Made by a program: the position numbers and the translations under genes
Source of the DNA: a virus
Direction: 5' to 3' (one strand)
Length of the DNA: 64,000 nt
Virus record (IMG/VR): IMGVR_UViG_3300048838_000628
Coordinates: 1-64,000 of that record
Notes under the pieces: generated by a model
Databases searched by the model: none
The model's input: only the letters and a program-made list of their open reading frames with translations
Told to the model about the DNA's origin: nothing
Shown here: in pieces, positions 1 through 64,000 of the stretch
Layout of the letters: each line of letters opens with the position of its first letter
Position numbering within the stretch: the stretch's first letter is position 1

Positions 1-1
1 T

Positions 2-451
2 TCTAACAATCCAGAACTGAAACTTGATGATCTAGTATTTGATATAACGCCCTACCCTATTCGCAATAAGCCTAAACGTGGATTTTGGACTTCAGATGAT
101 AGTTGGAGAGAATGGTGCGAAGGTGAAGATTTTCGTGTTAGTCGTTTACAGCATGTTTATCAAGTAGAAGCAAAGCCGCAAAAAATTCTCACAATTCCGA
201 AGGATATAAAGATAAAGGATATTGAATGGTTTTTAGAGCCTTTTGAGTTTCCTGAAAAGGGATTGATGCTTTTTTATTCACTGCACTATTTTTCAATTAA
301 TTTTGAGGCTTTAGCTGCTGCCGGTTATAGCGCACTAACAGTACCAGACGTTCGCTTTAATGATGAAGACGTGTATGATTTATTCTATGGTTGGGATGTT
401 CCTAGCACAGTATTTTTCGATAAAACATTTACTTTGGAGAAGATACAATGA
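2..451 (+). CDS. Hypothetical protein, 5' end outside window
   Basis: The frame is open from the first complete codon to the TGA, giving 149 visible residues. No start is needed inside the window, so this is the C-terminal part of a longer gene. An internal TTG at 263 would leave a 62-residue piece, but the codons before it (residues such as FWTSDDSWREWC and DIEWFLEPFEF) read as normal protein. It is rich in Trp, Phe and acidic residues, looks soluble, and has no motif I recognise. Its stop overlaps the next ATG by ATGA, so it is translationally coupled to the small membrane protein downstream. Confidence 0.7.
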   Translation, partial: SNNPELKLDDLVFDITPYPIRNKPKRGFWTSDDSWREWCEGEDFRVSRLQHVYQVEAKPQKILTIPKDIKIKDIEWFLEPFEFPEKGLMLFYSLHYFSINFEALAAAGYSALTVPDVRFNDEDVYDLFYGWDVPSTVFFDKTFTLEKIQ

Positions 452-759
452 ACCTGATTGCAACAACTATTTTTAGTTTTGTTATTGGTCTTTTTATTAA
501 TGACACCGGTTGGATTGATGGGATTCATAAATATGTTTTTACTTTGCTTATAGCTATTGCTTTATTTCTTTTGATTATATATAAGAAACTTAATAAAGAT
601 GATAAACAAAAAGCATCATTATTTTCAACTTTTGCCGTTGTAAGTTATTACGGTTATGCTTTTAACAATTCTTCACTTGGTTGGCAAGTAGCCTTTCTTA
701 TTATTATTGGGATTAATATTCTTCTAGGCTGGAGGCAAATGAGCGATGACGCAAATTAA
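448..759 (+). CDS. Small multi-spanning membrane protein, unknown function
   Basis: 103 residues with hydrophobic segments near residues 3-18, 28-45 and 78-94 and a weaker one near 58-73, so three or four membrane passes. The charged loop KKLNKDDKQK follows the second segment. It starts in an ATGA overlap with the previous gene and overlaps the next by 14 bases. It is the first of a run of very small membrane proteins. No family recognised. Confidence 0.7.
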   Translation: MNLIATTIFSFVIGLFINDTGWIDGIHKYVFTLLIAIALFLLIIYKKLNKDDKQKASLFSTFAVVSYYGYAFNNSSLGWQVAFLIIIGINILLGWRQMSDDAN

Positions 760-1102
760 CGATAACGTATTTATTATTTATGTGCTGTCTTTTATTTTAC
801 TTATTGTTTTGGACGTATATTTTATATATAGGTTTTTTAAGAACCGTAACGTTATCACCAAGCTTAAACTTTATAACGTTGTTTGTGAAAACGACACTGA
901 TGAATTTGAAGATTATTATATTCTAGCCAAGAGTGAAGAAGAAGTTCTAGTTGATTTTATTACTGAACTGGATTTCTTTAAGCGCAACCTAGCGAATGAC
1001 GGTTATATTGATTATGCTTATGGATATACTGCTGTCATATCGTCTACAAATACTCATAGTGATGCAATTACGATTGTTGAATTAGATATGGCGGTGCTAT
1101 GA
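746..1102 (+). CDS. Single-span membrane protein with acidic soluble domain
   Basis: 118 residues. One hydrophobic segment at about residues 9-29 is followed by the basic stop-transfer stretch RFFKNRN, so the acidic C-terminal domain (DTDEFEDYY, SEEEVLVDF) probably lies in the cytoplasm. The rest alternates short beta-like and helical stretches. It ends in an ATGA overlap with the next gene. Function unknown. Confidence 0.7.
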   Translation: MTQINDNVFIIYVLSFILLIVLDVYFIYRFFKNRNVITKLKLYNVVCENDTDEFEDYYILAKSEEEVLVDFITELDFFKRNLANDGYIDYAYGYTAVISSTNTHSDAITIVELDMAVL

Positions 1103-1476
1103 ACACTACAATACGAAACCTAAATGAAAATACGCATCTTCTTTCTGTGGATTATCGAGATTTTTGGAAAAGTTATTTGAAAGAAAACGGTTATAAATAT
1201 GTATTGTGGATTAACTTTGACGCTTTTGAAGAATATACTGACGAAGTAGGCCACAGATATAAAGTAAACAAAAACCTAATTGATCTCAAAGAAAAGCTCG
1301 GCCTTGAAGTTACAGAGGACGAATTTTATCGTAATCTGTTTCATGATAATACACTGTTTTTTGTTTACGATACGCTAGAGGCTCTTTGGGAAGCGTTTAG
1401 AAAAGTCGATGATGAATTTGATTTTTATTACGTAATGATGATAAGAGAAGGCGAAATCGTCAATGAAAACACATAG
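1099..1476 (+). CDS. Hypothetical soluble acidic protein
   Basis: 125 residues, many Asp, Glu, Tyr and Phe, no membrane segment. The start is fixed by the ATGA overlap with the gene before. The last 14 bases overlap the next gene. I see no catalytic motif. Similar size and composition to other small proteins of this block, but no clear alignment with them. Confidence 0.65.
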   Translation: MNTTIRNLNENTHLLSVDYRDFWKSYLKENGYKYVLWINFDAFEEYTDEVGHRYKVNKNLIDLKEKLGLEVTEDEFYRNLFHDNTLFFVYDTLEALWEAFRKVDDEFDFYYVMMIREGEIVNENT

Positions 1477-1774
1477 CCCAAATGACGTATATGGAGAAGG
1501 TTACGCTGTTATGTCAGAAAGCCATAACGAAAATTCTGTTCAGATTTATAACAGCGTTTATCGTATTTATAAAACTCTGTTTTGGTTTGGTGTAATTAAT
1601 TTGGCGTTACATTTATCAGGTCTTTTGCTTAGCTTTTCCGCCAGCCGTCTTGTTGTATTTATTCTCTTGTTTTGTATTGTTGCTCTGCATTATATTGCCG
1701 GTAATGCACTTTTAGAAAACATCGCTCTTCGATATTACATATTCAGAAAACTGGAGACAAATTATGTTGACTAG
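1463..1774 (+). CDS. Small two-span membrane protein
   Basis: 103 residues. A polar N-terminal 35 residues precede two adjacent hydrophobic segments at about 38-58 and 62-82, forming a hairpin with a very short turn (SFSASR). An alternative ATG at residue 17 would shorten the polar tail but keep both spans. It overlaps the next gene by 11 bases. Function unknown. Confidence 0.65.
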   Translation: MKTHSPNDVYGEGYAVMSESHNENSVQIYNSVYRIYKTLFWFGVINLALHLSGLLLSFSASRLVVFILLFCIVALHYIAGNALLENIALRYYIFRKLETNYVD

Positions 1775-2120
1775 TTATGAATTTTTCAAGGCCCTTTCTG
1801 CACTAACTACTGATGAAGAAATTCTTGCTTTCGTAAAAAAGAATAAAGAAGTTCGTGATTTTTATACAGGCGATAAAACTTCTGATACTGAATATCTTGT
1901 TCTGACTTTTGATCTTACTTACACTGACGAAGAAGATATACAAGAAGTTGTTGATAAATATTTTGAGGATGGTTATACCCTGACAGAAGAAGAACTGAAC
2001 AAGGTTTGCAGAGAAGCATCTAGTATCATGACCGATAATACAGAGAACCTGCCTCCTACTATTGATTTTTTTGAATTCGCACTTGAAGAAATGTTTAAAG
2101 ATCATCCTAAGAGAAAATAA
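1764..2120 (+). CDS. Hypothetical acidic helical protein
   Basis: 118 residues, strongly acidic and probably mostly helical, no membrane segment, basic final residues (HPKRK). Contains repeated DEE-type patches. The stop codon shares a base with the next ATG (TAATG), implying coupled translation. A reverse-strand open frame over the same bases is discarded because this strand and packing fit the whole block. Function unknown. Confidence 0.65.
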   Translation: MLTSYEFFKALSALTTDEEILAFVKKNKEVRDFYTGDKTSDTEYLVLTFDLTYTDEEDIQEVVDKYFEDGYTLTEEELNKVCREASSIMTDNTENLPPTIDFFEFALEEMFKDHPKRK

Positions 2121-2266
2121 TGTTGACACTAATTGTCGTAATCGCTTTCTTTGTTCTTGTTGTTCGTGGCCTGTTAATTTATATTGACAACAATAGTCTT
2201 GACTACGATCCCGAAGATAATTTAACTGTTCGTGATCTAAATGCTGGTTTGCGTAATGACAATTAA
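2120..2266 (+). CDS. 48-residue single-span membrane peptide
   Basis: A short frame read directly from the sequence: ATG in a TAATG junction, then a hydrophobic segment over residues 2-22 (MLTLIVVIAFFVLVV), one Arg, and an acidic polar tail (YDPEDNLTVRDLN). The N-terminal hydrophobic, C-terminal charged pattern matches its small neighbours, and the junctions at both ends fit the polycistron, which supports a real gene in spite of the size. Confidence 0.55.
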   Translation: MLTLIVVIAFFVLVVRGLLIYIDNNSLDYDPEDNLTVRDLNAGLRNDN

Positions 2267-2426
2267 ACGCTTGTCGTCTATAGGTTTGTCTATCTTGTTT
2301 ATTAAATTTTGGCTCACAAGTCTAGCTTTTGCTGTTTATCAACATCTTGAAGCGCCATTGTATATCTTGACGCCGCTTTGCTTTCTAGGTGTAATTCTTT
2401 CTTTAGCATATGGAGTAAAGAAATGA
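2256..2426 (+). CDS. 56-residue two-span membrane protein
   Basis: Two hydrophobic segments, about residues 8-28 and 35-52, joined by a short loop (YQHLEAP). I chose the ATG at 2256, which overlaps the preceding gene by 11 bases; an in-frame ATG at 2241 would add MLVCV and a 26-base overlap. The end is an ATGA overlap with the next gene. Function unknown. Confidence 0.55.
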   Translation: MTIKRLSSIGLSILFIKFWLTSLAFAVYQHLEAPLYILTPLCFLGVILSLAYGVKK

Positions 2427-2653
2427 TTGACAATCCTTTTATAACTATAGGGCTGATTGCAGCTCCATTTATTGTTGGTTTTTTTATCTACATCACAAGA
2501 GATTATTATAAAAATTCAAAGGCTTGGAAAGAATATGAAAATGCGGTTTATGCTCAAATTTTTGAAGTTGATAAAGAGAAAGAGCGTATTGACAAAGCAA
2601 ACAGAATGTGGGATAATATTTATATAGCACATTTGGAGGACGATAATGGATAA
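2423..2653 (+). CDS. Single-span membrane protein with charged helix
   Basis: 76 residues. Start ATG at 2423 is chosen over an upstream in-frame ATG (2378) because it has GGAG-type Shine-Dalgarno bases just upstream and makes an ATGA overlap. A hydrophobic segment at residues 5-25 is followed by a long charged helix (DKEKERIDKANRMW). A candidate promoter lies inside its 3' end. Function unknown. Confidence 0.6.
   Translation: MIDNPFITIGLIAAPFIVGFFIYITRDYYKNSKAWKEYENAVYAQIFEVDKEKERIDKANRMWDNIYIAHLEDDNG
2589..2617 (+). promoter_or_regulatory. Candidate sigma70 promoter inside a coding region
   Basis: TTGACA at 2589-2594, a 17-base spacer, and GATAAT at 2612-2617. It would transcribe from the two tiny membrane genes onward into the paralogous pair at 2.9-3.6 kb. 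It matches the spacing of the other candidates in this arm, but the -10 has one mismatch. Confidence 0.4.
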
Positions 2654-2774
2654 CTTATTTGGTTGCTTGCTGTCTGTGATTAACTTTGTGTTTAAGTTTA
2701 TCGTTCAATTTGTTGGTGCGCTAATTCTTCTGTATATTATCATCTTTCTAGCAAATCTTTTTGGAGGGCATTAA
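2646..2774 (+). CDS. 42-residue membrane peptide
   Basis: Short frame starting at an ATG eight bases inside the preceding gene's end. Nearly the whole chain from residue 10 to 38 is hydrophobic (FKFIVQFVGALILLYIIIF), ending in LFGGH. The stop shares a base with the next ATG, and GGAGGG upstream of that ATG lies inside this gene. No family recognised. Confidence 0.55.
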   Translation: MDNLFGCLLSVINFVFKFIVQFVGALILLYIIIFLANLFGGH

Positions 2775-2932
2775 TGGACGAAGTAACTGGTTTGTTGGGC
2801 TGTATTGTTGTGTTCTTGTTTGTACTATTTCGTGTTGCTTTTACGTTTGCTATGTTTCTTTTGTTTCTATGGTTCGTAGTAAACGTTTTTAATGGCAACA
2901 TTTTCAATGTCTTGAACGGACTATTGACATGA
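2774..2932 (+). CDS. 52-residue membrane peptide
   Basis: ATG in a TAATG junction with a GGAGGG ribosome site seven bases upstream, the best of this block. A long hydrophobic stretch runs from about residue 8 to 40 with one Arg at the middle (VLFRVAF), so it may be a hairpin or a single long helix. Ends in an ATGA overlap with the next gene. Function unknown. Confidence 0.55.
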   Translation: MDEVTGLLGCIVVFLFVLFRVAFTFAMFLLFLWFVVNVFNGNIFNVLNGLLT

Positions 2933-3261
2933 GAGATGTTCCAGAAGAAGAACGCCCTTTACGTCTTAAGATATTAAAGCACTTTCGTAGTCTTGGATTT
3001 AAGCTAAACAATAGCTTTCTTGAATCAGATTGCTATTGGAGTGGCTACGATTTTGTGTATTTTGTTAAACCTGTTAACGAAAAGTTTCACGAAGGCATCT
3101 TATATCGTATTCACGTTGTATTTGGTTATGGCCCAAATAAACCACGAATTGTTGGTAAAATTTATTTTGAACGGAACAATAACTTATATGAAATTAGTCG
3201 AGTTGTCCCGCTAGAAGATTATCAAAACATTGTCGCCTATCTTGATGGAGCGAGCGAATGA
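2929..3261 (+). CDS. Hypothetical protein, tandem paralog A1
   Basis: 110 residues, basic-aromatic, probably an alpha-beta fold. It aligns by eye with the next gene: both have a basic N-terminal helix ending R-x-KIL-x-x-FRS-x-GFK, then a Tyr/Phe-rich strand, a Tyr-Arg-Ile strand, a second acidic strand, and a final L-x-x-Y helix. This is best explained by a tandem duplication. Start and end are both ATGA overlaps. Function unknown. Confidence 0.65.
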   Translation: MRDVPEEERPLRLKILKHFRSLGFKLNNSFLESDCYWSGYDFVYFVKPVNEKFHEGILYRIHVVFGYGPNKPRIVGKIYFERNNNLYEISRVVPLEDYQNIVAYLDGASE

Positions 3262-3635
3262 ACAATAAAAAATTATATCGGCCTGAACTTCATTACGAAA
3301 TTGCTGACCGCAAAAAGCGTGCAAAAATTTTATTGTTTTTTCGTTCCAAGGGTTTTAAATTCCCTATTGACAGAAATCTTTGGCGCGATTCGTATAGTGA
3401 TACGGTCTTTCTATTTAAAGAAATTACAGGTGTCAGCTATATTAGTATTAGACTATTTTACTGGAGCGATGGCAATAGTTTCATAAGGTGTGTTGTTGAA
3501 AAAGAAGAACTGTCATTTTCAAGAGATTATAAACTATTACCTTTCGATAACTATGAGGCGATTTACGAACAAATCGAAACTATTCTTTATTTAATGGGCG
3601 AATTCCAAAATCAAATTGATGACGCTTGTTATTAA
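3258..3635 (+). CDS. Hypothetical protein, tandem paralog A2
   Basis: 125 residues. Shares with the preceding gene the segment KILLFFRSKGFK (residues 24-35), the later FLFKE strand, ISIRLFY, and the LLPFDNY helix start, so the two are diverged duplicates. It has a longer C-terminal tail (MGEFQNQIDDACY). The gene after it may be a third, more diverged member. Function unknown. Confidence 0.65.
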   Translation: MNNKKLYRPELHYEIADRKKRAKILLFFRSKGFKFPIDRNLWRDSYSDTVFLFKEITGVSYISIRLFYWSDGNSFIRCVVEKEELSFSRDYKLLPFDNYEAIYEQIETILYLMGEFQNQIDDACY

Positions 3636-3648
3636 AAAGGAATATATA

Positions 3649-3987
3649 ATGATTGATAATAAAATTCTCACATACTTCAAAGCAGATGACTATTTTGAAC
3701 TTTGGAATAACGGGAAGCGTGTTTGTTTTGAAAAATTTACGCACGATGATTATATCATAGTTAATGTTCACTATTTTGCGGAACGAGAAATGTTTAATGT
3801 CAATATTCGCAAAATAACAAATAATGTGGACGGAACACGCTCATTGATGTATAGTGACGAATCTAATTTCGAGATCAATAAGACTTTTGCTTTGAAAGAT
3901 ATTGAGAAGATCGAAGAATATGTAGGTACAATTTCCAATATGATTATGGAATTGCAGAAATGGTCAATGGAGTATAACAATGCCTAG
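3649..3987 (+). CDS. Hypothetical protein, possible third member of family A
   Basis: 112 residues from the ATG at 3649, which has AAAAAGG eight bases upstream; an in-frame ATG at 3616 inside the previous gene lacks such a site. The N-terminus KILTYFKADDYFEL and the strand-rich middle resemble the two genes before it, but the match is weak. Ends with an 8-base overlap with the next gene. Function unknown. Confidence 0.6.
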   Translation: MIDNKILTYFKADDYFELWNNGKRVCFEKFTHDDYIIVNVHYFAEREMFNVNIRKITNNVDGTRSLMYSDESNFEINKTFALKDIEKIEEYVGTISNMIMELQKWSMEYNNA

Positions 3988-4243
3988 AGCCTATTTTTAT
4001 CTAGCGAACGTCGGTAAGTATCATCTGTATGTTTGCGGTGCGTTAGTTGGCGGTTATACAGAAGCAGATAGGAAGTTTCTTGAATTTCACTTAGACACAG
4101 TAAACGGCAAATATCCAATTCGCGAATTTGCAAATAAGAAAGAGTTCTATGATTATGTTCTAGAAGATATGGGTTTTCTATGTGTATCGCCCAATATTAA
4201 ACAAGTCAAAGAGTTCCTTCGTATAACAGAGGACAGGTTATAA
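3980..4243 (+). CDS. Hypothetical small protein
   Basis: 87 residues. An N-terminal strand pair with Gly-Gly (YHLYVCGALVGGY) is followed by helices (ADRKFLEFH, EFYDYVLEDM, IKQVKEFLR). The first part reads like a short domain describing a value and then a helix bundle, but I recognise no family. Stop and next ATG share one base. Confidence 0.6.
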   Translation: MPRAYFYLANVGKYHLYVCGALVGGYTEADRKFLEFHLDTVNGKYPIREFANKKEFYDYVLEDMGFLCVSPNIKQVKEFLRITEDRL

Positions 4244-4506
4244 TGTTCGCAAATTTAGCAAGGATTCAAGAGATGCAGCGCGAAAGTATTCGTGCATTAG
4301 AAGATGATGAGTTTCTTAAAAATAAAGAGCTTTATACCGACACACCTATTGACAGAGTATGGTATGATAGATTTATACTATTCAAACACACATACGCGGA
4401 ATACTTTGCAAGCGTAGGATTAAAGTTTATTGTTTGGGAACATAACGGCCAGTGTTATATAAAGTTTGTGAGGAAAGAAAATGCACCTAACAGTACAAAC
4501 ACTTAA
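4243..4506 (+). CDS. Hypothetical small protein
   Basis: 87 residues. A charged helix (IQEMQRESIRALEDDEFLKNKEL) leads into a Trp/Tyr/Phe-rich half (VWYDRFILFKHTYAEYF) and a short strand pair (KFIVWEHNGQCYIKFV). The 3' end overlaps the next gene by 26 bases; the overlap includes AGGAAAG, the ribosome site of the next gene. No family recognised. Confidence 0.6.
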   Translation: MFANLARIQEMQRESIRALEDDEFLKNKELYTDTPIDRVWYDRFILFKHTYAEYFASVGLKFIVWEHNGQCYIKFVRKENAPNSTNT

Positions 4507-4711
4507 ATCTTCCGGAACTGATGCTGAATTTGAATCTATTAAGCCAACATCTGATTATATGGATGTATGGGACGCCTTCGAAGCTCTCAAAAAGAAATAT
4601 GCTGAAGAAGGTTACGAAAAGCAGTTGGAAATTGATGACTTAGATGTGAAACTTTACTATGCAATTGAACTAGCGACAAATAAAAAGATCATTATTAGTT
4701 TAATCATGTGA
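4481..4711 (+). CDS. Hypothetical small acidic protein
   Basis: 76 residues. Start ATG preceded by GAGGAAAG at a normal distance, inside the previous gene. The middle is a charged helix (DAFEALKKKYAEEGYEK) and the end is a hydrophobic strand (KKIIISLIM). No motif recognised. Confidence 0.6.
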   Translation: MHLTVQTLKSSGTDAEFESIKPTSDYMDVWDAFEALKKKYAEEGYEKQLEIDDLDVKLYYAIELATNKKIIISLIM

Positions 4712-4718
4712 GGCCGTC

Positions 4719-4892
4719 ATGGAAGAAATCTTTTATGTAGAGCGTTGGGGCAATAACATTTATATCATGAAAAATCATCATACTGGCAAATATAATGAAT
4801 ATGATTATTATAAGATCGACGGTAAAAATTATCGTGTCGAAAAGTGCATTACTTACAAAGAATTAAAAAATGCCATCTCACAAAATAGTTAG
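4719..4892 (+). CDS. 57-residue hypothetical protein
   Basis: Short frame with GAGG ahead of the ATG at 4719, eight bases after the previous stop, and a 23-base overlap with the next gene. The sequence is Tyr/Asn-rich (KYNEYDYYKIDGKNYR) with a compact strand-turn-strand look. It fills what would otherwise be a gap in a gapless polycistron. Confidence 0.55.
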   Translation: MEEIFYVERWGNNIYIMKNHHTGKYNEYDYYKIDGKNYRVEKCITYKELKNAISQNS

Positions 4893-5208
4893 TACGGCTA
4901 GTTTTGTACTTTGCGACAATATTGTACAAAAAGATGAATTAGACATAGACCAAATGTTCTGTGGTTTTAATTTTCACTATAACAAATATGGCTATGTGTC
5001 TCGCCAATATGCGCTTACTTTCTTTTTGTCTGGCGATAAACTATCAGATATAACTAAGCAGCAAAAACAAATTGTAGATATTATCAATAGCCAAAACAGA
5101 TTGAGGTACATCTTGGAGTTCGATCTTGTTAATAAACTAACCTTCTCTACTTATGATGCGAGTGAGAGAAAATATACTTATGAACTTTATGAGGTCAACT
5201 CAACTTAG
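4870..5208 (+). CDS. Hypothetical protein
   Basis: 112 residues from an ATG preceded by an A-rich stretch rather than a clear ribosome site. Hydrophobic strands in the first half (IVSTASFVLCDNIV, YALTFFLSGD) are followed by a lysine/glutamine helix and strands. It shares a strand-helix-strand layout with later small proteins but I cannot align it to them. Overlaps the next gene by about 29 bases. Confidence 0.55.
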   Translation: MPSHKIVSTASFVLCDNIVQKDELDIDQMFCGFNFHYNKYGYVSRQYALTFFLSGDKLSDITKQQKQIVDIINSQNRLRYILEFDLVNKLTFSTYDASERKYTYELYEVNST

Positions 5209-5428
5209 AAATAGGTTTGAAGTTGTTTATTATATTGCCGACAATTTTTATGTGCCTTGTGAAAATTATGATGGCGGCGATGTTTATACAAATCAATTTC
5301 TGCATGTTCAGTTTTATAAAGATGAACTAATTTTCTTTAAGATTGATTTGTTAGAAGGTTCTCAAAAACTTATCCGCTATGTCAACAAACAAATTAAGGA
5401 CATCACAAATGCCGACTTACAACCTTGA
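5180..5428 (+). CDS. Hypothetical small protein
   Basis: 82 residues from the ATG at 5180 (MNFMRSTQL); an ATG at 5189 and one at 5153 are also in frame, and none has a decisive ribosome site. Rich in Tyr/Phe with a central YYIADNFYVPCEN strand and a C-terminal helix ending KQIKDITNADLQP. Function unknown. Confidence 0.5.
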   Translation: MNFMRSTQLRNRFEVVYYIADNFYVPCENYDGGDVYTNQFLHVQFYKDELIFFKIDLLEGSQKLIRYVNKQIKDITNADLQP

Positions 5429-5957
5429 TTTTCTTAATGCATTCCAAGGAGCAATAGAGTTATTCAAAGTTGATTTTATTGATTATCTTGACCGTCTTGA
5501 TTTAGAGAGCTATGGCGGTGTTTATGGCGAAGGCAGTTTTATGTTTACAAATAAAGCAATAACTCTTATGAACTTCCTTCTTGCCAATAAAGAACGCAAT
5601 GAAATTATGGACAGATATTTACGCATTGACGATGTGCCAAAGAATATTAGTCCTACTGAAGCTTTTTGTTCAGCTTGGTTTATGGTAGAATGTTTGCACC
5701 CTTTGCTTGCAGTTGAGTTTCATAAAGACAAAGAGTATCGTTATCTTAGCAGCTTATTTACTGCTTTGTTAGAGCTGTGCATGTATCTATATAATATCTC
5801 TGATGATTATAGCCGTATGTATAACACAGAGTTTGCTTATTATGAAAAATCTTTTGACGGTATAGTTAGAACCCTAGGAGAAGCAACTATAGAATGGGGA
5901 AATAAAGATTTTGTAGTCCGCGATTACACGATTGGGGGGATTGGTGAGTTGAATTGA
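5409..5957 (+). CDS. Hypothetical helical protein
   Basis: 182 residues from the ATG at 5409, which has AAGGAC about eight bases upstream; the in-frame ATG at 5379 does not. The chain looks mostly helical with aromatic-rich segments (NFLLANKERNEIMDRYLR, ALLELCMYLYNISDDYSRMY). It is longer than its neighbours and more conserved-looking in composition. No family recognised. Confidence 0.65.
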   Translation: MPTYNLDFLNAFQGAIELFKVDFIDYLDRLDLESYGGVYGEGSFMFTNKAITLMNFLLANKERNEIMDRYLRIDDVPKNISPTEAFCSAWFMVECLHPLLAVEFHKDKEYRYLSSLFTALLELCMYLYNISDDYSRMYNTEFAYYEKSFDGIVRTLGEATIEWGNKDFVVRDYTIGGIGELN

Positions 5958-6907
5958 GCAATACCGGATATGTTTGCAACACAAAATACATAGTCGATGA
6001 TGATTTCGATTATGATAATAACAAAGATATAATACAGATAGACGCTACTGGTGTAACTATTACTTATCACAAAGATAAAGACCAATATTTTGCTAGATTC
6101 TTTAAAAAGCATTTATCTGTTTATAGTTGTTATCTCGATGTTATCCCCAGAAGCATTGTTTCCAAGATGCACACTTTACGTCGCGTTAGAATGTTTTGCC
6201 AAGAAATGAGAAAAGCGTTTGAATACGGCGATAAAGAAACAATAGCAAAAATTGCTACATTGGCTTTAACATCAAACAAAACTAAAAAACTGTTTATCAT
6301 TAAAACCGCCAAATTCACGGAGCTATCTTATGGACTTCGTTATTTTCCAGATGACGATTTGACTTATAACCACACGATAAGAAATTTTATTAAAGAGATA
6401 AAGAAACACAATATACACAAGAAATATCATACAGAGTTTATTTTTAGTAAAAACAAACCAAATCATATTAGATACATATATAAAATATACTTCTCTAAAC
6501 AACTCTCTGTTAAAATTATCTTTAATATTTCTATGAATGTTACGGTATCATATAAAGACGTAGAAGAAAATCGTGTTATGGTAAGATTTGGCGTTAGAGG
6601 TTTTGAAATAGCCGGTAGCTTTAAACATCTTTATACGGATAATCTGCCAAAACAAAAAGAGATATTTGATATTATCTTGGGTCTTATAGATAAGCTAGAA
6701 GCGCCAGACAACGGACGCATTAAAGAATATATAGCCAAGTATCCAAATTTATCAGATAAATTAAAAAGAAATATTTTAGTGCTTGACAACAGCAACACTC
6801 TGTTGTACAATGCTAGTCGGTGGTTCGAGCTGACAAAAACAAAGACAGCAAATACAAAAGAAGATCACAAATTTTACATGGGTTTATTAGATTTATTATT
6901 GGCCTAG
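5954..6907 (+). CDS. Hypothetical basic protein, TTG start
   Basis: 317 residues, lysine-rich. The TTG at 5954 overlaps the previous stop (TTGA) and follows GGTGAG; no ATG occurs near the N-terminus in frame. An acidic N-terminal stretch (VDDDFDYDNNKD) precedes a strongly basic middle (IKEIKKHNIHKKYH, KNKPNH). The basic character allows nucleic-acid binding, but this is inference only. Its 3' end contains a near-consensus promoter. Confidence 0.6.
   Translation: MSNTGYVCNTKYIVDDDFDYDNNKDIIQIDATGVTITYHKDKDQYFARFFKKHLSVYSCYLDVIPRSIVSKMHTLRRVRMFCQEMRKAFEYGDKETIAKIATLALTSNKTKKLFIIKTAKFTELSYGLRYFPDDDLTYNHTIRNFIKEIKKHNIHKKYHTEFIFSKNKPNHIRYIYKIYFSKQLSVKIIFNISMNVTVSYKDVEENRVMVRFGVRGFEIAGSFKHLYTDNLPKQKEIFDIILGLIDKLEAPDNGRIKEYIAKYPNLSDKLKRNILVLDNSNTLLYNASRWFELTKTKTANTKEDHKFYMGLLDLLLA
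6783..6811 (+). promoter_or_regulatory. Strong sigma70-type promoter for leader RNA and nuclease
   Basis: TTGACA at 6783-6788, 17-base spacer, TACAAT at 6806-6811. It lies in the end of the preceding gene, so transcription would begin near 6818 and give a leader of about 257 bases before the nuclease gene at 7075. The hexamers and spacing are identical to those of the promoter at 8260-8288. Confidence 0.65.
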
Positions 6908-6909
6908 CC

Positions 6910-7050
6910 ATTCAGTTTACCGGTTAATCTGATTCGGCGTATGCCAAGACACGAGGTGAGTTATAGCGGTTTAATTGACCGTGCAGTATAGCTAAAGGAC
7001 TTGAACTCTGATTAAGCTAACTGTAATAACAACTTCAAAACCGGAAATTA
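6910..7050 (+). ncRNA. Predicted structured leader RNA or small RNA
   Basis: The 167-base gap holds nested complementary segments. A closing stem pairs 6916-6925 with 7039-7047 (CCGGTT with AACCGG plus TTT with AAA around one bulged A). Inside it, CGGT at 6967-6970 pairs with ACCG at 6978-6981, and CAGT-TAGCT at 6984-6993 pairs with AGCTA-ACTG at 7015-7023, nine pairs with one bulge. A multibranched RNA of about 130 bases downstream of a strong promoter fits a riboswitch-like leader or a phage small RNA. It lacks a T-arm, so it is not a tRNA. No known RNA family is recognised. Confidence 0.45.
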
Positions 7051-7074
7051 TTATTTAGTATTAGAAAATTAAAA

Positions 7075-7947
7075 ATGATAAAACGATCAAGAACTGAAGC
7101 TGGTTTAGTTGCTCTGATTAAAGAAAATTTAGAATATGTAGAGGAGTCGAATAGAAAAGGCAGACTCTACGCTGGCGATAATGTGTGTCATCGTATGAAC
7201 GCTATTCTTTCACAGAACAAATCGACAGTGAAGATAGAATCTACGATGATACCTTACACCGAAGTTGGTATTGCTATGGAAAAGCTTATTATTCGTGCTT
7301 TAAATAAAGGTGGTGTATTTGTTGCCAATGATGTGCGAATACCAGAACTTGAAGGTATACCTATGGGCGGTAAAATTGACGCTATTATTTGGTGGCGTGA
7401 TCGTCCTGTTATTGTAGAAGTAAAAACTGCCAGTAACACGATTGTCAAAGAGAAACATCGTATTCAAGCCATGACTTATTCTATGTTTACCGGTCTTGAT
7501 TACATCATTCTTTATATCAATCGCAGTATTGGCAAGCCTAATTTTGGTAAGCTAACTTTAGATACAGAAGCACATTATTTTGCTTACAGCGAAGATGAAA
7601 GTCTAGAGTTATTTAAAAATGTCTGTAAAGCCGCTTATTCAAGCACTACTGGCCTATTGGATAATACAGACATACCATATAATAAAACAGCGTGTAAGAG
7701 CTTCTACTGCCCTTTTATTGGGTACTGTCATGAAGGAAAGAAACTGGCCGATTTTAAATCAATGCCGAAATCAGAATATAAGAAATACAATGCTTTTATA
7801 GAAGAAAAAACACAGTGGTTTATAGATAACAAGTTGGCTATCTATACCGCCTTCTGTGAAAACTTGAACGCCAAAAAGATTGCGAATAAAAAGAACCGCA
7901 AGACAGTGTTAGAGTATTATGAAAAAGTTTTTGGCGTCAGTACTTAA
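7075..7947 (+). CDS. Cas4/RecB-like PD-(D/E)XK nuclease with iron-sulphur cysteines
   Basis: 290 residues. The core of a PD-(D/E)XK exonuclease is visible: E69 in the first helix, D102 in GGKIDAI, E115-x-K117 in VIVEVKTA, and the RecB-family Q131-x-x-x-Y135. Four cysteines sit where Cas4 and AddB bind a 4Fe-4S cluster: C38 near the N-terminus and C207, C212 and C218 near the C-terminus. Related phage proteins act as DNA end-processing exonucleases in recombination or replication. It is the first gene after the structured leader and overlaps the GIY-YIG gene by 29 bases. No CRISPR array is present, so a spacer-acquisition role is not suggested. Confidence 0.8.
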   Translation: MIKRSRTEAGLVALIKENLEYVEESNRKGRLYAGDNVCHRMNAILSQNKSTVKIESTMIPYTEVGIAMEKLIIRALNKGGVFVANDVRIPELEGIPMGGKIDAIIWWRDRPVIVEVKTASNTIVKEKHRIQAMTYSMFTGLDYIILYINRSIGKPNFGKLTLDTEAHYFAYSEDESLELFKNVCKAAYSSTTGLLDNTDIPYNKTACKSFYCPFIGYCHEGKKLADFKSMPKSEYKKYNAFIEEKTQWFIDNKLAIYTAFCENLNAKKIANKKNRKTVLEYYEKVFGVST

Positions 7948-8248
7948 ATTTATTTTCTTTTTATTCGGTTATCGTATTGAAAAATTTAGGTGGTGTTATG
8001 TATATTTGATACGAGAAGATAAAACAGGCCGACCGCTTTATGTTGGTAAAACCTGTAGATGCGTTGATAAAAGATTTAAAGAACATATATCAGAACGCTA
8101 TAGTAACCAAAAAGTATATAACGCATCTAAAAGAACTAAGTTGGAAGTTATTATACTTAAAAGAACAACAGAGGAGAAAGTATACGACGAAGAACAAAAA
8201 TATATTAAACTATATAAGCAGAAGTTCCGTATGTACAATAAGACATAA
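7919..8248 (+). CDS. GIY-YIG endonuclease, small
   Basis: 109 residues. The GIY-YIG core is present as VYL (28-30) and YVGKT (41-45), followed by R52, E55-H56, a conserved acidic residue in YDEEQKYI (about 91) and a final Asn (107). A hydrophobic N-terminal segment (residues 4-18) is unusual and could anchor it or be a start-site artefact. There is no DNA-binding module beyond the catalytic domain, so it may be a free-standing homing or repair-type nuclease. It overlaps the preceding gene by 29 bases. Confidence 0.7.
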   Translation: MKKFLASVLKFIFFLFGYRIEKFRWCYVYLIREDKTGRPLYVGKTCRCVDKRFKEHISERYSNQKVYNASKRTKLEVIILKRTTEEKVYDEEQKYIKLYKQKFRMYNKT

Positions 8249-8259
8249 AGATTTTGCAC

Positions 8260-8288
8260 TTGACAGCTCGTTCGGGTTGTGCTACAAT
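8260..8288 (+). promoter_or_regulatory. Strong intergenic sigma70 promoter for the MoxR/VWA operon
   Basis: TTGACA at 8260-8265, 17-base spacer, TACAAT at 8283-8288. It is the only such promoter that sits in a true intergenic gap of this arm. A 5' leader of about 54 bases ends in AAAGGAAAA, the ribosome site of the AAA+ gene at 8349. Confidence 0.75.
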
Positions 8289-8348
8289 GACGTTTGTCGT
8301 TCGGTTCCACCACTTCTATCTACTATATCAATAAAGGAAAAATAAGAA

Positions 8349-9800
8349 ATGCCTACTATGACACAAACTATTGCAACGGTTTCTTCGCCTATGTTTACTA
8401 GCGTTTGTAAAGTTAAAGGCAATAAGATTGTACCAAGTAAACCAATTACTCATACTTTTGAAATCAACGGAGTAGAAACAGAAAAAACATATACTGATTT
8501 TGACTTTAACCCTTCACGCCTTGATACAGACGGCCAACCGCTAGTTGAAGGCGAATCATATGTAATGTCATTTACGTTTAAAAATATTGGCAGCGCTGTT
8601 ATTCACAGCGCAATGAAGCATATCCCTAGCCGTAAAAGCTATGTCATTTCGACTGTGCCTGCAACAACGCAGGAAGTTAATAAGATGCATGGTAGCCTAT
8701 CAGAATATTATGACGAACATAAAGTAAAGCACGATAGCACAAAGCTTTATGACGAACTTTCTGGTTATGTTCGTAAAAATGTTCTTGTTTGGCACGGTGA
8801 TGACTTTTCGTGCATTGATTTGACTAATCGCATGGGTAAAGGCGTTTTGTCTAACATCAAAGAAGATATTACACTTGCCGATTATAATCAACTAAAGTCT
8901 GTTGACATTGTTGTTAAGCAAGAAGAACAGACTGAGGCTGGCGGATATTTCTTCAGCGATAAAGAAAAGAAAATTTTGAAGTATATCTCTTATAACGAAG
9001 AAATTCGTAGTGAAACTCCTGATGCAGATGGTCAAATTATCCGTGTAAGATTCACAGGCCCTACTGGTAGCGGCAAGTCTGCATTTGCTGAAGCGTTGGC
9101 AAAGTGGCTTGGTTGGAATTATCATAAAGTTGACATGGAAACGCTTGTTGAAGCAACTGATATTTATGGTCTTAAAGAATTGGTCAATGGCGAAACTGTA
9201 TTTGAGTGGTCAGATTTCACTAAGGCTATTCAGTCAGATGACAATTGGGTAATTCTACTTGACGAAACTACACGAGCTGGTCGTGAAGTAATTAACGGCG
9301 TTCTTGGTTTGCTTGACGGCTCACAGACTGTTCGTGTTCAAGATCAGTTGATCAAGGTTAACACTCGTGGCACTAAGATTATTATTGCCAGTGAGAATAT
9401 TGGTCGTGAATATGGCGGTCTTAAGACGATTGATAAGGCGTTTTCTAATCGTTTTGAGTTCGTTATTGACAAAACTTATTCACCGGAAGTTGAAAAGGCA
9501 TTGTTGTTTAACGCAATTAAAGAAATTGGTCACCCTAAATTTAACAACAATGTTATGAGCAAGATGCAGAAGGCAATTAGTGAAATTCGTGCAAGAGGTG
9601 CCGAGATTGGCGTTAACGACGGTAGTATTTTCTCAACACGTACTCTCGTTAATATCATTAAACACCTTAAGACTTGGGCGCATACCGAAGAAAGCGTAAA
9701 CGAAGCGGTTATGCTAGCTTTTGATTTTGCTTATATCGCTGCACTTGATGCCACACTTGCTAAGGCTTGTGAAGATATTCTTCGTTCACATTTCAATTAA
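8349..9800 (+). CDS. MoxR/CobS-like AAA+ ATPase
   Basis: 483 residues. The AAA+ module has Walker A GPTGSGKS at 237-244, Walker B VILLDE at 301-306, a sensor-1 segment IIIASEN ending at 350 and an SNRF arginine finger near 368. The first 230 residues are a phage-specific region with no motif I recognise. MoxR-type ATPases (RavA, CbbQ, NorQ, CobS) work as hexameric remodelling machines with a VWA-domain partner encoded next door, and that partner follows ten bases downstream. Codons look enriched in GGC, CGT and AAG relative to nearby genes, which together with the strong promoter suggests high expression. The substrate is unknown. Confidence 0.8.
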   Translation: MPTMTQTIATVSSPMFTSVCKVKGNKIVPSKPITHTFEINGVETEKTYTDFDFNPSRLDTDGQPLVEGESYVMSFTFKNIGSAVIHSAMKHIPSRKSYVISTVPATTQEVNKMHGSLSEYYDEHKVKHDSTKLYDELSGYVRKNVLVWHGDDFSCIDLTNRMGKGVLSNIKEDITLADYNQLKSVDIVVKQEEQTEAGGYFFSDKEKKILKYISYNEEIRSETPDADGQIIRVRFTGPTGSGKSAFAEALAKWLGWNYHKVDMETLVEATDIYGLKELVNGETVFEWSDFTKAIQSDDNWVILLDETTRAGREVINGVLGLLDGSQTVRVQDQLIKVNTRGTKIIIASENIGREYGGLKTIDKAFSNRFEFVIDKTYSPEVEKALLFNAIKEIGHPKFNNNVMSKMQKAISEIRARGAEIGVNDGSIFSTRTLVNIIKHLKTWAHTEESVNEAVMLAFDFAYIAALDATLAKACEDILRSHFN

Positions 9801-9809
9801 GGAACAACA

Positions 9810-11849
9810 ATGACAGATATACTTGAAATCATTGGCCGGTCGGTTGGTGCTAAAGATGTTAACGATTTCTATGTTAACAACCTGCTAAATTATCGTTACG
9901 GTACAAGACGATATGGTTGGGGGGATAATGGCACACCGACTAATTTTCGTGAACTAAGAACTTATATCAGAGATAGCGGTTTTCGTTATGCCCATGGTTT
10001 ACATAAGCCGCTGCACGTATCTTTCCGTAGCGATGTTGATACTGCCTGTATCATGTATAAACAAAAAGAGGATGCGTTTGAGATTCAAATTGGAACAGTA
10101 TTTCTTACACCAGAATTTTATCAAGAATGCGCTAAAGCAGCTGGTCTACCATACATAGAAAGCAATGCAATTATTGTTGCGCTTGCTATTGTTAACTACA
10201 TGGTATATCATGAGACTTTGCATCAGCGTTATACTGACCTAAGCTCAATGATTAATTTTGGCAAATTTATTATTGATATGACAGATCGCAAATATCATAA
10301 TGAGCTGTTTCAGCAAATTCTCAACTATCTTGAAGATTTGTTTATTGAGCATCGTGTCTTGAAAGTTGAGCGCGAATGGTTATCGGGTCTGATTGGTGAT
10401 TGGCAAAAGTTCTTTTTTAGTCTTGAATCGCTAGAACTTCAAGAAGATGAACAATTCACCGTTCAGAAATACATGGAGTATGCTCGTGGCTGGTTTGGTG
10501 TAAATAAGCCGCAACTTTTGGGCAATACGCCAGAGCCAGCCATGGCAGTTATTGATTATATCCAAAACCATACGCATCTTTTTACTGACACATTTGATCG
10601 CGTTTATATGGCAATGGATATTTATGATTTCTTTGAGGAATCAGAAGAACCGAATATCCAACAGCAGATGCAACAAGCTGCTGAAAGTATTGATGATTAT
10701 GAGAAAGGCGTAGAACAATCGTCACGAGAGATTGTAAATGGTGGGAATTCTTCAAATTCTGAAGAACGTAGCGGTATGTCTAAAGAACTTGAAGAACTAG
10801 CTAATCAAATTAAACAGGCTGCTGCAAATGGTGATGAGGCAGCAAAACAAATTATTAATGCTGCGGATAATGTCTTGCGGGAACTTAGAGACATTAAACA
10901 AATGGAGGAAACACGGACGCCTTTTGATTATAGCGGATATACTCCACCGCAATATTATAACGACGGCACTATTAAATACTACGACGTGCTTGAGATTGGC
11001 AAAACTATTGACTTTACTCCGGTAGAAAAAACCAATTGGCTTGATGCGTTTAAAAACGAAATCAAACAGTTTATGGTTAAAGCGCCGGACGAAAAAGTAG
11101 TTAGCCGTCGTGGTCGGCTTGATGCTAGTCGCCTTTATATGCATCGTTTTGCTGGTTCTATTCTGCGTACACAAAAAGTAGAACGTGATGATAAAGGCGA
11201 GCCAAACGTAATTGTTCTTATGGACGTTTCTGGTTCTACTAGCGGACGTGCCGTTAATGCCGACGGTAATTGGCGAGACGATGAGGCCACAATTTTTAAC
11301 TTTATCACGACTGGCGGATATTTTATTCACAAGTCGCTCTCAAGCGTTGGTATTTCACACAGCATTTACGCCCATACAGTTGGTCGTGGTGCTGGTGCTG
11401 AAATTATCGGCGTAGCGGCTTTTGAAAATGTTCTCAATCCAGTTAGTAAAAAGATTGTGACGACTCCAACTTCTAGTGCGGAGGTTCGCTTTTCTTATCT
11501 AAATGCCGTATATATGGGCGGCAATGCTGATGGTGCAGCTTTGGATTTTGTTACAGAAGCCGCTATTGACAAATCCAAGGAAAACCTTATAATTGTAGTT
11601 AGTGATGGCGCTCCAACCGAAACTGTTGGAAAAACTAAAATGTCTCCAGAAGAACATCTGGTGAGTATTATCAACAAACTTCGGACAGACGGCCATTACG
11701 TAGTTGCCATGACAGTAGTCAATAACAAGGAGGTTATTCAAGCAAACGATAGGATTTATGGTGCTGCAAATAATATTGTGGCATATGATAACAGAACTTT
11801 TATTCAAAGTGTTCGTAGGGTGATTGATAATCTGCTGGATAACAAGTAA
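9810..11849 (+). CDS. CobT-like protein with HExxH and VWA domains
   Basis: 679 residues. An HETLH motif at 134-138 with a downstream acidic helix (LNYLEDLFIEHRVL, 171-184) resembles the metallopeptidase-like N-terminus of DUF2201 proteins. A low-complexity acidic and glutamine-rich linker (about 275-370) follows. The C-terminal VWA domain has MIDAS residues DVSGS at 472-476 and a later VVSDG (596-600); the usual MIDAS Thr position reads GGNADG (570-575), so metal binding may be altered. It is the predicted partner of the AAA+ protein upstream. In phages this pair is often labelled CobS/CobT, although no cobalamin pathway is present here. Confidence 0.75.
   Translation: MTDILEIIGRSVGAKDVNDFYVNNLLNYRYGTRRYGWGDNGTPTNFRELRTYIRDSGFRYAHGLHKPLHVSFRSDVDTACIMYKQKEDAFEIQIGTVFLTPEFYQECAKAAGLPYIESNAIIVALAIVNYMVYHETLHQRYTDLSSMINFGKFIIDMTDRKYHNELFQQILNYLEDLFIEHRVLKVEREWLSGLIGDWQKFFFSLESLELQEDEQFTVQKYMEYARGWFGVNKPQLLGNTPEPAMAVIDYIQNHTHLFTDTFDRVYMAMDIYDFFEESEEPNIQQQMQQAAESIDDYEKGVEQSSREIVNGGNSSNSEERSGMSKELEELANQIKQAAANGDEAAKQIINAADNVLRELRDIKQMEETRTPFDYSGYTPPQYYNDGTIKYYDVLEIGKTIDFTPVEKTNWLDAFKNEIKQFMVKAPDEKVVSRRGRLDASRLYMHRFAGSILRTQKVERDDKGEPNVIVLMDVSGSTSGRAVNADGNWRDDEATIFNFITTGGYFIHKSLSSVGISHSIYAHTVGRGAGAEIIGVAAFENVLNPVSKKIVTTPTSSAEVRFSYLNAVYMGGNADGAALDFVTEAAIDKSKENLIIVVSDGAPTETVGKTKMSPEEHLVSIINKLRTDGHYVVAMTVVNNKEVIQANDRIYGAANNIVAYDNRTFIQSVRRVIDNLLDNK
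11566..11593 (+). promoter_or_regulatory. Candidate internal sigma70 promoter
   Basis: TTGACA at 11566-11571, 16-base spacer, TATAAT at 11588-11593. Both hexamers match consensus fully. It lies in the last third of the VWA gene and would give extra transcription of the small gene and SSB candidate downstream. Confidence 0.5.
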
Positions 11850-11860
11850 AGGTATATGAA

Positions 11861-12190
11861 ATGATTACACAGGAAGCTGTTCAAGAATTTAAGCGGCTAC
11901 ATGAAACCTTCTCTCTTATTGATGACGCTGTATTTGTTATTAATATGGGATATGGCAAAGCAAAAGACGGTGGTAAGTATCGCCGTATTTTTTATTGGTT
12001 TGGTCGCTATAGTCCTTCACGGGATTATGAAAATATCGACGGATTGAATTTTGATATTAAGTTGAAGATGGAGTACAAGATTGATGTAGAGAACGGTGTT
12101 CTATATTGCTATTATAAGGATAAGAAATACAAGATGTTACCTTCGGCACACAGTTTTTCACGTTCAAAACTTTATAAGGAGACAGAATAA
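11861..12190 (+). CDS. Hypothetical protein between VWA and SSB genes
   Basis: 109 residues, basic, with aromatic-rich strands (RRIFYWFGRYSPSRDY, GVLYCYYKDKKYKML). It starts 11 bases after the VWA gene with AAAGGT upstream and overlaps the following gene by one base (TAATG). The position suggests a function with the MoxR/VWA pair or with DNA, but I recognise no domain. Confidence 0.65.
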   Translation: MITQEAVQEFKRLHETFSLIDDAVFVINMGYGKAKDGGKYRRIFYWFGRYSPSRDYENIDGLNFDIKLKMEYKIDVENGVLYCYYKDKKYKMLPSAHSFSRSKLYKETE

Positions 12191-13038
12191 TGGGTAGCGG
12201 TATTGTTCGTTCGGTTAAATCAACACAGCAGCAGAAGTCTGATCTAAATTATATTAGTCTTAAAGATGACGGCCAAGTTGCTTATTGGACTCCGCTTAGC
12301 AATAATTTTGATCCGCTTTCACCTAGCAATAGCTTTGTTATTTGCTACAATATGATTTTCGTGAAGGTATCACGAGCGCATATTGCAAAGTATGGCAATC
12401 ATGCAGATGGCCGTACACCTTCTGAATGGCTCAGTATTCCGCAGATTGTTCCTGTAAAGGGAACCGTATCACCTTATGAGTGGTTTATCAATAACCGTCA
12501 TAATAGCGATTTTGAAACATTCATCTCTAATTCAGCACAGGGCAACAAACCTTATTCTATCGGCAATGATAAACAAGAATATCGCATGGTTGTTCTGTCA
12601 GACGGCAATACTTATAAAGTTGGTCAGCGCGATACTAAGCCAACTGAATTGGTTTATGACAAGGTTAGTATCCTTTCCATGGGCACTAAGACGTGGGAAA
12701 ATTATATGAGCGTTGTAGAACAGCACTCACAGCTTAGTGACGAGCCTAATCCTGATTATGTTGGCCGCTTGCACAGTATTGCTCGTGAAGGCGCTAAGGG
12801 TAGCCCGCGTACTACTTACTCGGTTAATATCCTACCACCTATCCTGAAGAATTATGATGTGAGCGTTCTGCCGGAAGATTTTAATATTGCCGATACTATT
12901 CGTGGTGGCAGTATTGAATCACAGCTTTACATTATGCGGGACTATGGCGTTGAAAAGTGGGCTGAAGATAGCGGTATTGATTGTCCGCTTGATTTCTCTC
13001 TGATTGAAAAGAAGTCTAGCGACGATGTTCCTTTCTAA
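12190..13038 (+). CDS. Probable single-stranded DNA-binding protein
   Basis: 282 residues. The chain ends in DDVPF after a Ser/Asp/Lys tail, which closely matches the conserved C-terminal peptide of bacterial SSB proteins (DDIPF) that docks replication and repair partners. The body is strand-rich with aromatic residues (VAYWTPLSNNF, YNMIFVKV, YRMVVLSDGNTYKVG), compatible with a divergent OB fold, but I cannot place the strands. The gene is followed immediately by a terminator. A role in coating single-stranded DNA during phage replication is inferred from the tail and from the replisome genes downstream. Confidence 0.55.
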   Translation: MGSGIVRSVKSTQQQKSDLNYISLKDDGQVAYWTPLSNNFDPLSPSNSFVICYNMIFVKVSRAHIAKYGNHADGRTPSEWLSIPQIVPVKGTVSPYEWFINNRHNSDFETFISNSAQGNKPYSIGNDKQEYRMVVLSDGNTYKVGQRDTKPTELVYDKVSILSMGTKTWENYMSVVEQHSQLSDEPNPDYVGRLHSIAREGAKGSPRTTYSVNILPPILKNYDVSVLPEDFNIADTIRGGSIESQLYIMRDYGVEKWAEDSGIDCPLDFSLIEKKSSDDVPF

Positions 13039-13054
13039 ATAACGTACTAATATT

Positions 13055-13085
13055 GGGGCAGGCAACTGCCCCTCTTTTATTTTCG
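13055..13085 (+). terminator. Rho-independent terminator after SSB candidate
   Basis: GGGGCAG at 13055-13061 pairs with CTGCCCC at 13066-13072 around a GCAA loop, followed by TCTTTTATTTT. It closes the MoxR/VWA/SSB operon. The next gene's GGAGG ribosome site follows at once. Confidence 0.8.
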
Positions 13086-13093
13086 GAGGAAAT

Positions 13094-13462
13094 ATGAGCA
13101 GCAGTTTTACAGAGCTTGATCTTTACAGCTATAAAAGATGGCGCATGACATATTATATCAAGCAAACAGAGATCGATCTATTAACTGGCACAGTTATTAT
13201 TCATTGTGTAGTTTATCAAGACGACGATCAAAAAGAACGTTTTGTTAAATTAGAAATCAAGCACAGAAAAGAAGGATTAGTATATACGTTTGTAGATCAT
13301 TTAACTACATATGCACCATTGCTCAGGGCTTATCTAAATAGCAGTAATATAGTTAGGGTGTTATATGAAATACACGATTATATTATAGATCACCAAAACG
13401 ATATAAGCGCTGATCGTTTTAAGCGTTATGATGATTTCTTAAAGAGAATGATCTATGAATGA
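13094..13462 (+). CDS. Hypothetical protein, tandem array B, member 1
   Basis: 122 residues with GGAGGAAAT before the ATG. Strands in the first 70 residues (IIHCVVYQDD, RFVKLEIKHRKEG) and a helical end KRYDDFLKRMIYE. The same architecture, with a final R-Y-x-FL-x-x-x-(I/L)-Y-(G/E) signature, recurs in the following genes, so this is the first of a set of diverged duplicates. First gene after the terminator, so it needs readthrough or a promoter I cannot see. Function unknown. Confidence 0.65.
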   Translation: MSSSFTELDLYSYKRWRMTYYIKQTEIDLLTGTVIIHCVVYQDDDQKERFVKLEIKHRKEGLVYTFVDHLTTYAPLLRAYLNSSNIVRVLYEIHDYIIDHQNDISADRFKRYDDFLKRMIYE

Positions 13463-13853
13463 ATATGATGTTCTGTTATATGAATCCGGTGCTAATTGCT
13501 TTATAATCAATATTGAGATTGTTACTTTACAAGAAGGCACTATTATTTTTGATGGTCGCATGGAGGACATATTAGATACTTGGAATGTTAACATTTGTTT
13601 GTCACATGAAAAAGATTCTAAAAAATTTACTGTTAGTCTCGTCTATGTACAAAACGATGAAAGACTTTACAAAGATTTTCTTGGTTATAAAAAAGGTTTT
13701 TGTAAAACTATTATGGACGACCGCGACTTTCTTCTTACTTTGCCTTTACTATTTAAATCTTATTTAGATAAAATGGCAGCAGAAGAATATAGTGACTACC
13801 CAACTTATTATGATGAAAGATATGAATTTTTACATAACTTAATCTATGGGTGA
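13455..13853 (+). CDS. Hypothetical protein, tandem array B, member 2
   Basis: 132 residues. Strands (CFIINIEIVTLQEGTIIF, VNICLSHEKD, FTVSLVYV) then helices and the ending RYEFLHNLIYG, which matches RYEFLNKILHG of the next gene almost position for position. That match is the clearest evidence of duplication in this array. Overlaps the previous gene by 8 bases. Confidence 0.65.
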   Translation: MNEYDVLLYESGANCFIINIEIVTLQEGTIIFDGRMEDILDTWNVNICLSHEKDSKKFTVSLVYVQNDERLYKDFLGYKKGFCKTIMDDRDFLLTLPLLFKSYLDKMAAEEYSDYPTYYDERYEFLHNLIYG

Positions 13854-13857
13854 CACA

Positions 13858-14238
13858 ATGGGACAATATAAAATATATCAATATCTCGGTGTTAGCATAA
13901 GTTTAAATTTAGCACATACATATTTAGAAAACAACGAGAATGAATTTCACATATCATGTATTGTTGTGGCTGATACAGAGAAGTTTTATACTGTTGAGCT
14001 GATTATTAGAAGGCACACAGACGCAATTGAAATAACTTTTGGCGAAGCAGAACTATCTCCTAGTCATTTGTTTATATGCGAAAGCGTGTTGAACAAATAT
14101 TTGACATCAATGGATTTGTCAACTCTAGTCTTGAAGATCAAAAATTTCTTCGATGAAGAATCGCAATTTGACTATTATGAATACGAACACTACTATCAGC
14201 CTAGATATGAATTTCTAAATAAAATACTCCATGGATAA
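13858..14238 (+). CDS. Hypothetical protein, tandem array B, member 3
   Basis: 126 residues from the ATG at 13858, which has GGGTGA five bases upstream; an in-frame ATG at 13846 lies inside the previous gene's YG codons. Strands FHISCIVVAD and YTVELIIRRH are followed by helices and an acidic Tyr-rich segment before RYEFLNKILHG. Paralog of the gene before it. Function unknown. Confidence 0.65.
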   Translation: MGQYKIYQYLGVSISLNLAHTYLENNENEFHISCIVVADTEKFYTVELIIRRHTDAIEITFGEAELSPSHLFICESVLNKYLTSMDLSTLVLKIKNFFDEESQFDYYEYEHYYQPRYEFLNKILHG

Positions 14239-14241
14239 GTT

Positions 14242-14577
14242 ATGAGACACAACATATTAGTTGCTAACGCTAAACAACTCTATCTATATGATGACGAAAT
14301 AGAATGTACAATGCGTAAATACATATGTGCTACATTATACATTGACGGTCTTTCTAAAGTCACTATAAGCTATCGCTATAGAGACAAAGAACATCTTGAA
14401 ATAAAATACGATTTTACTGATAATTGTGGGTCATATTATAAAGACGTTATTGATGTAGTTCAAATAGATGTTGTGGCAATCGGTATGCTTAAAACAATTT
14501 ATATCGAACTAAGAAAACATTTTATAAGAGCCGATGTGCAATCAACTATAGAGAGAATGTTATATGAAAAAGTTTAA
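14242..14577 (+). CDS. Hypothetical protein, tandem array B, member 4
   Basis: 111 residues, with GGATAAG before the ATG at the end of the previous gene. Two central strands (KYICATLYIDG, KVTISYRYRD) and a C-terminal helix ending TIERMLYEKV, comparable with the FLKRMIYE end of member 1. Overlaps the next gene by 14 bases. Confidence 0.6.
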   Translation: MRHNILVANAKQLYLYDDEIECTMRKYICATLYIDGLSKVTISYRYRDKEHLEIKYDFTDNCGSYYKDVIDVVQIDVVAIGMLKTIYIELRKHFIRADVQSTIERMLYEKV

Positions 14578-14941
14578 TAATTATGAACTCTATAAAAAAG
14601 AAAACCACCGTATAGCCTTACATCTACATAGAGCAAGTTTGCACTCAGGTCATCATATAGTTATCCCAACAACAGTTTATATTAATGATGTCGGATTTAT
14701 AGTTTATTTATTCTTATATTTCAAAGCCAATATTATAAGATTCTCTTTTGAGAATACAGATAAAACGGTTGAAGAATATTTTTATCTTTTTCAGGATTTT
14801 CTTGACGAAATAATGCAAGATAAAAACTTATTATTTGAGGTTATTAAAGCCCTGAAAGAATATAAAGAACACAAAACTTTTGAACCAAAAATATCACCAG
14901 ACATTTCTAAATTTTTTGATATTTGGCTATATGCTGGATAA
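14564..14941 (+). CDS. Hypothetical protein, tandem array B, member 5
   Basis: 125 residues, histidine-rich near the N-terminus (HRIALHLHRASLHSGHH). A hydrophobic strand (GFIVYLFLYFKAN) stands where the other members have their second strand, and the chain ends FFDIWLYAG. A more diverged member of the same family. Function unknown. Confidence 0.6.
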   Translation: MKKFNNYELYKKENHRIALHLHRASLHSGHHIVIPTTVYINDVGFIVYLFLYFKANIIRFSFENTDKTVEEYFYLFQDFLDEIMQDKNLLFEVIKALKEYKEHKTFEPKISPDISKFFDIWLYAG

Positions 14942-14945
14942 CATC

Positions 14946-15344
14946 ATGCAAACTTATTATACAGTGTGTAAACATCGCGCATTTCATGTTATTATCTATT
15001 ATAAAGACGTGATAGAACGCAAATTTTTTCCTGATTCAAAATATGCAACTTTTATAAGAGTGTTTATAAACAGGTCTATGCCAGAAATAGAGGAGATTAA
15101 TGGAGTTTTAAAAATCATTAAAATAGATCAAAATTCTCTTGTTATTGAAATGGGCGGCTTTGGCTTAACTGGCAGCGATTTCGAACCACCATCTGCTGAA
15201 TTAGTTGCTTATATTCAAAACGAGCTTGATAAATTTATGAATAATAGCGAACGGTTGTTGGAGTTTTTTAAAGAACTATACGCTTATTCTATGTTGTTTA
15301 ACAATCGTGAATTAGCTAGAGATTTGGAGGCGCTACTATATTAG
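14946..15344 (+). CDS. Hypothetical protein, tandem array B, member 6
   Basis: 132 residues from the ATG at 14946, preceded by CTGGATA; ATGs at 14931 and further up lie inside the previous gene. Strands (HVIIYYKDV, FIRVFINRS, LVIEMGGFG) and a helical end LARDLEALLY. Its 3' end carries the GGAGG ribosome site of the next gene. Confidence 0.6.
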   Translation: MQTYYTVCKHRAFHVIIYYKDVIERKFFPDSKYATFIRVFINRSMPEIEEINGVLKIIKIDQNSLVIEMGGFGLTGSDFEPPSAELVAYIQNELDKFMNNSERLLEFFKELYAYSMLFNNRELARDLEALLY

Positions 15345-15718
15345 CTCAAGATCAATTTTATGACATTATAGACAACGTGTATATCCATTCCTATGCTGAT
15401 TTTAGTAGTATATGCGCATATGAATATGATAAAAGTCTTAATTTTTTTATACGGGTTAGAACCACCAGAGGCAATGAGTCAATATTAATAAGCATCAGGT
15501 TTAATCATGGGGAGATTTTATACGACATACATTCTGACGATAATGTTTTAATAGGGTTCTTGATCGATCTTTTATCAACAGACAACAACGCTTTTGATTT
15601 AGTACGTAGCGCTTGTGATTATGCGCTTGGTAGGCCAGATATTCCTTATGCCGTTGAATTAGCCAATTTAATCTTATATGGAGAGAACAATGAAACTGAT
15701 ACAAAAGAAGCAAAATAA
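15338..15718 (+). CDS. Hypothetical protein, array B member 7, apparent AUA start
   Basis: GGAGG at 15326-15330 is followed, seven bases on, by an in-frame ATA at 15338; the frame has no ATG, GTG or TTG before a GTG at 15377 that lacks any ribosome site. From ATA the protein is 126 residues, the length of its paralogs, and overlaps the previous stop as neighbours do. Strands FFIRVRTTRG and ILISIRFNHG and the end LANLILYG fit the family. A GTG start at 15377 giving 113 residues is the alternative. Confidence 0.5.
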   Translation: MLAQDQFYDIIDNVYIHSYADFSSICAYEYDKSLNFFIRVRTTRGNESILISIRFNHGEILYDIHSDDNVLIGFLIDLLSTDNNAFDLVRSACDYALGRPDIPYAVELANLILYGENNETDTKEAK

Positions 15719-16139
15719 AACTGCTCGTTATTATTTTGATGTTGAAGAAGACGATGGTATTGTAAACAGCTATTGGATAAACAAAGATGTTCGTGTATAC
15801 GATACAGGGCATGATACAGTTAAAATTTCAACAGGGATTTATACTATTCTACCAGATAATAAACGAGCAAATATTTGGTTTATGTCTTTAGTGCTTGAAA
15901 TTAACCATGACAAGATTGATGTGACTGCTGAATCGTCATGGGACACATACGGTGACAAGATGCGTTTTGCAGAAGGATTTTTGCCATTAGTAACAGACGA
16001 CTTTCTTAGAAAATATTTAATGTCTAAAATTGAGTTTGACAAAAAGCAAGATGTCTATTATGCTAATACGTATAGTAGACTAATTTGGAATTACATCGAG
16101 CCGAAAGAAGAAGAAGATGGCGTGGAGGGTACATCGTAA
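15690..16139 (+). CDS. Hypothetical protein, array B member 8
   Basis: 149 residues from the ATG at 15690, which has GGAGAG five bases upstream; the in-frame ATG at 15678 overlaps those ribosome-site bases. Strands (RYYFDVEEDD, WFMSLVLEINH, KIDVTAESSW) and later helices. It keeps the general layout of the array but has a longer acidic tail (EPKEEEDGVEGTS) and no Y-G ending, so membership is tentative. Confidence 0.55.
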   Translation: MKLIQKKQNKTARYYFDVEEDDGIVNSYWINKDVRVYDTGHDTVKISTGIYTILPDNKRANIWFMSLVLEINHDKIDVTAESSWDTYGDKMRFAEGFLPLVTDDFLRKYLMSKIEFDKKQDVYYANTYSRLIWNYIEPKEEEDGVEGTS

Positions 16140-16512
16140 AGATAAAAACCAGAATGAGATAGTTTACGTACTTGACAAACTTGGGCTTTCAGTGTACGAT
16201 TTATCTCAAGTGGGCGGCGGTATGGCAGATATTATCGTCGCCTACAACGGTATTAACTTTCTCTTTGAAATCAAAACAGAGAAAGGTAGATTAAACGCAA
16301 CGCAAAAAGAATTTCACAGTAAATGGCAAGGTAGTATAGCTGTTATCAAATCTCCTTATGACGCTATAGCTTGTTTGAAACTATACTTTAACTCTAAGCG
16401 GTTTGATAGATTATCTGACAAGTGGATTGAGAATATACCAAAGCTGCAAGAGGAATATCATGTTACAAAACCCAAACGTCCAGTCAAAAAACGAAAAATT
16501 TCCAAGAGTTGA
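16117..16512 (+). CDS. VRR-NUC-like PD-(D/E)XK nuclease
   Basis: 131 residues. The core pattern of small phage VRR-NUC or Holliday-junction-resolvase-like nucleases is visible: GGGMAD with D38, then E51-x-K53 in FEIKTEKG, Q63 in ATQKEFHSKW, and the hydrophobic segment SIAVIKSPYDAI. A lysine-rich tail (KPKRPVKKRK) may bind DNA. Such proteins cleave branched DNA during recombination or packaging. It overlaps the genes on both sides and sits inside a run of unknown small proteins. Confidence 0.7.
   Translation: MAWRVHRKDKNQNEIVYVLDKLGLSVYDLSQVGGGMADIIVAYNGINFLFEIKTEKGRLNATQKEFHSKWQGSIAVIKSPYDAIACLKLYFNSKRFDRLSDKWIENIPKLQEEYHVTKPKRPVKKRKISKS
16172..16200 (+). promoter_or_regulatory. Candidate internal sigma70 promoter
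   Basis: TTGACA at 16172-16177, 17-base spacer, TACGAT at 16195-16200, inside the VRR-NUC-like gene. It would serve the duplicated genes and possibly the polymerase operon downstream. Confidence 0.45.
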
Positions 16513-16891
16513 GTGTATTATATCTCATATGTATGTTAGAGCAGAAGCTCAAAATTTTGTATACTTTGCAGCTTACAAGATTATTTTCGAGAAGTTTAGC
16601 TTTGTAATTAAAATTCGCAAACTTGTTCGCACAACCGACGATTTGATCTATGAAGTGAAATTTGCTACTTCCGATAATGACAGCAAACACTTGTTTGGCC
16701 ATAATGCCGGTGAATTTAAAATTGGCGAAACTATTTGTACTTTTGAAACACCTTATATTGATTACGCTAAATTTTATCAACCAACTGATGAAAGCGAATT
16801 TGAGCGCACGGTTCTAAATTGTATATCGGGAGTAGTATTTACTAAGCTCCTTGAACGCATTATCACTAAAGAAGAATTGAGGTATATGTGA
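16460..16891 (+). CDS. Hypothetical protein, 143 residues
   Basis: Start ATG at 16460 is chosen because AAGAGGA lies just upstream; an in-frame ATG at 16403 has none. It overlaps the nuclease gene by 53 bases. Strand-rich first half (FVYFAAYKIIFEKFSFVIKIRK) and a helical end VFTKLLERIITKEELRYM, whose LLERII recalls the ends of the array B proteins. Relation to array B is possible but weak. Confidence 0.6.
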   Translation: MLQNPNVQSKNEKFPRVECIISHMYVRAEAQNFVYFAAYKIIFEKFSFVIKIRKLVRTTDDLIYEVKFATSDNDSKHLFGHNAGEFKIGETICTFETPYIDYAKFYQPTDESEFERTVLNCISGVVFTKLLERIITKEELRYM

Positions 16892-17262
16892 ACTCGTTAG
16901 AATATATGGGAATTAAAAAACTAACCGTTGGCAAAATTGCATATAATTTTCATACTTATAAATCAACATCTAATAACATCGGGACTCTATATTTTTTATA
17001 TCTCGAATCTATGAAAAGAGTTTACCTTACTAAATATCTTGCTGAAACAACTCTGAAGCTATTTGATTTTAGTATTGATTTTGAAGAAGCAGAACATAAC
17101 CAAATTAAAATTATATATTCATATGACGAAGGCAGGGTTGGCAAAGAACACAGACTTGAAAATATAGATAGTTATGAATATTGCAAGCGGATTATAGCTA
17201 ATGAGTTAGGCGTTACAATATTCCTGCGTCTTGTAGATGATGGAATTATGCAATGGTTTTAA
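16888..17262 (+). CDS. Hypothetical protein, tandem paralog C1
   Basis: 124 residues from a GTG overlapping the previous stop (GTGA). It aligns with the next gene: LYFLYLESMKRVYLTKY here against LYFFYKKEMKRFYTTKY there, followed in both by DFSID or DFIID, a YSYDEG or YKYNEG strand, and LRLVD near the end. This is a clear tandem duplication. Function unknown. Confidence 0.65.
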   Translation: MNSLEYMGIKKLTVGKIAYNFHTYKSTSNNIGTLYFLYLESMKRVYLTKYLAETTLKLFDFSIDFEEAEHNQIKIIYSYDEGRVGKEHRLENIDSYEYCKRIIANELGVTIFLRLVDDGIMQWF

Positions 17263-17624
17263 AATGTGTTGGTGAGAGACAGTTGTTAATTGGTGCTAGT
17301 CCTAAAGAAATAAAATATCTCGTATTTGTATTTAAGACAGACACTACTAGCGAAGTTGATCTTTATTTTTTCTATAAAAAGGAAATGAAAAGATTTTATA
17401 CTACAAAATATATTAATCGTCCAAGAACTTTGTTATATGATTTTATAATAGACGTGAATAAATACGATAATGGCTTAATTGAAGTTGTTTATAAATATAA
17501 CGAGGGGCTTGTTCCGCCTGCTTATATACACACCGCATTTGACCACATATTTTTTGAATCATATATCAACGCTAAAATTGGACTTCGTTTGGTAGATTTA
17601 TTACTACAAGAAAACGCATTATGA
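17253..17624 (+). CDS. Hypothetical protein, tandem paralog C2
   Basis: 123 residues, duplicate of the gene before it (shared MKR-x-Y-x-TKY, D-F-x-ID, Y-x-Y-x-EG-x-V and LRLVD segments). It overlaps that gene by ten bases and ends with an ATGA overlap into the next. The conserved basic MKRxYxTKY strand is the most likely functional surface. No family recognised. Confidence 0.65.
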   Translation: MVLKCVGERQLLIGASPKEIKYLVFVFKTDTTSEVDLYFFYKKEMKRFYTTKYINRPRTLLYDFIIDVNKYDNGLIEVVYKYNEGLVPPAYIHTAFDHIFFESYINAKIGLRLVDLLLQENAL

Positions 17625-18004
17625 AATACGATGTACTTATACGTAATGATGTTAACGAAGGTACAGTAAAAACAAAATCGCTTTATATGATTTATGCCGC
17701 GTCTCTTGGTTTTATATTAGAGCTTAAAGAACACGATACAAAAAATTTTCCAATTAATAGAATTGATGGTGTTTGGACACATAAATATTTTGATGCAAGA
17801 TTTGCCCATAATATTTTAAGTTATCATGCGCAGGTAATGGTTAACGCATATTCTAAAATTTATGCAACTGAAAACGGTATTGAGCAATATCTGTTTTGCG
17901 GTGATGAAAGAATAGGCGGCTTAGATAAGTTTGTAATTGAAGCAATTAACACAGAAGAATTTCTACACGTTATAGAAAGAATCATATTCGATGATTACAG
18001 CTAG
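17621..18004 (+). CDS. Hypothetical protein, 127 residues
   Basis: ATGA start. Strand-rich first half, a histidine-containing middle (THKYFDARFAHNILSYHAQV) and a C-terminal EFLHVIERIIFDDYS helix comparable with the ends of array B and of the 143-residue gene upstream. Function unknown. Confidence 0.6.
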   Translation: MKYDVLIRNDVNEGTVKTKSLYMIYAASLGFILELKEHDTKNFPINRIDGVWTHKYFDARFAHNILSYHAQVMVNAYSKIYATENGIEQYLFCGDERIGGLDKFVIEAINTEEFLHVIERIIFDDYS

Positions 18005-18302
18005 ATTTATAGTAGATGTTAAGAATAAAAAACAGAAACATATTTATTATTTAGAAAAAATAGCTGACAACGAAAAAGATAATATTTATATCTATGAAGT
18101 TAGACACAACAAAACGTTATTTGGGCACGTATGGGTAGATATGCAAGACCCAGATGAGATAAAAATATACACACAATATACAGAGAGCAAAGAACGCTTT
18201 GCTTATTGTGACTATTTCAAAGAAGCTTTTGGCACATTGACAACCGAAAAGCTTTATGCTATGTTTAGACCAGATATTGTGAAGGGCGGAGATCGTGTCT
18301 GA
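17991..18302 (+). CDS. Hypothetical protein, 103 residues
   Basis: Starts 14 bases inside the previous gene. Strands (ARFIVDVKNKKQKHIYYLEKI, NIYIYEVRHNK, GHVWVDMQD, IKIYTQYTES) suggest a small beta domain. A candidate promoter sits in its 3' end. No motif recognised. Confidence 0.6.
   Translation: MITARFIVDVKNKKQKHIYYLEKIADNEKDNIYIYEVRHNKTLFGHVWVDMQDPDEIKIYTQYTESKERFAYCDYFKEAFGTLTTEKLYAMFRPDIVKGGDRV
18237..18265 (+). promoter_or_regulatory. Candidate internal sigma70 promoter
   Basis: TTGACA at 18237-18242, 17-base spacer, TATGTT at 18260-18265. It would transcribe the family D genes and run on into the DNA polymerase gene. The -10 deviates at two positions. Confidence 0.35.
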
Positions 18303-18699
18303 CAACTATATTAAGATTTTTAAGAACGGGAAGTATGTATATATCTATAGATTTATACTTGGCACGAGAACAACTAACGGTGATATAGGCGATTTTATTG
18401 AATATAAAGTGTATGTCAAAAAGAAAAATATGGAGAGCCTGTTTGTAACAACAGAGTTTTATATTGGCACATTGGGTGTGTATCAAGAAAATTTAGATAA
18501 TCGAATTCTAGATACAGAAAGAGGCAGGATAAGTTTACAGATTAAACTAACTGACAATAAACAGTATGAATTACCGGTTAGTTTGTTGCTAGACTATTTA
18601 AACCACTCTAGTGAAGAATTTCATCAGTTTGTTGTTCGACTTGTTTCTGAAGTTATTGAAATCATAAACAAAGATTTATTACATGAACAAAATAAATGA
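18295..18699 (+). CDS. Hypothetical protein, possible family D member
   Basis: 134 residues from a GTG with GGGCGGAG upstream. Strands in the first half (YVYIYRFILGTR, FIEYKVYVKKK) resemble FIVYSLDQ and LIEYHISIGYD of the gene at 19482, so it may be a distant member of the same family. Ends in 17 bases of overlap with the next gene. Confidence 0.6.
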   Translation: MSDNYIKIFKNGKYVYIYRFILGTRTTNGDIGDFIEYKVYVKKKNMESLFVTTEFYIGTLGVYQENLDNRILDTERGRISLQIKLTDNKQYELPVSLLLDYLNHSSEEFHQFVVRLVSEVIEIINKDLLHEQNK

Positions 18700-19102
18700 G
18701 TTTATAAACCATGAACGGTTTGTTTCTATTATGTCTCTAAGCAACGATGCTTTTGGATTGGGTTGCGAATTGCTTATTATATTTAACTCTGACCCATATG
18801 GAGAGAAGTGGCCGTTTAATAAATTCTTTGCCATTAACATACCAAATAGACTGTTAGTGTATATGTGCCCATTTGAAGTACAAATAAATAACGATTATTC
18901 CACTTCTATTGTTTATGACCCTGCGATATTTTATACAATGACCTATAATCCTTATTCTAGTTTAGAGGGCATAGAATTCAATTCTGCAATTGACGGAGTA
19001 CTTGAATCGCTCCCTAATTATATTAGCACTCTGGCCGACGATGTATCTAGTTATCTTATAAGCACAAGCGAAAGATATGATATATGGTCATCCATACGCT
19101 AA
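18683..19102 (+). CDS. Hypothetical protein, tandem paralog D1
   Basis: 139 residues. The C-terminal helix LISTSERYDIWSSIR corresponds to IIDTENAYREWLKR and ILSTEKEYREWLTR in the next two genes. As in those genes, the Trp codon near the end supplies the ATG of the following gene (ATATGG). Function unknown. Confidence 0.6.
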   Translation: MNKINEFINHERFVSIMSLSNDAFGLGCELLIIFNSDPYGEKWPFNKFFAINIPNRLLVYMCPFEVQINNDYSTSIVYDPAIFYTMTYNPYSSLEGIEFNSAIDGVLESLPNYISTLADDVSSYLISTSERYDIWSSIR

Positions 19103-19497
19103 TAACAGATCACAGATTTTTTAGAGGTTTAAATAAAGAAATCAACTGGTTTGATGAAGCTTATGAATTTCTTATTAACTACGATACTGATTATGTACCC
19201 AATAAACTGTTTAACGTGTACAATAAAGATACAGATATAGAGTATGGCATTTTGCGCTTTACGGTTAATATTAAAGACGACATAACAACAATAGAATTCG
19301 ATCTAGACTATATAGAAGAACTTATACATATTCCAACTAAAGCTGATAAAAATTATTATTCAGAAGTAATGGCTGATATACGAAATCAAATAGTTGAAAC
19401 CTATTTAGCATCACCTTATTCAAGCGAAGAATCTGAAGAAATCTACGGCTTTATTATAGATACCGAAAACGCTTATAGAGAATGGCTAAAACGATGA
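19084..19497 (+). CDS. Hypothetical protein, tandem paralog D2
   Basis: 137 residues, very acidic. It starts at an ATG created inside the Trp codon region of the previous gene. The C-terminus EIYGFIIDTENAYREWLKR pairs with VYDFILSTEKEYREWLTR of the next gene. Strands and an FDLDYIEEL segment in the middle. Function unknown. Confidence 0.6.
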   Translation: MVIHTLITDHRFFRGLNKEINWFDEAYEFLINYDTDYVPNKLFNVYNKDTDIEYGILRFTVNIKDDITTIEFDLDYIEELIHIPTKADKNYYSEVMADIRNQIVETYLASPYSSEESEEIYGFIIDTENAYREWLKR

Positions 19498-19931
19498 TGT
19501 ACACTTATAGATATTCAGACAGTGATATATTTGTTTATTCTTTAGATCAAAAAGTAAACTACGGTACTGAAGAAGGTGATTTAATAGAATACCATATTTC
19601 TATTGGCTATGATTCTAAAGACCGATTAGTTAGAAAAATTGCGATTGTTTCTAAAGAACTTTTTCAGTGTTCAACATTACCTTTTTCTGTTTATATATGT
19701 GAACAGAGTGTAGACGTAAGTTATGACTTAGATTACATGTCTTTTGAATCCGAATTTAATAAAGATCAAAACGGCACAAGATTTCATCGTTTTAGATCAG
19801 CAGTTAACGCAATACGAGATTATCTAATAGATGACTTGCTAGACCTTGGTAATCCAACAGACGAAACAAAAGCGGTATACGATTTTATTTTATCTACAGA
19901 AAAAGAGTATAGAGAATGGCTGACCCGATGA
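19482..19931 (+). CDS. Hypothetical protein, tandem paralog D3
   Basis: 149 residues if started at 19482; the ATG at 19494, which makes an ATGA overlap with the previous stop, is an equally good start. Its last 23 codons mirror those of the preceding gene. The same bases that end this gene start the DNA polymerase gene, so the polymerase's translation is coupled to this array. Confidence 0.6.
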   Translation: MAKTMMYTYRYSDSDIFVYSLDQKVNYGTEEGDLIEYHISIGYDSKDRLVRKIAIVSKELFQCSTLPFSVYICEQSVDVSYDLDYMSFESEFNKDQNGTRFHRFRSAVNAIRDYLIDDLLDLGNPTDETKAVYDFILSTEKEYREWLTR

Positions 19932-22792
19932 CAGAAATAATTCATTTGCATAACCATCTAGCAAGCCATGATACGTATGGCAGTATAGAATATTCTTTGG
20001 GCAAACTAGCAGAAAAGGGTATTAAGTATTACGCCACAACAGAACACGGCACTTTGCATCATGTTATTCGTTTGCTAAATGCTGCCAAAAATTACGACAT
20101 CAACATCATCGTTGGACTTGAACCTTATGTAGAATACAATGACCAAATCTATCACATTACACTTCTAGCAAAGAACAAAGAAGGTTACTATAATTTAGTA
20201 CGACTAAACAATAAAGCAAAGATGCGCGGTGCTGGTAGCATGAAGCGCAACCGTAGCGTCGTTACTATTGACGATTTAATTGAATTCTCTGAAAACGTTA
20301 TTATGCTCTCTGGTTGTCCTGCTTCGCCTTTGCAAACAACAGAACTTGACATGGTTCTTGTTTCGCGTTTAAAGGCGGCCTACGGTGATGATTTTTATGC
20401 AGAGGTACAGATACTAGGAGAGGACGATAAACACGCTCTACGGGGCTTGCAGATAGCAAAAACAACCGGTTCTAAGATCGTTGTGACTAATGATAATCAC
20501 TTTATCTTAGAAAGCGATGCAAAGAGTCATGAACGGTTTATGCGAGTTATTCACGGGTTTGCTTATGATAGCTCAAATAACTTTTGTGCTACAGCAGACG
20601 AGATTGTTGCGCGCAATCCTAAACTAGAAACTCTTATTAGAGAAGGGATCGCTAATACACACGAAGTATTAAGCAAGATCGAATTCTTTAATTTAAACGC
20701 AGAGCCTACTCTGCCTGAAATTCCTGATGCTGAAAACATTTTACGAAAATTAGTTTATGAAGGGCTAAATGAAAAAGTTGTTGCTGGTCTTGTTGAAGAC
20801 AATAACGAAACACGAGAACAGATCGAATACGAACTTAGCGTTATCACAGACAACCATTTTGCGAGTTACTTTTTACTAACTAAAGATATTCTTGATTATG
20901 CGAGAACGAATAAAATTAAAGTGGGTTATGGTCGTGGAAGCGCCGCTGGCAGTATTGTTTCTTACTTGTTGGGGATTACTCAAGTTAATCCTAAAAGCTA
21001 TGGTCTGCTTTTTGAGAGGTTTTTAAATCCTTCACGTATTGAGATGCCAGATATTGATAACGATATTGCTAGTAGTGGTCGCAAACAAGTGCTTGAATAC
21101 GCCAATAGCAAATATGGCGCTTTGCAAGTAGCGGCGTTTGATACATTTGGTTTACGTAGCACATTGACCTACGGCAAAAAGATTGGGGACTTTCATTTAA
21201 ATCAAGACGATATTATTCCAATGCACGAAGAAGATGATTACGAAGGAGTTAAATACGCAGAGTTTGCTAAGAAATATCCTGATTATGATAACTTTGCCAA
21301 GCCATTAGACGGTCAGATTAAAAACATCTCTCGACATGCAGGTGGTATTGTTATTGTGCCAGACCAAGAAAAGGATCATATTCCGCTAGAGCAAAGCCCT
21401 GATGGGGATTTAATTGCCGCGTTTGCTGAAGGGCAAAGCGGCAAAGATTTGGCGTTAGCCGGTATGGTTAAGTTTGACGTTCTAGGATTAACCGCACTTG
21501 ACATTCTACAGGAACTAGAGCATACTACGGGTGTTGAAGCGCCACATCCCCCTATAGGCGATTCTGTAGAGTTTGATATATTCCGTAGCGGTAAGACTTC
21601 TGGCGTGTTTCAGTTTTCTGGTGCAGGCATTACTAGATTTACAAAAGAAGCGCATCCGACAGACTTTGAAGATATTATCGCTATTAATGCAGTATATCGT
21701 AAAGGTACACTTCTTGGCGGTACTGGAGAGCTTTATAAGAAAGTTAAGACAACTGGTAAACCTAGGCTTCTTGGACATGCCGAGATTGATAAAATCCTAA
21801 AGAAAACATATGGCTTGATTATTTACCAAGAAGATGTTATGAAGTTATACGCTTGGGCTACCGATAAGGACTTTGCCCATGCTGACTTTGCTAGAAAGAC
21901 TTTGGTTAAGTTTAATAAAAACAATCCCAAGTCTGTAGCCGCTGTTGAACAGCTGAAACAAGAAATGTTTGATGGTATGGCTAAGAAAGGTGTTAGCAAA
22001 AAGGTTCAGAACGAACTGTGGAGCGAGATCGTTACTCATAGCATGTATAGTTTTAATCGCTCACATGCTGTAGCGTATAGCTTTATTTCTTGGGCTATGG
22101 CGTGGTTTAAGTATCACTACCCTCTTGACTTTTATACTGTGTGCCTGAATTATCGTTCACACGAAGAACGTCAACAATTTATCTTTGATATTATTTCTGA
22201 AGGCTATGAAATTTCATTTCCAGATGTTAATATCTCTGATGAAAAGTTTCGTAATGACGGCAAGAAAGTATTTATGCCATTAAGTGAAATTAAGGGCGTA
22301 GGCGGTGTTGCAGTAAATGAAATTATTAGCAATCGTCCTTTTGTATCTGTTGAGGATATGACACTCAAATGTATTAAGCGTGCGCTAAACAAAAAGGTTT
22401 TATCAGCGCTTTATTTTACCGGAGCGTTAGATTCTATTATTAGCTCTGATGCTGATAGAGAGTTTTTGCGCTTAGACGATTATACTAGATTAAATTATCG
22501 AGAAGTACAGCAAAAATATTTTGATCTAAAGATACCAACCAAAGCAATTTATGATCGCGTACTTGAAGTTCTAGATAAGAAATATAATAATAAAAATAAG
22601 TATAAGCTTTATGCTGGCGTTATCGCAGATAAAGAGCTTAAAAATAAAACAGTCTATAAATATATTGTTGTTCCTGATGGGCAGATGTTTTTTCTATCTG
22701 CTGATGATGAACACAATAAGCAGTTAGAAGTAGGTGACTGGATTTTGTTAGCTATGAACTATCGTAAGATAGAGAAATTGAGCAAACTATAA
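19916..22792 (+). CDS. dnaE: DNA polymerase III alpha-type (C family) with PHP domain
   Basis: 958 residues (954 if the ATGA start at 19928 is used). The N-terminal PHP domain shows HLHNH at 10-14, TEHGTLHH, GLEPYVE and TNDNHF motifs, retaining most metal ligands. The polymerase palm has GRGSAAGS, PDIDNDI with the two catalytic Asp residues, HAGGIVI, and a KFDVLGL third-Asp region; FNRSHAVAYS lies in the thumb/finger part. It is shorter than bacterial DnaE (about 1,160 residues), lacking much of the C-terminal region. This is the replicative polymerase of the phage. I see no separate DnaQ-type exonuclease or clamp in the window. Confidence 0.9.
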   Translation: MADPMTEIIHLHNHLASHDTYGSIEYSLGKLAEKGIKYYATTEHGTLHHVIRLLNAAKNYDINIIVGLEPYVEYNDQIYHITLLAKNKEGYYNLVRLNNKAKMRGAGSMKRNRSVVTIDDLIEFSENVIMLSGCPASPLQTTELDMVLVSRLKAAYGDDFYAEVQILGEDDKHALRGLQIAKTTGSKIVVTNDNHFILESDAKSHERFMRVIHGFAYDSSNNFCATADEIVARNPKLETLIREGIANTHEVLSKIEFFNLNAEPTLPEIPDAENILRKLVYEGLNEKVVAGLVEDNNETREQIEYELSVITDNHFASYFLLTKDILDYARTNKIKVGYGRGSAAGSIVSYLLGITQVNPKSYGLLFERFLNPSRIEMPDIDNDIASSGRKQVLEYANSKYGALQVAAFDTFGLRSTLTYGKKIGDFHLNQDDIIPMHEEDDYEGVKYAEFAKKYPDYDNFAKPLDGQIKNISRHAGGIVIVPDQEKDHIPLEQSPDGDLIAAFAEGQSGKDLALAGMVKFDVLGLTALDILQELEHTTGVEAPHPPIGDSVEFDIFRSGKTSGVFQFSGAGITRFTKEAHPTDFEDIIAINAVYRKGTLLGGTGELYKKVKTTGKPRLLGHAEIDKILKKTYGLIIYQEDVMKLYAWATDKDFAHADFARKTLVKFNKNNPKSVAAVEQLKQEMFDGMAKKGVSKKVQNELWSEIVTHSMYSFNRSHAVAYSFISWAMAWFKYHYPLDFYTVCLNYRSHEERQQFIFDIISEGYEISFPDVNISDEKFRNDGKKVFMPLSEIKGVGGVAVNEIISNRPFVSVEDMTLKCIKRALNKKVLSALYFTGALDSIISSDADREFLRLDDYTRLNYREVQQKYFDLKIPTKAIYDRVLEVLDKKYNNKNKYKLYAGVIADKELKNKTVYKYIVVPDGQMFFLSADDEHNKQLEVGDWILLAMNYRKIEKLSKL

Positions 22793-23406
22793 TGCAAGTA
22801 TTCCTACCAATTAAAGTTACTGAAGAAAAAGATATATGGCGCATTTGCGAAATCTTAGACCGCGCTAGAGCAAACAAACAAATTATGGAATGTAAAACTA
22901 TTCTTAATGGAGGTTGGCCTAATCATCCATGTAGCAAGATGTACGCAGAGAACGAGCAGACAATAGCAAGTCTTTTGTTTTATTCTACAAATCTGCTATT
23001 GACATTTAACAAAACCTATGGTATAGTACATAAGACGAACTTTGACGAATTCCTTCCAGAAGAAGAATTTGAGTTCGAGCTACCGCATTGGTTTACAGAT
23101 GAAAACTTCTACAGTCATCATGCTGCCGCACTAATCAGAAAAAACCCAACCTATTATACTCTGTATCCTGATGTGCTTAAAAACGCACAGAACCTATTAA
23201 CTAATGCCGACATTGAATATCTTATGGAGATTGAGGACGAAGAAATAAGAACAGAATTGCTTAAACACAAGTTTAATTTTGAACATAACACCGGCGGAGA
23301 AACAGAACTCTTTGATAAAATAAGTTCAATTTATAAAAAGATGCCGAATATCTATTGGTCACATAAAAGCAATACCTATATTTATTATCCGCAGCAGTAT
23401 TCTTAG
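22792..23406 (+). CDS. Pyrimidine dimer DNA glycosylase-like (MSMEG_6728 type) protein
   Basis: 204 residues. The pattern MQ-x-FLP at the N-terminus, a KQ-containing helix (RARANKQIME), GWPNHPCSKM at about 40-50, LPHWFTDENFYSHHAAALIRKNP and a final YIYYP matches the MSMEG_6728/endonuclease-V-like family, whose usual form reads W-x-NHPA-x-x-MW and SH-x-x-LLRK-x-P. Here about 60 extra residues separate the RK-x-P segment from the final motif. A DNA repair role is known only by family relation. Start and previous stop share one base (TAATG). A promoter lies inside. Confidence 0.5.
   Translation: MQVFLPIKVTEEKDIWRICEILDRARANKQIMECKTILNGGWPNHPCSKMYAENEQTIASLLFYSTNLLLTFNKTYGIVHKTNFDEFLPEEEFEFELPHWFTDENFYSHHAAALIRKNPTYYTLYPDVLKNAQNLLTNADIEYLMEIEDEEIRTELLKHKFNFEHNTGGETELFDKISSIYKKMPNIYWSHKSNTYIYYPQQYS
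22999..23027 (+). promoter_or_regulatory. Candidate internal promoter for helicase/primase genes
   Basis: TTGACA at 22999-23004, 17-base spacer, TATAGT at 23022-23027, inside the glycosylase-like gene and about 390 bases before the helicase start. Confidence 0.5.
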
Positions 23407-23415
23407 GAGAATGTT

Positions 23416-24738
23416 ATGTCTTGGTTCGGCCCGCTAGTAACTAAGGTTCTGAAAGAAAAAGCATATGAGACTAAGAACTTCTTAGACCAGCTTCCTAAAG
23501 AAGCATACGATGAAATGCAGATCAAGGTGTTAAATTATATTGACGAATATCGTGTCACTTTTGGCGATATGCCAAATCTAGAAATCTTTAAAACAGACTA
23601 TCCGCAATATTATACAGAAGTTTATATCAACGTTCCTATTGAGGATTTGCGAGAACGCTTTAAGCAAGATTCAATTAAATATCTTGTGAATAAACGTATC
23701 AATGAATTTGAAATTGGTAAAGCAAAAGGTGTAGATCAAACCGAGCCGATTTATATTTTGGTTAACGAGATTAATACAGTTAATCAAGCAGGAAGAAATA
23801 AGGTTAAACGTGCCACTGATGTTAAAAACGTGTTTGAAACATTTGGTGGTGAAAGTATTTCTCTTGGTGTACCATTTATTGATAACGTTGTTAAGATGTA
23901 CGCTGGAAATTATTATTGTTTCTATGGACAATCTGGCGGTACTAAAAGCTATTTGATGTCTTATATCGCAGCACAACTAGCTCTTGCTGGTAAGAGGGTT
24001 TTAATTGCTCCATGTGAAGTTGGTAATGACGGTTATATTGCACGAATTAGCGGCATACTAAACAACTTCTCTTTGCGCAACGCTCTATCAGAGATAGAAA
24101 AAGATAAGGCGGCTATTGATAAATATGACCGTATTGCGAATGTAAGCATGAATTACCTTTCTATGGTTCGTGGTGGGGAGATTTATTTTACAGACAAAGT
24201 ATTCCCAACTATTTCTGATATTGAGAACGATTATAAAAATGTTAAACCAGATATTGTTATTGTAGATAGTGTTTATGATCTTGCTGCACGACATGAAAAA
24301 TATAGCAAGAACAAATACGAAGCTGAAGCTGATATTTCTCGGCAGATTAAAGAATTTTGCAAGTCTGGTGTAACAATTGACGATCACGTATATAAGCCGC
24401 GTATTCTTGTAGCCTCACAGTTGTCTCGTAACGCTAACAGTAAAACTGGCAACATGAGCGCATCTGATATTTTTGGTAGCACACAGTTCTTCTTTGATGC
24501 TGACAATTTCTTTCTTGTGTTCCGTTCACCGATTGAAGATAACTATTGTGTAGAGAGCATCAAGACACGCAATAGCGAAATGATTAAAGGCACTTACACA
24601 ATTCACTGGGACACTATGGTATTTGACTTTGAAACATATTTTGGTGTCAATGTATATGACGGCATCAAAACCCTTGGCAAGCATACCAAGAAAGATATTA
24701 CCGATTACGCTCTTAGAGATTTAGGAATTACGCTATGA
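23416..24738 (+). CDS. DnaB-like replicative helicase
   Basis: 440 residues with AGGAGAATGTT upstream of the ATG. The RecA-like domain opens at GVPFIDNVV (about 151-159), with Walker A GQSGGTKS at 171-178, Walker B IVIVDS, and VASQLSR as the sensor-like strand typical of the DnaB/KaiC superfamily. The first 140 residues are a helical N-terminal region. Such helicases unwind the fork ahead of the polymerase and recruit primase, whose gene follows with an ATGA overlap. The Walker A has Thr-Lys-Ser after Gly-Gly, an acceptable variant. Confidence 0.8.
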   Translation: MSWFGPLVTKVLKEKAYETKNFLDQLPKEAYDEMQIKVLNYIDEYRVTFGDMPNLEIFKTDYPQYYTEVYINVPIEDLRERFKQDSIKYLVNKRINEFEIGKAKGVDQTEPIYILVNEINTVNQAGRNKVKRATDVKNVFETFGGESISLGVPFIDNVVKMYAGNYYCFYGQSGGTKSYLMSYIAAQLALAGKRVLIAPCEVGNDGYIARISGILNNFSLRNALSEIEKDKAAIDKYDRIANVSMNYLSMVRGGEIYFTDKVFPTISDIENDYKNVKPDIVIVDSVYDLAARHEKYSKNKYEAEADISRQIKEFCKSGVTIDDHVYKPRILVASQLSRNANSKTGNMSASDIFGSTQFFFDADNFFLVFRSPIEDNYCVESIKTRNSEMIKGTYTIHWDTMVFDFETYFGVNVYDGIKTLGKHTKKDITDYALRDLGITL

Positions 24739-25613
24739 TAGGCGTTGATGTAAACAAGCTAGGGTTATCTGTAGCAAAGATATATCACAATACAGAAAGT
24801 TATAGCGTTTACTGTCCGTTTGGTACAGAGCGCACACCTAACGCTGTTTACAACCCGATCAAAGATAGTTTTAAATGTTATGCTTGTGGTGTGCAAATAA
24901 ATAAACGTGCATCTCAAAAGATCATCCAGTACACGCTAGGCAGTGTTGAATATAAAGACGTAAAATTTGATAAAGATAAGCAACAAGAATATAAACAATA
25001 TCTCAAGCTGCCTGTAGCATTACATAATGCTTATATACAAAGTAGAGGTTATGATAATAGTGTTATCTCACACTTTGATGTCAGGGAAGATGACACTGGA
25101 ATATATTTCCCTGTTCAACTTGTTGGTGGCGAAGTAGCGGGTGTTCAGAAAAGATTATATCACCCGTGGAATGATTTACGATATATTTATCTCGGTAACA
25201 GAGTTCCGCTTTATAACATGCAAAAAATACGCAAATACACTGGTGAAAGAATTTATATTGTCGAAGGTGTATTTGGAGTGTTAAACGCTTATCGTCATGG
25301 TTTTGAAAACGTTTTCGCTCTACTAGGGGTGTCTAATGTAAACAGAAAAATAGTTAATTCTCTAAAAGAATATGACGTACATCTTATATTTGACGATGAC
25401 AAGGCCGGTTATATAAATGCTATTAAATGGTTGAATATTAATCCACAAGCCAAAGCTATAGTAACCGGTCTTGAAGCTGATGAAATAGATTGGGGAATTT
25501 TACACGATGGGTTATTTACTTCTAGAATTTCTAGACTTGTAGAAAGTTCTGAAGCGGCAGGAGTGCATAAATCAGAATTGGAGTTCTTGTTTGACAAACC
25601 ATTTACTGTATAA
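24735..25613 (+). CDS. DnaG-like primase with zinc finger and Toprim domain
   Basis: 292 residues, short for DnaG. The N-terminal zinc finger has C27-P-F and C48-x-x-C51 with the usual TP-x-x-x segment between, but the position normally His in CPFH is Gly30. The Toprim core has E177 in IYIVEG and D220-D222 in FDDDKAG. Function: synthesis of primers at the fork with the helicase encoded just upstream. The loss of the zinc His suggests a different ligand or reduced zinc binding. The helicase-interaction C-terminal domain of bacterial DnaG is missing. Confidence 0.8.
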   Translation: MIGVDVNKLGLSVAKIYHNTESYSVYCPFGTERTPNAVYNPIKDSFKCYACGVQINKRASQKIIQYTLGSVEYKDVKFDKDKQQEYKQYLKLPVALHNAYIQSRGYDNSVISHFDVREDDTGIYFPVQLVGGEVAGVQKRLYHPWNDLRYIYLGNRVPLYNMQKIRKYTGERIYIVEGVFGVLNAYRHGFENVFALLGVSNVNRKIVNSLKEYDVHLIFDDDKAGYINAIKWLNINPQAKAIVTGLEADEIDWGILHDGLFTSRISRLVESSEAAGVHKSELEFLFDKPFTV

Positions 25614-26241
25614 TAAGAACGGTGTGAAAAAGAAAATTGATGAAACACAATTATATCCAACACCTACGGAAATTATCACAGAAATTCTAGATGAAATATT
25701 TAGCAAATATCTTTATGATTATTCTAGAATGGGCACAGATACATTTAATATCTTAGATGCTGGTGCGTTTGATGGGCGTTGGGGCGGATATTTCCAAACA
25801 TGGGTACAGGATTACTATAAAATCAAGACGCACGCTACGTATATAGAGTTGCTTGACGAAGCTACAGTTTTAAAAGCAGGACGCTCTTATTGGGATAGAG
25901 ACAAAAGTACCGTCTTGTTTGAAACAAGTTTTCTTGATTATGCTCCAGAAGAAAAATTTAACGTAGTAATTGGGAATCCGCCTTACGGCAAAGAGTTCCC
26001 TTTATTTTGGAAAAAAGCTAAAGAATGTTTAATACCAAATGGATTAATTATGTGGCTACTGCCAACAGAATACCTGAACGGGCAATGGCGCAAAGATAAC
26101 GTTAATCCATATTTAGAACATGTTTATAATCTTAGTAGGCGTATTGACTTTACGGGTAAAGGTAGTCCTAATCGAAACTATTCTTTCTTTGTTTACAACA
26201 TGAGCAAAATTACCGAAGGGTACACTGGACACATACTATGA
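25591..26241 (+). CDS. N6-adenine DNA methyltransferase (NPPY type)
   Basis: 216 residues from the TTG at 25591; a GTG at 25624, ten bases after the previous stop, would remove eleven residues and is equally possible. Motif I is ILDAGAFDGRWGG (54-66) and the catalytic motif IV is NPPYG at 129-133. PTPTEII near the N-terminus recalls the substrate-binding start of gamma-type N6-adenine enzymes. It modifies phage DNA, perhaps against host restriction. The next gene is a second methyltransferase. Confidence 0.75.
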   Translation: MTNHLLYNKNGVKKKIDETQLYPTPTEIITEILDEIFSKYLYDYSRMGTDTFNILDAGAFDGRWGGYFQTWVQDYYKIKTHATYIELLDEATVLKAGRSYWDRDKSTVLFETSFLDYAPEEKFNVVIGNPPYGKEFPLFWKKAKECLIPNGLIMWLLPTEYLNGQWRKDNVNPYLEHVYNLSRRIDFTGKGSPNRNYSFFVYNMSKITEGYTGHIL

Positions 26242-26930
26242 GATACATGGGCGGTAAATATAAAATTGCTAAAAGTCTTGTTGCTATTTTTAGCCAATCA
26301 GAATATGATACTTATATCGAGCCTTTTGCTGGTGGCATGAACGTTATCGATAAGGTTAAAGGTAAAAGAATAGCTAATGATATTAACCTTTATACTATAG
26401 CGTTATTTGATTCTGTTTCTAATCATGAGTGGATACCGCCTGAAGATATAACAAAAGAACAATATGATTATGTGATGAATAATTATAAAGAGCTGCCGCC
26501 TAACCTAGTTGGGTATGTTCTTTCTGGTTGTTCTTTTGGCGGTAAATGGCGCGGCAGTTACGCGCATCCAAACGGTAAAAGACATTATGGAAACGAAGCA
26601 AGACGAGCCATATTAAAACAAGGACTATTACTTGCTGGAACAGAATTTGTTTCTAAAGACTATAAAGATTTAGAAATTGGCAAAGGCAATTTAGTTTATT
26701 GTGATCCGCCTTATGCTGATACCACTGAATATGGTATTGAAAAAGGATTTGACCACAAAGAGTTTTGGGATTGGGTACGGTTTGCTTCTTTAAACAATAT
26801 CGTTTATGTAAGCGAATTAACAGCACCAGATGATTTTGAAGTTGTTTGGCAAAAAGAAATCAATCACACTTTAGATAAGAAATCAAACAAACGAAAAACT
26901 ATTGAAAAATTATTTAGGTGTAAAAAGTGA
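26238..26930 (+). CDS. Dam-family D12 class N6-adenine methyltransferase
   Basis: 230 residues. N-terminal YMGGKYKIAK (3-12), motif I PFAGG at 29-33, and motif IV DPPY at 156-159 in the order of the D12 class (Dam, DpnM). An ANDIN strand end follows motif I. It transfers a methyl group from S-adenosylmethionine to adenine in a short target I cannot predict. Both ends are ATGA or GTGA overlaps with its neighbours. Confidence 0.85.
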   Translation: MRYMGGKYKIAKSLVAIFSQSEYDTYIEPFAGGMNVIDKVKGKRIANDINLYTIALFDSVSNHEWIPPEDITKEQYDYVMNNYKELPPNLVGYVLSGCSFGGKWRGSYAHPNGKRHYGNEARRAILKQGLLLAGTEFVSKDYKDLEIGKGNLVYCDPPYADTTEYGIEKGFDHKEFWDWVRFASLNNIVYVSELTAPDDFEVVWQKEINHTLDKKSNKRKTIEKLFRCKK

Positions 26931-27838
26931 AAAACTTAGGGTTCTATGAAAGCTTTAATCTAGTCTATCCAAAGATAATTTCCGCAATCACAGAACTAAG
27001 CAATGTAATCTTTACACTTCTACGCAACCTAATTACGACAATTTTCATTCCAGTTATTCTTGTATTGGTAGTCGCTGTAGAAATTCCACGAGTGCAATCG
27101 GGTATCGCTTTATTTGATAATAACCCTACACACTCTAATTTTTCGGCCATTGTAATTGTATTGAGCTTTATCGTGTATCAGACACTAGATCACTTTGTTA
27201 AAGAACGCGAAGGCTATATTCGCAAACCAATATGGAACTTAAAAGTATTTGCCTTAAACTTATTATATCGAATTGGAGTTGGTGAAAAACGTTATGTCCC
27301 ACAAAGCAGCAAATACTCTTTTGTATCTGGACTGCTGAAATGGGGCATTATTATTATATCATTTATTGGTACAATGCAGCCACAAATTGTAGCAACCGGT
27401 GAAGAAGTTTGGTATACTGCAATTGTAAAAGTATTTCTAAACTCCAACCTAGAAACGTTTACCGGCTGGATTGTTGGCCTGATCTTCACATTTATGCTTG
27501 TGTACGCATCTGGTACGCTTGCGTATCATATCGCTGCTACTGCGTCTGAAGCACTTAAAGAGATTCAGATACGTGGCAAGATAATCGAAAACAATATTCG
27601 TAGACATACTATGTTGACACCAGAGCAATTTGGGCGTATGATTAGAAGTAGGAAAATACGACACTTTAAATATCTGGACGATGATAAGTTTAGCTATGAT
27701 GAAACTGGCAATATTGCAATTTTCTATGATTCGATTAATGAGACAGAACTGGAGTTTAGTTTAAATGAAAGTGCAGACAAGGCGCGGCTATTCAAGTACC
27801 TCAACGAAAACAGAGGTCTTGAGAATAATTCGGATTAA
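26927..27838 (+). CDS. Four-span membrane protein, unknown function
   Basis: 303 residues from a GTG overlapping the previous stop. Hydrophobic segments near residues 22-48, 66-84, 135-152 and 187-210, with charged loops and a soluble C-terminal 90 residues. A QIRGKIIENNIRRHTM helix follows the last span. No enzymatic motif. Its location after two methyltransferases suggests no obvious link. The 3' end holds a near-consensus promoter. Confidence 0.65.
   Translation: MKNLGFYESFNLVYPKIISAITELSNVIFTLLRNLITTIFIPVILVLVVAVEIPRVQSGIALFDNNPTHSNFSAIVIVLSFIVYQTLDHFVKEREGYIRKPIWNLKVFALNLLYRIGVGEKRYVPQSSKYSFVSGLLKWGIIIISFIGTMQPQIVATGEEVWYTAIVKVFLNSNLETFTGWIVGLIFTFMLVYASGTLAYHIAATASEALKEIQIRGKIIENNIRRHTMLTPEQFGRMIRSRKIRHFKYLDDDKFSYDETGNIAIFYDSINETELEFSLNESADKARLFKYLNENRGLENNSD
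27614..27642 (+). promoter_or_regulatory. Candidate internal sigma70 promoter
   Basis: TTGACA at 27614-27619, 17-base spacer, TATGAT at 27637-27642. It lies 123 bases before the ATG of the next gene and would drive thyX and the nucleotide genes. Confidence 0.55.
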
Positions 27839-28175
27839 TGATCGTCTTTTGATTTTCAATAATCAAGAAGAATTTGACAATACTATTAATGGAATTTATA
27901 GTCAGCTTGTTGCCGTTGGAGACTTTCTTTATATTGACTACAGCGGCGAATATGTTATTATTAACAAAAACACAATCAAAGAAATTGAAACTTATACAAG
28001 TCAGACAGGCTTCGTTAACTTTATTCTAGAACAGATCAAAGAGATTTCTGGTATTACTGAATTGCACAAAGCAAAAGCAGATAAGGATTTCTTCTTTGAA
28101 CTTTCTACAACTTACACTAAAGAACGCTTTGTAGTCTTACAAGAAATGTTTAATCAACTCATGAGAGGGTATTAA
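27765..28175 (+). CDS. Hypothetical protein before thyX
   Basis: 136 residues from the ATG at 27765, a 74-base overlap with the membrane protein gene; a TTG at 27819 with GAGG upstream would give 118 residues and a 20-base overlap more typical of this genome. Strand-rich (LLIFNNQEEFD, FLYIDYSGEYVIINK) then helical. Two promoter candidates flank or lie inside it. Function unknown. Confidence 0.6.
   Translation: MKVQTRRGYSSTSTKTEVLRIIRINDRLLIFNNQEEFDNTINGIYSQLVAVGDFLYIDYSGEYVIINKNTIKEIETYTSQTGFVNFILEQIKEISGITELHKAKADKDFFFELSTTYTKERFVVLQEMFNQLMRGY
27874..27902 (+). promoter_or_regulatory. Candidate internal promoter upstream of thyX
   Basis: TTGACA at 27874-27879, 17-base spacer, TATAGT at 27897-27902. 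It is about 275 bases upstream of the thyX start and has the same hexamers as the promoter at 22999. Confidence 0.5.
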
Positions 28176-28177
28176 TC

Positions 28178-28894
28178 TTGGAATACGTATTGGGTGACGG
28201 CATTGGGTACATTGATTTTGTAGATATTATGCCGAAGCATGATTTACACGAATATTCAAATGGTGATAAAATCTCTACAATTGAAAAACGTGTTGTTGAG
28301 GCTGCACGTGTTAGTTTTGTTGGTGACGGGGCTTCAACGGAAGATAGAAATTTAGCACGTGATTTAAAGCTGCTTAAGTTCTTACTTGCAAACGGGCATA
28401 CGACGCCACTAGAACACGTTAACGTTACAATGGCTATCAAAACACCGCTGTTTGTCAGCAAACAGATAATGAGGCATAGGACTTGGAGCTTTAACGAAAT
28501 CTCACGACGATATACAAGCGTAGAACCTGAATTCTATATTCCCAAACAGTTTCGCAAACAAACGCTTACTAATCGTCAAGGTTCTGGTGAGTTTATGAAA
28601 GATAAGCAAAACGCTTTCTTTGCTGGCTCTTTAACAGAGCTTTGCGAAAACGCTGTAATAACATATAACTACGCAATCTCACAAGGTATGAGTAAAGAAC
28701 TTGCACGTATGTGGCTACCACAAAACATGTACACTTGTCTTGTTGGAACTGTTGATTTAAAAAACATGATTGATTTTGTTAATAAACGTGTTGCTACAGA
28801 CGCACAATGGGAGATTAGAGTTTATGCTGCCGCTATGCAAAGATATATCGCCAAGGTTGCGCCTAATATAGCAATTCTATTGTGGGCATTATGA
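28178..28894 (+). CDS. thyX: Flavin-dependent thymidylate synthase ThyX
   Basis: 238 residues from a TTG with GAGAGGG upstream. The ThyX signature RHR-x-x-S-x-NE-x-S-x-RY is present as RHRTWSFNEISRRY (99-112), and GHTTPLEH at 73-80 is the family's second conserved block. The enzyme makes dTMP from dUMP using FAD and methylenetetrahydrofolate. With the dUTPase downstream, which supplies dUMP, it forms a phage thymidylate route. A 4-base overlap joins it to the next gene. Confidence 0.92.
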   Translation: MEYVLGDGIGYIDFVDIMPKHDLHEYSNGDKISTIEKRVVEAARVSFVGDGASTEDRNLARDLKLLKFLLANGHTTPLEHVNVTMAIKTPLFVSKQIMRHRTWSFNEISRRYTSVEPEFYIPKQFRKQTLTNRQGSGEFMKDKQNAFFAGSLTELCENAVITYNYAISQGMSKELARMWLPQNMYTCLVGTVDLKNMIDFVNKRVATDAQWEIRVYAAAMQRYIAKVAPNIAILLWAL

Positions 28895-29136
28895 AAAACT
28901 TAATCTCTCTTTATAAGCAAAAAGAAACGTTAGAAACTCGTGTTGTTTTTTTAGAGGAACAAATTTTAAACTGGGGAGCTGACGGGTTTACTGATATTTA
29001 TAATAGTCGCGAAGAATATGTAAGAGCAACATCTGAACTAGAAGAAATAAAAGATCATTTAATTAAACTAGAGGAAAAGATAGAATATGAACTCGGAAGA
29101 AAGATTATACGTAGAAACAAGAATGAATGGAGCTGA
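28891..29136 (+). CDS. Small coiled-coil protein
   Basis: 81 residues from the ATGA start at 28891 (a GTG nine bases upstream is also in frame). Two long amphipathic helices with heptads (LYKQKETLETRVVFLEEQIL, ELEEIKDHLIKLEEKIEYEL) separated by a turn with GADGFTD. Likely an oligomerising accessory protein. Overlaps the next gene by 50 bases. Confidence 0.6.
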   Translation: MKNLISLYKQKETLETRVVFLEEQILNWGADGFTDIYNSREEYVRATSELEEIKDHLIKLEEKIEYELGRKIIRRNKNEWS

Positions 29137-29410
29137 TCTGTTTGAAAAGCGTGATTATGATATTCACTTTCAAGCAGAGTTTGAAACTCCAGACAACATC
29201 GCTATTTATATCAGCTTTGCAATTGAAAACTCTATAGTTGCAGGCTTTACTGTAAATCTAGAATTCTATGAAGATCAAGAACTAACTACAGATGTTCTTC
29301 ATGAAGCTATTGAGCATTTTATTGGTGAGAATATGGCTACACAACAGCAGATTGATAGACTTTATCTACGGGTAACTACAGAAAATTATAATACCGGAAT
29401 GGTGCATTAA
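29087..29410 (+). CDS. Hypothetical acidic protein
   Basis: 107 residues from the ATG at 29087; an ATG at 29123 would shorten the overlap with the coiled-coil gene. Strands (YDIHFQAEFETP, AIYISFAIEN, FTVNLEFYED) then a helix. TAATG junction with the next gene. No family recognised. Confidence 0.55.
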   Translation: MNSEERLYVETRMNGADLFEKRDYDIHFQAEFETPDNIAIYISFAIENSIVAGFTVNLEFYEDQELTTDVLHEAIEHFIGENMATQQQIDRLYLRVTTENYNTGMVH

Positions 29411-29694
29411 TGTCATTAGATTTAAATAATAATCCAGAGTACAAGCATTTTAAAGAAATGCTGGCACAGCTTGTATCGGCACTTGATGATCCTAAGTACA
29501 CAGAGTTTGAAGCACTTGCCAAAGAACTTACTGACGAGCAAATGCTAAGAATTTTTTATCACAAAGTTAGTCATCAAGTTTTAGGCGCAATTACAGTTGA
29601 TCCATATTCAGAGCCAATTTTGCTTTATGATTTAAATATGTTTATGATGTTCTTAAGGGAGCGATATGAAGGCATTCATTCTACCGGGGAGTAA
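29410..29694 (+). CDS. Hypothetical helical protein
   Basis: 94 residues, helical and acidic (FKEMLAQLVSALDD, EFEALAKELTDEQMLRIFYHKV). The end overlaps the dUTPase gene by 29 bases and carries its AGGGAGCG ribosome site. Function unknown. Confidence 0.6.
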   Translation: MSLDLNNNPEYKHFKEMLAQLVSALDDPKYTEFEALAKELTDEQMLRIFYHKVSHQVLGAITVDPYSEPILLYDLNMFMMFLRERYEGIHSTGE

Positions 29695-30172
29695 TATTCT
29701 TTCACCTAATAACGGTGATGCAGGTTATGATTTAACATTTAATAGCGAATTATACACAAAAGATTCTACTTTAGAAGTTACGTCACCACTTGCTGAAGTT
29801 TGCTGTTATGGCGGGGCTTTGCACTTTTCTACACTAAACGAACCATCTTATTTTCGTGTATTGATTAATACAGGTGTAGCAGTACAAACGCCACATGGAC
29901 ATTTTGGCAAAATCTTAGATCGCAGCTCTATGGCTAAGAAAGGATTTTATATTAGCGGCGGTGTAATTGATAACGGATACCGTGGATTTATTCATATTAT
30001 TTTTAATCTAATTCTTGGTGCCGATGATTTTCGTGTTATTGCTCATGGGGACAAGATTGCCCAAATGGTTATTCTGCCGCATAATAATACAGAACTATTT
30101 CTTGTCGACACTATCGAAGATTTAACTCCTACCGTAAGAGGCGCTAAAGGTTTTGGGAGTACAGGACGATGA
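29666..30172 (+). CDS. dut: dUTP diphosphatase
   Basis: 168 residues. All five motifs of the trimeric dUTPase family are seen in order: DAGYDL (18-23), RSSMA, GGVIDNGYRG, GDKIAQMVI and the C-terminal RGAKGFGSTG arm. Between motifs 1 and 2 it has a longer insert with two adjacent Cys (EVCCYGG) than common phage enzymes. It hydrolyses dUTP to dUMP, keeping uracil out of DNA and feeding ThyX. Confidence 0.9.
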   Translation: MKAFILPGSNILSPNNGDAGYDLTFNSELYTKDSTLEVTSPLAEVCCYGGALHFSTLNEPSYFRVLINTGVAVQTPHGHFGKILDRSSMAKKGFYISGGVIDNGYRGFIHIIFNLILGADDFRVIAHGDKIAQMVILPHNNTELFLVDTIEDLTPTVRGAKGFGSTGR

Positions 30173-30402
30173 GTATTTTTATGTTGCTATTCACAAAACA
30201 CATTCAACGAAGACTAAATGATTATGACCAGACTTTGCTACAAGAGATTAAAGATTTAACTGGTAAAGACGTTTCGGCACTTCAGCACTATAGCATGAAT
30301 TATATTGTTGCTGAACTAGAAGCGGGCAAGCAATTTGCTTTAGCCAACAGGCTTAAAGAGGCGATGAGAGAAGTTTATAAAGGTTTGAATGATGACATCT
30401 AA
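30169..30402 (+). CDS. Hypothetical small helical protein
   Basis: 77 residues, ATGA start. Helical with a central YIVAELEAGKQFALANRLKEAM. Charged, no membrane segment apart from a short hydrophobic start (MSIFMLLF). Function unknown. Confidence 0.6.
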   Translation: MSIFMLLFTKHIQRRLNDYDQTLLQEIKDLTGKDVSALQHYSMNYIVAELEAGKQFALANRLKEAMREVYKGLNDDI

Positions 30403-30640
30403 ATTATATATTGCCTATACAGAATATCAACCAGAAGATAACGAAGAACATTCTTCGCGCATTATCGGTATTTTTGATACCAAAGAAGGAGCAGCCGAAT
30501 GTTTGATTGTTTGGATGGATCACATGAGAGAGATTAATAAAAAGCACGGCGATAGAGCAGATTATTTTACTAATAAAGACAAGCCAATGATTGTTGAAGT
30601 TGAACTAAATATGCCTATCAAATACGGACTTATTATATGA
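30389..30640 (+). CDS. Hypothetical small protein
   Basis: 83 residues. A first strand LYIAYTEYQ, then RIIGIFDTKEGAAECLIVWMDHM, reads like a small alpha-beta domain in which a variable is passed to a helix, and the chain ends KYGLII. It overlaps both neighbours. The downstream GIY-YIG gene is a likely later insertion between this gene and the pyrophosphohydrolase. Confidence 0.6.
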   Translation: MMTSKLYIAYTEYQPEDNEEHSSRIIGIFDTKEGAAECLIVWMDHMREINKKHGDRADYFTNKDKPMIVEVELNMPIKYGLII

Positions 30641-31419
30641 AACCGTTTGGAATCGTTTACAGGGTTACAAACACTGTGAACGGGAAAACATATATAGGCA
30701 TAACAACACGAAGTTTAAGTATAAGAAAGTCTGGACATTACAATAGAGCAAATAACGGTTCCAAAAACAAATTTCATAGAGCCTTGTTAAAACATCGAGA
30801 AGATTGTTTTGTTTGGGAAACAATTTGCTCTTGTAATGATTTGCTGGAACTTGAAGAAAAAGAAAAATATTATATCTCGCTTTTTAAAGAAGATGAATTA
30901 TATAATATAACTGAAGGCGGCAGAGTCGGTGCTTTAGGATACAAACATACAGATGAAGAAAGAAAAAGACGATCTGATAAATTAAAAACGGCTGGTGGTA
31001 TTAGGCGCTCTGATAAATTAAATAAGCCAATAGTTTGTATAAACAATAACGATGTGTTTGCTTCTATTTCTGATGCTGGAAGATTTTTTGATATATCCGA
31101 TAAAAATATTGGCAAGTTGTTAAAAAGGGGATATGGAACTTTAAGAGGTCTAATGTTCAGATATGCAACAGAAAAAGAATGGGCAAATATTGACAAAGAA
31201 AAAACACAATATAACGAACAAGAATTAAAAGAAATGAAAAAAGCTAACAGTTTAAAACCAAACGGTAGGCGAGTTAAGTGTTTAGAAGATGAACGTATAT
31301 TTAAAAGCGCGTCAGAGGCGGCTAGATTTTATAAAATAAGAGCTGGCGGAATAACAAGAGTTTGTAGGGGTGAAAGAAACAAGTATTCTAATATGAGGTT
31401 TGTTTATGTGGACAACTAA
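30637..31419 (+). CDS. GIY-YIG homing endonuclease with NUMOD modules
   Basis: 260 residues. Catalytic domain: GIVYRV (5-10), TYIGIT (18-23), R30, H34, an ELEEKEKYYI helix with the catalytic Glu, and N90. The DNA-binding part has a NUMOD3-like LGYKHTDEERKR stretch (100-111) followed by two IENR1/NUMOD1-like helix-turn-helix repeats (KPIVCINNNDVFASISDAGRF and KCLEDERIFKSASEAARFY). This is the classic layout of a free-standing group I intron-type homing enzyme. No intron is visible around it, so it is an intergenic mobile gene. Confidence 0.85.
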   Translation: MKPFGIVYRVTNTVNGKTYIGITTRSLSIRKSGHYNRANNGSKNKFHRALLKHREDCFVWETICSCNDLLELEEKEKYYISLFKEDELYNITEGGRVGALGYKHTDEERKRRSDKLKTAGGIRRSDKLNKPIVCINNNDVFASISDAGRFFDISDKNIGKLLKRGYGTLRGLMFRYATEKEWANIDKEKTQYNEQELKEMKKANSLKPNGRRVKCLEDERIFKSASEAARFYKIRAGGITRVCRGERNKYSNMRFVYVDN

Positions 31420-31873
31420 ATCAACAGAAAAGAACGATGAGTTTACAACCGGCTCTAAACGTGGTAGTCAAGAAGGTAAAACAAGATACGATTTAATTGA
31501 TCCGTATTTTCTCAAAGAACTTGGCGATCTTATGCACCGTGGTGAAAAAATATATGGAGAAAATAATTGGAAGTTGGGGCAGCCTATTTCAAGAACTTAT
31601 GCTTCTTTGCTTAGACACACCGTAGAGCTTGTTTTGTATCCCAAAGATGAAGAAAATCATTTGGCGGCAATTGCTTATAATACAATGGTTATCATACATC
31701 ATATAAGAGCCATTGCAGAAGGCGAGCTTCCAAGTGAACTGGCCGATACCGACTGGTCTAAGTTGTTAATTGAAAATTATAATGCCAGAAAATCGAACGC
31801 TACAGCCCCTAATTTAAACGATAGTGGCGATGTGGCTACGATCATAGCCGTAAACAAAAAAGATCGCTTGTAG
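31406..31873 (+). CDS. DUF5664-type dATP/dGTP pyrophosphohydrolase-like protein
   Basis: 155 residues from the ATG at 31406, which has GAGG seven bases upstream; a TTG two codons earlier is also in frame. The family motifs are GKTRYDLI (24-31), GEKIYGENNW (46-55), RH at 70-71 and DEENHLAAIAYN (81-92), the all-alpha MazG-like metal-binding pattern. Relatives include MazZ, which removes dATP and dGTP in phages with 2-aminoadenine DNA. No PurZ or DatZ is seen here, so a general nucleotide-pool role is safer. Confidence 0.7.
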   Translation: MWTTKSTEKNDEFTTGSKRGSQEGKTRYDLIDPYFLKELGDLMHRGEKIYGENNWKLGQPISRTYASLLRHTVELVLYPKDEENHLAAIAYNTMVIIHHIRAIAEGELPSELADTDWSKLLIENYNARKSNATAPNLNDSGDVATIIAVNKKDRL

Positions 31874-31891
31874 GGGCATCCAGAGGGCAAA

Positions 31892-32332
31892 ATGCATATC
31901 AAATCACAAGTAGTGTCGGACTCGGAGTTCTGCAATAAAGACATGAGTTATTCTGTAGTGCATTATAGCGACTTTAACAGAATGAACATGTTCGGGATTA
32001 TTTTACATCACAGTCAGTTTATTAACTGTACGTTTCGTAATTGTGACTTTTCATATGCCGATTTATCCAGTTGTGATTTCATAGACTGTATATTTCATGA
32101 CTGCGTATTCTATCGAGCAAATATAGAAAACTGTAAAGGATTAGTTTATGACAACATTCGGTCTAGTACTTTTAAACCTTTTCTTTTTGGTGGTAGTGTT
32201 GTTTACTGGACGGAAAAGGCAATAGGCGACAAGAGGTTTATTGTAAATTACTACGAAGATATTCTTCTAGAGGATGAACTAAACGAGCTAGAAGAACGCT
32301 TTAAAGCTTTTATCAACCGAAATAGTATATAA
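31892..32332 (+). CDS. Pentapeptide-repeat protein
   Basis: 146 residues. Residues of about 20-85 form pentapeptide repeats of the A(D/N)LXX/CDFXX type (for example CDFSYADLSS, FIDCIFHDC, YRANIENC), which build a right-handed beta helix. The C-terminal 50 residues are acidic and helical. Some such proteins mimic DNA and bind gyrase, but the helix here is short, so that is only one possibility. Last gene of the + strand arm, followed at once by a terminator. Confidence 0.75.
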   Translation: MHIKSQVVSDSEFCNKDMSYSVVHYSDFNRMNMFGIILHHSQFINCTFRNCDFSYADLSSCDFIDCIFHDCVFYRANIENCKGLVYDNIRSSTFKPFLFGGSVVYWTEKAIGDKRFIVNYYEDILLEDELNELEERFKAFINRNSI

Positions 32333-32362
32333 AAAACTGGGGAGCTTGCGCTCCCCTTTTTT
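32331..32362. terminator. Bidirectional terminator between convergent arms
   Basis: GGGGAGC at 32339-32345 and GCTCCCC at 32350-32356 form a seven-pair stem with a TTGC loop. TTTTTT follows on the + strand side and AAAAAA precedes, so it works as a terminator for both strands. It ends the + strand arm and the - strand late operon. Confidence 0.88.
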
Positions 32363-32367
32363 GATTC

Positions 32368-33687
32368 CTAGCTATTCTTACTAATAAGCCTTTGCTTCAA
32401 ACTCTCTGTTAGTTCAATCTCTGAAGCTAGGTTTATGCTTCCACCAGCGTCCATTGGCACAAATGCATTAGGGCTAATAGAATAAGCAGTCCAACCTAAT
32501 TCAAGATTGCCGTTTCTAGGATTGATAAACAAATAAGCGCGCCAATCGTAGCCATTCATGCGAACGTTTGATTTAACAAATTCGTATCCTACTTGATCTT
32601 TCTGAAGATTAAATAAGATACTAGCCGACGTAGTTGGTGAGGTGCGAAAACGTAATGAATCGCTACCAGTATACATAATCTTTCTTAGTTCTCCACCTAG
32701 AGCCATATTTATCTCCTTCTGTTCCTCGTTACTAAAATCTCCATAACATAATTGTTCTATTAGCTTCTCATAACCAGATATATCATAATACTCTTTCCAC
32801 ACTCCTTGTCCACCCCAACAAAAATAGCAAACACCTTTTATGTTTATTTCTTTCTTGTATAGAGCGTTCCAAACAGATTGTAATTGCAAGAAAGCATATT
32901 GCTCCCAAGAAGCAAGATCAGTTTTCCATGTCATGAAAGCAAGAATAGATTTGCCTATTCCCATATGAGATGGCGAAAATCCTGGAACGGATGACTGATA
33001 ATTATAATAAGCGTGAATTGTGTCAAAGCCCCATTCGGTTATAATGATGTTTGGCAAATTGCCAAAGTTTGCAATACAGTAATCGTTTATGTGTTTAAAT
33101 CTACCAAATAGATTTGGCCGAGTGTGATTTAAGTCTTTAACCCATTTTTGATAATCTGTACTGCCACCATATTCTGCATACCAGTTTGTTGCTGCATATT
33201 CATGTAGACCAAGATAAAGATAATCTGGATTATCGCAAATAAGTTTAAACAAAGGTTTTAGCATTTCATACTGTGCAGGATTATTATTAGGAGTTTCTGG
33301 TGTTCCTACAGAGAAGTTGCATAAAACAACTTTAGTTTTATTTTTAATTGCTATCTTAGCGCACTCTATTTCCCAATCAACCATGGCTTTTGTAATAGCA
33401 GGCTCGTTGTTGGTGTGCAAGACAAGTCCATAATTTGCGGCTGCTGAATAAATGTTCCACCACGTTTCAGGCGATATTTGCATCCATAAGTTATCTTGGT
33501 TAGGAAGGGCCATATCTCGATATATGACGTTCATATAAGGGAACCTGCCTTTCATCTCAGCAGCAAAAGGCATAGAGTTTATAACCAGAATACTTTCTGG
33601 CTGGTCAACAGATAAATAACTAATTAAATCTGTTTTTTGCTTATCTGTTATAAACAAACCATCTATGTTAAGCCCCATGCGTTTCAT
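32368..33687 (-). CDS. Clan GH-A glycoside hydrolase with C-terminal SH3-like domain
   Basis: 439 residues. A TIM-barrel of clan GH-A is indicated by the acid/base Glu in NNEP (E95) and the nucleophile Glu in ITEWGF (E218), about 120 residues apart as usual. LHEY (161-164) and WGGQG further on are other barrel loops. An SH3_3-like segment (LRFRTSPTTSASILFNL, about 345-400) likely binds cell wall. As the last gene after the holin and C39 peptidase, it is probably a wall-degrading lysin or a virion-linked hydrolase. The exact family and sugar are not clear. Confidence 0.65.
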   Translation of the reverse strand: MKRMGLNIDGLFITDKQKTDLISYLSVDQPESILVINSMPFAAEMKGRFPYMNVIYRDMALPNQDNLWMQISPETWWNIYSAAANYGLVLHTNNEPAITKAMVDWEIECAKIAIKNKTKVVLCNFSVGTPETPNNNPAQYEMLKPLFKLICDNPDYLYLGLHEYAATNWYAEYGGSTDYQKWVKDLNHTRPNLFGRFKHINDYCIANFGNLPNIIITEWGFDTIHAYYNYQSSVPGFSPSHMGIGKSILAFMTWKTDLASWEQYAFLQLQSVWNALYKKEINIKGVCYFCWGGQGVWKEYYDISGYEKLIEQLCYGDFSNEEQKEINMALGGELRKIMYTGSDSLRFRTSPTTSASILFNLQKDQVGYEFVKSNVRMNGYDWRAYLFINPRNGNLELGWTAYSISPNAFVPMDAGGSINLASEIELTESLKQRLISKNS

Positions 33688-34394
33688 TTTTTTTTACCCT
33701 TTAAATACATACCTTGAAAGGGCATGTTACTACCTGTGCCAAGTTGTGCTATAGCTTCGGCAAAAGACTGTACAGAGTAGCGCATGTAGGCTCTTGTGTT
33801 TGGATCGTGAGTTATAATATCCCCATCGTATCCAACAACAACTAAGAAATGTCCGTAATTTTTGCCCCTAATTAGCTTGTCATAGTTCACAAGCATTAGA
33901 ACAGGAATGTTCTGATACACGCTTTTTAATATCTTACTCATATGCAAAGGCCGAAAATATTCTGGCGAGTAATTATGTTTCTTTGCTAAATATATTAACT
34001 GGTTAAAACTAACAAAGTCCCTACCAATTAATTGTATATCAGAGGCCAAATCGTTAACAGAGCGATCAAACCCGTTTATGTTTCGCATTAAAATAGATAG
34101 AGATGCAAGACCGCAGTCATTAGGATGTTTGCTGCTGTCGGCATCATTTTGTGAGACATAATCTGTAGTTATAACGTGTTCTTTTAGCTCCACATAATCA
34201 TGTACGTCTTTGTGTACCCAAAAGTCCTTACCGTTGTAATTGTAATTGACCCATTTTTCGTTCTCTTGTATATATTCGGCAATCACACCAATTGATGTTA
34301 AATACCATTCAACACGAGAATTAATGTCTGGTGCAGCACGACAATTAACATGACTGTGGTTGCTTGCCCCTAACGCATTTATATAAACTTGCAT
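33684..34394 (-). CDS. C39-like cysteine peptidase with N-terminal SH3 domain
   Basis: 236 residues. N-terminal SH3 domain over about 13-65 (VNCRAAPDINSRV, GVIAEYI, WVNYNYNG). Peptidase_C39-like domain with Q82 (oxyanion), catalytic C94 in NDCGLASL, H182 in GHFLVVVGYDG and D197 in HDPN. Such enzymes cut peptides of the wall or act as amidases in phage lysins. It sits directly between the holin and a glycosidase with SH3, which supports a lysis role. GGAGG lies upstream of the ATG. Confidence 0.75.
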   Translation of the reverse strand: MQVYINALGASNHSHVNCRAAPDINSRVEWYLTSIGVIAEYIQENEKWVNYNYNGKDFWVHKDVHDYVELKEHVITTDYVSQNDADSSKHPNDCGLASLSILMRNINGFDRSVNDLASDIQLIGRDFVSFNQLIYLAKKHNYSPEYFRPLHMSKILKSVYQNIPVLMLVNYDKLIRGKNYGHFLVVVGYDGDIITHDPNTRAYMRYSVQSFAEAIAQLGTGSNMPFQGMYLKGKKK

Positions 34395-34405
34395 AGCGCC
34401 TCCTT

Positions 34406-34432
34406 AAAAAGATGGGGCGGCTTTCGCCGCCC
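34406..34432 (-). terminator. Terminator-like hairpin after the holin gene
   Basis: GGGCGGC/GCCGCCC stem at 34415-34432 with a short loop, followed on the - strand by ATCTTTTT. It separates the holin transcript from the two lytic enzymes, allowing the enzymes only readthrough. The stem sequence recurs after the tail-tube and capsid genes. Confidence 0.65.
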
Positions 34433-34459
34433 ACTAGGGGAATCTAGTTGAAACGGTGA

Positions 34460-34873
34460 TTAACCGATTCTCTGTAATTGTGAAGCTGCTTCGTGCTTAG
34501 AAATCTTTTCTTCAGAAATCTGTGCTTTAGTAGCATCTAACAGCGATTCAATAACGCTTTCTAGCAGATCAATAGATACTTCTTCATATCCTTGTTCCGC
34601 AAGCCACTGACGAGCCTTATCTGTAGCAAGGCGTAACTTTTCTTTTGCTTCAAGTTTAAGCTCTGCACCAACAATTTCAGCGATACGAATACCGAAACGA
34701 GCAGCGCTTTCATAAGCCAAGCGTACATCTTCAGGACGTGACATAAGAAATTCTTCCCAACGGCCACGAACCCAAACAGTAACATATCCAACCACTACCG
34801 GAACAAGAACCGCCACAAGTGCCGCCAGAAGGTTGATAAGGTTTTGCAGAACTGGCGTCCAATCAATTTCCAT
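34460..34873 (-). CDS. LLH-type holin
   Basis: 137 residues: one hydrophobic segment at about 12-35 (LINLLAALVAVLVPVVVGYVTVWV) and a long amphipathic C-terminal part with AARFGIRIAEIVGAELKLEAKEKLRLATDKARQWL, the pattern of the phage LLH holin family (AEQ-x-x-K-helix followed by GY). Position directly before the wall-degrading enzymes supports a holin function. It overlaps the coiled-coil gene by 11 bases. Confidence 0.75.
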   Translation of the reverse strand: MEIDWTPVLQNLINLLAALVAVLVPVVVGYVTVWVRGRWEEFLMSRPEDVRLAYESAARFGIRIAEIVGAELKLEAKEKLRLATDKARQWLAEQGYEEVSIDLLESVIESLLDATKAQISEEKISKHEAASQLQRIG

Positions 34874-35519
34874 TTTGAATCTCCTTTAACTGTCTTTCTA
34901 ATTTACTGATAACGATTTCTTTTTCTCGTAACTGTATTTCTAAGGTTTCAATAACGGTCACAAGCTCTTTGTTTAAAATAGTTAATCGCTCAACTTCTTT
35001 ACGTAAGCTTTCCATCTCATTGCTCATCTCACTCACTTGCTGTTTAAGACTCATTATAACAAACGAATTTTTTGTTGCAGTTTCAAGTCTCTGATTGGCT
35101 TGCTTTAAATCTTCAATGAGATTATCGACTTTTCTTTGTAGCTCTTTGCGTTGTTCTTCGTTAACAGCAAACTCTTTCTTTGTTTCTTCAAGCTCTTGTT
35201 TAATTGCTTGACGATATTCTTGGCTATCTCGCAGCAACATCTCCTGCATCATGTTAGCCATTAAAGTTCGGTTTTTAATTTCTTCTGAATATGTCGTTTC
35301 AGCATTTTGCGCCTTAAGCATTTCTACTTCATCTCTATTTTTAGCAGCAGCAATACGATTACGCCAGTAGAGAAAAAGTATTAAAATGAAATTTAAGACT
35401 ACGGCAGAAATAACATATGAGATATTATTAGAAGAAGCTGTTTGAAGTTCTTGCAAGAGTTTTAGAAACTCGTTAATCTCCTGCCCCATCTGATTCGTTA
35501 CTATCGTTGCTAGCGGCAT
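34863..35519 (-). CDS. Membrane-anchored coiled-coil protein of the lysis region
   Basis: 218 residues. A single span at about 33-53 (ISYVISAVVLNFILILFLYW) is followed by RNR and then 150 residues of heptad-rich coiled coil (KQELEETKKEF, LIEDLKQANQRLE, MESLRKEVERLTILNKEL). Its place next to the holin and its topology resemble a spanin-like or holin-accessory protein. No second lipoprotein gene is seen, so a spanin pair is not established. Overlaps the preceding gene by 47 bases. Confidence 0.6.
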   Translation of the reverse strand: MPLATIVTNQMGQEINEFLKLLQELQTASSNNISYVISAVVLNFILILFLYWRNRIAAAKNRDEVEMLKAQNAETTYSEEIKNRTLMANMMQEMLLRDSQEYRQAIKQELEETKKEFAVNEEQRKELQRKVDNLIEDLKQANQRLETATKNSFVIMSLKQQVSEMSNEMESLRKEVERLTILNKELVTVIETLEIQLREKEIVISKLERQLKEIQNGN

Positions 35520-35658
35520 TAAAAACTCCTAACAGTTGTAAGAACAGTTCGGCAATGGTTTTATTCTTACCATCGTCTAACCTATAAGTTGTGCCGGAAG
35601 GCGTATTTGCAAGAACCAGTAAAACCTCGCGCAGCAATTCTTCTTTAATTTTTACCAT
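35473..35658 (-). CDS. Small hypothetical protein downstream of tail fibre
   Basis: 61 residues from the ATG at 35658, which has AGGGGAA upstream; longer in-frame starts lie inside the fibre gene. A helix KEELLREVLLVLAN, the turn PSGTTYRLDDGKN and a second helix AELFLQLLGVF with an acidic Ser/Asn tail. Possibly a fibre chaperone, but only from position. Confidence 0.55.
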   Translation of the reverse strand: MVKIKEELLREVLLVLANTPSGTTYRLDDGKNKTIAELFLQLLGVFNAASNDSNESDGAGD

Positions 35659-35675
35659 TTTATTTCCCCTTTTTA

Positions 35676-37475
35676 TTATGCCAACATTGTTTCTTTTGCT
35701 ACCCAAACTGAACTTTCACGACGCTCAAAAGCAAGATTGTTGCCGTCTTTAATAATGCGCCATGTGCCGTCTACGGCGGGATCGCCTAAGTAGAAAGCGG
35801 CTTCGCTTCGTACACCGTCGACATTGACGCTACCACGCTCAACACCAGCGGTTAAGAATTTAATCTTATTAGAACCAGTTAGCGCAAGACTTCCAGTTGA
35901 AACTGTTTCAATAAATGCATCGCCAGCAGCAATACCGGCAGTGGTCGTATAACTTGCACCAGCAACACCGGCATACATATAGGGATTACCAAAGCGCGAA
36001 ATACGAATAAAAGCCCTACCGTTAGTTGTATTGCTATCAAAACCTGCGATAACGCTATCGCCATCTCGGAACACACCTAGCTTAGCATCTGTTGATTCTG
36101 TGCCAAGAAGCAAAGAACCATTGCTACCTTCTGGAATAAATCTAGCCACACGTCTTGTGCCACCAGAATTATTTACGTTAATATCAAGGCAACCAACACG
36201 AGAAGCATGATTGCTTACTAGCCAGAAGTAATTTAGACTACCAATTTCTGTATCTTCAGTTGTTGATGTTTCAACAGCAGCTTGTATTTTTAGACCAATT
36301 CCATCAGCAGGTGTTCCAGTAGTGTTTTTGGTGAACCTAATAATTTCAGAAGTGCTATTGTTTAGCGCATCTTCAAGTAAATAATCACCACCACCTCCAA
36401 CAGAAGCATTGATAATAGGATTAAGCGGGTCTGTGTTATCAACAGTAACGTTTGTTCCGGCTACAACACTTTCTAGTTTAGAATCGAGTGCAGCATCTAA
36501 ATCTGTTTGATCTGATAACGTACCCGTAATGCTTCCCCAAGTACCACCACCGCCAGACATTGTTTCAATCTTATCTCTGATAGCGTTTTTGGTAGGAGCA
36601 TCCGTATTCCCATTCCATGTAGTGGCGTCATAAGCATCATCAGATACGTTGATAATCGTAGGCTTGTTTAATATCTGTGCGTCACCAGAAACAGCGTCCC
36701 AGTCAGCGTTTACATTAGCTTCTGCTGTAGTGCTGATAATGGGGTTATTTGGATCGGTATTATCAACAGAGACAAGACCCGTTCCAGAAACTCCATCAAC
36801 CTTAGCATCAAGAGCAAGCTGCAAATCTGTCTGGTCGCTTAGTGTTCCAGCAATATCGCCCCAATCAGGTGAACCGCTAGTGGCCGGTTTATCTTCTAAA
36901 ATCCAGTCGCTACCAGCAGTACGGTAAACGAGAATTTTGCCATCCGTAGGGCTTCCTACTGTGCTATCTAAAGGTGTACCACGCAAAGCCACAACAGTTA
37001 ATGCGCCAGAACCAGTAGCATCACCTGTGTGCGTAGCATTATTTACAATAGTCGGCTTATTAAGAATTTGCGCATCACCTGATACCGCATTCCAATCTGC
37101 GTTAACGTTTACTTCAGCACCAGTAGCAATACCAGAGAGTTTTGTTTTCTCTGTTGCCGTAAAGACTTTATTTGTAGTTCCGTCTGTGTGATTGTCCGTA
37201 TCAAATGCATCACCAGATACACCTTGAGGGTCATACGTAGCAATAAGCATGTCCCCAAGACCTGAAGCGGCTGCGAATTCAAGGCCGTCCTCTGTGTTAT
37301 TAACAACCACAACTTGACCAGAAGCACCAGTGTAATCGCTTGGCGTGTCTGTAAGATCAAGAAATTCTTCAGCACCACCGCCACCATTTGTTTCTAAATC
37401 ATTTACAAAATTTGTTAAAGTGTTTAACCACGCTCTTAAATCAAAAGGATTGCGCGGTGGCTGAACTATAGGCAT
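35676..37475 (-). CDS. Tail fibre protein with internal repeats
   Basis: 599 residues. The N-terminus MPIVQPPRNPFDLRAWLNTL resembles that of the next fibre and probably docks it to the tail tip. The middle repeats ADWNAVSGDAQILNKPTI and ADWDAVSGDAQILNKPTI, two SDQTDLQLALDAK/SDQTDLDAALDSK turns and two VDNTDP-x-NPIIS/N segments, typical of trimeric fibre shafts. The C-terminal 200 residues are beta-rich (GRAFIRISRFGNPYMYAG) and likely form the receptor-binding head. Confidence 0.8.
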   Translation of the reverse strand: MPIVQPPRNPFDLRAWLNTLTNFVNDLETNGGGGAEEFLDLTDTPSDYTGASGQVVVVNNTEDGLEFAAASGLGDMLIATYDPQGVSGDAFDTDNHTDGTTNKVFTATEKTKLSGIATGAEVNVNADWNAVSGDAQILNKPTIVNNATHTGDATGSGALTVVALRGTPLDSTVGSPTDGKILVYRTAGSDWILEDKPATSGSPDWGDIAGTLSDQTDLQLALDAKVDGVSGTGLVSVDNTDPNNPIISTTAEANVNADWDAVSGDAQILNKPTIINVSDDAYDATTWNGNTDAPTKNAIRDKIETMSGGGGTWGSITGTLSDQTDLDAALDSKLESVVAGTNVTVDNTDPLNPIINASVGGGGDYLLEDALNNSTSEIIRFTKNTTGTPADGIGLKIQAAVETSTTEDTEIGSLNYFWLVSNHASRVGCLDINVNNSGGTRRVARFIPEGSNGSLLLGTESTDAKLGVFRDGDSVIAGFDSNTTNGRAFIRISRFGNPYMYAGVAGASYTTTAGIAAGDAFIETVSTGSLALTGSNKIKFLTAGVERGSVNVDGVRSEAAFYLGDPAVDGTWRIIKDGNNLAFERRESSVWVAKETMLA

Positions 37476-37481
37476 AGTTTT

Positions 37482-38660
37482 TTACTCCCAATCCCAAACC
37501 ATAGTCGTGCAAGTAATTGAGTTGTTTGTACTAGCGGCATTCCATACAACTCTTACGTCCATCGTGTTACTCGTAGTTGTATTTATTGTCGTATCACACT
37601 TTAAAGCTCTCTCTAACGATGTGATAGTACCAGCGTTTGTATATGACAGAATACCGGCTCCCTTAATGCTTCCAGATGCGCCAGTTGTACGTAGAATAAA
37701 TACGGCTTCAATATACCACGAGTTATCTGTTCCTGCGGCACTTGTAAGAGTTACGGGGGCAGAAACAAGTGTTGTTCCACCATAACGTATCTGTATTGTG
37801 ATTGTTCTATCAGTGTGCGTTGCAGTATAATAACCGCCAGCTTTTAATCTAAGAACTTGACTTTCTACTAGATAGTTGGCAACAAATGTCATGTTCGAGT
37901 AGTAAAAGCCGCTTGTATCAACAATGCTTGTTGCAGTTACAGTGTTAGTAACAGTCATATCATTAAGCGAATTGTACATCAAACCCTTTTGACGTATTGT
38001 GGTGTTTGTGTTTCTTGACCACATTGAGTTATTCTGAAAGAACAGATCGCCACCAGTAGTACCACTTGGAATACCGTCTGCGCGCTTAACAATGTTCAAG
38101 CCTTTTTGAGCATATATGGTCATCGCTGTTTCATAACCAGTATCGCCCGTTGGCGTTGTTGAGAACAACAAAGATGCGCCAGTAGTCGTGTTTGTCCAAG
38201 CTTCAGTTGTAGTTGCTCGTATTAATGCAGCAGAAGTAAGTGTAGAACTATCTGCTGTTCCTGAAAAGAAAATGTTCCCAAGATCATGATTAATACTTAC
38301 TCCACTAACAGTAATAAAATCAGCACCATGAAACTTCCTTAAATTAATATTAGGTGCCGTATTGGTAGTTGCAGCATAACTGTTTACAACAGAGTTATTA
38401 AAGAAAGCATTATTGGGTGTTGTAGAACCAATAACACTAGGCGCGCCCCAATTAACTCTAGCGTTATCTAAAACGCCTGTCTGTATATGGGCTGCGTCCA
38501 ATAGAATAAAACTAGGAACAGCAGCACTTGAGGCAACACCAAAGACTTTATAAGCATCTTGAGATGTAAAGTCAAATGTAGAACCGTTTACCGCGTCTTT
38601 CAAACTATAAAGCCATAAGCGAATGTTGCAAAGATCGCTAGGTGGATCACTAATTGGCAT
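37482..38660 (-). CDS. Tail fibre or tail-tip protein with matching N-terminus
   Basis: 392 residues. MPISDPPSDLCNIRLWLYSL at the N-terminus parallels MPIVQPPRNPFDLRAWLNTL of the fibre downstream. The rest is Ser/Thr/Gly-rich beta structure (ITIQIRYGGTTLVSAPVTLTS) with a final SITCTTMVWDWE. Short gap of six bases to the next fibre. Likely a receptor-interacting structural protein of the tail tip. Confidence 0.7.
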   Translation of the reverse strand: MPISDPPSDLCNIRLWLYSLKDAVNGSTFDFTSQDAYKVFGVASSAAVPSFILLDAAHIQTGVLDNARVNWGAPSVIGSTTPNNAFFNNSVVNSYAATTNTAPNINLRKFHGADFITVSGVSINHDLGNIFFSGTADSSTLTSAALIRATTTEAWTNTTTGASLLFSTTPTGDTGYETAMTIYAQKGLNIVKRADGIPSGTTGGDLFFQNNSMWSRNTNTTIRQKGLMYNSLNDMTVTNTVTATSIVDTSGFYYSNMTFVANYLVESQVLRLKAGGYYTATHTDRTITIQIRYGGTTLVSAPVTLTSAAGTDNSWYIEAVFILRTTGASGSIKGAGILSYTNAGTITSLERALKCDTTINTTTSNTMDVRVVWNAASTNNSITCTTMVWDWE

Positions 38661-38668
38661 TTTGCCTC

Positions 38669-40474
38669 CTAAACTTCAAATACTACGATAGCGGTTAGAT
38701 CAAGCGTATCGCTTGTAGTCCAACTGCCGCCAGACGGTCTAACAGCTATTTCAAATGTTGCTCCAGCAGTTGTAGGAACAACTACAAAATTTGCAATGTA
38801 ACGACCGTTATTAACTGTTTTAATTCCGTTCTGCGTGTCAATAATAAAATCGTTCTCTTTATAGAACTGTTCAATATAACCAGAACTTGTAAGATTGTGT
38901 ACAACACTCTTACCATCAAGATCAAGAGCAAAATAAGCTACAACACTTGCACCTGTAGGAATTGGTCTAATATCACCAAGAAGCCAATCAGCAGTTTTGT
39001 TAACAGTAAACTTATACCAATCAAAACCGCCAGAATTATAATTATTTGCCGTACTTAACGGTATGTTGTAACTGTAATAACCGATGTTGTGCATCGGTGA
39101 AGTAACAAGGAAATATTCACCACTTTCCCGCAACTGCCTACCAAGAGAAATCAAAATCTTTTCTTGTGAAGCATCTCGTTTAAAATCGTTTGTCGATTGC
39201 AAAACATAACTTATATTTCGTTCTTCTTGAGAGATGCTCATAGTGTATGATTTAATATAATAAGTAGCGTTGTTTAAAGAGAACGCTTCTATTTTCTTTG
39301 TATTTGCTTGCCCGGTCATTGCATTGTATTTACTCATAAAATGAGAATAAGCTAGTTCGACTGTGTTCCCCGGCATAATATCTGTTGAAAATTCTGAACT
39401 ACTAATTTCAATTTCAGTATCGCCTTGAGATTCTTTTATCTCTGTGATACCTTTGCCGTACACTGTGTCACCGGCCTGTTGTCTTTCTGTAGCAGTTGGG
39501 TTTTCTAAAGTATCGGGTTGTATCTCTTTATAATAGAAAGTCAAGTATTTCTGGTCATAATCAAAATTAGTTACAGAGCTTTCGTAAGTAAAATTATTTG
39601 GAGCATCAATAATATAAGGCGAAATAATACTGCCATATGTACTCTTATCGCTTGCCATAACAATTTGTGGCGTGGTGGCTGGTGTACCTGTTTTATATTC
39701 CCAACCGTAGCCATAAAAGCCCGTTGCCCTTGGCTCATTTGGAATGCGAATATTAAACTCATCTATGTTCTTTTCGTTGTATTGTAGACCGGTTGATTCG
39801 TTAAATACTCCACACTCAATTGAGTGAACAACAGCAAATAATCCGCCACCATAGTGTACGAGTTTGTTACCTCCATATCTGAAATAAAACTTTGGCACGC
39901 TTTCAGATATTTTCTGCAACTGTGCTAAAATGCTTTTCTCATCTCGCAAATCAATTCTTGTTGCAGTTGATTTAGAAAATATACTATGAAACCTAGTTAT
40001 TTCCCAATAAGCATATTGATTATTTCCGGTTGTTGGGCCGGGGATAGAGATATTCTTTAATATTGAATAGAAGCCCGCTAATGCCGTTTTATTGTTAACA
40101 ATTGTGTTAGGAACGGCAGCGGTGTAATTGAGCAAATAAAGCATATCGTTACAATCAAAGGTTATTTGTCCATCAAGAATGTTGATATTTGTTTCGTATA
40201 ACATTCCAGTAACAATAATTTTGCCATCTTCTTCAACTTCAACATAATAGTTCTTATTTTTAACGATAGGAAAGTCGTTCATAAAGTTGAAGTTGTTTAC
40301 GTTTGTTGTTACTTTAAACGTAGTAAGCTCAACTATACTACGGCTAATCTCTACGCTATCTGCCAAAAATTCAAGAACCGGAGAAGCGTGTGATAAAATC
40401 TCAAAATTTATAGAGACATAACCACCACTACTTGAAAGTCGATTTACGCCTTCATAAATAGATGTTTTAATCAT
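38669..40474 (-). CDS. Tal/tail-hub-like protein
   Basis: 601 residues. Strand-rich N-terminal 250 residues (EISRSIVELTTFKVTTNVNNF, YYVEVEEDGKIIVTGMLYE, GQITFDCNDMLYLLNY) recall the gp27-like hub fold of tail-associated proteins, and position after the Dit-like gene supports this. The C-terminal 150 residues are a separate beta domain (FVVVPTTAGATFEIAVRPSGG). It shares one base with the previous gene's stop. No lytic motif seen. Confidence 0.6.
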   Translation of the reverse strand: MIKTSIYEGVNRLSSSGGYVSINFEILSHASPVLEFLADSVEISRSIVELTTFKVTTNVNNFNFMNDFPIVKNKNYYVEVEEDGKIIVTGMLYETNINILDGQITFDCNDMLYLLNYTAAVPNTIVNNKTALAGFYSILKNISIPGPTTGNNQYAYWEITRFHSIFSKSTATRIDLRDEKSILAQLQKISESVPKFYFRYGGNKLVHYGGGLFAVVHSIECGVFNESTGLQYNEKNIDEFNIRIPNEPRATGFYGYGWEYKTGTPATTPQIVMASDKSTYGSIISPYIIDAPNNFTYESSVTNFDYDQKYLTFYYKEIQPDTLENPTATERQQAGDTVYGKGITEIKESQGDTEIEISSSEFSTDIMPGNTVELAYSHFMSKYNAMTGQANTKKIEAFSLNNATYYIKSYTMSISQEERNISYVLQSTNDFKRDASQEKILISLGRQLRESGEYFLVTSPMHNIGYYSYNIPLSTANNYNSGGFDWYKFTVNKTADWLLGDIRPIPTGASVVAYFALDLDGKSVVHNLTSSGYIEQFYKENDFIIDTQNGIKTVNNGRYIANFVVVPTTAGATFEIAVRPSGGSWTTSDTLDLTAIVVFEV

Positions 40475-41676
40475 TAGTAAACCCTATGTAAGTGCAAAGC
40501 ACCAACTTCGTTAGTTGGCCATGCTAAAGTAAAGGATATGTCTACTTTATTTCTAATTCCTATTAGTTCTCCGGGGCATCTTGTTGAGAAATCCCATTTA
40601 GGGATAAATAATTCGTTAGTACGACTATCATAAACAGGATAGCCATCTTTAATCATAAAACTATGAGGATAGACATCGTTTTGCGAATATAGTACTATGT
40701 CCGTTGACAATCCTGTAGCTGCCAATCCAACGCTATTTGCTACACCATAAGACCTAAGGTTATCATCTAAATATTCTAGGTTTAAAGTGCTTGTAGTTGC
40801 TATAATATTAAATGGCGAATATTCTGAATTAACCGTGATAACCAAATCATGCCCTGTGCCAAATTCTATATGGCCAAAAGCGTGTAAGGTTCTTACAGAG
40901 CCAGAATGTGGCGAACTAACAGTATAGCTTCTCATAAGAGAGCTTGTGCTTAAGCTCTGTGCATACACAAATGAACTATCGTTCCAGTCATCCCAATAGG
41001 CCGTATCGTAAAGTAAAAAGCTATTAACAAAACGACGTTTAACCCAAACAAATTCAGGTTCATAATGAAATGGCGCTACTTGACAAGGATGATGTATTAG
41101 ATTAGTAACACCAACAACCTTCTCTTGAACGCCTAGGGTAATGTCTAACGGCGTCCCATTTTCTTCTAGTTCAAAAACATTTGGGATAACATCTCCATAA
41201 ATTGGGATATAAAGATACTTATTCAAAGGCTCCCAATATGGGTTTGCTTCTAATTCAAAAGATATTTCTAATGACGCTAAAGGATCAGAAACGCTTTCGT
41301 CTAGCGTATAAGTTCTTTCAACAGAGCTAATGCGCCCATAAGTATGATACCAACGAACGCATTCGCTCACTCCGCAACAAATACTGCAAGAAGAACCGAC
41401 CTCACAGCAAGCATTAGGCAGATACCCTATAATATCAATATAGGGCCTGCCACCGTTTCGCATTAAATCTACTAGCTGTCTAGACGCCGTGTTGCCCCTG
41501 TGTGCTGCTATTGTTCCAGAAACGCTATAGCTAGCAATCTCTGGTAGGGGATATAGAGAGTTATAAAATACAGTAGAACTGAACTCGTTCTGCAAACCCT
41601 CGTTCTTCCATTCCACAGGCGTGCTGTGTTCAGCAAATCCGCGTATTACAACATCACCTACCTGATAGATAAACAT
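40474..41676 (-). CDS. Distal tail (Dit)-like protein
   Basis: 400 residues immediately after the tape measure. The early domain ends SLEISFELEANPYWEPL, a segment common at the end of the Dit N-terminal domain in siphoviruses. A Cys cluster (ACCEVGSSCSICCGVSEC, about 89-106) is unusual and may bind metal or form disulfides. The larger C-terminal region may be a galectin/CBM-like insert. Neighbouring order tape measure, Dit, Tal, fibres fits siphovirus tails. Confidence 0.6.
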   Translation of the reverse strand: MFIYQVGDVVIRGFAEHSTPVEWKNEGLQNEFSSTVFYNSLYPLPEIASYSVSGTIAAHRGNTASRQLVDLMRNGGRPYIDIIGYLPNACCEVGSSCSICCGVSECVRWYHTYGRISSVERTYTLDESVSDPLASLEISFELEANPYWEPLNKYLYIPIYGDVIPNVFELEENGTPLDITLGVQEKVVGVTNLIHHPCQVAPFHYEPEFVWVKRRFVNSFLLYDTAYWDDWNDSSFVYAQSLSTSSLMRSYTVSSPHSGSVRTLHAFGHIEFGTGHDLVITVNSEYSPFNIIATTSTLNLEYLDDNLRSYGVANSVGLAATGLSTDIVLYSQNDVYPHSFMIKDGYPVYDSRTNELFIPKWDFSTRCPGELIGIRNKVDISFTLAWPTNEVGALHLHRVY

Positions 41677-44600
41677 TAAACCCCCGATGCACCAGAAAGC
41701 TTCAAAGTTCTAAAAGTCTCTCTTGCTTTGCGCTTTTCCATCTTCTTTACAACAGCCTCGGCCACAGCTTCAGGACTACCAGCCCCATTTACCGTTATAT
41801 ACGTGTCACCTTCGTTGATATTCATACTACTCATACCAACACCGGCAGCAGCGTTTATCTCACGTGTACGGCCCGCAGGAGAGTAAATTTGACCATTCTC
41901 GTTGGAGATTAAATAGGTCTTGCCCTTGCTAGTCCGATACGTTTCAAACGGTAACCCGTTTTCGAGAACCTCATATTTACCACCAGCGCGAACACCACCA
42001 CCATAGAAACTTGTACCATCTGTTGGTTGAATGCCCTCGCCTGGTCCCAATCCTACATTAGAGTTCAAGAACGCAACCTTCATACGCGCTAATGACAGAA
42101 TTGCATCTTCGATCTTATCAATAAATAGGTCGAGTTCGCTACGAGCAACTATAAGGTTTAATTTAAGTATTGTTGTAGCAATAGTAAATGTAGAACTAAA
42201 GACTACAAGGTTTAGAATAATTTGCGATAGTGCAATCGTAACCTTGTTTGCCATTATAGCGGTCATGACTGAAATAGTTTCAAGTTCGCCAACAACTTTA
42301 TCGACAGATTTTTTAAGGTCGCTAACGTTGTCATCAATGCCTTTTTGTAGACCTTCAATGATATTTTCGCCAACGGTTTCATATACAGTTGAAGGAGATT
42401 TAATACCAAGAGCATTTTTAGTGCCTTCGTCTAGATATTGTCCAATCCCTTTACCGACATTTTGCAGTCTTGTTGTATTTTCACTTGTTATTAATCCAAG
42501 TTCTAAGCCTTCAAGAATACCATTTAAGTAATCATTGCTAAGAGCGCGAGTATATTGATTTTCGGGATCATAAAGCGAACTTATAAACCCCCTAGCAATA
42601 CTCTTTGCATCTTCATCACTAATAGCATCTTCTTGATTGTGTAATAATCCGTTAATTATGCTCGTATAAAGATCGGCTCCAGCTTGTGGCCCAAGCAGAT
42701 CATAAATCGGTCCCATGCTAGATTGTAGTTCTGCCACAACACCGTTTATTTCCGATTGTTCTAATGGGCGAAGATTGCCAGATGCTAAAATACTCAACAT
42801 ATTAAAGCCAGCAAATTCTTCTGTGGCCATTAACTGATTTACTAAAGCATCGCTTTCATTTAATGTAGCAAGATCATCAACAACTCTAGTCTGTAAATCA
42901 GCTTTTGTTGTTTCACTAAGCCCAGTATCTTGAGCAACAGCGCCTTTTATAAAGCTATCTATTAATCCAGTTACGCCCTCTATTGTCAAGAAGCCGCTTA
43001 TATTTTCTTGATCCAAACCAAGCTCCCCAAGAGCAACATTTCTTAGCAATGCTTCTTTTAGATTTGTTGGCATATTCTTTAAGAACGGCAAATTAGCAAG
43101 CTGTTCGGTTGTAAATTGCGTTTCTGGATCAATACCAAGCATTCTGAAAACGTTAAATGCATCATTAGCGCTATCGGCGTCACCAGAAGTAAGTAAAGTA
43201 TTGATTGCGGCATAGCGTAAGCGTTCTTTAGCTTCTGCACTTAAGGTATAATTTTCTGGATTGCTTAACGCGTCCCTGAACGATGTAGCAACCAGCTTAC
43301 CAAATGAATTAGTAAACCCAAACGTACTATCAAGCTCAAGAGTAGAAAATTTGAACTGCTCTCCAAAAGCCAATCCACCTATTAATTTATCTCGTTCTAA
43401 TTGAAATGGGCGCTCTTTATTGGGATCAAGCTCGTTAAATATTTGTAGGTCTAAAGCAGCAATCTTAATACGAGTAATAATGGTATCAATGATTGCAATA
43501 ATGCCTCGCAAAGAGTTTTCAGCTTGTATTCTAAATACGCTAGCTGGCCCAAGGCCAATAGCCTCCATGACATTAAATGTAGAATTTGCTATACTACCAA
43601 AGAACGCCTGTAGAGCATCCCATATGCCCTCTAGCGCCTTGTCAGCGTTCGCTTGAACCTTGTCTTTATCGCCCTCTATTAAACCTTCGATAACGCCAAA
43701 TGCACCCGATGTAGCGGTTAGTAGAGAGGGTAGGGCTTCGGCAATACCGCCAATAAGCAATTGCAAACCAGCAAATCTAGCAACTGTCATAACCATTGAC
43801 GCTACTTTTATTCTGTTCATAAATGCTATAAAAACAGCACCTATTTTTAGTAGCGAGTTAATATCGTCAGAAGTGAATTCTTCTGTCAAAACGTTAAATG
43901 TTTTACCAATATTTTCGATTAACGGTAGTATAAACGTCTTAAGTTCTAACAAAGCAACGCTACCAACAAGCAATGCTGCGCCAGCAACAATATCGTTTAT
44001 GAACTTCAATATACCAGACACAAACGTGGTTATGCTTGTAAAATCTATTCTGTTGATTTCATCAATTATGTCTTTAACGTCTTCTATTAAAGCGTTAAAA
44101 TAACTAACAAATGGATTACTGCCAGATTTTGCAGAACTTGGCATAATGCTGTCGTTTTCCATAATACCAACACCGGCTTTTAAACCGTTTGCGGCATTTT
44201 TATCCGGGTTCATTATTTCGCCAACAGCTGCTAGGGCAAGATTAATCTGTTCACCAATATAACCAACAGCTTTGACGATCTCATTGCCAATTTCTGTTTT
44301 TTCTAATTCTGTTCTAAGATTAAAAACATCGTTTTCAATAGCCATAGCCAACATGTTAGATACAAAAGCTATAGCGCCAAACGGAAAACCAAACACAAGA
44401 GCTAAACCAGCGGTTATGCCAGAGCGAACAAAATTATCGACATTAGTCTCTAAGAAGGTTTTTGCTTCGGTATAATCGCCATTTGCAATATCCGTAAGAA
44501 CTCTGCGTATATTAAGTATTGCAAGGTCTATACTTTCGCTCATATTTTCTGGTTTACCGATTTCTTTGATGCGTTTTTCTAGTTCTTCGTTAAACCCAAA

Positions 44601-47600
44601 AAGGCTTCTCGTTATTGTCTTTGTTGGCATTCCAAATTGGTTATCTGTTAAACCGCCAGATTGTGCGAAAGCGTATTCTTCTTCTGGAGTGCCAAGATTT
44701 ATTTCACGTTCACCAAAACCAAACTGATTAAGACCGCTACTAAGCAAAGTCTGTAAAGCGCCAACAGGAACAAGAAGTGCTGTTCTAAAAGCTTCTTTCC
44801 AGTCTTTGTTTTTAATGTCGTCAATTAGTTCACTAATACGTCTTGTAAAAGGATTTTCTGTTATTTCTATTCCAAGAGTCGTTAGAACCGATTTAAAGTT
44901 CTCTTTAAGGTTTCCAACAGCTATTGCTAGTTCATCAGAACCTTGCTTTGTTTCGCCACTAAATAGTAGACCAATAGCTTTCCTGGAATCAGCGAAGTCT
45001 TTGTTTAGCCCGCGCAAGTCGTTTCTTAAATCTGTTATTTGGTCAACTGTAAGATTCTTACCAAACACTTTAGCTGCACCAGCGAATCTTTTTGTCGTCT
45101 TTTCACTATCGGTCATTTGGTCTTCAAGGCGCTTCATTTCTTCATATTGATCTTGGAGCATATCGGAAACATCTTCGCCTTCAGAATTATATTTAGACCA
45201 AATCTTTATTGTATCACCGTAGTGATATACGCTATCTTTAGTAAGACCGTTCCACTCTCTTAGCTGGTCTACAGAAACACCATAACGCTGTGCAATTCCC
45301 CAAAGACTATCGCCTTGAGCAAGAACAAGTTCTTGATACATGCCAAGCGCAGGATCGTATAACGTCTTTAGTCTGTCAAGCTCTGGATTTGTTTTTCTTG
45401 GCCCGCTTTCACCAGCAGCGCCGCCAGTTGGCCCGCTACCAAAAGTATTATCTATTAACGCTTTTAGTTCATCAATTGGTGTTCTAATTAAACGGATAGA
45501 TTCAACAAAACCGCTTAAGAAAACATTTACTCTTTGTATGGCATTACCGATTGCATCTGCAAGAAACTTAACCAATGGAGCAAATATATTGCCAATTGTT
45601 ATTTTAAGATCATACATACGGTTCTTAAGTCTCTGAATAGAAGCGTCCGTAGTTTCATTACGGATACGTGCCTCATTCATAAGAGCATTATTTTCACGCC
45701 AACCATCGTTACCGACTTCAACGGCTTTATTAACCAACTCGTTAGCGTTACCAAGACGACGCAACATGTCAGAAACACGAATACCGTCTAAGCCAAGCTG
45801 ATCGAACAAAACAACCTGTTCCTCAAGAGGGTATTTAGAAAAGCCCTCAAGCATATCCAAAAGAAACTCCGCCGGTTTTTGTTTCTGCAACTCTTTTAAT
45901 TCAGCACCAGTCATTCCGGCAGCTTTAGCAAATAACTCAAGTTCTGTTCCACCTTTAGCTAAAGCGTTAATGCTTTTCTGCATAAACTGGCTAAAAGCTG
46001 TACCGGCTGCTTCAGGGTTAAGACCGACCGATTCCATAGCAGCAGAGAACGAAAGAATCTCCGGCACAGAAAGACCGAACGAGACACCGACACCGGCAAT
46101 GCGATTTGACATTTCAGCAATACCGCTTTCAGTAGCGGCAAACTGATTGCCAAGCGTAACCATTGTACTGGCAACTTTATCAAAATCTTTACTTCCAGTA
46201 ATGGCCGAAAACTGTCCAAGGAACGTAGCTGCTTCTTCGCCACCAAGATTAGTGGCAATTGTCATAGCACCGACGGTTTGAGTAAACTTTTCCATCAATT
46301 CAATAGGTATACCAAGCGTACCAGCAACTTCAGCGATCTCAAGAATAGTTTTTGAAGCATCTGATAGACCAGATAAAACACTATCATTGCCAGTCGCCAT
46401 ATCTCTAAATTGTTGTGTTAATGTGGCCTGTACTTCTTTTTTAGTTTCTTCTGGTATTTCAATTGTTTTGAAAACCTGCGCTAAACCTTTTTCAAATTCA
46501 ATTGCCGTTCCAGCAAAAACAGAGCCTAGTCCACCAACAAACATTCTAAGATCATTTATTGCAAAACGTAAGCGATTGCTTATTTGTTTAAATATACCGC
46601 CTATTGCATCACCGGCTTTTCTAAAAGGGAAAGTTATAATATTGGCGATATTAGAGAAAATTGATTTAGTAGTGTTTACAACACCTTTAAATGCGTTTAT
46701 AACTGTTTTTGCTAAAAACTCTACAACAGCCTTGATTTTACTAAAACCAGATTTCAAGCCTTCAACAATATTTTCACCAAAGCGCTTAAAAACGGCACTA
46801 GGGGAGCGAATTCCCCATGAGAATTTGGCACCACGATTTACTTCGTTACCAAAATCTTTACCAAGGTTAAAGCCTGCACGTTTATCAAATCCGCCAGCTT
46901 TCATGCCTTTGGATAATTGCTTAACAGAATTAGCAAAACCTTTAAAGTTTATATCTTTCATATTAACGCCAGATAACTTTTCTAGCGTTTTTGCAATAGC
47001 AAGGATTGATTCAGAGAAAGAGCGAAATTTATCTACTGTATTTTTATTAACGCTGCCAATATCTTTCATAATAGCTTTAAAGCCACCAAAAGGTAGTAAG
47101 GGTATGCCATTAAGCATTCTGCGTATAGTTCCAAGACTTTTTATAACAGTTTCTACGCTAACGCCTTCATCAATACGAGCAAGAACGCGAAATACCTTGC
47201 CTATATTTACGACAGCTTCAGCAAAACTTGAAAACTTTTTAATGTCATCTGATTTAAAACCAGATATACTCTTAACAATGCCCTTGAAGCCGCCAATGTT
47301 GAACAAACCTGTAGCACTAAGCATTCTGCGTATTTTGTTTAAGTTTTCAACAATATTTTCTGTGCTTAAATCTCTTGAGTCCACAGAAAGCGATCTAAAG
47401 GCTTTGATAATACCAAGCATACCCTCTGTAAATCCACGTACCTTTTCTACTTGCTGAATAGATACGCCACCTTCGTTTTTCTTAAATATATTAAAACTAA
47501 AGCTTTTAAAGCCGTCTAGTTTTTTAAACAGTTTCGACATACTTTCAAGCATATAAAGCGATTCAACCAAAAAAGAGTTTAACTGTTTAGAAGCATTTTG

Positions 47601-48788
47601 TATATTTAGCTTTTCAACACTTTCGATTACCTCAATAGTGTTTTTAAAGAACTTTAATACTACACCAAACTTATCAAGTACAAACTCAATTTGATTAACA
47701 TTTTGTATTTTAATATTTCCGATTTTAATAAACACAACTTCTATATCATCAAACACGGCAGCAAATGATTTGAATATAGCCTTATCACCACCAAAGTTAG
47801 TGTTTTCAAGAGCAGAAGTAATTTTATCAACGGTCTTAAATAAGCGAACTAAATAGTTAAGGTTTTTTGTTGTATTTTTATCAATAACGATTCTTGCAGC
47901 AGCCGCAGCAAAAAGAGTTGATTGTATAAGAACTTGTCTAAGGTCATAGATATATTTATCTGCAAGTAATTGCTTTATTTTAACTCCATAAAGCGCGTGT
48001 GAATCGGCGTATGCTTTAACAACCTTTAATGTTCTATCTATCATTTTTAGAATATTGTTTAACGGTTTTGTACCGTCATCTTTTGCAGCAGTTGTAACAT
48101 TGCCGATTATAAATTCAACTTTATTAGATATACTTATAATTACATCAGTAAACTTTTTTAACGAAATCTCAAAATCTTCTGATTTTCCAACTTCGTCTAT
48201 CTTCTTTTTCATTCTTTGAATTGCCGAAACCATTGTATAAATAGGCGTAAGAACTTCTTTATCAAAAGCAACAACTTTTGCAACCCTATCGGCTGTAGGA
48301 AAGTTAATTCTATTAAACGCTGTAACAAATTCTTTGAAAGTATTTACGGCACGTACGCCGCCCTCTATTGCGTTTTGAGCAGTTGTTAAACCGCTAAACT
48401 TTTCAATTAAATTTATAAACGCGTACATGCTGCCAGTTATACTGGTGAGCGCTTGAGAAGTTTTGTTGCTATCAGCACCAGCTGAAAGCATTTGCTTTAC
48501 AAATGTATTAACAGAGCCACCCATTATTTCAAACTTCTTGTTAACACCCGCCATGCTTGGCAAGTTCTTTATTGTTAACGAGAAGCTAAGTATTTCCATT
48601 CCAAAAGCTTTCATTGCCGCTATTTCAAGACTTTTATTATCAAAAACTTTTAATAGCGCTCTAATGCCATCAGCAGTATTGGTTAGTTTTGATTTTAAAT
48701 CACCCTGAAGTTGTGAGAATTCATAAAGTGCATCGTTTAACTTACCAAAAGCTTCAACATCAAATTCTAATCCAGCACCAGTGGCCAT
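41676..48788 (-). CDS. Tail tape measure protein with TP901-type core and LysM domain
   Basis: 2370 residues. The TP901-family core lies at about residues 760-1060 (FSQFMQKSINALAKGG, KRLKNRMYDLKITIG). A LysM domain follows at about 1150-1195 (AQGDSLWGIAQRYGVSVDQLREWNGL is its visible span in part), which suggests peptidoglycan contact during DNA entry. Two SPS-x-V-x-x-x-GENI-x-EGL motifs appear at about 660 and 2140, and FRSFSESI/FSSFAEAV-type repeats in the N-terminal half. At about 0.15 nm per residue the tail would be near 355 nm. GGAGGATAA precedes the ATG. Confidence 0.9.
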   Translation of the reverse strand: MATGAGLEFDVEAFGKLNDALYEFSQLQGDLKSKLTNTADGIRALLKVFDNKSLEIAAMKAFGMEILSFSLTIKNLPSMAGVNKKFEIMGGSVNTFVKQMLSAGADSNKTSQALTSITGSMYAFINLIEKFSGLTTAQNAIEGGVRAVNTFKEFVTAFNRINFPTADRVAKVVAFDKEVLTPIYTMVSAIQRMKKKIDEVGKSEDFEISLKKFTDVIISISNKVEFIIGNVTTAAKDDGTKPLNNILKMIDRTLKVVKAYADSHALYGVKIKQLLADKYIYDLRQVLIQSTLFAAAAARIVIDKNTTKNLNYLVRLFKTVDKITSALENTNFGGDKAIFKSFAAVFDDIEVVFIKIGNIKIQNVNQIEFVLDKFGVVLKFFKNTIEVIESVEKLNIQNASKQLNSFLVESLYMLESMSKLFKKLDGFKSFSFNIFKKNEGGVSIQQVEKVRGFTEGMLGIIKAFRSLSVDSRDLSTENIVENLNKIRRMLSATGLFNIGGFKGIVKSISGFKSDDIKKFSSFAEAVVNIGKVFRVLARIDEGVSVETVIKSLGTIRRMLNGIPLLPFGGFKAIMKDIGSVNKNTVDKFRSFSESILAIAKTLEKLSGVNMKDINFKGFANSVKQLSKGMKAGGFDKRAGFNLGKDFGNEVNRGAKFSWGIRSPSAVFKRFGENIVEGLKSGFSKIKAVVEFLAKTVINAFKGVVNTTKSIFSNIANIITFPFRKAGDAIGGIFKQISNRLRFAINDLRMFVGGLGSVFAGTAIEFEKGLAQVFKTIEIPEETKKEVQATLTQQFRDMATGNDSVLSGLSDASKTILEIAEVAGTLGIPIELMEKFTQTVGAMTIATNLGGEEAATFLGQFSAITGSKDFDKVASTMVTLGNQFAATESGIAEMSNRIAGVGVSFGLSVPEILSFSAAMESVGLNPEAAGTAFSQFMQKSINALAKGGTELELFAKAAGMTGAELKELQKQKPAEFLLDMLEGFSKYPLEEQVVLFDQLGLDGIRVSDMLRRLGNANELVNKAVEVGNDGWRENNALMNEARIRNETTDASIQRLKNRMYDLKITIGNIFAPLVKFLADAIGNAIQRVNVFLSGFVESIRLIRTPIDELKALIDNTFGSGPTGGAAGESGPRKTNPELDRLKTLYDPALGMYQELVLAQGDSLWGIAQRYGVSVDQLREWNGLTKDSVYHYGDTIKIWSKYNSEGEDVSDMLQDQYEEMKRLEDQMTDSEKTTKRFAGAAKVFGKNLTVDQITDLRNDLRGLNKDFADSRKAIGLLFSGETKQGSDELAIAVGNLKENFKSVLTTLGIEITENPFTRRISELIDDIKNKDWKEAFRTALLVPVGALQTLLSSGLNQFGFGEREINLGTPEEEYAFAQSGGLTDNQFGMPTKTITRSLFGFNEELEKRIKEIGKPENMSESIDLAILNIRRVLTDIANGDYTEAKTFLETNVDNFVRSGITAGLALVFGFPFGAIAFVSNMLAMAIENDVFNLRTELEKTEIGNEIVKAVGYIGEQINLALAAVGEIMNPDKNAANGLKAGVGIMENDSIMPSSAKSGSNPFVSYFNALIEDVKDIIDEINRIDFTSITTFVSGILKFINDIVAGAALLVGSVALLELKTFILPLIENIGKTFNVLTEEFTSDDINSLLKIGAVFIAFMNRIKVASMVMTVARFAGLQLLIGGIAEALPSLLTATSGAFGVIEGLIEGDKDKVQANADKALEGIWDALQAFFGSIANSTFNVMEAIGLGPASVFRIQAENSLRGIIAIIDTIITRIKIAALDLQIFNELDPNKERPFQLERDKLIGGLAFGEQFKFSTLELDSTFGFTNSFGKLVATSFRDALSNPENYTLSAEAKERLRYAAINTLLTSGDADSANDAFNVFRMLGIDPETQFTTEQLANLPFLKNMPTNLKEALLRNVALGELGLDQENISGFLTIEGVTGLIDSFIKGAVAQDTGLSETTKADLQTRVVDDLATLNESDALVNQLMATEEFAGFNMLSILASGNLRPLEQSEINGVVAELQSSMGPIYDLLGPQAGADLYTSIINGLLHNQEDAISDEDAKSIARGFISSLYDPENQYTRALSNDYLNGILEGLELGLITSENTTRLQNVGKGIGQYLDEGTKNALGIKSPSTVYETVGENIIEGLQKGIDDNVSDLKKSVDKVVGELETISVMTAIMANKVTIALSQIILNLVVFSSTFTIATTILKLNLIVARSELDLFIDKIEDAILSLARMKVAFLNSNVGLGPGEGIQPTDGTSFYGGGVRAGGKYEVLENGLPFETYRTSKGKTYLISNENGQIYSPAGRTREINAAAGVGMSSMNINEGDTYITVNGAGSPEAVAEAVVKKMEKRKARETFRTLKLSGASGV

Positions 48789-49475
48789 TTATCCTCCAAG
48801 CATATCGTTAATAATAGCTGGCGTAAACTTAAGATCAGCGTCACCAAGCTTTTGTTTAATTTCGTTTCTAAATTTAGCATCTTTAAGCTCAGTGAAAATT
48901 GTGTCATAAAGCCCGCGTCCAAACCAGCCGCCCATTTTCTTGCCTTTTGGATAAATAAACCACTCACGTAATTTTGATTTGCGTTTGCCCCAAAGATGAA
49001 AACGCTTACCGCTAGTTCTTGCTGAACTTTCAGGCCAATCTTCGTTCTTTGGAAATGCAGCAGGCTTCTTGGAAATCGCTTCAGGATAACCTTGATTGTT
49101 TTGTGTAAAACTAGAAGCGACTTTATGACCATTTGGAAATGTCGTATAACCCAAGGTGACCCTACCTTTACGGCCAGCGCTTATATAATGAAAAATCTTA
49201 TGAGGCTGACCACTACTATTTACTGCACTAATTTGTACATTATAGATTGACTTGCCTTTTTTAAAGTCAAACGAAGATTTGACATAAACCTGAAAACGCA
49301 CGGCTTCATCACCAAAGCGACCATCTTCATTTAAATATCCAGCAAGCTCATTAAGTTTGTCTTTAAACACTTTTGCTATTTCGCCTTCTTTGCGCTTAGC
49401 AAGACCTTCGGCATATTTATCTGGTTTAAATCCTTTAACAAAATCTATAACGTCACCTAAATCTACTGTTGTCAT
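48789..49475 (-). CDS. Tail-associated hypothetical protein
   Basis: 228 residues, basic, between the chaperone-like genes and the tape measure. Helical N-terminus, then strands (NVQISAVNSSGQPHKIFHYISAGRKG) and a positively charged segment (KRFHLWGKRKSKLREW). It may be a tail completion or minor tail protein by position; I recognise no family. The start shares four bases with the previous gene's end. Confidence 0.55.
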   Translation of the reverse strand: MTTVDLGDVIDFVKGFKPDKYAEGLAKRKEGEIAKVFKDKLNELAGYLNEDGRFGDEAVRFQVYVKSSFDFKKGKSIYNVQISAVNSSGQPHKIFHYISAGRKGRVTLGYTTFPNGHKVASSFTQNNQGYPEAISKKPAAFPKNEDWPESSARTSGKRFHLWGKRKSKLREWFIYPKGKKMGGWFGRGLYDTIFTELKDAKFRNEIKQKLGDADLKFTPAIINDMLGG

Positions 49476-49867
49476 TTGTTTCCCTTCCTTGCACTTTCAA
49501 CCTCGCGGTAAAAATCTTCAATAGACTCAATTTGATTTTTTACTATCTCAACTGCCATTGTTTTACCACGAAGTTCGGGTTCGTAATCATTCCAAATATG
49601 GGGAGGGATATTTAGTTTCGATCTTATAAATTCTTCTTGTATTTCAAACGGTATTTGCTGGATGTTGATGCGACCATATAGCTTTTTCTTTAACTCTCTG
49701 ATCGCATCTTTACCAGCTTGGTCTAAATCTTCTTTTTCGCCGTCTAAACGTTTGTTTAACTTCTCATTTTCTTCGTATAATGTTTCTTCTGTCGAAAGGA
49801 GAGTGTTCTTGCTATAATAATTAAGATAGAAGTTCATCCAGTCGATCACGGAGAAAGGAGATGTCAT
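49472..49867 (-). CDS. Tail assembly chaperone-like protein 2
   Basis: 131 residues from the ATG at 49867 with AGGAGGG seven bases upstream; a TTG directly before it is in frame too. Helical, charged (EENEKLNKRLDGEKEDLDQAGKDAIRELKKKL). It overlaps the gene before by 47 bases. The two genes before a tape measure are usually the chaperones; in many phages they are joined by frameshift, but here the second has its own ribosome site. Confidence 0.55.
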   Translation of the reverse strand: MTSPFSVIDWMNFYLNYYSKNTLLSTEETLYEENEKLNKRLDGEKEDLDQAGKDAIRELKKKLYGRINIQQIPFEIQEEFIRSKLNIPPHIWNDYEPELRGKTMAVEIVKNQIESIEDFYREVESARKGNK

Positions 49868-50600
49868 CAAGACCCTCCTGCGAGTTCAAGATGCTAATGC
49901 CCGTGTACACGCGCTTAACCGCATCCTGAAACACATCGCTAATGGGCTTGTACTCATTAACGATCTGTGAGGCAACTGCAATCATTACCTCAAACGGGTT
50001 GTTCTTGTCAATCAGTGGGGCAGGGGGCATGTATTCGTCAAGTAGTTCGTCCAGAGGATCGCGCTCTACTTTTGCACCGTCCCAATAACTTTCAGGAATT
50101 ACCACATCAAACTTGCTCTCAATAGATTTGTTCTTATGGATTGTAAATACGCTCTTACGCATAATTGCCCATGAGATAACCTGAAATAGAGCCAGTGTAT
50201 AATGCGGTGTATGCTCTCGCTTAACTGATTGAATAAATGTAGAAATTTTGCTCTGTGGCACGTTACGGAAAGCACGACGATATTTCTTAACAAGATCGCG
50301 AACATCATTATCGTTTTCGTCAATTGCTTCCGGGTCTTTAATACCGCGAGTAATTAGAAGTGTACGAGTGCGCTTCATAATTTCTTCAGCAGTTTTGTCG
50401 TTAAAGCCCAGTGTTAGAACGCGCATAGGATCGACAACAACGTTTTCTTTGTCGTAATAAGCGCCATCTTTTTCAGTAAGGACTTCGCCAGTATCGACGT
50501 TAATATGCCAGTTAAAGTAAACCTCATATTCGTCAAATACTTCGTTAATTTCTTCTTCTGTAAGTTCCTTACGCTTGTCTTTCGTACTGATAATAGCCAT
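49821..50600 (-). CDS. Tail assembly chaperone-like protein 1
   Basis: 259 residues following the tail-tube gene and its terminator. Acidic helical protein (ELTEEEINEVFDEYEVYFNW, DNDVRDLVKKYRRAFRNV, DELLDEYMPPAPLIDKNN). The position between tail tube and tape measure and the overlap with a second small gene fit the tail chaperone gene pair. No sequence motif confirms it. The ATG has AAGGGG upstream. Confidence 0.55.
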   Translation of the reverse strand: MAIISTKDKRKELTEEEINEVFDEYEVYFNWHINVDTGEVLTEKDGAYYDKENVVVDPMRVLTLGFNDKTAEEIMKRTRTLLITRGIKDPEAIDENDNDVRDLVKKYRRAFRNVPQSKISTFIQSVKREHTPHYTLALFQVISWAIMRKSVFTIHKNKSIESKFDVVIPESYWDGAKVERDPLDELLDEYMPPAPLIDKNNPFEVMIAVASQIVNEYKPISDVFQDAVKRVYTGISILNSQEGLDDISFLRDRLDELLS

Positions 50601-50619
50601 TTTATTTCCCCTTATAGTT

Positions 50620-50653
50620 TTTTAAAAGAAAGGGGCGGTTTTTAGGCCGCCCC
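50620..50653 (-). terminator. Terminator after the tail-tube gene
   Basis: GGGGCGG and CCGCCCC pair across 50632-50653 with TTTTTAGG-type loop bases between, followed on the - strand by TTTCTTTTAAAAAA. It lies between the tail-tube and chaperone genes, where reduced downstream transcription would favour the abundant tube protein. Confidence 0.75.
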
Positions 50654-50663
50654 AGTTGCATTA

Positions 50664-52172
50664 CTAGCAACCGCCACCAATGCAAAGATTGCAAGTAGCG
50701 ATCTGAACAAGATTGCCGTCAGCCGTGACAGCAAGGAAGTAGTTCACACCTTCGTCAAGCAAGGGCGAACCCGCAACGATCTGATTAATAACACCAGCGC
50801 CAGCAAACGGCGAAACTGTCTGCCAGTTCTGATTGGTCAGAGCTTCACGTTTGCGCAGAGCCGCACCAGCACCAGCCAGAACGCGATAACCGAATTCGTC
50901 ACCAGCCAGAGCGCCAATAACAACATTGCTGGCAGCAATAGCGATCTTAGTGTAGCTTGAAGCAAGATTGTCGGCAGTGTAGTTTTCGTAGATGTGACCA
51001 TCTGCGCCACCAAAAACAACGTGACCCGAACCAAGGATCGTGACCGAAGTCAAGTCCGTAGCAGCCGTGCCACCAACCTGTGTGCTAATGTCGGTAAACG
51101 TAACACCGTCATAAGCATAAGCAGTAGCGCTTGAAAGAGCAAGGTACATCAGACCAGTACGCGAGTCATAAGCTGCGTCCAGAATGTCTTCAGTGTCAAT
51201 ATCAGTCAAAGCCGTGAAGGTCACGCCGTTATCGCACGAATAGAAAACTTCACCAGCCGTACCGAGAGCGTAAACCTTGCTGAACGCTTCGATAACCTTG
51301 TTGACGCCGGTTGAAGCTGCACTCAAAGTTGAGAGAGCGAAAGCCGCACCACCAACCGAGTAAGCAACACCACCATCGGTACCCGTGCCGCCAACAACGT
51401 CAGTATAACCAACCACATAGTTACCGTTAACATAGGCAGCTGAAGAAATATCGGCAGCAACCAAATCGCCAGTAATCGCAGTTGTCGTAATAGCAGTAAA
51501 ACTAGCGCCACCATCAGTCGAAAGCAGAGCATCGGCGCCTTCGCCAGCAATAAAGATCGTCTGGTACGCGCAGTCCACGCTCTCGCAACGCTCGTTAACA
51601 AGCACAACCGTATTAAGACCAGCATCGTGGTCAAACATCAGCTTGTTCTCAAGGCCGTAATAGTGACGCAGGTTACCAACGATAGCCAGAGTACGCATTG
51701 ACGTAATCGGATTTTCGTTGTCGTCATAGCCAACAATCGCAGCGTTGTACTGACGCACTCCCATGTTGAAGTCTTCGCCTAGCCAGAAGTAGCTATCACA
51801 GCCATCATCGCAGCTTGACGGGACAAAAAGAATATCGTACCGTGCGCCAGCATACTGCGCCTGATAGATACGATCCGTAACCGAAATCATCTTATTCGGA
51901 AGCATCATGTTCACGGTCAAGCCCTTAACCTTGTCACCGGTCAGAGTACGCTCAACGAGAACATTACGACCATTCAGATGACGGTACTCAGGAAGAATCT
52001 TGCGTTCCGTGAGATTATAGCTGAAAGCTTCGTCCACACGATGACCGCCAAGATAAACCAAATCAACCGGATTATCTTTACGGGCCGCATACATCTTCAT
52101 CGTACCAGAGTCAAGCAACGCACCGGTTGCCTGCTCGTCCTGCTCGCCCCCGCTAAAATAAACAATAGGCAT
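50664..52172 (-). CDS. Major tail (tube) protein with Asp-box beta-propeller
   Basis: 502 residues. Residues of about 1-200 form the likely tube domain (YFSGGEQDEQATGAL at the start). From about 205 to 470 there are propeller-like repeats with two Asp-boxes, S-x-D-x-G-x-x-F: STDGGASF near 217 and SCDNGVTF near 315, separated by Gly/Ala/Thr-rich strands. This resembles BNR/Ycf48-type propellers. The end has a Cys cluster (CNLCIGGGC). Codons favour C-ending forms, as in the capsid gene, and a terminator follows, both consistent with very high expression. Confidence 0.75.
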   Translation of the reverse strand: MPIVYFSGGEQDEQATGALLDSGTMKMYAARKDNPVDLVYLGGHRVDEAFSYNLTERKILPEYRHLNGRNVLVERTLTGDKVKGLTVNMMLPNKMISVTDRIYQAQYAGARYDILFVPSSCDDGCDSYFWLGEDFNMGVRQYNAAIVGYDDNENPITSMRTLAIVGNLRHYYGLENKLMFDHDAGLNTVVLVNERCESVDCAYQTIFIAGEGADALLSTDGGASFTAITTTAITGDLVAADISSAAYVNGNYVVGYTDVVGGTGTDGGVAYSVGGAAFALSTLSAASTGVNKVIEAFSKVYALGTAGEVFYSCDNGVTFTALTDIDTEDILDAAYDSRTGLMYLALSSATAYAYDGVTFTDISTQVGGTAATDLTSVTILGSGHVVFGGADGHIYENYTADNLASSYTKIAIAASNVVIGALAGDEFGYRVLAGAGAALRKREALTNQNWQTVSPFAGAGVINQIVAGSPLLDEGVNYFLAVTADGNLVQIATCNLCIGGGC

Positions 52173-52177
52173 TTTTC

Positions 52178-52399
52178 TTACTCCTTAAGCAAACGTTTGG
52201 GTAACTCAAATTCTTTTGGAAAGTCGGGGAAGTTCTCTAGAATAAGGTTTGCGGGAATCCAAAACTTAGTCTTTCCATCCGTCACCCGTACTTGATTACC
52301 TCTAATTCCAGTCAAACGTGAAAGCTTTACTGTTTGAGGAACCGGAGGGGCTTTCTTTACTTCTACCATTACTTCTTCTTTTACTTCGATTTCGTCCAC
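52178..52399 (-). CDS. Small hypothetical protein before tail tube
   Basis: 73 residues. Acidic/lysine N-terminal tail (MDEIEVKEEVMVEVKK) then a compact beta-like part (LTGIRGNQVRVTDGKTKFWIPANLILENFPDFPKEF). It reads like a small hydrophilic connector or a chaperone. Function unknown. Confidence 0.6.
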   Translation of the reverse strand: MDEIEVKEEVMVEVKKAPPVPQTVKLSRLTGIRGNQVRVTDGKTKFWIPANLILENFPDFPKEFELPKRLLKE

Positions 52400-53665
52400 T
52401 TAGAGACTACTCCCTTCAACATTGTAGCACTTATACTGGGACATTTCGCGCAAAGCCATAGTTATACCCTGATAAGGAGGATAACCAGACAATAGTGCGA
52501 TTGTTTGAGGCGTTAACAATTCTTTATATTCACTACCATAACTCTTACCGCTACTGCTGGCCTCTAATACGGCAATACGTGGGACTTCACGATAGTATTT
52601 AATCTTTTGCTCTGCACATTGATCGCAGTCACACCATGCACGCACACAGTCAGCTAGTCCGATAGCAAGTTTAGATAAGATTTGTGAAACACCATACTGT
52701 ACGTCGCCGCTGTAAAGCGGTTTAATACCACTAAGATAATTCACCGCAACCTCTTTTGGAGTGCATTGCAAACAATATCTTTGCATTACTCCGTTGTCAT
52801 CACACATAGAGGTTTTTGGCACTAACCACGTTTCTTGACCAATTGTACGTCTTTGAAAACAAACAGGAACAGCTAATTCGTCACAATTGCCGCCATAACA
52901 ATCCGTACCATTACAAACAAAATAACCTTGTTCACATTCGTCAACATAAGTATAAAAAGCTAGAACTTCATCAACATATGTTTCTTCAGCATGTGGCAAA
53001 CAAGTCTCTTGTTCATCAAGAGAAGGCTTTTTAAGTAAATAGGCGGGAATAGTAACTGTGCAAGTATCGCCATTAATAACAATACCGCGCAAAGGACGAA
53101 TTTCGTATTCTCGATCTGCAAATGTAGGATCAACAATATAGTTTGCATCAGCAGATGTGAAATAAAGCTTAATGCGGCTCTTATCCATACCTACCGGTAC
53201 AGTGAACGTTACAGTGAAATTTTGCTGTAAAGCGCCACTGACAACAGGTTTAACTACTTCTGCTAAACCGAGATACATTAACCCGATTTTTCCTGTTTCT
53301 TGAAAACCACAAGAATTTTGCAATCTTACTGCAACATATTCTCCTGATTTTAGACGCATTCGATTCAAATTGTTCGTTAAACGATATTGAATTCTCTCGT
53401 TTTCCACTTGTTCTGTAGATGGGTGTAAATTTGTTTCCCAATAAAACACCTGCTCTGCGTAAGTTAACATTCCGATTAAATCATCACGCGACCAATGAGA
53501 TGCCTGAACCCAAGGTCGCTGTAACATACAAAAGCATTTTTCTGTTTTTTGGTTTGGATAGTTAAACACACTATCGCCAGAAAGATCAATTCCAGCAGCA
53601 TAGAAAGGCTCAATGCCAAAAAACTCTACAAATTGCAACAAAGGCATTAGAGTATTACTTCTCAT
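52400..53665 (-). CDS. Cysteine-rich structural protein, possible head-tail connector
   Basis: 421 residues from the ATG at 53665, which has GGGAGG seven bases upstream; a TTG two codons before is also in frame. Cys-rich segments occur in the middle (YVDECEQGYFVCNGTDCYGGNC) and near the end (CVRAWCDCDQCAEQ). The C-terminal LTPQTIALLSGYPPYQGITMALREM is helical. Its length and location between neck genes and the tail tube suggest a neck or tail-terminator component. No family recognised. Confidence 0.55.
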   Translation of the reverse strand: MRSNTLMPLLQFVEFFGIEPFYAAGIDLSGDSVFNYPNQKTEKCFCMLQRPWVQASHWSRDDLIGMLTYAEQVFYWETNLHPSTEQVENERIQYRLTNNLNRMRLKSGEYVAVRLQNSCGFQETGKIGLMYLGLAEVVKPVVSGALQQNFTVTFTVPVGMDKSRIKLYFTSADANYIVDPTFADREYEIRPLRGIVINGDTCTVTIPAYLLKKPSLDEQETCLPHAEETYVDEVLAFYTYVDECEQGYFVCNGTDCYGGNCDELAVPVCFQRRTIGQETWLVPKTSMCDDNGVMQRYCLQCTPKEVAVNYLSGIKPLYSGDVQYGVSQILSKLAIGLADCVRAWCDCDQCAEQKIKYYREVPRIAVLEASSSGKSYGSEYKELLTPQTIALLSGYPPYQGITMALREMSQYKCYNVEGSSL

Positions 53666-54074
53666 CTGCAAGCCTCCCTATAAAAATAGTTGCTGTACTA
53701 CACGCTAAAATAAGCATAGCAATAATGAAAACCGGATTTAACGCTACTAGAATGACATTCAGCGTGCCTACCCAAACAGACATACACCAGATACAAGAAA
53801 ATAATTCAGCAAAATGATTAGTATAAATCTTATCTAAACCTGTAGAGTCCATTCCTAGCTCAATGGCTTCTTTAAGCGTTAGGCGTTTTTCAATTATTTG
53901 TTCACCATCGTGTTTTTCATAATAAACATAACGAACGCCAAAGATATGACGAATAATCGTAAAAATATGCAAAAAGCCAATTTCGTCAATAAATAGACTG
54001 CTTAAGCGCCAAGTTGCTAGAAATAAAACTATAACAACAACTGGATTAAGCAACCACAATAAGGTCTCCGGCAT
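53655..54074 (-). CDS. DUF1360-like membrane protein
   Basis: 139 residues. Hydrophobic segments at about 8-22 and 105-130; between them W-R-LSSLFIDEIGFLHIFTIIRH and AELFSCIWCMSVWVG, the two hallmarks of DUF1360 (W-x-SS-x-x-x-x-E and CxxC-x-S-x-W). Some of these membrane proteins occur in phage structural operons. Function unknown. Overlaps the next upstream gene by 29 bases. Confidence 0.7.
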   Translation of the reverse strand: MPETLLWLLNPVVVIVLFLATWRLSSLFIDEIGFLHIFTIIRHIFGVRYVYYEKHDGEQIIEKRLTLKEAIELGMDSTGLDKIYTNHFAELFSCIWCMSVWVGTLNVILVALNPVFIIAMLILACSTATIFIGRLADEK

Positions 54075-54237
54075 TTGCGTCTTCCTTCATCACGTAGAAT
54101 TGCTGAAGCGGTTTTCTGTACCCATAAACCGTTTTGCTAGTCTGGCCTTGGTAATATCCCGCTTGATCGCCAACATACCGCACAAGGGTGTATTCATCCA
54201 TGATATTAACTTTTGGCTTCTCTTTACATTTACACAT
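54046..54237 (-). CDS. Small neck-region protein with CxC start
   Basis: 63 residues with AGAGGA before the ATG. MCKCKEKPK at the N-terminus is followed by YTLVRYVGDQAGYYQGQ, VYGYRKPLQQFYVMKEDANAG, a short beta-barrel-like pattern. The next gene upstream also begins with Cys residues (MCCGKIKK) and has a comparable strand pattern, so the two may be related. Function unknown. Confidence 0.6.
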   Translation of the reverse strand: MCKCKEKPKVNIMDEYTLVRYVGDQAGYYQGQTSKTVYGYRKPLQQFYVMKEDANAGDLIVVA

Positions 54238-54239
54238 GG

Positions 54240-54623
54240 CTATTCCTCTTTCTTCTTGCGCCGCGTTTTCTTAACTGGTTCTTCTGTTTCTTCTTCTTGT
54301 TCAACTACTTGTGCTTCAACTTCATAACTCATGTCTTCGTCTTGAGATACTTGTACAAGAACATCAAGAACGGCTTCCGGCTCTACAACCGGCTCTTGTA
54401 CCTGATAGATGCTGAAAAGAGAGAAGTTCTTAACTTTACGAGTTAAAAGAAAATCTACATCTTGCGGATGTACTTGCTGAATTTGCTTGTTCTTGTTATC
54501 AAAAACGTACATGTTCCGCATAGGAGACACAAACGTAACCTGTTTACTACCGTTATAGATTAACTGAATTCCATCTTCGTAAACCATTGTTGTATTAACC
54601 TTTTTAATTTTTCCGCAACACAT
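54240..54623 (-). CDS. Small neck-region protein with acidic tail
   Basis: 127 residues. Strand-rich first 70 residues (GIQLIYNGSKQVTFVSPMRNMYVF) and then a long acidic, disordered-looking tail ending TEEPVKKTRRKKKEE. It may be a head completion or connector protein. It follows the SGNH hydrolase gene by one base. Confidence 0.6.
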   Translation of the reverse strand: MCCGKIKKVNTTMVYEDGIQLIYNGSKQVTFVSPMRNMYVFDNKNKQIQQVHPQDVDFLLTRKVKNFSLFSIYQVQEPVVEPEAVLDVLVQVSQDEDMSYEVEAQVVEQEEETEEPVKKTRRKKKEE

Positions 54624-54624
54624 T

Positions 54625-55677
54625 TTACACCATACCTAGTAATAAATCACCATACACTCTGCCAATAGCTTGATGTGCGCGAGTGTTAAAATGTACCTGA
54701 TCTATCATGTACTCTGTAGCCCAATCAGGATTTGCTAAGAAAACGCCTCTAGCGTCTAGTAGAGCAACGCCCTCAACTACTGCAATATCCTCTATTTCAT
54801 CGCTGTAAGCCTCTACAGCGCTATTTGCTGGCTCATCGGTACGTGGGGGCACATTCATCAATATCGGCGTCACAGAGGCCGTTTCTAGGGCATTTATGAT
54901 ACTTATAACGTTAGCCCTAAAGGTCGGCATTGCAGTTCCACCAGCAGCGTCGTTTGTACCCGTTTCAATCATACAGAAAGTTGGCTTTGGTGAATGACCA
55001 GTAATGTTACCGACACGTGCAAGCACTTGACCTGCGTTATTTCCACCTTCGCCATCAATTACCGGAATAACATAATGACGCAAGTCTCCGTACACCTTTG
55101 CAATTGCTGTAGATGTAAACGAGAGACTGTTATCGTCAAGTTCTGCTGAAGATGTGCCTATCCAGATTAACTGGCTATCGCCTAAAGCGCCTATGGCGTA
55201 TTCCGCCGTTGCCAAAGAGTTAATCTTCTGGATTACCACATCTTTGAAAGTACGTACTTCTGTAGAATTATCTGCTATTCCTGTAACACGAAATTCAACA
55301 CGCCAGTTAGTATCTGTAGCGGTTTTGAAATTTAATTTGTAGTTTCTGTGTATTGCCGAAGTGTCATAAATCTCTGGCATGTAGCGGATTAAGCCACTAT
55401 CAGCCTCTTTAACACCAAACTGGCAAAAACGGTTTAAATCACCTTTGGCACGAAAACGTAATTGGTAATAAGTATTTTGCTCTAACGTAATGTCCTGATA
55501 CACTCTAGCGTAACCTGCGGCATCGCCGCCTGCTGCACGAGTTAGTGTAATTTTAGTACCATCGTCTTCTTCAAATGATCCAGAGATACCGCTAAGAGCA
55601 GATATTTCTGTTTCCCAAGTGCTTAATTCAATTGAGCTACCGAAGTAGCTCGGTAGGGTTAAAATTCCATTAGGAAT
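54625..55677 (-). CDS. SGNH hydrolase with N-terminal CBM-like domain, apparent AUU start
   Basis: 350 residues if started at ATT 55677, five bases after a perfect AAGGAGG (55689-55683); a second ATT at 55680 adds one residue. No ATG, GTG or TTG occurs in frame before a GTG at 55503, which would cut the beta-sandwich domain (residues 1-150) in the middle and has no ribosome site. The hydrolase part has GDS (S168), GGNN, GTND (240-243) and D326-x-x-H329, all SGNH/GDSL blocks. It probably removes ester groups from a surface polysaccharide. Confidence 0.65.
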   Translation of the reverse strand: MPNGILTLPSYFGSSIELSTWETEISALSGISGSFEEDDGTKITLTRAAGGDAAGYARVYQDITLEQNTYYQLRFRAKGDLNRFCQFGVKEADSGLIRYMPEIYDTSAIHRNYKLNFKTATDTNWRVEFRVTGIADNSTEVRTFKDVVIQKINSLATAEYAIGALGDSQLIWIGTSSAELDDNSLSFTSTAIAKVYGDLRHYVIPVIDGEGGNNAGQVLARVGNITGHSPKPTFCMIETGTNDAAGGTAMPTFRANVISIINALETASVTPILMNVPPRTDEPANSAVEAYSDEIEDIAVVEGVALLDARGVFLANPDWATEYMIDQVHFNTRAHQAIGRVYGDLLLGMV

Positions 55678-55710
55678 AATTTCCTCCTTTTAGACCGGGG
55701 CTTCTTGATT

Positions 55711-55977
55711 TTACGGATCGGGACGTCGCCGCCAATCCGGCTGCACTTTATGGATAGCGCTATCTTCAATTGCTACGCATTCCGCGCGTTGTCTAGGGTC
55801 TAAGAACTCAAACGACTTCCACATCTGATAATACTGTTCAGATGTCATCGAATGAATTTCCATACGTTCGACGACGCACGGGGGCGGATTACTGCCGCCG
55901 TGTTCGAGCCAATCGTTTAGATCTTTTAATGCTGATGCAGCGGCACGAAAGCGTTGCCCAATCCTATCAAGATCCAT
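55711..55977 (-). CDS. Hypothetical protein of the G+C-rich insert
   Basis: 88 residues with TAAGGAGTGTGAG before the ATG. Arg/Pro/Glu-rich (RFRAAASALKDLNDWLEHGG, DWRRRPDP) and more G+C-rich than nearby phage genes, matching the larger gene upstream. Most likely transferred together with it. Function unknown. Confidence 0.6.
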   Translation of the reverse strand: MDLDRIGQRFRAAASALKDLNDWLEHGGSNPPPCVVERMEIHSMTSEQYYQMWKSFEFLDPRQRAECVAIEDSAIHKVQPDWRRRPDP

Positions 55978-56029
55978 CTCACACTCCTTACATCAGAACG
56001 AGCCCGTAGGCAATTCGCATTCTGTCGAC

Positions 56030-58066
56030 CTACGACGGCTCGTACTCTACGAGCTTTAGTTTGCCATTTTCCGCACTCGGATATGGCAATGCGACGGAGA
56101 TTGGCAGGTAGAATTTTGATTGAGACCGCCACTGTATCGGGTCCCACGACGGGTTCCACAGTTGAACATCGAAACTGTACAGTTTCTCGGTTGTCCAAGT
56201 GGTATCGTCAGACGATCTGTAGGCCAGCAACCCAAAATCATCTGAGTTGTTATATCCGACGATAAACACCGTGTTGTCGCTGCGCCGAACTGCAATTCGG
56301 GGAGGGGATAGCACCGGATTAGCCAACCCCACAAACGTACCAACGATGTGTGGTCCAACGCCGGTTTTTACCCACGAAGTCCCGTTATGCCACGTGTGGA
56401 AAAAGCGTGAATTACTATCGACGTCGTTTTTAATGTATGCAAGATGCGGATTGCCATAACTGTCCGCGTCAATGCTTAATTGCGACGTTAATCCGGAGGA
56501 TTTAGCAACCGCATCGATGATATCACAGTTTGCGAGCGTAATTGGCACGGTCTGCGCTGAGCCATCGCTTTGTTCCCAATTTGCCCCGTCCCAGCGCACA
56601 TATGACACATCGTGGTTAGCCAGTGACGAGATAGTTTCCCGCCAGATAAAGCCGAAGTGCATATAGCCACCCGCGCCGAAATCGTTATCAAATGCGGGTT
56701 GTCCCCAATAGGCGTTCTGATCCGGCGTGCTGTTTTTACCGTCGATCAGAAGCCCGGCCGTCGTTCCGGTTGCTGCCCCCCATGTCTCTGTCCCCGCGTT
56801 GTATACGTAGAAATACAGGTCACCGTCACCACTGTCACCATCGCGAAACATATAATATAATGTTCCGGCAGGATCGGTGAAAAATGTGGGATATGTCATC
56901 GCAGATTCGTTCGTCCCCAGCATCGACAGTTCCGCTGAAAGTTGACCGTTGAACGTATTTAGCGGCAGCGTAGACCGGCGGTATTTCATAGCCGACGTTC
57001 GCGTGTCATAGACAATGTGTAAATAGCCGTTAACGTCAATGCCGATGTTGATGACATAGTGGAAATCATCGACTGTTTGTTGTAGTGTTGGAAGCGACGG
57101 GTTAGTACCGTCATAGGCGTACCACGTCCAAGCGCCGTCAAGTACGCGAACCCCAATTCTCGCGTATTGGTTATCATCCCAATATGCAATTGCCTGGTAG
57201 GTTGTCGATCCAATAACGACGCTGTATATCGCGTTCTCGCGAAAAGTCGCGCCGTTGGAATTGTTAGACGTGAGAGAGTCGGTTGCGATTATAGTAGCCG
57301 TTTCTGCCACCGTTACCGGTTGCGCCAGATCGTTCCACATACCCTGAACGTCTGTTAGCGTTAGTGTTGTCCCACCCCAATAGGCCACATAAGCCAACGC
57401 GCCATCGAGGACGCGCGTATTCGCGGCAGATGCACCAACTAATGCAATGGTGAGATTGCCAACCCATGCGCCAAGGGTCGCAGGTGATTGACTGTTTATC
57501 AGCGCGCCATTAAGATACATTTGCACAGAGTCATCGCTCTTGGAATAGACGAGCGTTAACTGCATCCAACCTTGATTGGCGTATAGGCTACTCCCCTGAT
57601 CCGTCGTGCCGTCCGCCGTATATCTCCATCCGAGCTGGTTAACTGTGTTTTTCTGCAGGAATACAAGATTGGTCCCATCGGCAAACAGATGGAAGAATCT
57701 ATTGTCGCGACTATCGTAATAGGCGTCACCCATACGCACGCAAATAGATACAGATCCCTCACTTTGGTTAAACACGCTGGCCAATGCAGATGTGAACACA
57801 TTCCCGATACTGCTTGCCCCGTCACTGACCGGCGACATTTCACCGGGAATAGGACCCGGAACAGATTGCAAGCTCCATCCCGATTGCGTCCCCTCATATC
57901 CTGCCGGAACGGAAGTGATTGCAGCCCCGGACGCAATATCTACGAGAGGGTAAACAACTGACGCCCCGTAGTTAGCAACCAATCGCTCGGCGTAGTTCAT
58001 AAGCGCGCCCGCCCCGCTGCGCCACGTCGGGATGTCTACCAGTCGTCCTATGCTAATACGTGTCAT
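56030..58066 (-). CDS. LamG plus BNR_4 beta-propeller virion protein, possible polysaccharide lyase or adhesin
   Basis: 678 residues, GAGGAG before the ATG. Residues of about 30-245 form a LamG/concanavalin-like lectin domain (VSICVRM, WMQLTLVYSKSDDSVQMYLNG). From about 255 to 650 a BNR_4-type propeller is visible: GYLHIVYDTRTSAMKYRRS, YPTFFTDPAGTLYYMFRDG, SGDGDLYFYVY, HFGFIWRET and HDVSYVRWDG. BNR_4 propellers occur in PL24/PL25 ulvan lyases, but active-site residues cannot be assigned by eye. The base composition (33 of 60 G+C at 57901-57960) and codons differ from neighbours, suggesting recent transfer. Confidence 0.75.
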   Translation of the reverse strand: MTRISIGRLVDIPTWRSGAGALMNYAERLVANYGASVVYPLVDIASGAAITSVPAGYEGTQSGWSLQSVPGPIPGEMSPVSDGASSIGNVFTSALASVFNQSEGSVSICVRMGDAYYDSRDNRFFHLFADGTNLVFLQKNTVNQLGWRYTADGTTDQGSSLYANQGWMQLTLVYSKSDDSVQMYLNGALINSQSPATLGAWVGNLTIALVGASAANTRVLDGALAYVAYWGGTTLTLTDVQGMWNDLAQPVTVAETATIIATDSLTSNNSNGATFRENAIYSVVIGSTTYQAIAYWDDNQYARIGVRVLDGAWTWYAYDGTNPSLPTLQQTVDDFHYVINIGIDVNGYLHIVYDTRTSAMKYRRSTLPLNTFNGQLSAELSMLGTNESAMTYPTFFTDPAGTLYYMFRDGDSGDGDLYFYVYNAGTETWGAATGTTAGLLIDGKNSTPDQNAYWGQPAFDNDFGAGGYMHFGFIWRETISSLANHDVSYVRWDGANWEQSDGSAQTVPITLANCDIIDAVAKSSGLTSQLSIDADSYGNPHLAYIKNDVDSNSRFFHTWHNGTSWVKTGVGPHIVGTFVGLANPVLSPPRIAVRRSDNTVFIVGYNNSDDFGLLAYRSSDDTTWTTEKLYSFDVQLWNPSWDPIQWRSQSKFYLPISVALPYPSAENGKLKLVEYEPS

Positions 58067-58164
58067 GGTCTCAACTCCTCACCGCGCGGTTCTTTCCACG
58101 CCAGATAAACGATCCCCACCAACAGCGCCAAGGCTGCGATATTCCCTATTATGTAAAGGATCAT
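58063..58164 (-). CDS. 33-residue membrane peptide
   Basis: Short frame from the ATG at 58164, one base after the preceding gene's stop. A hydrophobic helix (IIGNIAALALLVGIVYLAW) with a charged tail KEPRGEELRP and an ATGA overlap into the LamG gene. No clear ribosome site, so coupling is assumed. A longer version using upstream starts overlaps the previous gene and is unlikely. Confidence 0.45.
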   Translation of the reverse strand: MILYIIGNIAALALLVGIVYLAWKEPRGEELRP

Positions 58165-58165
58165 C

Positions 58166-58531
58166 TTATTCGCCCTTAACTTGCTTAAGCGCTTTCTCCC
58201 ACGCTTCAGCAGATACACGATACGTCCCACGGGTATGCCAAGTATTAGCGCCACCGTAACTAGCGACAAATTTCTGTAAACTATCTGTAGCAATCAAGTA
58301 AATATCGCCAGTCTCGGTTCCTAGAAGAACATGAGCGTAAGAGAAATAACTATCGTAAACTACAGTGATGTTCCCAAATGAATGAGTGCGTTCAGGAGTT
58401 TTAAACCCTGTAATGCTGTTCCAATCTACAACTTCGCCTTCCAGCAAAGCCAAAGAAAGATCGAAACTTCCTTCAGACCAATAGGGCTCTGACCAGACAA
58501 CTGCTATAGCGCCATCTTTAAATATTCTCAT
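58166..58531 (-). CDS. Hypothetical head-region protein
   Basis: 121 residues from the ATG at 58531, one base after the preceding stop; longer in-frame starts run into that gene. Beta-rich with DGAIAVVWSEPYWSEG, SFGNITVVYDSYFSYAHVLLGTETGDIYLIA and a final helix AEAWEKALKQVKGE. The second gene after the capsid gene, so possibly a head completion protein. Function unknown. Confidence 0.6.
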   Translation of the reverse strand: MRIFKDGAIAVVWSEPYWSEGSFDLSLALLEGEVVDWNSITGFKTPERTHSFGNITVVYDSYFSYAHVLLGTETGDIYLIATDSLQKFVASYGGANTWHTRGTYRVSAEAWEKALKQVKGE

Positions 58532-58532
58532 G

Positions 58533-58931
58533 TTAATTGCCAGTATACAAATAAAGTGTTCTTTCAGCAGCCTGATTAACCGCTGTAGCCGCGCCAACTG
58601 TCACAGAAAGAATCTTCATGTAACGCATTCGCTGAATAGGAGCCCAAATCTCAGCAGGAAGGTGATAAATACCTTTTGCATTGGTTTTAATACCGGAAAT
58701 ACGTACTTCGGTACCTTCGTGGTCATAAGCTGTTGCTAAATCAACTGTATCACCATTAGGCGCAAACTGGAAGATAATATCGGCAGCAGTCCAAACAGAA
58801 GGAACAATAATAAAGCCACCACGCGGCTCGCTAAAATGCCATAAATCAATAGGGTCGAGATGCGTGTTAGAGCTAATTGGAATTGTCACGCTTGTAGCAA
58901 ATGTTTCGTTAAGCCTAGCCGTTGTAGTCAC
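58533..58931 (-). CDS. Possible head decoration protein
   Basis: 132 residues, first gene after the capsid gene and its hairpin. Thr-rich N-terminus (MTTTARLNETFATSVTIPISSN), beta strands (GGFIIVPSVWTAADIIFQFAP, VDLATAYDHEGTEVRISGI) and a final TLYLYTGN. The location and beta-rich sequence fit a capsid decoration or head-stabilising protein, but I see no family motif. Confidence 0.5.
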   Translation of the reverse strand: MTTTARLNETFATSVTIPISSNTHLDPIDLWHFSEPRGGFIIVPSVWTAADIIFQFAPNGDTVDLATAYDHEGTEVRISGIKTNAKGIYHLPAEIWAPIQRMRYMKILSVTVGAATAVNQAAERTLYLYTGN

Positions 58932-58939
58932 TTTTTACT

Positions 58940-58972
58940 CTTTCTAAACAGGAGGGGCGGTCAAGCCGCCCC
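58940..58972 (-). terminator. Terminator-like hairpin after the capsid gene
   Basis: GGGGCGG at 58954-58960 pairs with CCGCCCC at 58966-58972 around TCAAG. Downstream on the - strand TGTTTAGAAAGAGT follows, which is only a weak U tract, so partial termination or transcript protection is more likely than a full stop. Confidence 0.55.
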
Positions 58973-58987
58973 AAACCTAAAGTCTAA

Positions 58988-60670
58988 TTACGCAGCTTCG
59001 TCGTAGGTGACGATAGTAACAGTCGCGGTATCGCTACCGGCTGCATTGGTAATGGTGTAAACATAGGTGTCAACACCCTCAAAGGTTGCGCTCGGAGGCA
59101 CATACGTGAACCCGCCATCAACAGTAATAGTAATCGTACCGCCTTCGGTCGTAGCAACAGTTGTAACTGCCGTAGCTGCCGGAGCAGGAGTACCAGTGTC
59201 GTTTACCAACAGACCGCTACCAGCGGCAACAACTAGCGAACTAGCACCAACTTCACGGGTGTAGAAGTCATTGTTCGCAACAGGAGCAACCTGAGTTACG
59301 AACCCACTAGCCTTCGGGTAACTAACCAAGTTACCTTCAAAGAAGAATGTACTCAAAGGATCACCAGACTTTGCACCATAGATGCTATCGCAAGCAACAT
59401 CGATAATTTTCATTTGTGCCCAAGGACCGGGCATGTCAACGCGCCACTGAAGTTCAGTGTGGATGCGATAGCAAGTGTGGTCAAGCGTCTTCCACGACAG
59501 AATGCGCGAATTATCGCTAACCATGTACTCGCTACCAGCCGGAGGAGTAGCCGCAACAGCCGACATATCCTTAACCTGAATACGAACCAGCGGCGTATTA
59601 CCGACATTGGGCGTCAGGATCAGAATAGTAGCAAGAGCAGGGTCCCCAGGTTCCGCACCAGCCGACAACAGACCGTAGTCGTAGGGGAAGAACACAACCG
59701 GAACGCCATGGAACGTCAAGGTAACATTCTGACCGGCCATAAGCGTGTTCTTAAGCTGATTCAGCATAGCCTGAACTTCACTTTCCATCATCCACTCTTT
59801 GTTGCCGCCGCAATGCGTGTGGCAAACCCAAGCGTCAATCAGACAGTTGAGATGTTCAGTCGGGATAAGGCCAATGTGTGTCGGCATACCGGACAGCGAA
59901 GAATGGGCAATACGCTGGCGGGTCAAGCGAAGGAACGAGGCCACATAGTCATAGAAAGCATAGCCGTCAGTAACAGCATCGCCATTAAACGTAACACCAG
60001 TAGCGCCATTCTCAGGAGCAAAGCTGTTGCCATTATAGTCAATAACCGTGCTGTCCATAGACGTACAGGCTTCACCGGTTTCGGGATCAGTGTAGCCATA
60101 AGTCACTAGCTGAAGCAGACCATCGGCCTCGCCAGCGTTCGATTTATTGCCGTTGATAATAAATCTCTGAAGGTCTTGCAGCATAACAGTCGTCTGACGA
60201 ACCACGTCCCACTCATAGTCGTCATCGATCATATTCCCGCCGATGTCATAAATCGGGCGCTGTGACGAATAACGAATAGGCAGGTCGGTAATGTCACGCG
60301 TGTCTGATGACTTGCGCATACGGCCCCAACCCTCTAGCAGATACGAACAGCCACCAGACTCAACACCAGTACCCGGAGCGCACGCATCAGCATGAGCGCT
60401 AGAAACAGGTGAACCATCGGCAGTACCAGCAGGTGCAACATAAGTCAGGAAATTACGCTTAATCAAATGAACATTGCTGTTCACAAAACCAATAGCATCA
60501 AGAGCGCGATTGTAGCCACCCAAAAGGGTGAAAGAAACAATAGCGTCTTCCGAATCGAGATCAAACAACGGCTGGTTATACAAACCATCAACCGGCCCAA
60601 TCGACAGCGCTTCCGTACCAGAATCACGCTTGATGAAATTACCGCCCTTTGAATTACGTTTCTGCATCAT
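58988..60670 (-). CDS. Major capsid protein with C-terminal Ig/cadherin-like domain
   Basis: 560 residues. Its place after the protease-scaffold gene, its length and its codon use (strong preference for C-ending codons) identify the major capsid protein, presumably HK97-fold; the DGYAFYDYVASFLRLTRQRIA helix and FHGVPVVFFPYDYGLLS segment fit the P and A domain regions. From about residue 466 a bacterial Ig/cadherin-like domain is fused (VANNDFYTREVG, GLLVNDTGTP, GGFTYVPPSATFEGVDTYVY, ATVTIVTYDEAA), which would be displayed on the particle surface. ATG ATG start; the ribosome site is weak. Confidence 0.85.
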   Translation of the reverse strand: MMQKRNSKGGNFIKRDSGTEALSIGPVDGLYNQPLFDLDSEDAIVSFTLLGGYNRALDAIGFVNSNVHLIKRNFLTYVAPAGTADGSPVSSAHADACAPGTGVESGGCSYLLEGWGRMRKSSDTRDITDLPIRYSSQRPIYDIGGNMIDDDYEWDVVRQTTVMLQDLQRFIINGNKSNAGEADGLLQLVTYGYTDPETGEACTSMDSTVIDYNGNSFAPENGATGVTFNGDAVTDGYAFYDYVASFLRLTRQRIAHSSLSGMPTHIGLIPTEHLNCLIDAWVCHTHCGGNKEWMMESEVQAMLNQLKNTLMAGQNVTLTFHGVPVVFFPYDYGLLSAGAEPGDPALATILILTPNVGNTPLVRIQVKDMSAVAATPPAGSEYMVSDNSRILSWKTLDHTCYRIHTELQWRVDMPGPWAQMKIIDVACDSIYGAKSGDPLSTFFFEGNLVSYPKASGFVTQVAPVANNDFYTREVGASSLVVAAGSGLLVNDTGTPAPAATAVTTVATTEGGTITITVDGGFTYVPPSATFEGVDTYVYTITNAAGSDTATVTIVTYDEAA

Positions 60671-60678
60671 AGTCTTAA

Positions 60679-61986
60679 TTAACCCTTTGTCACTTTAATT
60701 TTTTCACGATTAGCGCGGGCACGTTCACGCGGGGACATTTCTTCTTCGTCCTTAGTTTCAGCTTCCGGCTCAGTAAACTGTTTGTAAACAACTTTAACAT
60801 TACGATTACGAACCGCAGTTGACAAGCTTAGTGTCGCTTCCTGAATCTTTTCATTGTCCTCGCGTTCAACAGAAGCAAGACGCTCTGTTAGTTCATCAAT
60901 ACGCGCACGAGCAGTTTCAAGTTCAGCAACCAATTCACTACTGTCAAAAACGGGGACAGTGATCTTTTCAGCAACCTTGATAGCAATTGCGTCGATAATT
61001 TCTTCAGTAATCTCAAGCTCTACTTCTTCGGGAGCTTCTTCTTCGACAACCGGTTCTTCGACCACAACTTCAGGCTCAGGTTCAGGATCACCGTCGCGTG
61101 TAATCATTTTTTCATCTTCAATCTTTCGGCTGCGCACATTGGCGTCATCCAAAAGCGATTCAACTTCGTCTTCGGCTTCTGTGCCGAGAAATTCGAGCAA
61201 GGCTTTCTTTGCCCGATCACGGTCATAACCCATGTTTCCACTCCTTAAACTAGAAATAGTAGTAAAGTAGCTCGCCGCAGCATTTTCTTTGAGCAAAGAA
61301 CACTCAATTAAGATACCGCGATTGAACGTACTGATTTCGGTGTTACCAATTCGGATCACTTCAGGTTCTTCTGTAATCCTAAATCCAATGCTTATGCCCC
61401 AAACACCATCACTATTATCGCCCAACTTTTCAGCAATTCGAGAGCCAATAGTGGTAGTTTCGTCAACAAGACCGGAGATAATGAGAAACTTCTCATATCT
61501 GAATACTTTTTCCACAGTGCCAAAGCGCACCGCTTCACCGAGATGATAAAAGGTTAGATATGCTTTATCTTCTTGATCTTCGTAGGCTTCTTCAAACGAA
61601 TCAAATAAAGCCGTTGTGTCAAGCTCAGCAACTCGATTCAAAACAGCCGCAGCCGCAATTCCATAAAAATATAGTTGACCATCAGCATTTCTACGAACGA
61701 ATGTACGAGAACGCTCAGCGGGTACTTCTACATACTCAATTGCAACTTCAGTGGGTTCGCTAAGAGTAACAGAGTCATTAGCGTAATCAACACCTAAACG
61801 GTATAGCTTCCCATTGTCAGTTACAACAATGTAGTCGCCTTGTTCTGAACGCATGTATTCTAAAAGATAAGGATAATCAAACCCCGAAGAAGTTTCTAGT
61901 GCCTCATAAATCTGAGTAAAAAACTGGTCGTTTGTCAACTCCCTGTTAACACCCAAAAGGCTTTTAAAAACATTTTTTAAGCCCAT
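60679..61986 (-). CDS. Prohead protease fused to scaffold-like domain
   Basis: 435 residues. The first 250 residues carry an S78/U35-like protease pattern: H148 in FYHLGEAVRFG, S199 in GISIGF, and ECSLLKENAAASY (228-240), where E228 takes the third position. The rest (about 275-435) is acidic then coiled-coil (EVELEITEEIIDAIAIKVAEKI, ELETARARIDELTERLASVER), like a scaffolding domain, ending in a basic tail. It processes and shapes the prohead. The fusion is a known arrangement. An HNH gene separates it from the portal gene. Confidence 0.8.
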   Translation of the reverse strand: MGLKNVFKSLLGVNRELTNDQFFTQIYEALETSSGFDYPYLLEYMRSEQGDYIVVTDNGKLYRLGVDYANDSVTLSEPTEVAIEYVEVPAERSRTFVRRNADGQLYFYGIAAAAVLNRVAELDTTALFDSFEEAYEDQEDKAYLTFYHLGEAVRFGTVEKVFRYEKFLIISGLVDETTTIGSRIAEKLGDNSDGVWGISIGFRITEEPEVIRIGNTEISTFNRGILIECSLLKENAAASYFTTISSLRSGNMGYDRDRAKKALLEFLGTEAEDEVESLLDDANVRSRKIEDEKMITRDGDPEPEPEVVVEEPVVEEEAPEEVELEITEEIIDAIAIKVAEKITVPVFDSSELVAELETARARIDELTERLASVEREDNEKIQEATLSLSTAVRNRNVKVVYKQFTEPEAETKDEEEMSPRERARANREKIKVTKG

Positions 61987-61998
61987 AAATGCGTTTCC

Positions 61999-62580
61999 TT
62001 AACACTCATAAGTACAGCCGTGGTTATTTATCCACGCCTCTAAATAATCCGAACCAAAAGTTTGTTCTATCCATAGCATAGGCGGTTTGGCATTTTTTGT
62101 TAAATTGCATTTAGCACATGTCAAAGCAATATTAGAAGAATTATTATTGCCGCCTTTAGCCAGCGGTATAATATGATCTATATGGTATTTATCCTCAATA
62201 GAGCAATAACAATAAAAACATAAGCCGTTTTGTGCCTTAAATTTCTCTAAAATATCTGAATCAGCAAAAGTCCCCTCAGCATTTCGTAGCCTGGCTCTAC
62301 GCTTTGCTCGACTTATTTTTTGACTGAGTTTAAATTTGGAACGATTTTTGCTTCTATATTCGCTAATCTTGTTTTTGTAATATTTTAGATTATCATAATA
62401 TTTTTTTGATTGTTTTTGTCTAATCTTAGACTTATTTGCTTCAACATATTTTTTATTCATTTGGTTCTTACATTTTTTACAACAATTCTCAAAACATCCA
62501 CCATATCTTTTTCTCCACTGAAAAAATTCTTCAGTTAATGGAAGTTCCTCGTTACATTTTGGACAAATCTTCATGTCCAC
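61999..62580 (-). CDS. HNH homing endonuclease with zinc-finger N-terminus
   Basis: 193 residues from a GTG at 62580 (ATG at 62574 is also possible). N-terminal zinc finger with C6-x-x-C9 and C29, C33, C34, C37. A basic helix-rich linker (SKIRQKQSKKYYDN, RAKRRARLRN). HNH core: C121-x-x-C124, HIDHIIP (133-139), N150, C155-x-x-C158. It nicks or cuts DNA in neighbouring phages to spread itself. It lies between the portal and protease genes with the overlaps of a late insertion and is markedly more A+T-rich than they are. Confidence 0.85.
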   Translation of the reverse strand: MDMKICPKCNEELPLTEEFFQWRKRYGGCFENCCKKCKNQMNKKYVEANKSKIRQKQSKKYYDNLKYYKNKISEYRSKNRSKFKLSQKISRAKRRARLRNAEGTFADSDILEKFKAQNGLCFYCYCSIEDKYHIDHIIPLAKGGNNNSSNIALTCAKCNLTKNAKPPMLWIEQTFGSDYLEAWINNHGCTYEC

Positions 62581-63980
62581 TAGTACGCTCTTTTCCTTAG
62601 CATTTCATCGCCATTTTTATATAATACTTCTACATTGCCATTTGGAAACTCGTATTCATATAATTTATCTGGCGCGTCATAATTACCGATAATCTCGCGT
62701 TTTGAATTATATGAATAGGTTATGATCGGTTCATCAGGATAGGTTTTAGCAAAGCGACGAATCTCAAAGTTATCTCTGGCACGCTGGCGAACATGCTGAA
62801 GGTCTGTGACCGTTAGACTTTTATCTTCAATTCCAGCAATCCAGTCACGAGGCAAAATACCACTTTTGGCAAGAAGATAACGTCCTTCTTGTGCATCAAT
62901 CAATTCGCTATCTTTCATAGACTTAATATTCGCAATGACAAGAGCGTTGATTTCTTCTTGTGCTAAGGTATCATCATCGTTACGCATGTTAAAATCGAAT
63001 AATACGCTCGGCGGCAAGAAATAAGATTGTATTTGATCTTGAAAACTTAATGCAAATTCTAATTCACCCATATAAGTCGTGTTTTTTCGCATAGCGTCGA
63101 TTTCACGACCGCGCCCAAAAGTTCCCGATTCCGGCGTCCAAAACTGATAAATGTTTGTACCAAATGCTAAAGAATACGCTTTCATAATATTATCCAGCCA
63201 ATCGCGCAAATTGAAGTTATCAGGAAGTTCAGATAAGCCAATTAAATCTAATTTTGCATTAGGGTCTTTAACAAACAACCCAAAAACACCATCATATGTT
63301 GCCGTATCTTGGTTTTCTTTTTCTTGCTGAAAATTAGCTACTGCTGAATCCCATTCTTGGCGTCCTACCCCTGTTGCAAAAAGAATTCCTTTTGGCGGGG
63401 CTACTCCTAGCTTTTCAAGCTGATGATAGTGCAGACCTATCATCAAACGGGTAAACAACAGCGCTCTTTCAATTGCGCAAAAGCCAGCGTAATTTAGCTT
63501 TTCTTGAACAGCAGGCATCGAATTTCCGTGAATATAAGTTTCCCGACGGAGTTTCTTTTTGCCTGTCGCTGGATAATAATACATTGGATAATCACGCGCA
63601 CCTGTCATACGCAGACGCGAGGGATCAACATGCCACATGGTATCCGAAACCTTATTCCCGTCAACTCCAATTTCGGAGACATAACCTAAATTCGAAGAAT
63701 ACCAAGCTGTAGAATTTAGGGACAAGAATTGCCGCCAACCTTCGTTGTTATGGACAGTATGAAGCTTTTTAGCAAAATTACTTACTAAACGTGCCCCACC
63801 AGTTAATGTCCAGGCCCTATTCTTGTCCCTTGCTACTGACGCCGCTAATACACTGGCTATTAAGCTCTCTGATCTCCAGAAATGTTGTAGCGCTTCGTCA
63901 CGCTTCCGCGTATCGGCTTCATAAGGTGGTAAGACCTGATCCGATCTAGTAACCATGTTAATAATACGACGAAACATCAT
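62580..63980 (-). CDS. Portal protein, 5' end possibly beyond window
   Basis: 466 residues from an ATG-ATG at 63980. The frame is open to the right edge of the window (upstream codons read R-F-D-N-D-E), so the true start may lie outside. LNSTAWYSSNLGYVSEIGVDGNKV, HVDPSRLRMTGARDYPMYYY and the C-terminal EEINALVIANIKSMKDSELIDAQEGRYLLAKSG are the wing, stem and crown style segments of phage portal proteins. It forms the dodecameric ring for DNA packaging. The terminase genes should lie to the right, outside this window. Confidence 0.8.
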   Translation of the reverse strand: MMFRRIINMVTRSDQVLPPYEADTRKRDEALQHFWRSESLIASVLAASVARDKNRAWTLTGGARLVSNFAKKLHTVHNNEGWRQFLSLNSTAWYSSNLGYVSEIGVDGNKVSDTMWHVDPSRLRMTGARDYPMYYYPATGKKKLRRETYIHGNSMPAVQEKLNYAGFCAIERALLFTRLMIGLHYHQLEKLGVAPPKGILFATGVGRQEWDSAVANFQQEKENQDTATYDGVFGLFVKDPNAKLDLIGLSELPDNFNLRDWLDNIMKAYSLAFGTNIYQFWTPESGTFGRGREIDAMRKNTTYMGELEFALSFQDQIQSYFLPPSVLFDFNMRNDDDTLAQEEINALVIANIKSMKDSELIDAQEGRYLLAKSGILPRDWIAGIEDKSLTVTDLQHVRQRARDNFEIRRFAKTYPDEPIITYSYNSKREIIGNYDAPDKLYEYEFPNGNVEVLYKNGDEMLRKRAY

Positions 63981-64000
63981 CTCGTCGTTGTCAAACCTAT

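Follow-up and report, generated by a model that had tools for sequence, protein, structure and literature searches.

Gene layout and the nuclease locus

The DNA analysed here, referred to below as the window, comprises bases 1-64,000 of an 82,023-base virus record (an 82-kb contig) from a virus of bacteria, that is, a phage. Genes lie on the plus strand up to ~32.3 kb and mostly on the minus strand from 32.4 kb onward, and the plus-strand part encodes a DNA polymerase III alpha-like protein, a DnaB-like helicase, the thymidylate synthase ThyX and a CobS/CobT-like pair. The window is very compact, with most genes overlapping. Small overlapping genes of 90-150 amino acids form long runs at 2929-5208 and 13094-19931, and by eye these resemble repeated duplicates of a few unknown families. 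Two GIY-YIG homing-endonuclease-like ORFs are found on the plus strand (7919-8248 and 30637-31419), and free-standing HNH-like genes occur at 61999-62580 of the window and at 1019-1666 of the contig's end piece, L002 (contig 63001-82023), on the downstream side of the terminase gene. The gene for the terminase large subunit itself (L002 1663-3882, minus strand) has an apparent intein interruption.

The locus of interest, all on the plus strand, begins with an ORF at 5954-6907 that has no family match, followed by an untranslated gap of 167 nt (6908-7074), a nuclease gene (7075-7947) and the first of the GIY-YIG ORFs, which overlaps the end of the nuclease gene. Genes for a CobS-like AAA ATPase and then a CobT-like VWA protein follow at 8349-11849. 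An earlier note on this DNA had called the nuclease Cas4/RecB-like, and profile matches support this identity, placing the protein among PD-(D/E)XK nucleases (PHROG 1706, E 2e-17; Pfam PDDEXK_1, E 8.6e-5, above its cut-off). Against the NCBIfam equivalog TIGR00372 cas4 it scores 22 bits, below the cut-off of 65, so that "Cas4-like" is a correct description and "Cas4" is not.

Six-frame translation and the ORF list place no open frame of note in the gap at 6908-7074, and the gap is indeed the longest in the window, as the earlier note had it, since the larger apparent gaps left by a mechanical gene call are coding or continuous with an ORF. The 257-base apparent gap at 2121-2377 is occupied by overlapping small ORFs and that at 16140-16402 by an ORF of 131 amino acids, while the one at 55504-55710 is continuous with its downstream ORF (54625-55503, minus strand), which is open further upstream and apparently starts at an ATT at ~55680 just after AAGGAGG.

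A recurring promoter and the predicted leader of the nuclease transcript

A sigma-70-type promoter, TTGACA-17-TACAAT, lies on the plus strand at 6783-6811 (exactly TTGACAACAGCAACACTCTGTTGTACAAT), inside the 3' part of the upstream ORF. Its hexamers are near consensus for -35 and -10 boxes, their spacing is 17 bp, and their occurrence is beyond chance: the window contains 2 instances of the exact pattern TTGACA-N17-TACAAT, where chance predicts 0.04. The second match is a twin at 8260-8288 (plus strand), ahead of the AAA ATPase gene at 8349, and a pattern scan of the rest of the contig adds one exact and one single-mismatch copy (L002 12988 and 15973, plus strand), so that the contig as a whole has three exact copies and a near one. 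Each of the four closely precedes a gene and lies on the plus strand. Given this recurrence, the promoter proposed in the earlier note is better supported than had been claimed, and the sequence makes a convincing case that the predicted promoter ahead of the nuclease gene is real. The family can be written as GCTTGACA/CACTTGACA-N17-TACAAT(/TACACT), and three of its four members carry GTTCG 10-20 bases past the -10 box.

The four copies differ in their surroundings. In two of the other three, the TGA stop of the upstream ORF falls inside TTGACA; at 6783, the upstream ORF continues for ~40 codons through the promoter. The codon score of this putative coding tail is low, though not outside what real C-termini show, 12% of which score equally low. 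A nine-codon leucine-rich frame, MGLLDLLLA (6879-6907, plus strand; four TTA and one TTG codons), lies between promoter and gap; it is in frame with the upstream ORF and could be merely the C-terminus of that ORF. The contig encodes a tRNA-Leu(UAA), one of four tRNA genes (Leu-UAA, Thr-UGU, Gln-UUG and Ile-UAU) at L002 13367-17231 on the plus strand, where there is also a degenerate tRNA-like stretch (~17105-17158) that ARAGORN does not call.

Downstream, the genes behind the other three promoters start within ~30-60 bases, and each has a Shine-Dalgarno sequence (AAAGGA for the gene at 8349, GAGGAG at contig ~76045 and AGAGGA at contig ~79036). Placing the start of transcription from the -10 box, the nuclease transcript would instead carry a 5' leader of ~257 nt (6818-7074, plus strand). 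Between the promoter and the nuclease gene no intrinsic terminator is predicted, and the leader contains no run of more than four T. The start of the nuclease gene at 7075 has no Shine-Dalgarno, the predicted anti-Shine-Dalgarno pairing being +0.2 kcal/mol. In longer folds the AUG sits within an A/U hairpin (7046-7079, plus strand) that would cover the start codon and lies beside the branched element described below. This hairpin is weak (-3.1 kcal/mol, z -1.1) and the accessibility of the start region is average for the genome (16th of 37), which makes occlusion of the start codon no more than a possibility.

The predicted branched fold, chance and relatives

Both nine-pair stems and the small hairpin that the earlier note had drawn appear in the minimum free energy (MFE) fold of the gap, at the positions it had given them on the plus strand. 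The closing stem, P1, pairs 6916-6925 (TTTACCGGTT) with 7039-7047 (AACCGGAAA) in nine pairs with one bulged A. Within it, a two-part stem absent from the earlier note, P3 (6953-7036; GAGGU/ACUUC and GUUAU/AUAAC), closes a three-way junction from which extend the hairpin P4 (6966-6982, previously 6967-6981, CGGTTTAATTGACCG) and the arm P5 (6983-7024), which holds the second nine-pair stem (6984-6993, CAGTATAGCT, with 7015-7023, AGCTAACTG; one bulged A). Across all transcript contexts folded, the predicted pairing probability of the inner stems stays at 0.95 or higher, with P3 at 0.95-0.98 throughout; P1 reaches 0.93-1.0 in most contexts and falls to 0.16 when 6818-7074 is folded.

Measured against controls, the fold exceeds chance only borderline. 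The gap has an energy z of -2.0, with 7 of 200 shuffles as good, and the segment 6911-7049, whose ends were picked to fit the fold, a z of -2.6 (3/200); the value for the gap region spans -2.0 to -2.7 according to the chosen ends, and for the leader at 6818-7080 it is -0.94, which is not significant. Strand preference likewise depends on the ends: one choice gives -2.6 for the plus strand against -0.5 for the minus strand, the ends 6911-7060 give -2.04 against -1.81, and the preference is therefore not robust. The architecture, defined as a closing stem of at least 9 pairs that spans 90 bases or more and encloses a second stem of this kind, arose in 38 of 1000 dinucleotide shuffles, and 43 of 1000 had equal or lower energy. 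In a comparison with the virus's own sequence that corrected for dinucleotide content by regression, 96 of 3195 plus-strand windows (~3%) were more stable for their composition. The earlier argument against a chance origin of such nested pairs does not hold up, as about 4% of shuffles match the architecture or the energy and about 3% of same-genome windows are as stable for their composition. These figures agree with the caution of Rivas (PMC8250186) that a structure predicted from a single sequence does not count as evidence for a functional one.

The observation that no known RNA class is recognised stands: no Rfam family matches the window at its gathering score, and around the gap nothing rises above chance at E values up to 10. 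ARAGORN calls neither a tRNA nor a tmRNA anywhere in the window, and within the gap the Rfam tRNA model is likewise negative. A hammerhead and a group I intron were considered and dropped after inspection by eye. A covariance model built from the gap found no second copy on the contig.

No usable relative of the gap or the nuclease was found in GenBank phages, plasmids, IMG/VR or GTDB genomes, nor any homologue of the neighbouring AAA ATPase gene near enough for an alignment of the leader. A distant blastn of 1 kb against phages yielded no DNA relatives, blastn of the gap against phages and plasmids returned only short A/T-rich chance matches, and pattern scans of IMG/VR with a 22-mer and an 18-mer had no match. 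At the protein level, IMG/VR gave no relatives of the nuclease, the AAA ATPase or the DNA polymerase III alpha, and GTDB genomes none of the nuclease or the AAA ATPase. The nearest lead is a terminase at 50% identity on an 11-kb fragment that lacks the nuclease. Such scans work through exact eight-residue matches or short words and could have overlooked relatives at 50-65% identity, and the lack of covariation evidence weighs neither way. In GenBank phages the AAA ATPase (8349) has only distant relatives, with less than 31% identity over half of the protein or less.

Possible roles of the leader and comparison with known systems

The best-supported chain of events runs from the promoter through a long leader to a nuclease mRNA. 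From a phage promoter of host sigma-70 type, transcription would start at ~6818 and give an mRNA with an unusually long 5' leader, followed by the Cas4-like nuclease gene and then the GIY-YIG ORF. The 3' half of the leader may fold into a compact branched element, just 3' of which the nuclease start codon, without a Shine-Dalgarno, would sit in the weak A/U hairpin. The intrinsic level of initiation would then be low, and RNA processing or a protein, perhaps the nuclease, could adjust it. A role in translation, exerted in cis, is the most natural reading, since the gene has no Shine-Dalgarno and its AUG is predicted to fall in an A/U hairpin next to the branched element.

We tentatively propose, with somewhat less than even confidence, that the gap belongs to such a cis-acting structured leader of the nuclease mRNA, and we consider it about equally likely to be an incidental spacer. 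The recurring promoter hexamers argue for the cis-acting leader, as does the combination of a Shine-Dalgarno and a short leader at the other three led genes, neither of which the gene at 7075 has. So do the presence of the longest untranslated gap in a compact window, the inner stems, which persist in all contexts, and a fold energy below the shuffled mean. The same fold can be read as an ordinary untranslated spacer, transcribed from a real promoter as part of the leader but functionless in its shape, with nested stems of this kind arising by chance in a few of every hundred sequences of 167 bases; this reading, too, falls somewhat short of an even chance. The shuffle counts for architecture and energy, the composition-corrected plus-strand windows, the z of the whole leader and the missing paralogue on the contig all favour a spacer, as does the caution cited above (PMC8250186). 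It is harder to reconcile with a gap that is the longest in a genome of mostly overlapping genes, and with a led nuclease gene that lacks a Shine-Dalgarno. Conversely, the cis-acting leader must contend with the shuffles and own-genome windows that do as well, the insignificant whole-leader energy, the fragile strand preference, the average accessibility of the start codon and the failure to find a relative that could supply covariation.

Two further readings are considerably less probable. Decayed sequence, either former coding DNA extending the frame of the ORF at 5954-6907 or a degenerate tRNA, is improbable: that frame has the best codon score of the six, and the contig has tRNAs and a degenerate tRNA-like stretch elsewhere, but its 0.09 bits per codon (shuffled -0.08, sd 0.11; real genes 0.30, sd 0.11) is ~2 sd under real genes, several stops interrupt the frame, and both tRNA searches of the gap were negative. 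Readthrough or coding continuation of the upstream ORF was rejected for the same weak and unconvincing codon signal. A trans-acting phage small RNA, processed or terminated from the 6783 promoter, would account for the gap's own promoter and compact fold; it becomes very unlikely given the absence of an intrinsic terminator ahead of the nuclease gene, and the lack of long T runs in the leader and a fold that stops ~28 bases ahead of a same-strand ORF also speak against it. An attenuator with a terminator was set aside, there being no terminator and no U-run.

Beyond the cis-acting leader as such, we regard it as unlikely, if conceivable, that the element represents a previously undescribed class of structured leader RNA that controls translation of a Cas4-like nuclease from a start without a Shine-Dalgarno, in a lineage for which no close relative was found, with MGLLDLLLA possibly serving as a leader peptide. 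Should the fold prove real and regulatory, the phage would have a new cis-acting RNA ahead of a nuclease with a possible part in processing viral or host DNA. A fold of one sequence that 3-4% of controls equal is not enough to establish a functional RNA, and the solid result is the recurring promoter of a little-known phage lineage.

Among known systems, the riboswitch and other cis-regulatory RNA families of Rfam 15 resemble the present leader in being branched and of similar size ahead of a gene, and they differ in that the leader matches none at gathering score, nor above chance when E values up to 10 are admitted. The autogenous translational operators of phage replication and recombination genes, such as those of gene 32 in T4 and RB69, are similar in that structured mRNA precedes a phage gene of DNA metabolism whose translation start could be protein-controlled; in T4 and RB69 the gene's own product binds and represses, as shown in assays (PMC535899), whereas such control is only hypothetical for the leader described here, which has no relative in the collections searched. 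Ordinary sigma-70-type phage promoters with 5' leaders share with this locus a coding-strand TTGACA-17-TACAAT arrangement, one that recurs along the contig. Compared with the other three promoters of this contig, the one at 6783 leads a gene without a Shine-Dalgarno, through a leader of ~257 nt rather than ~30-60 nt.
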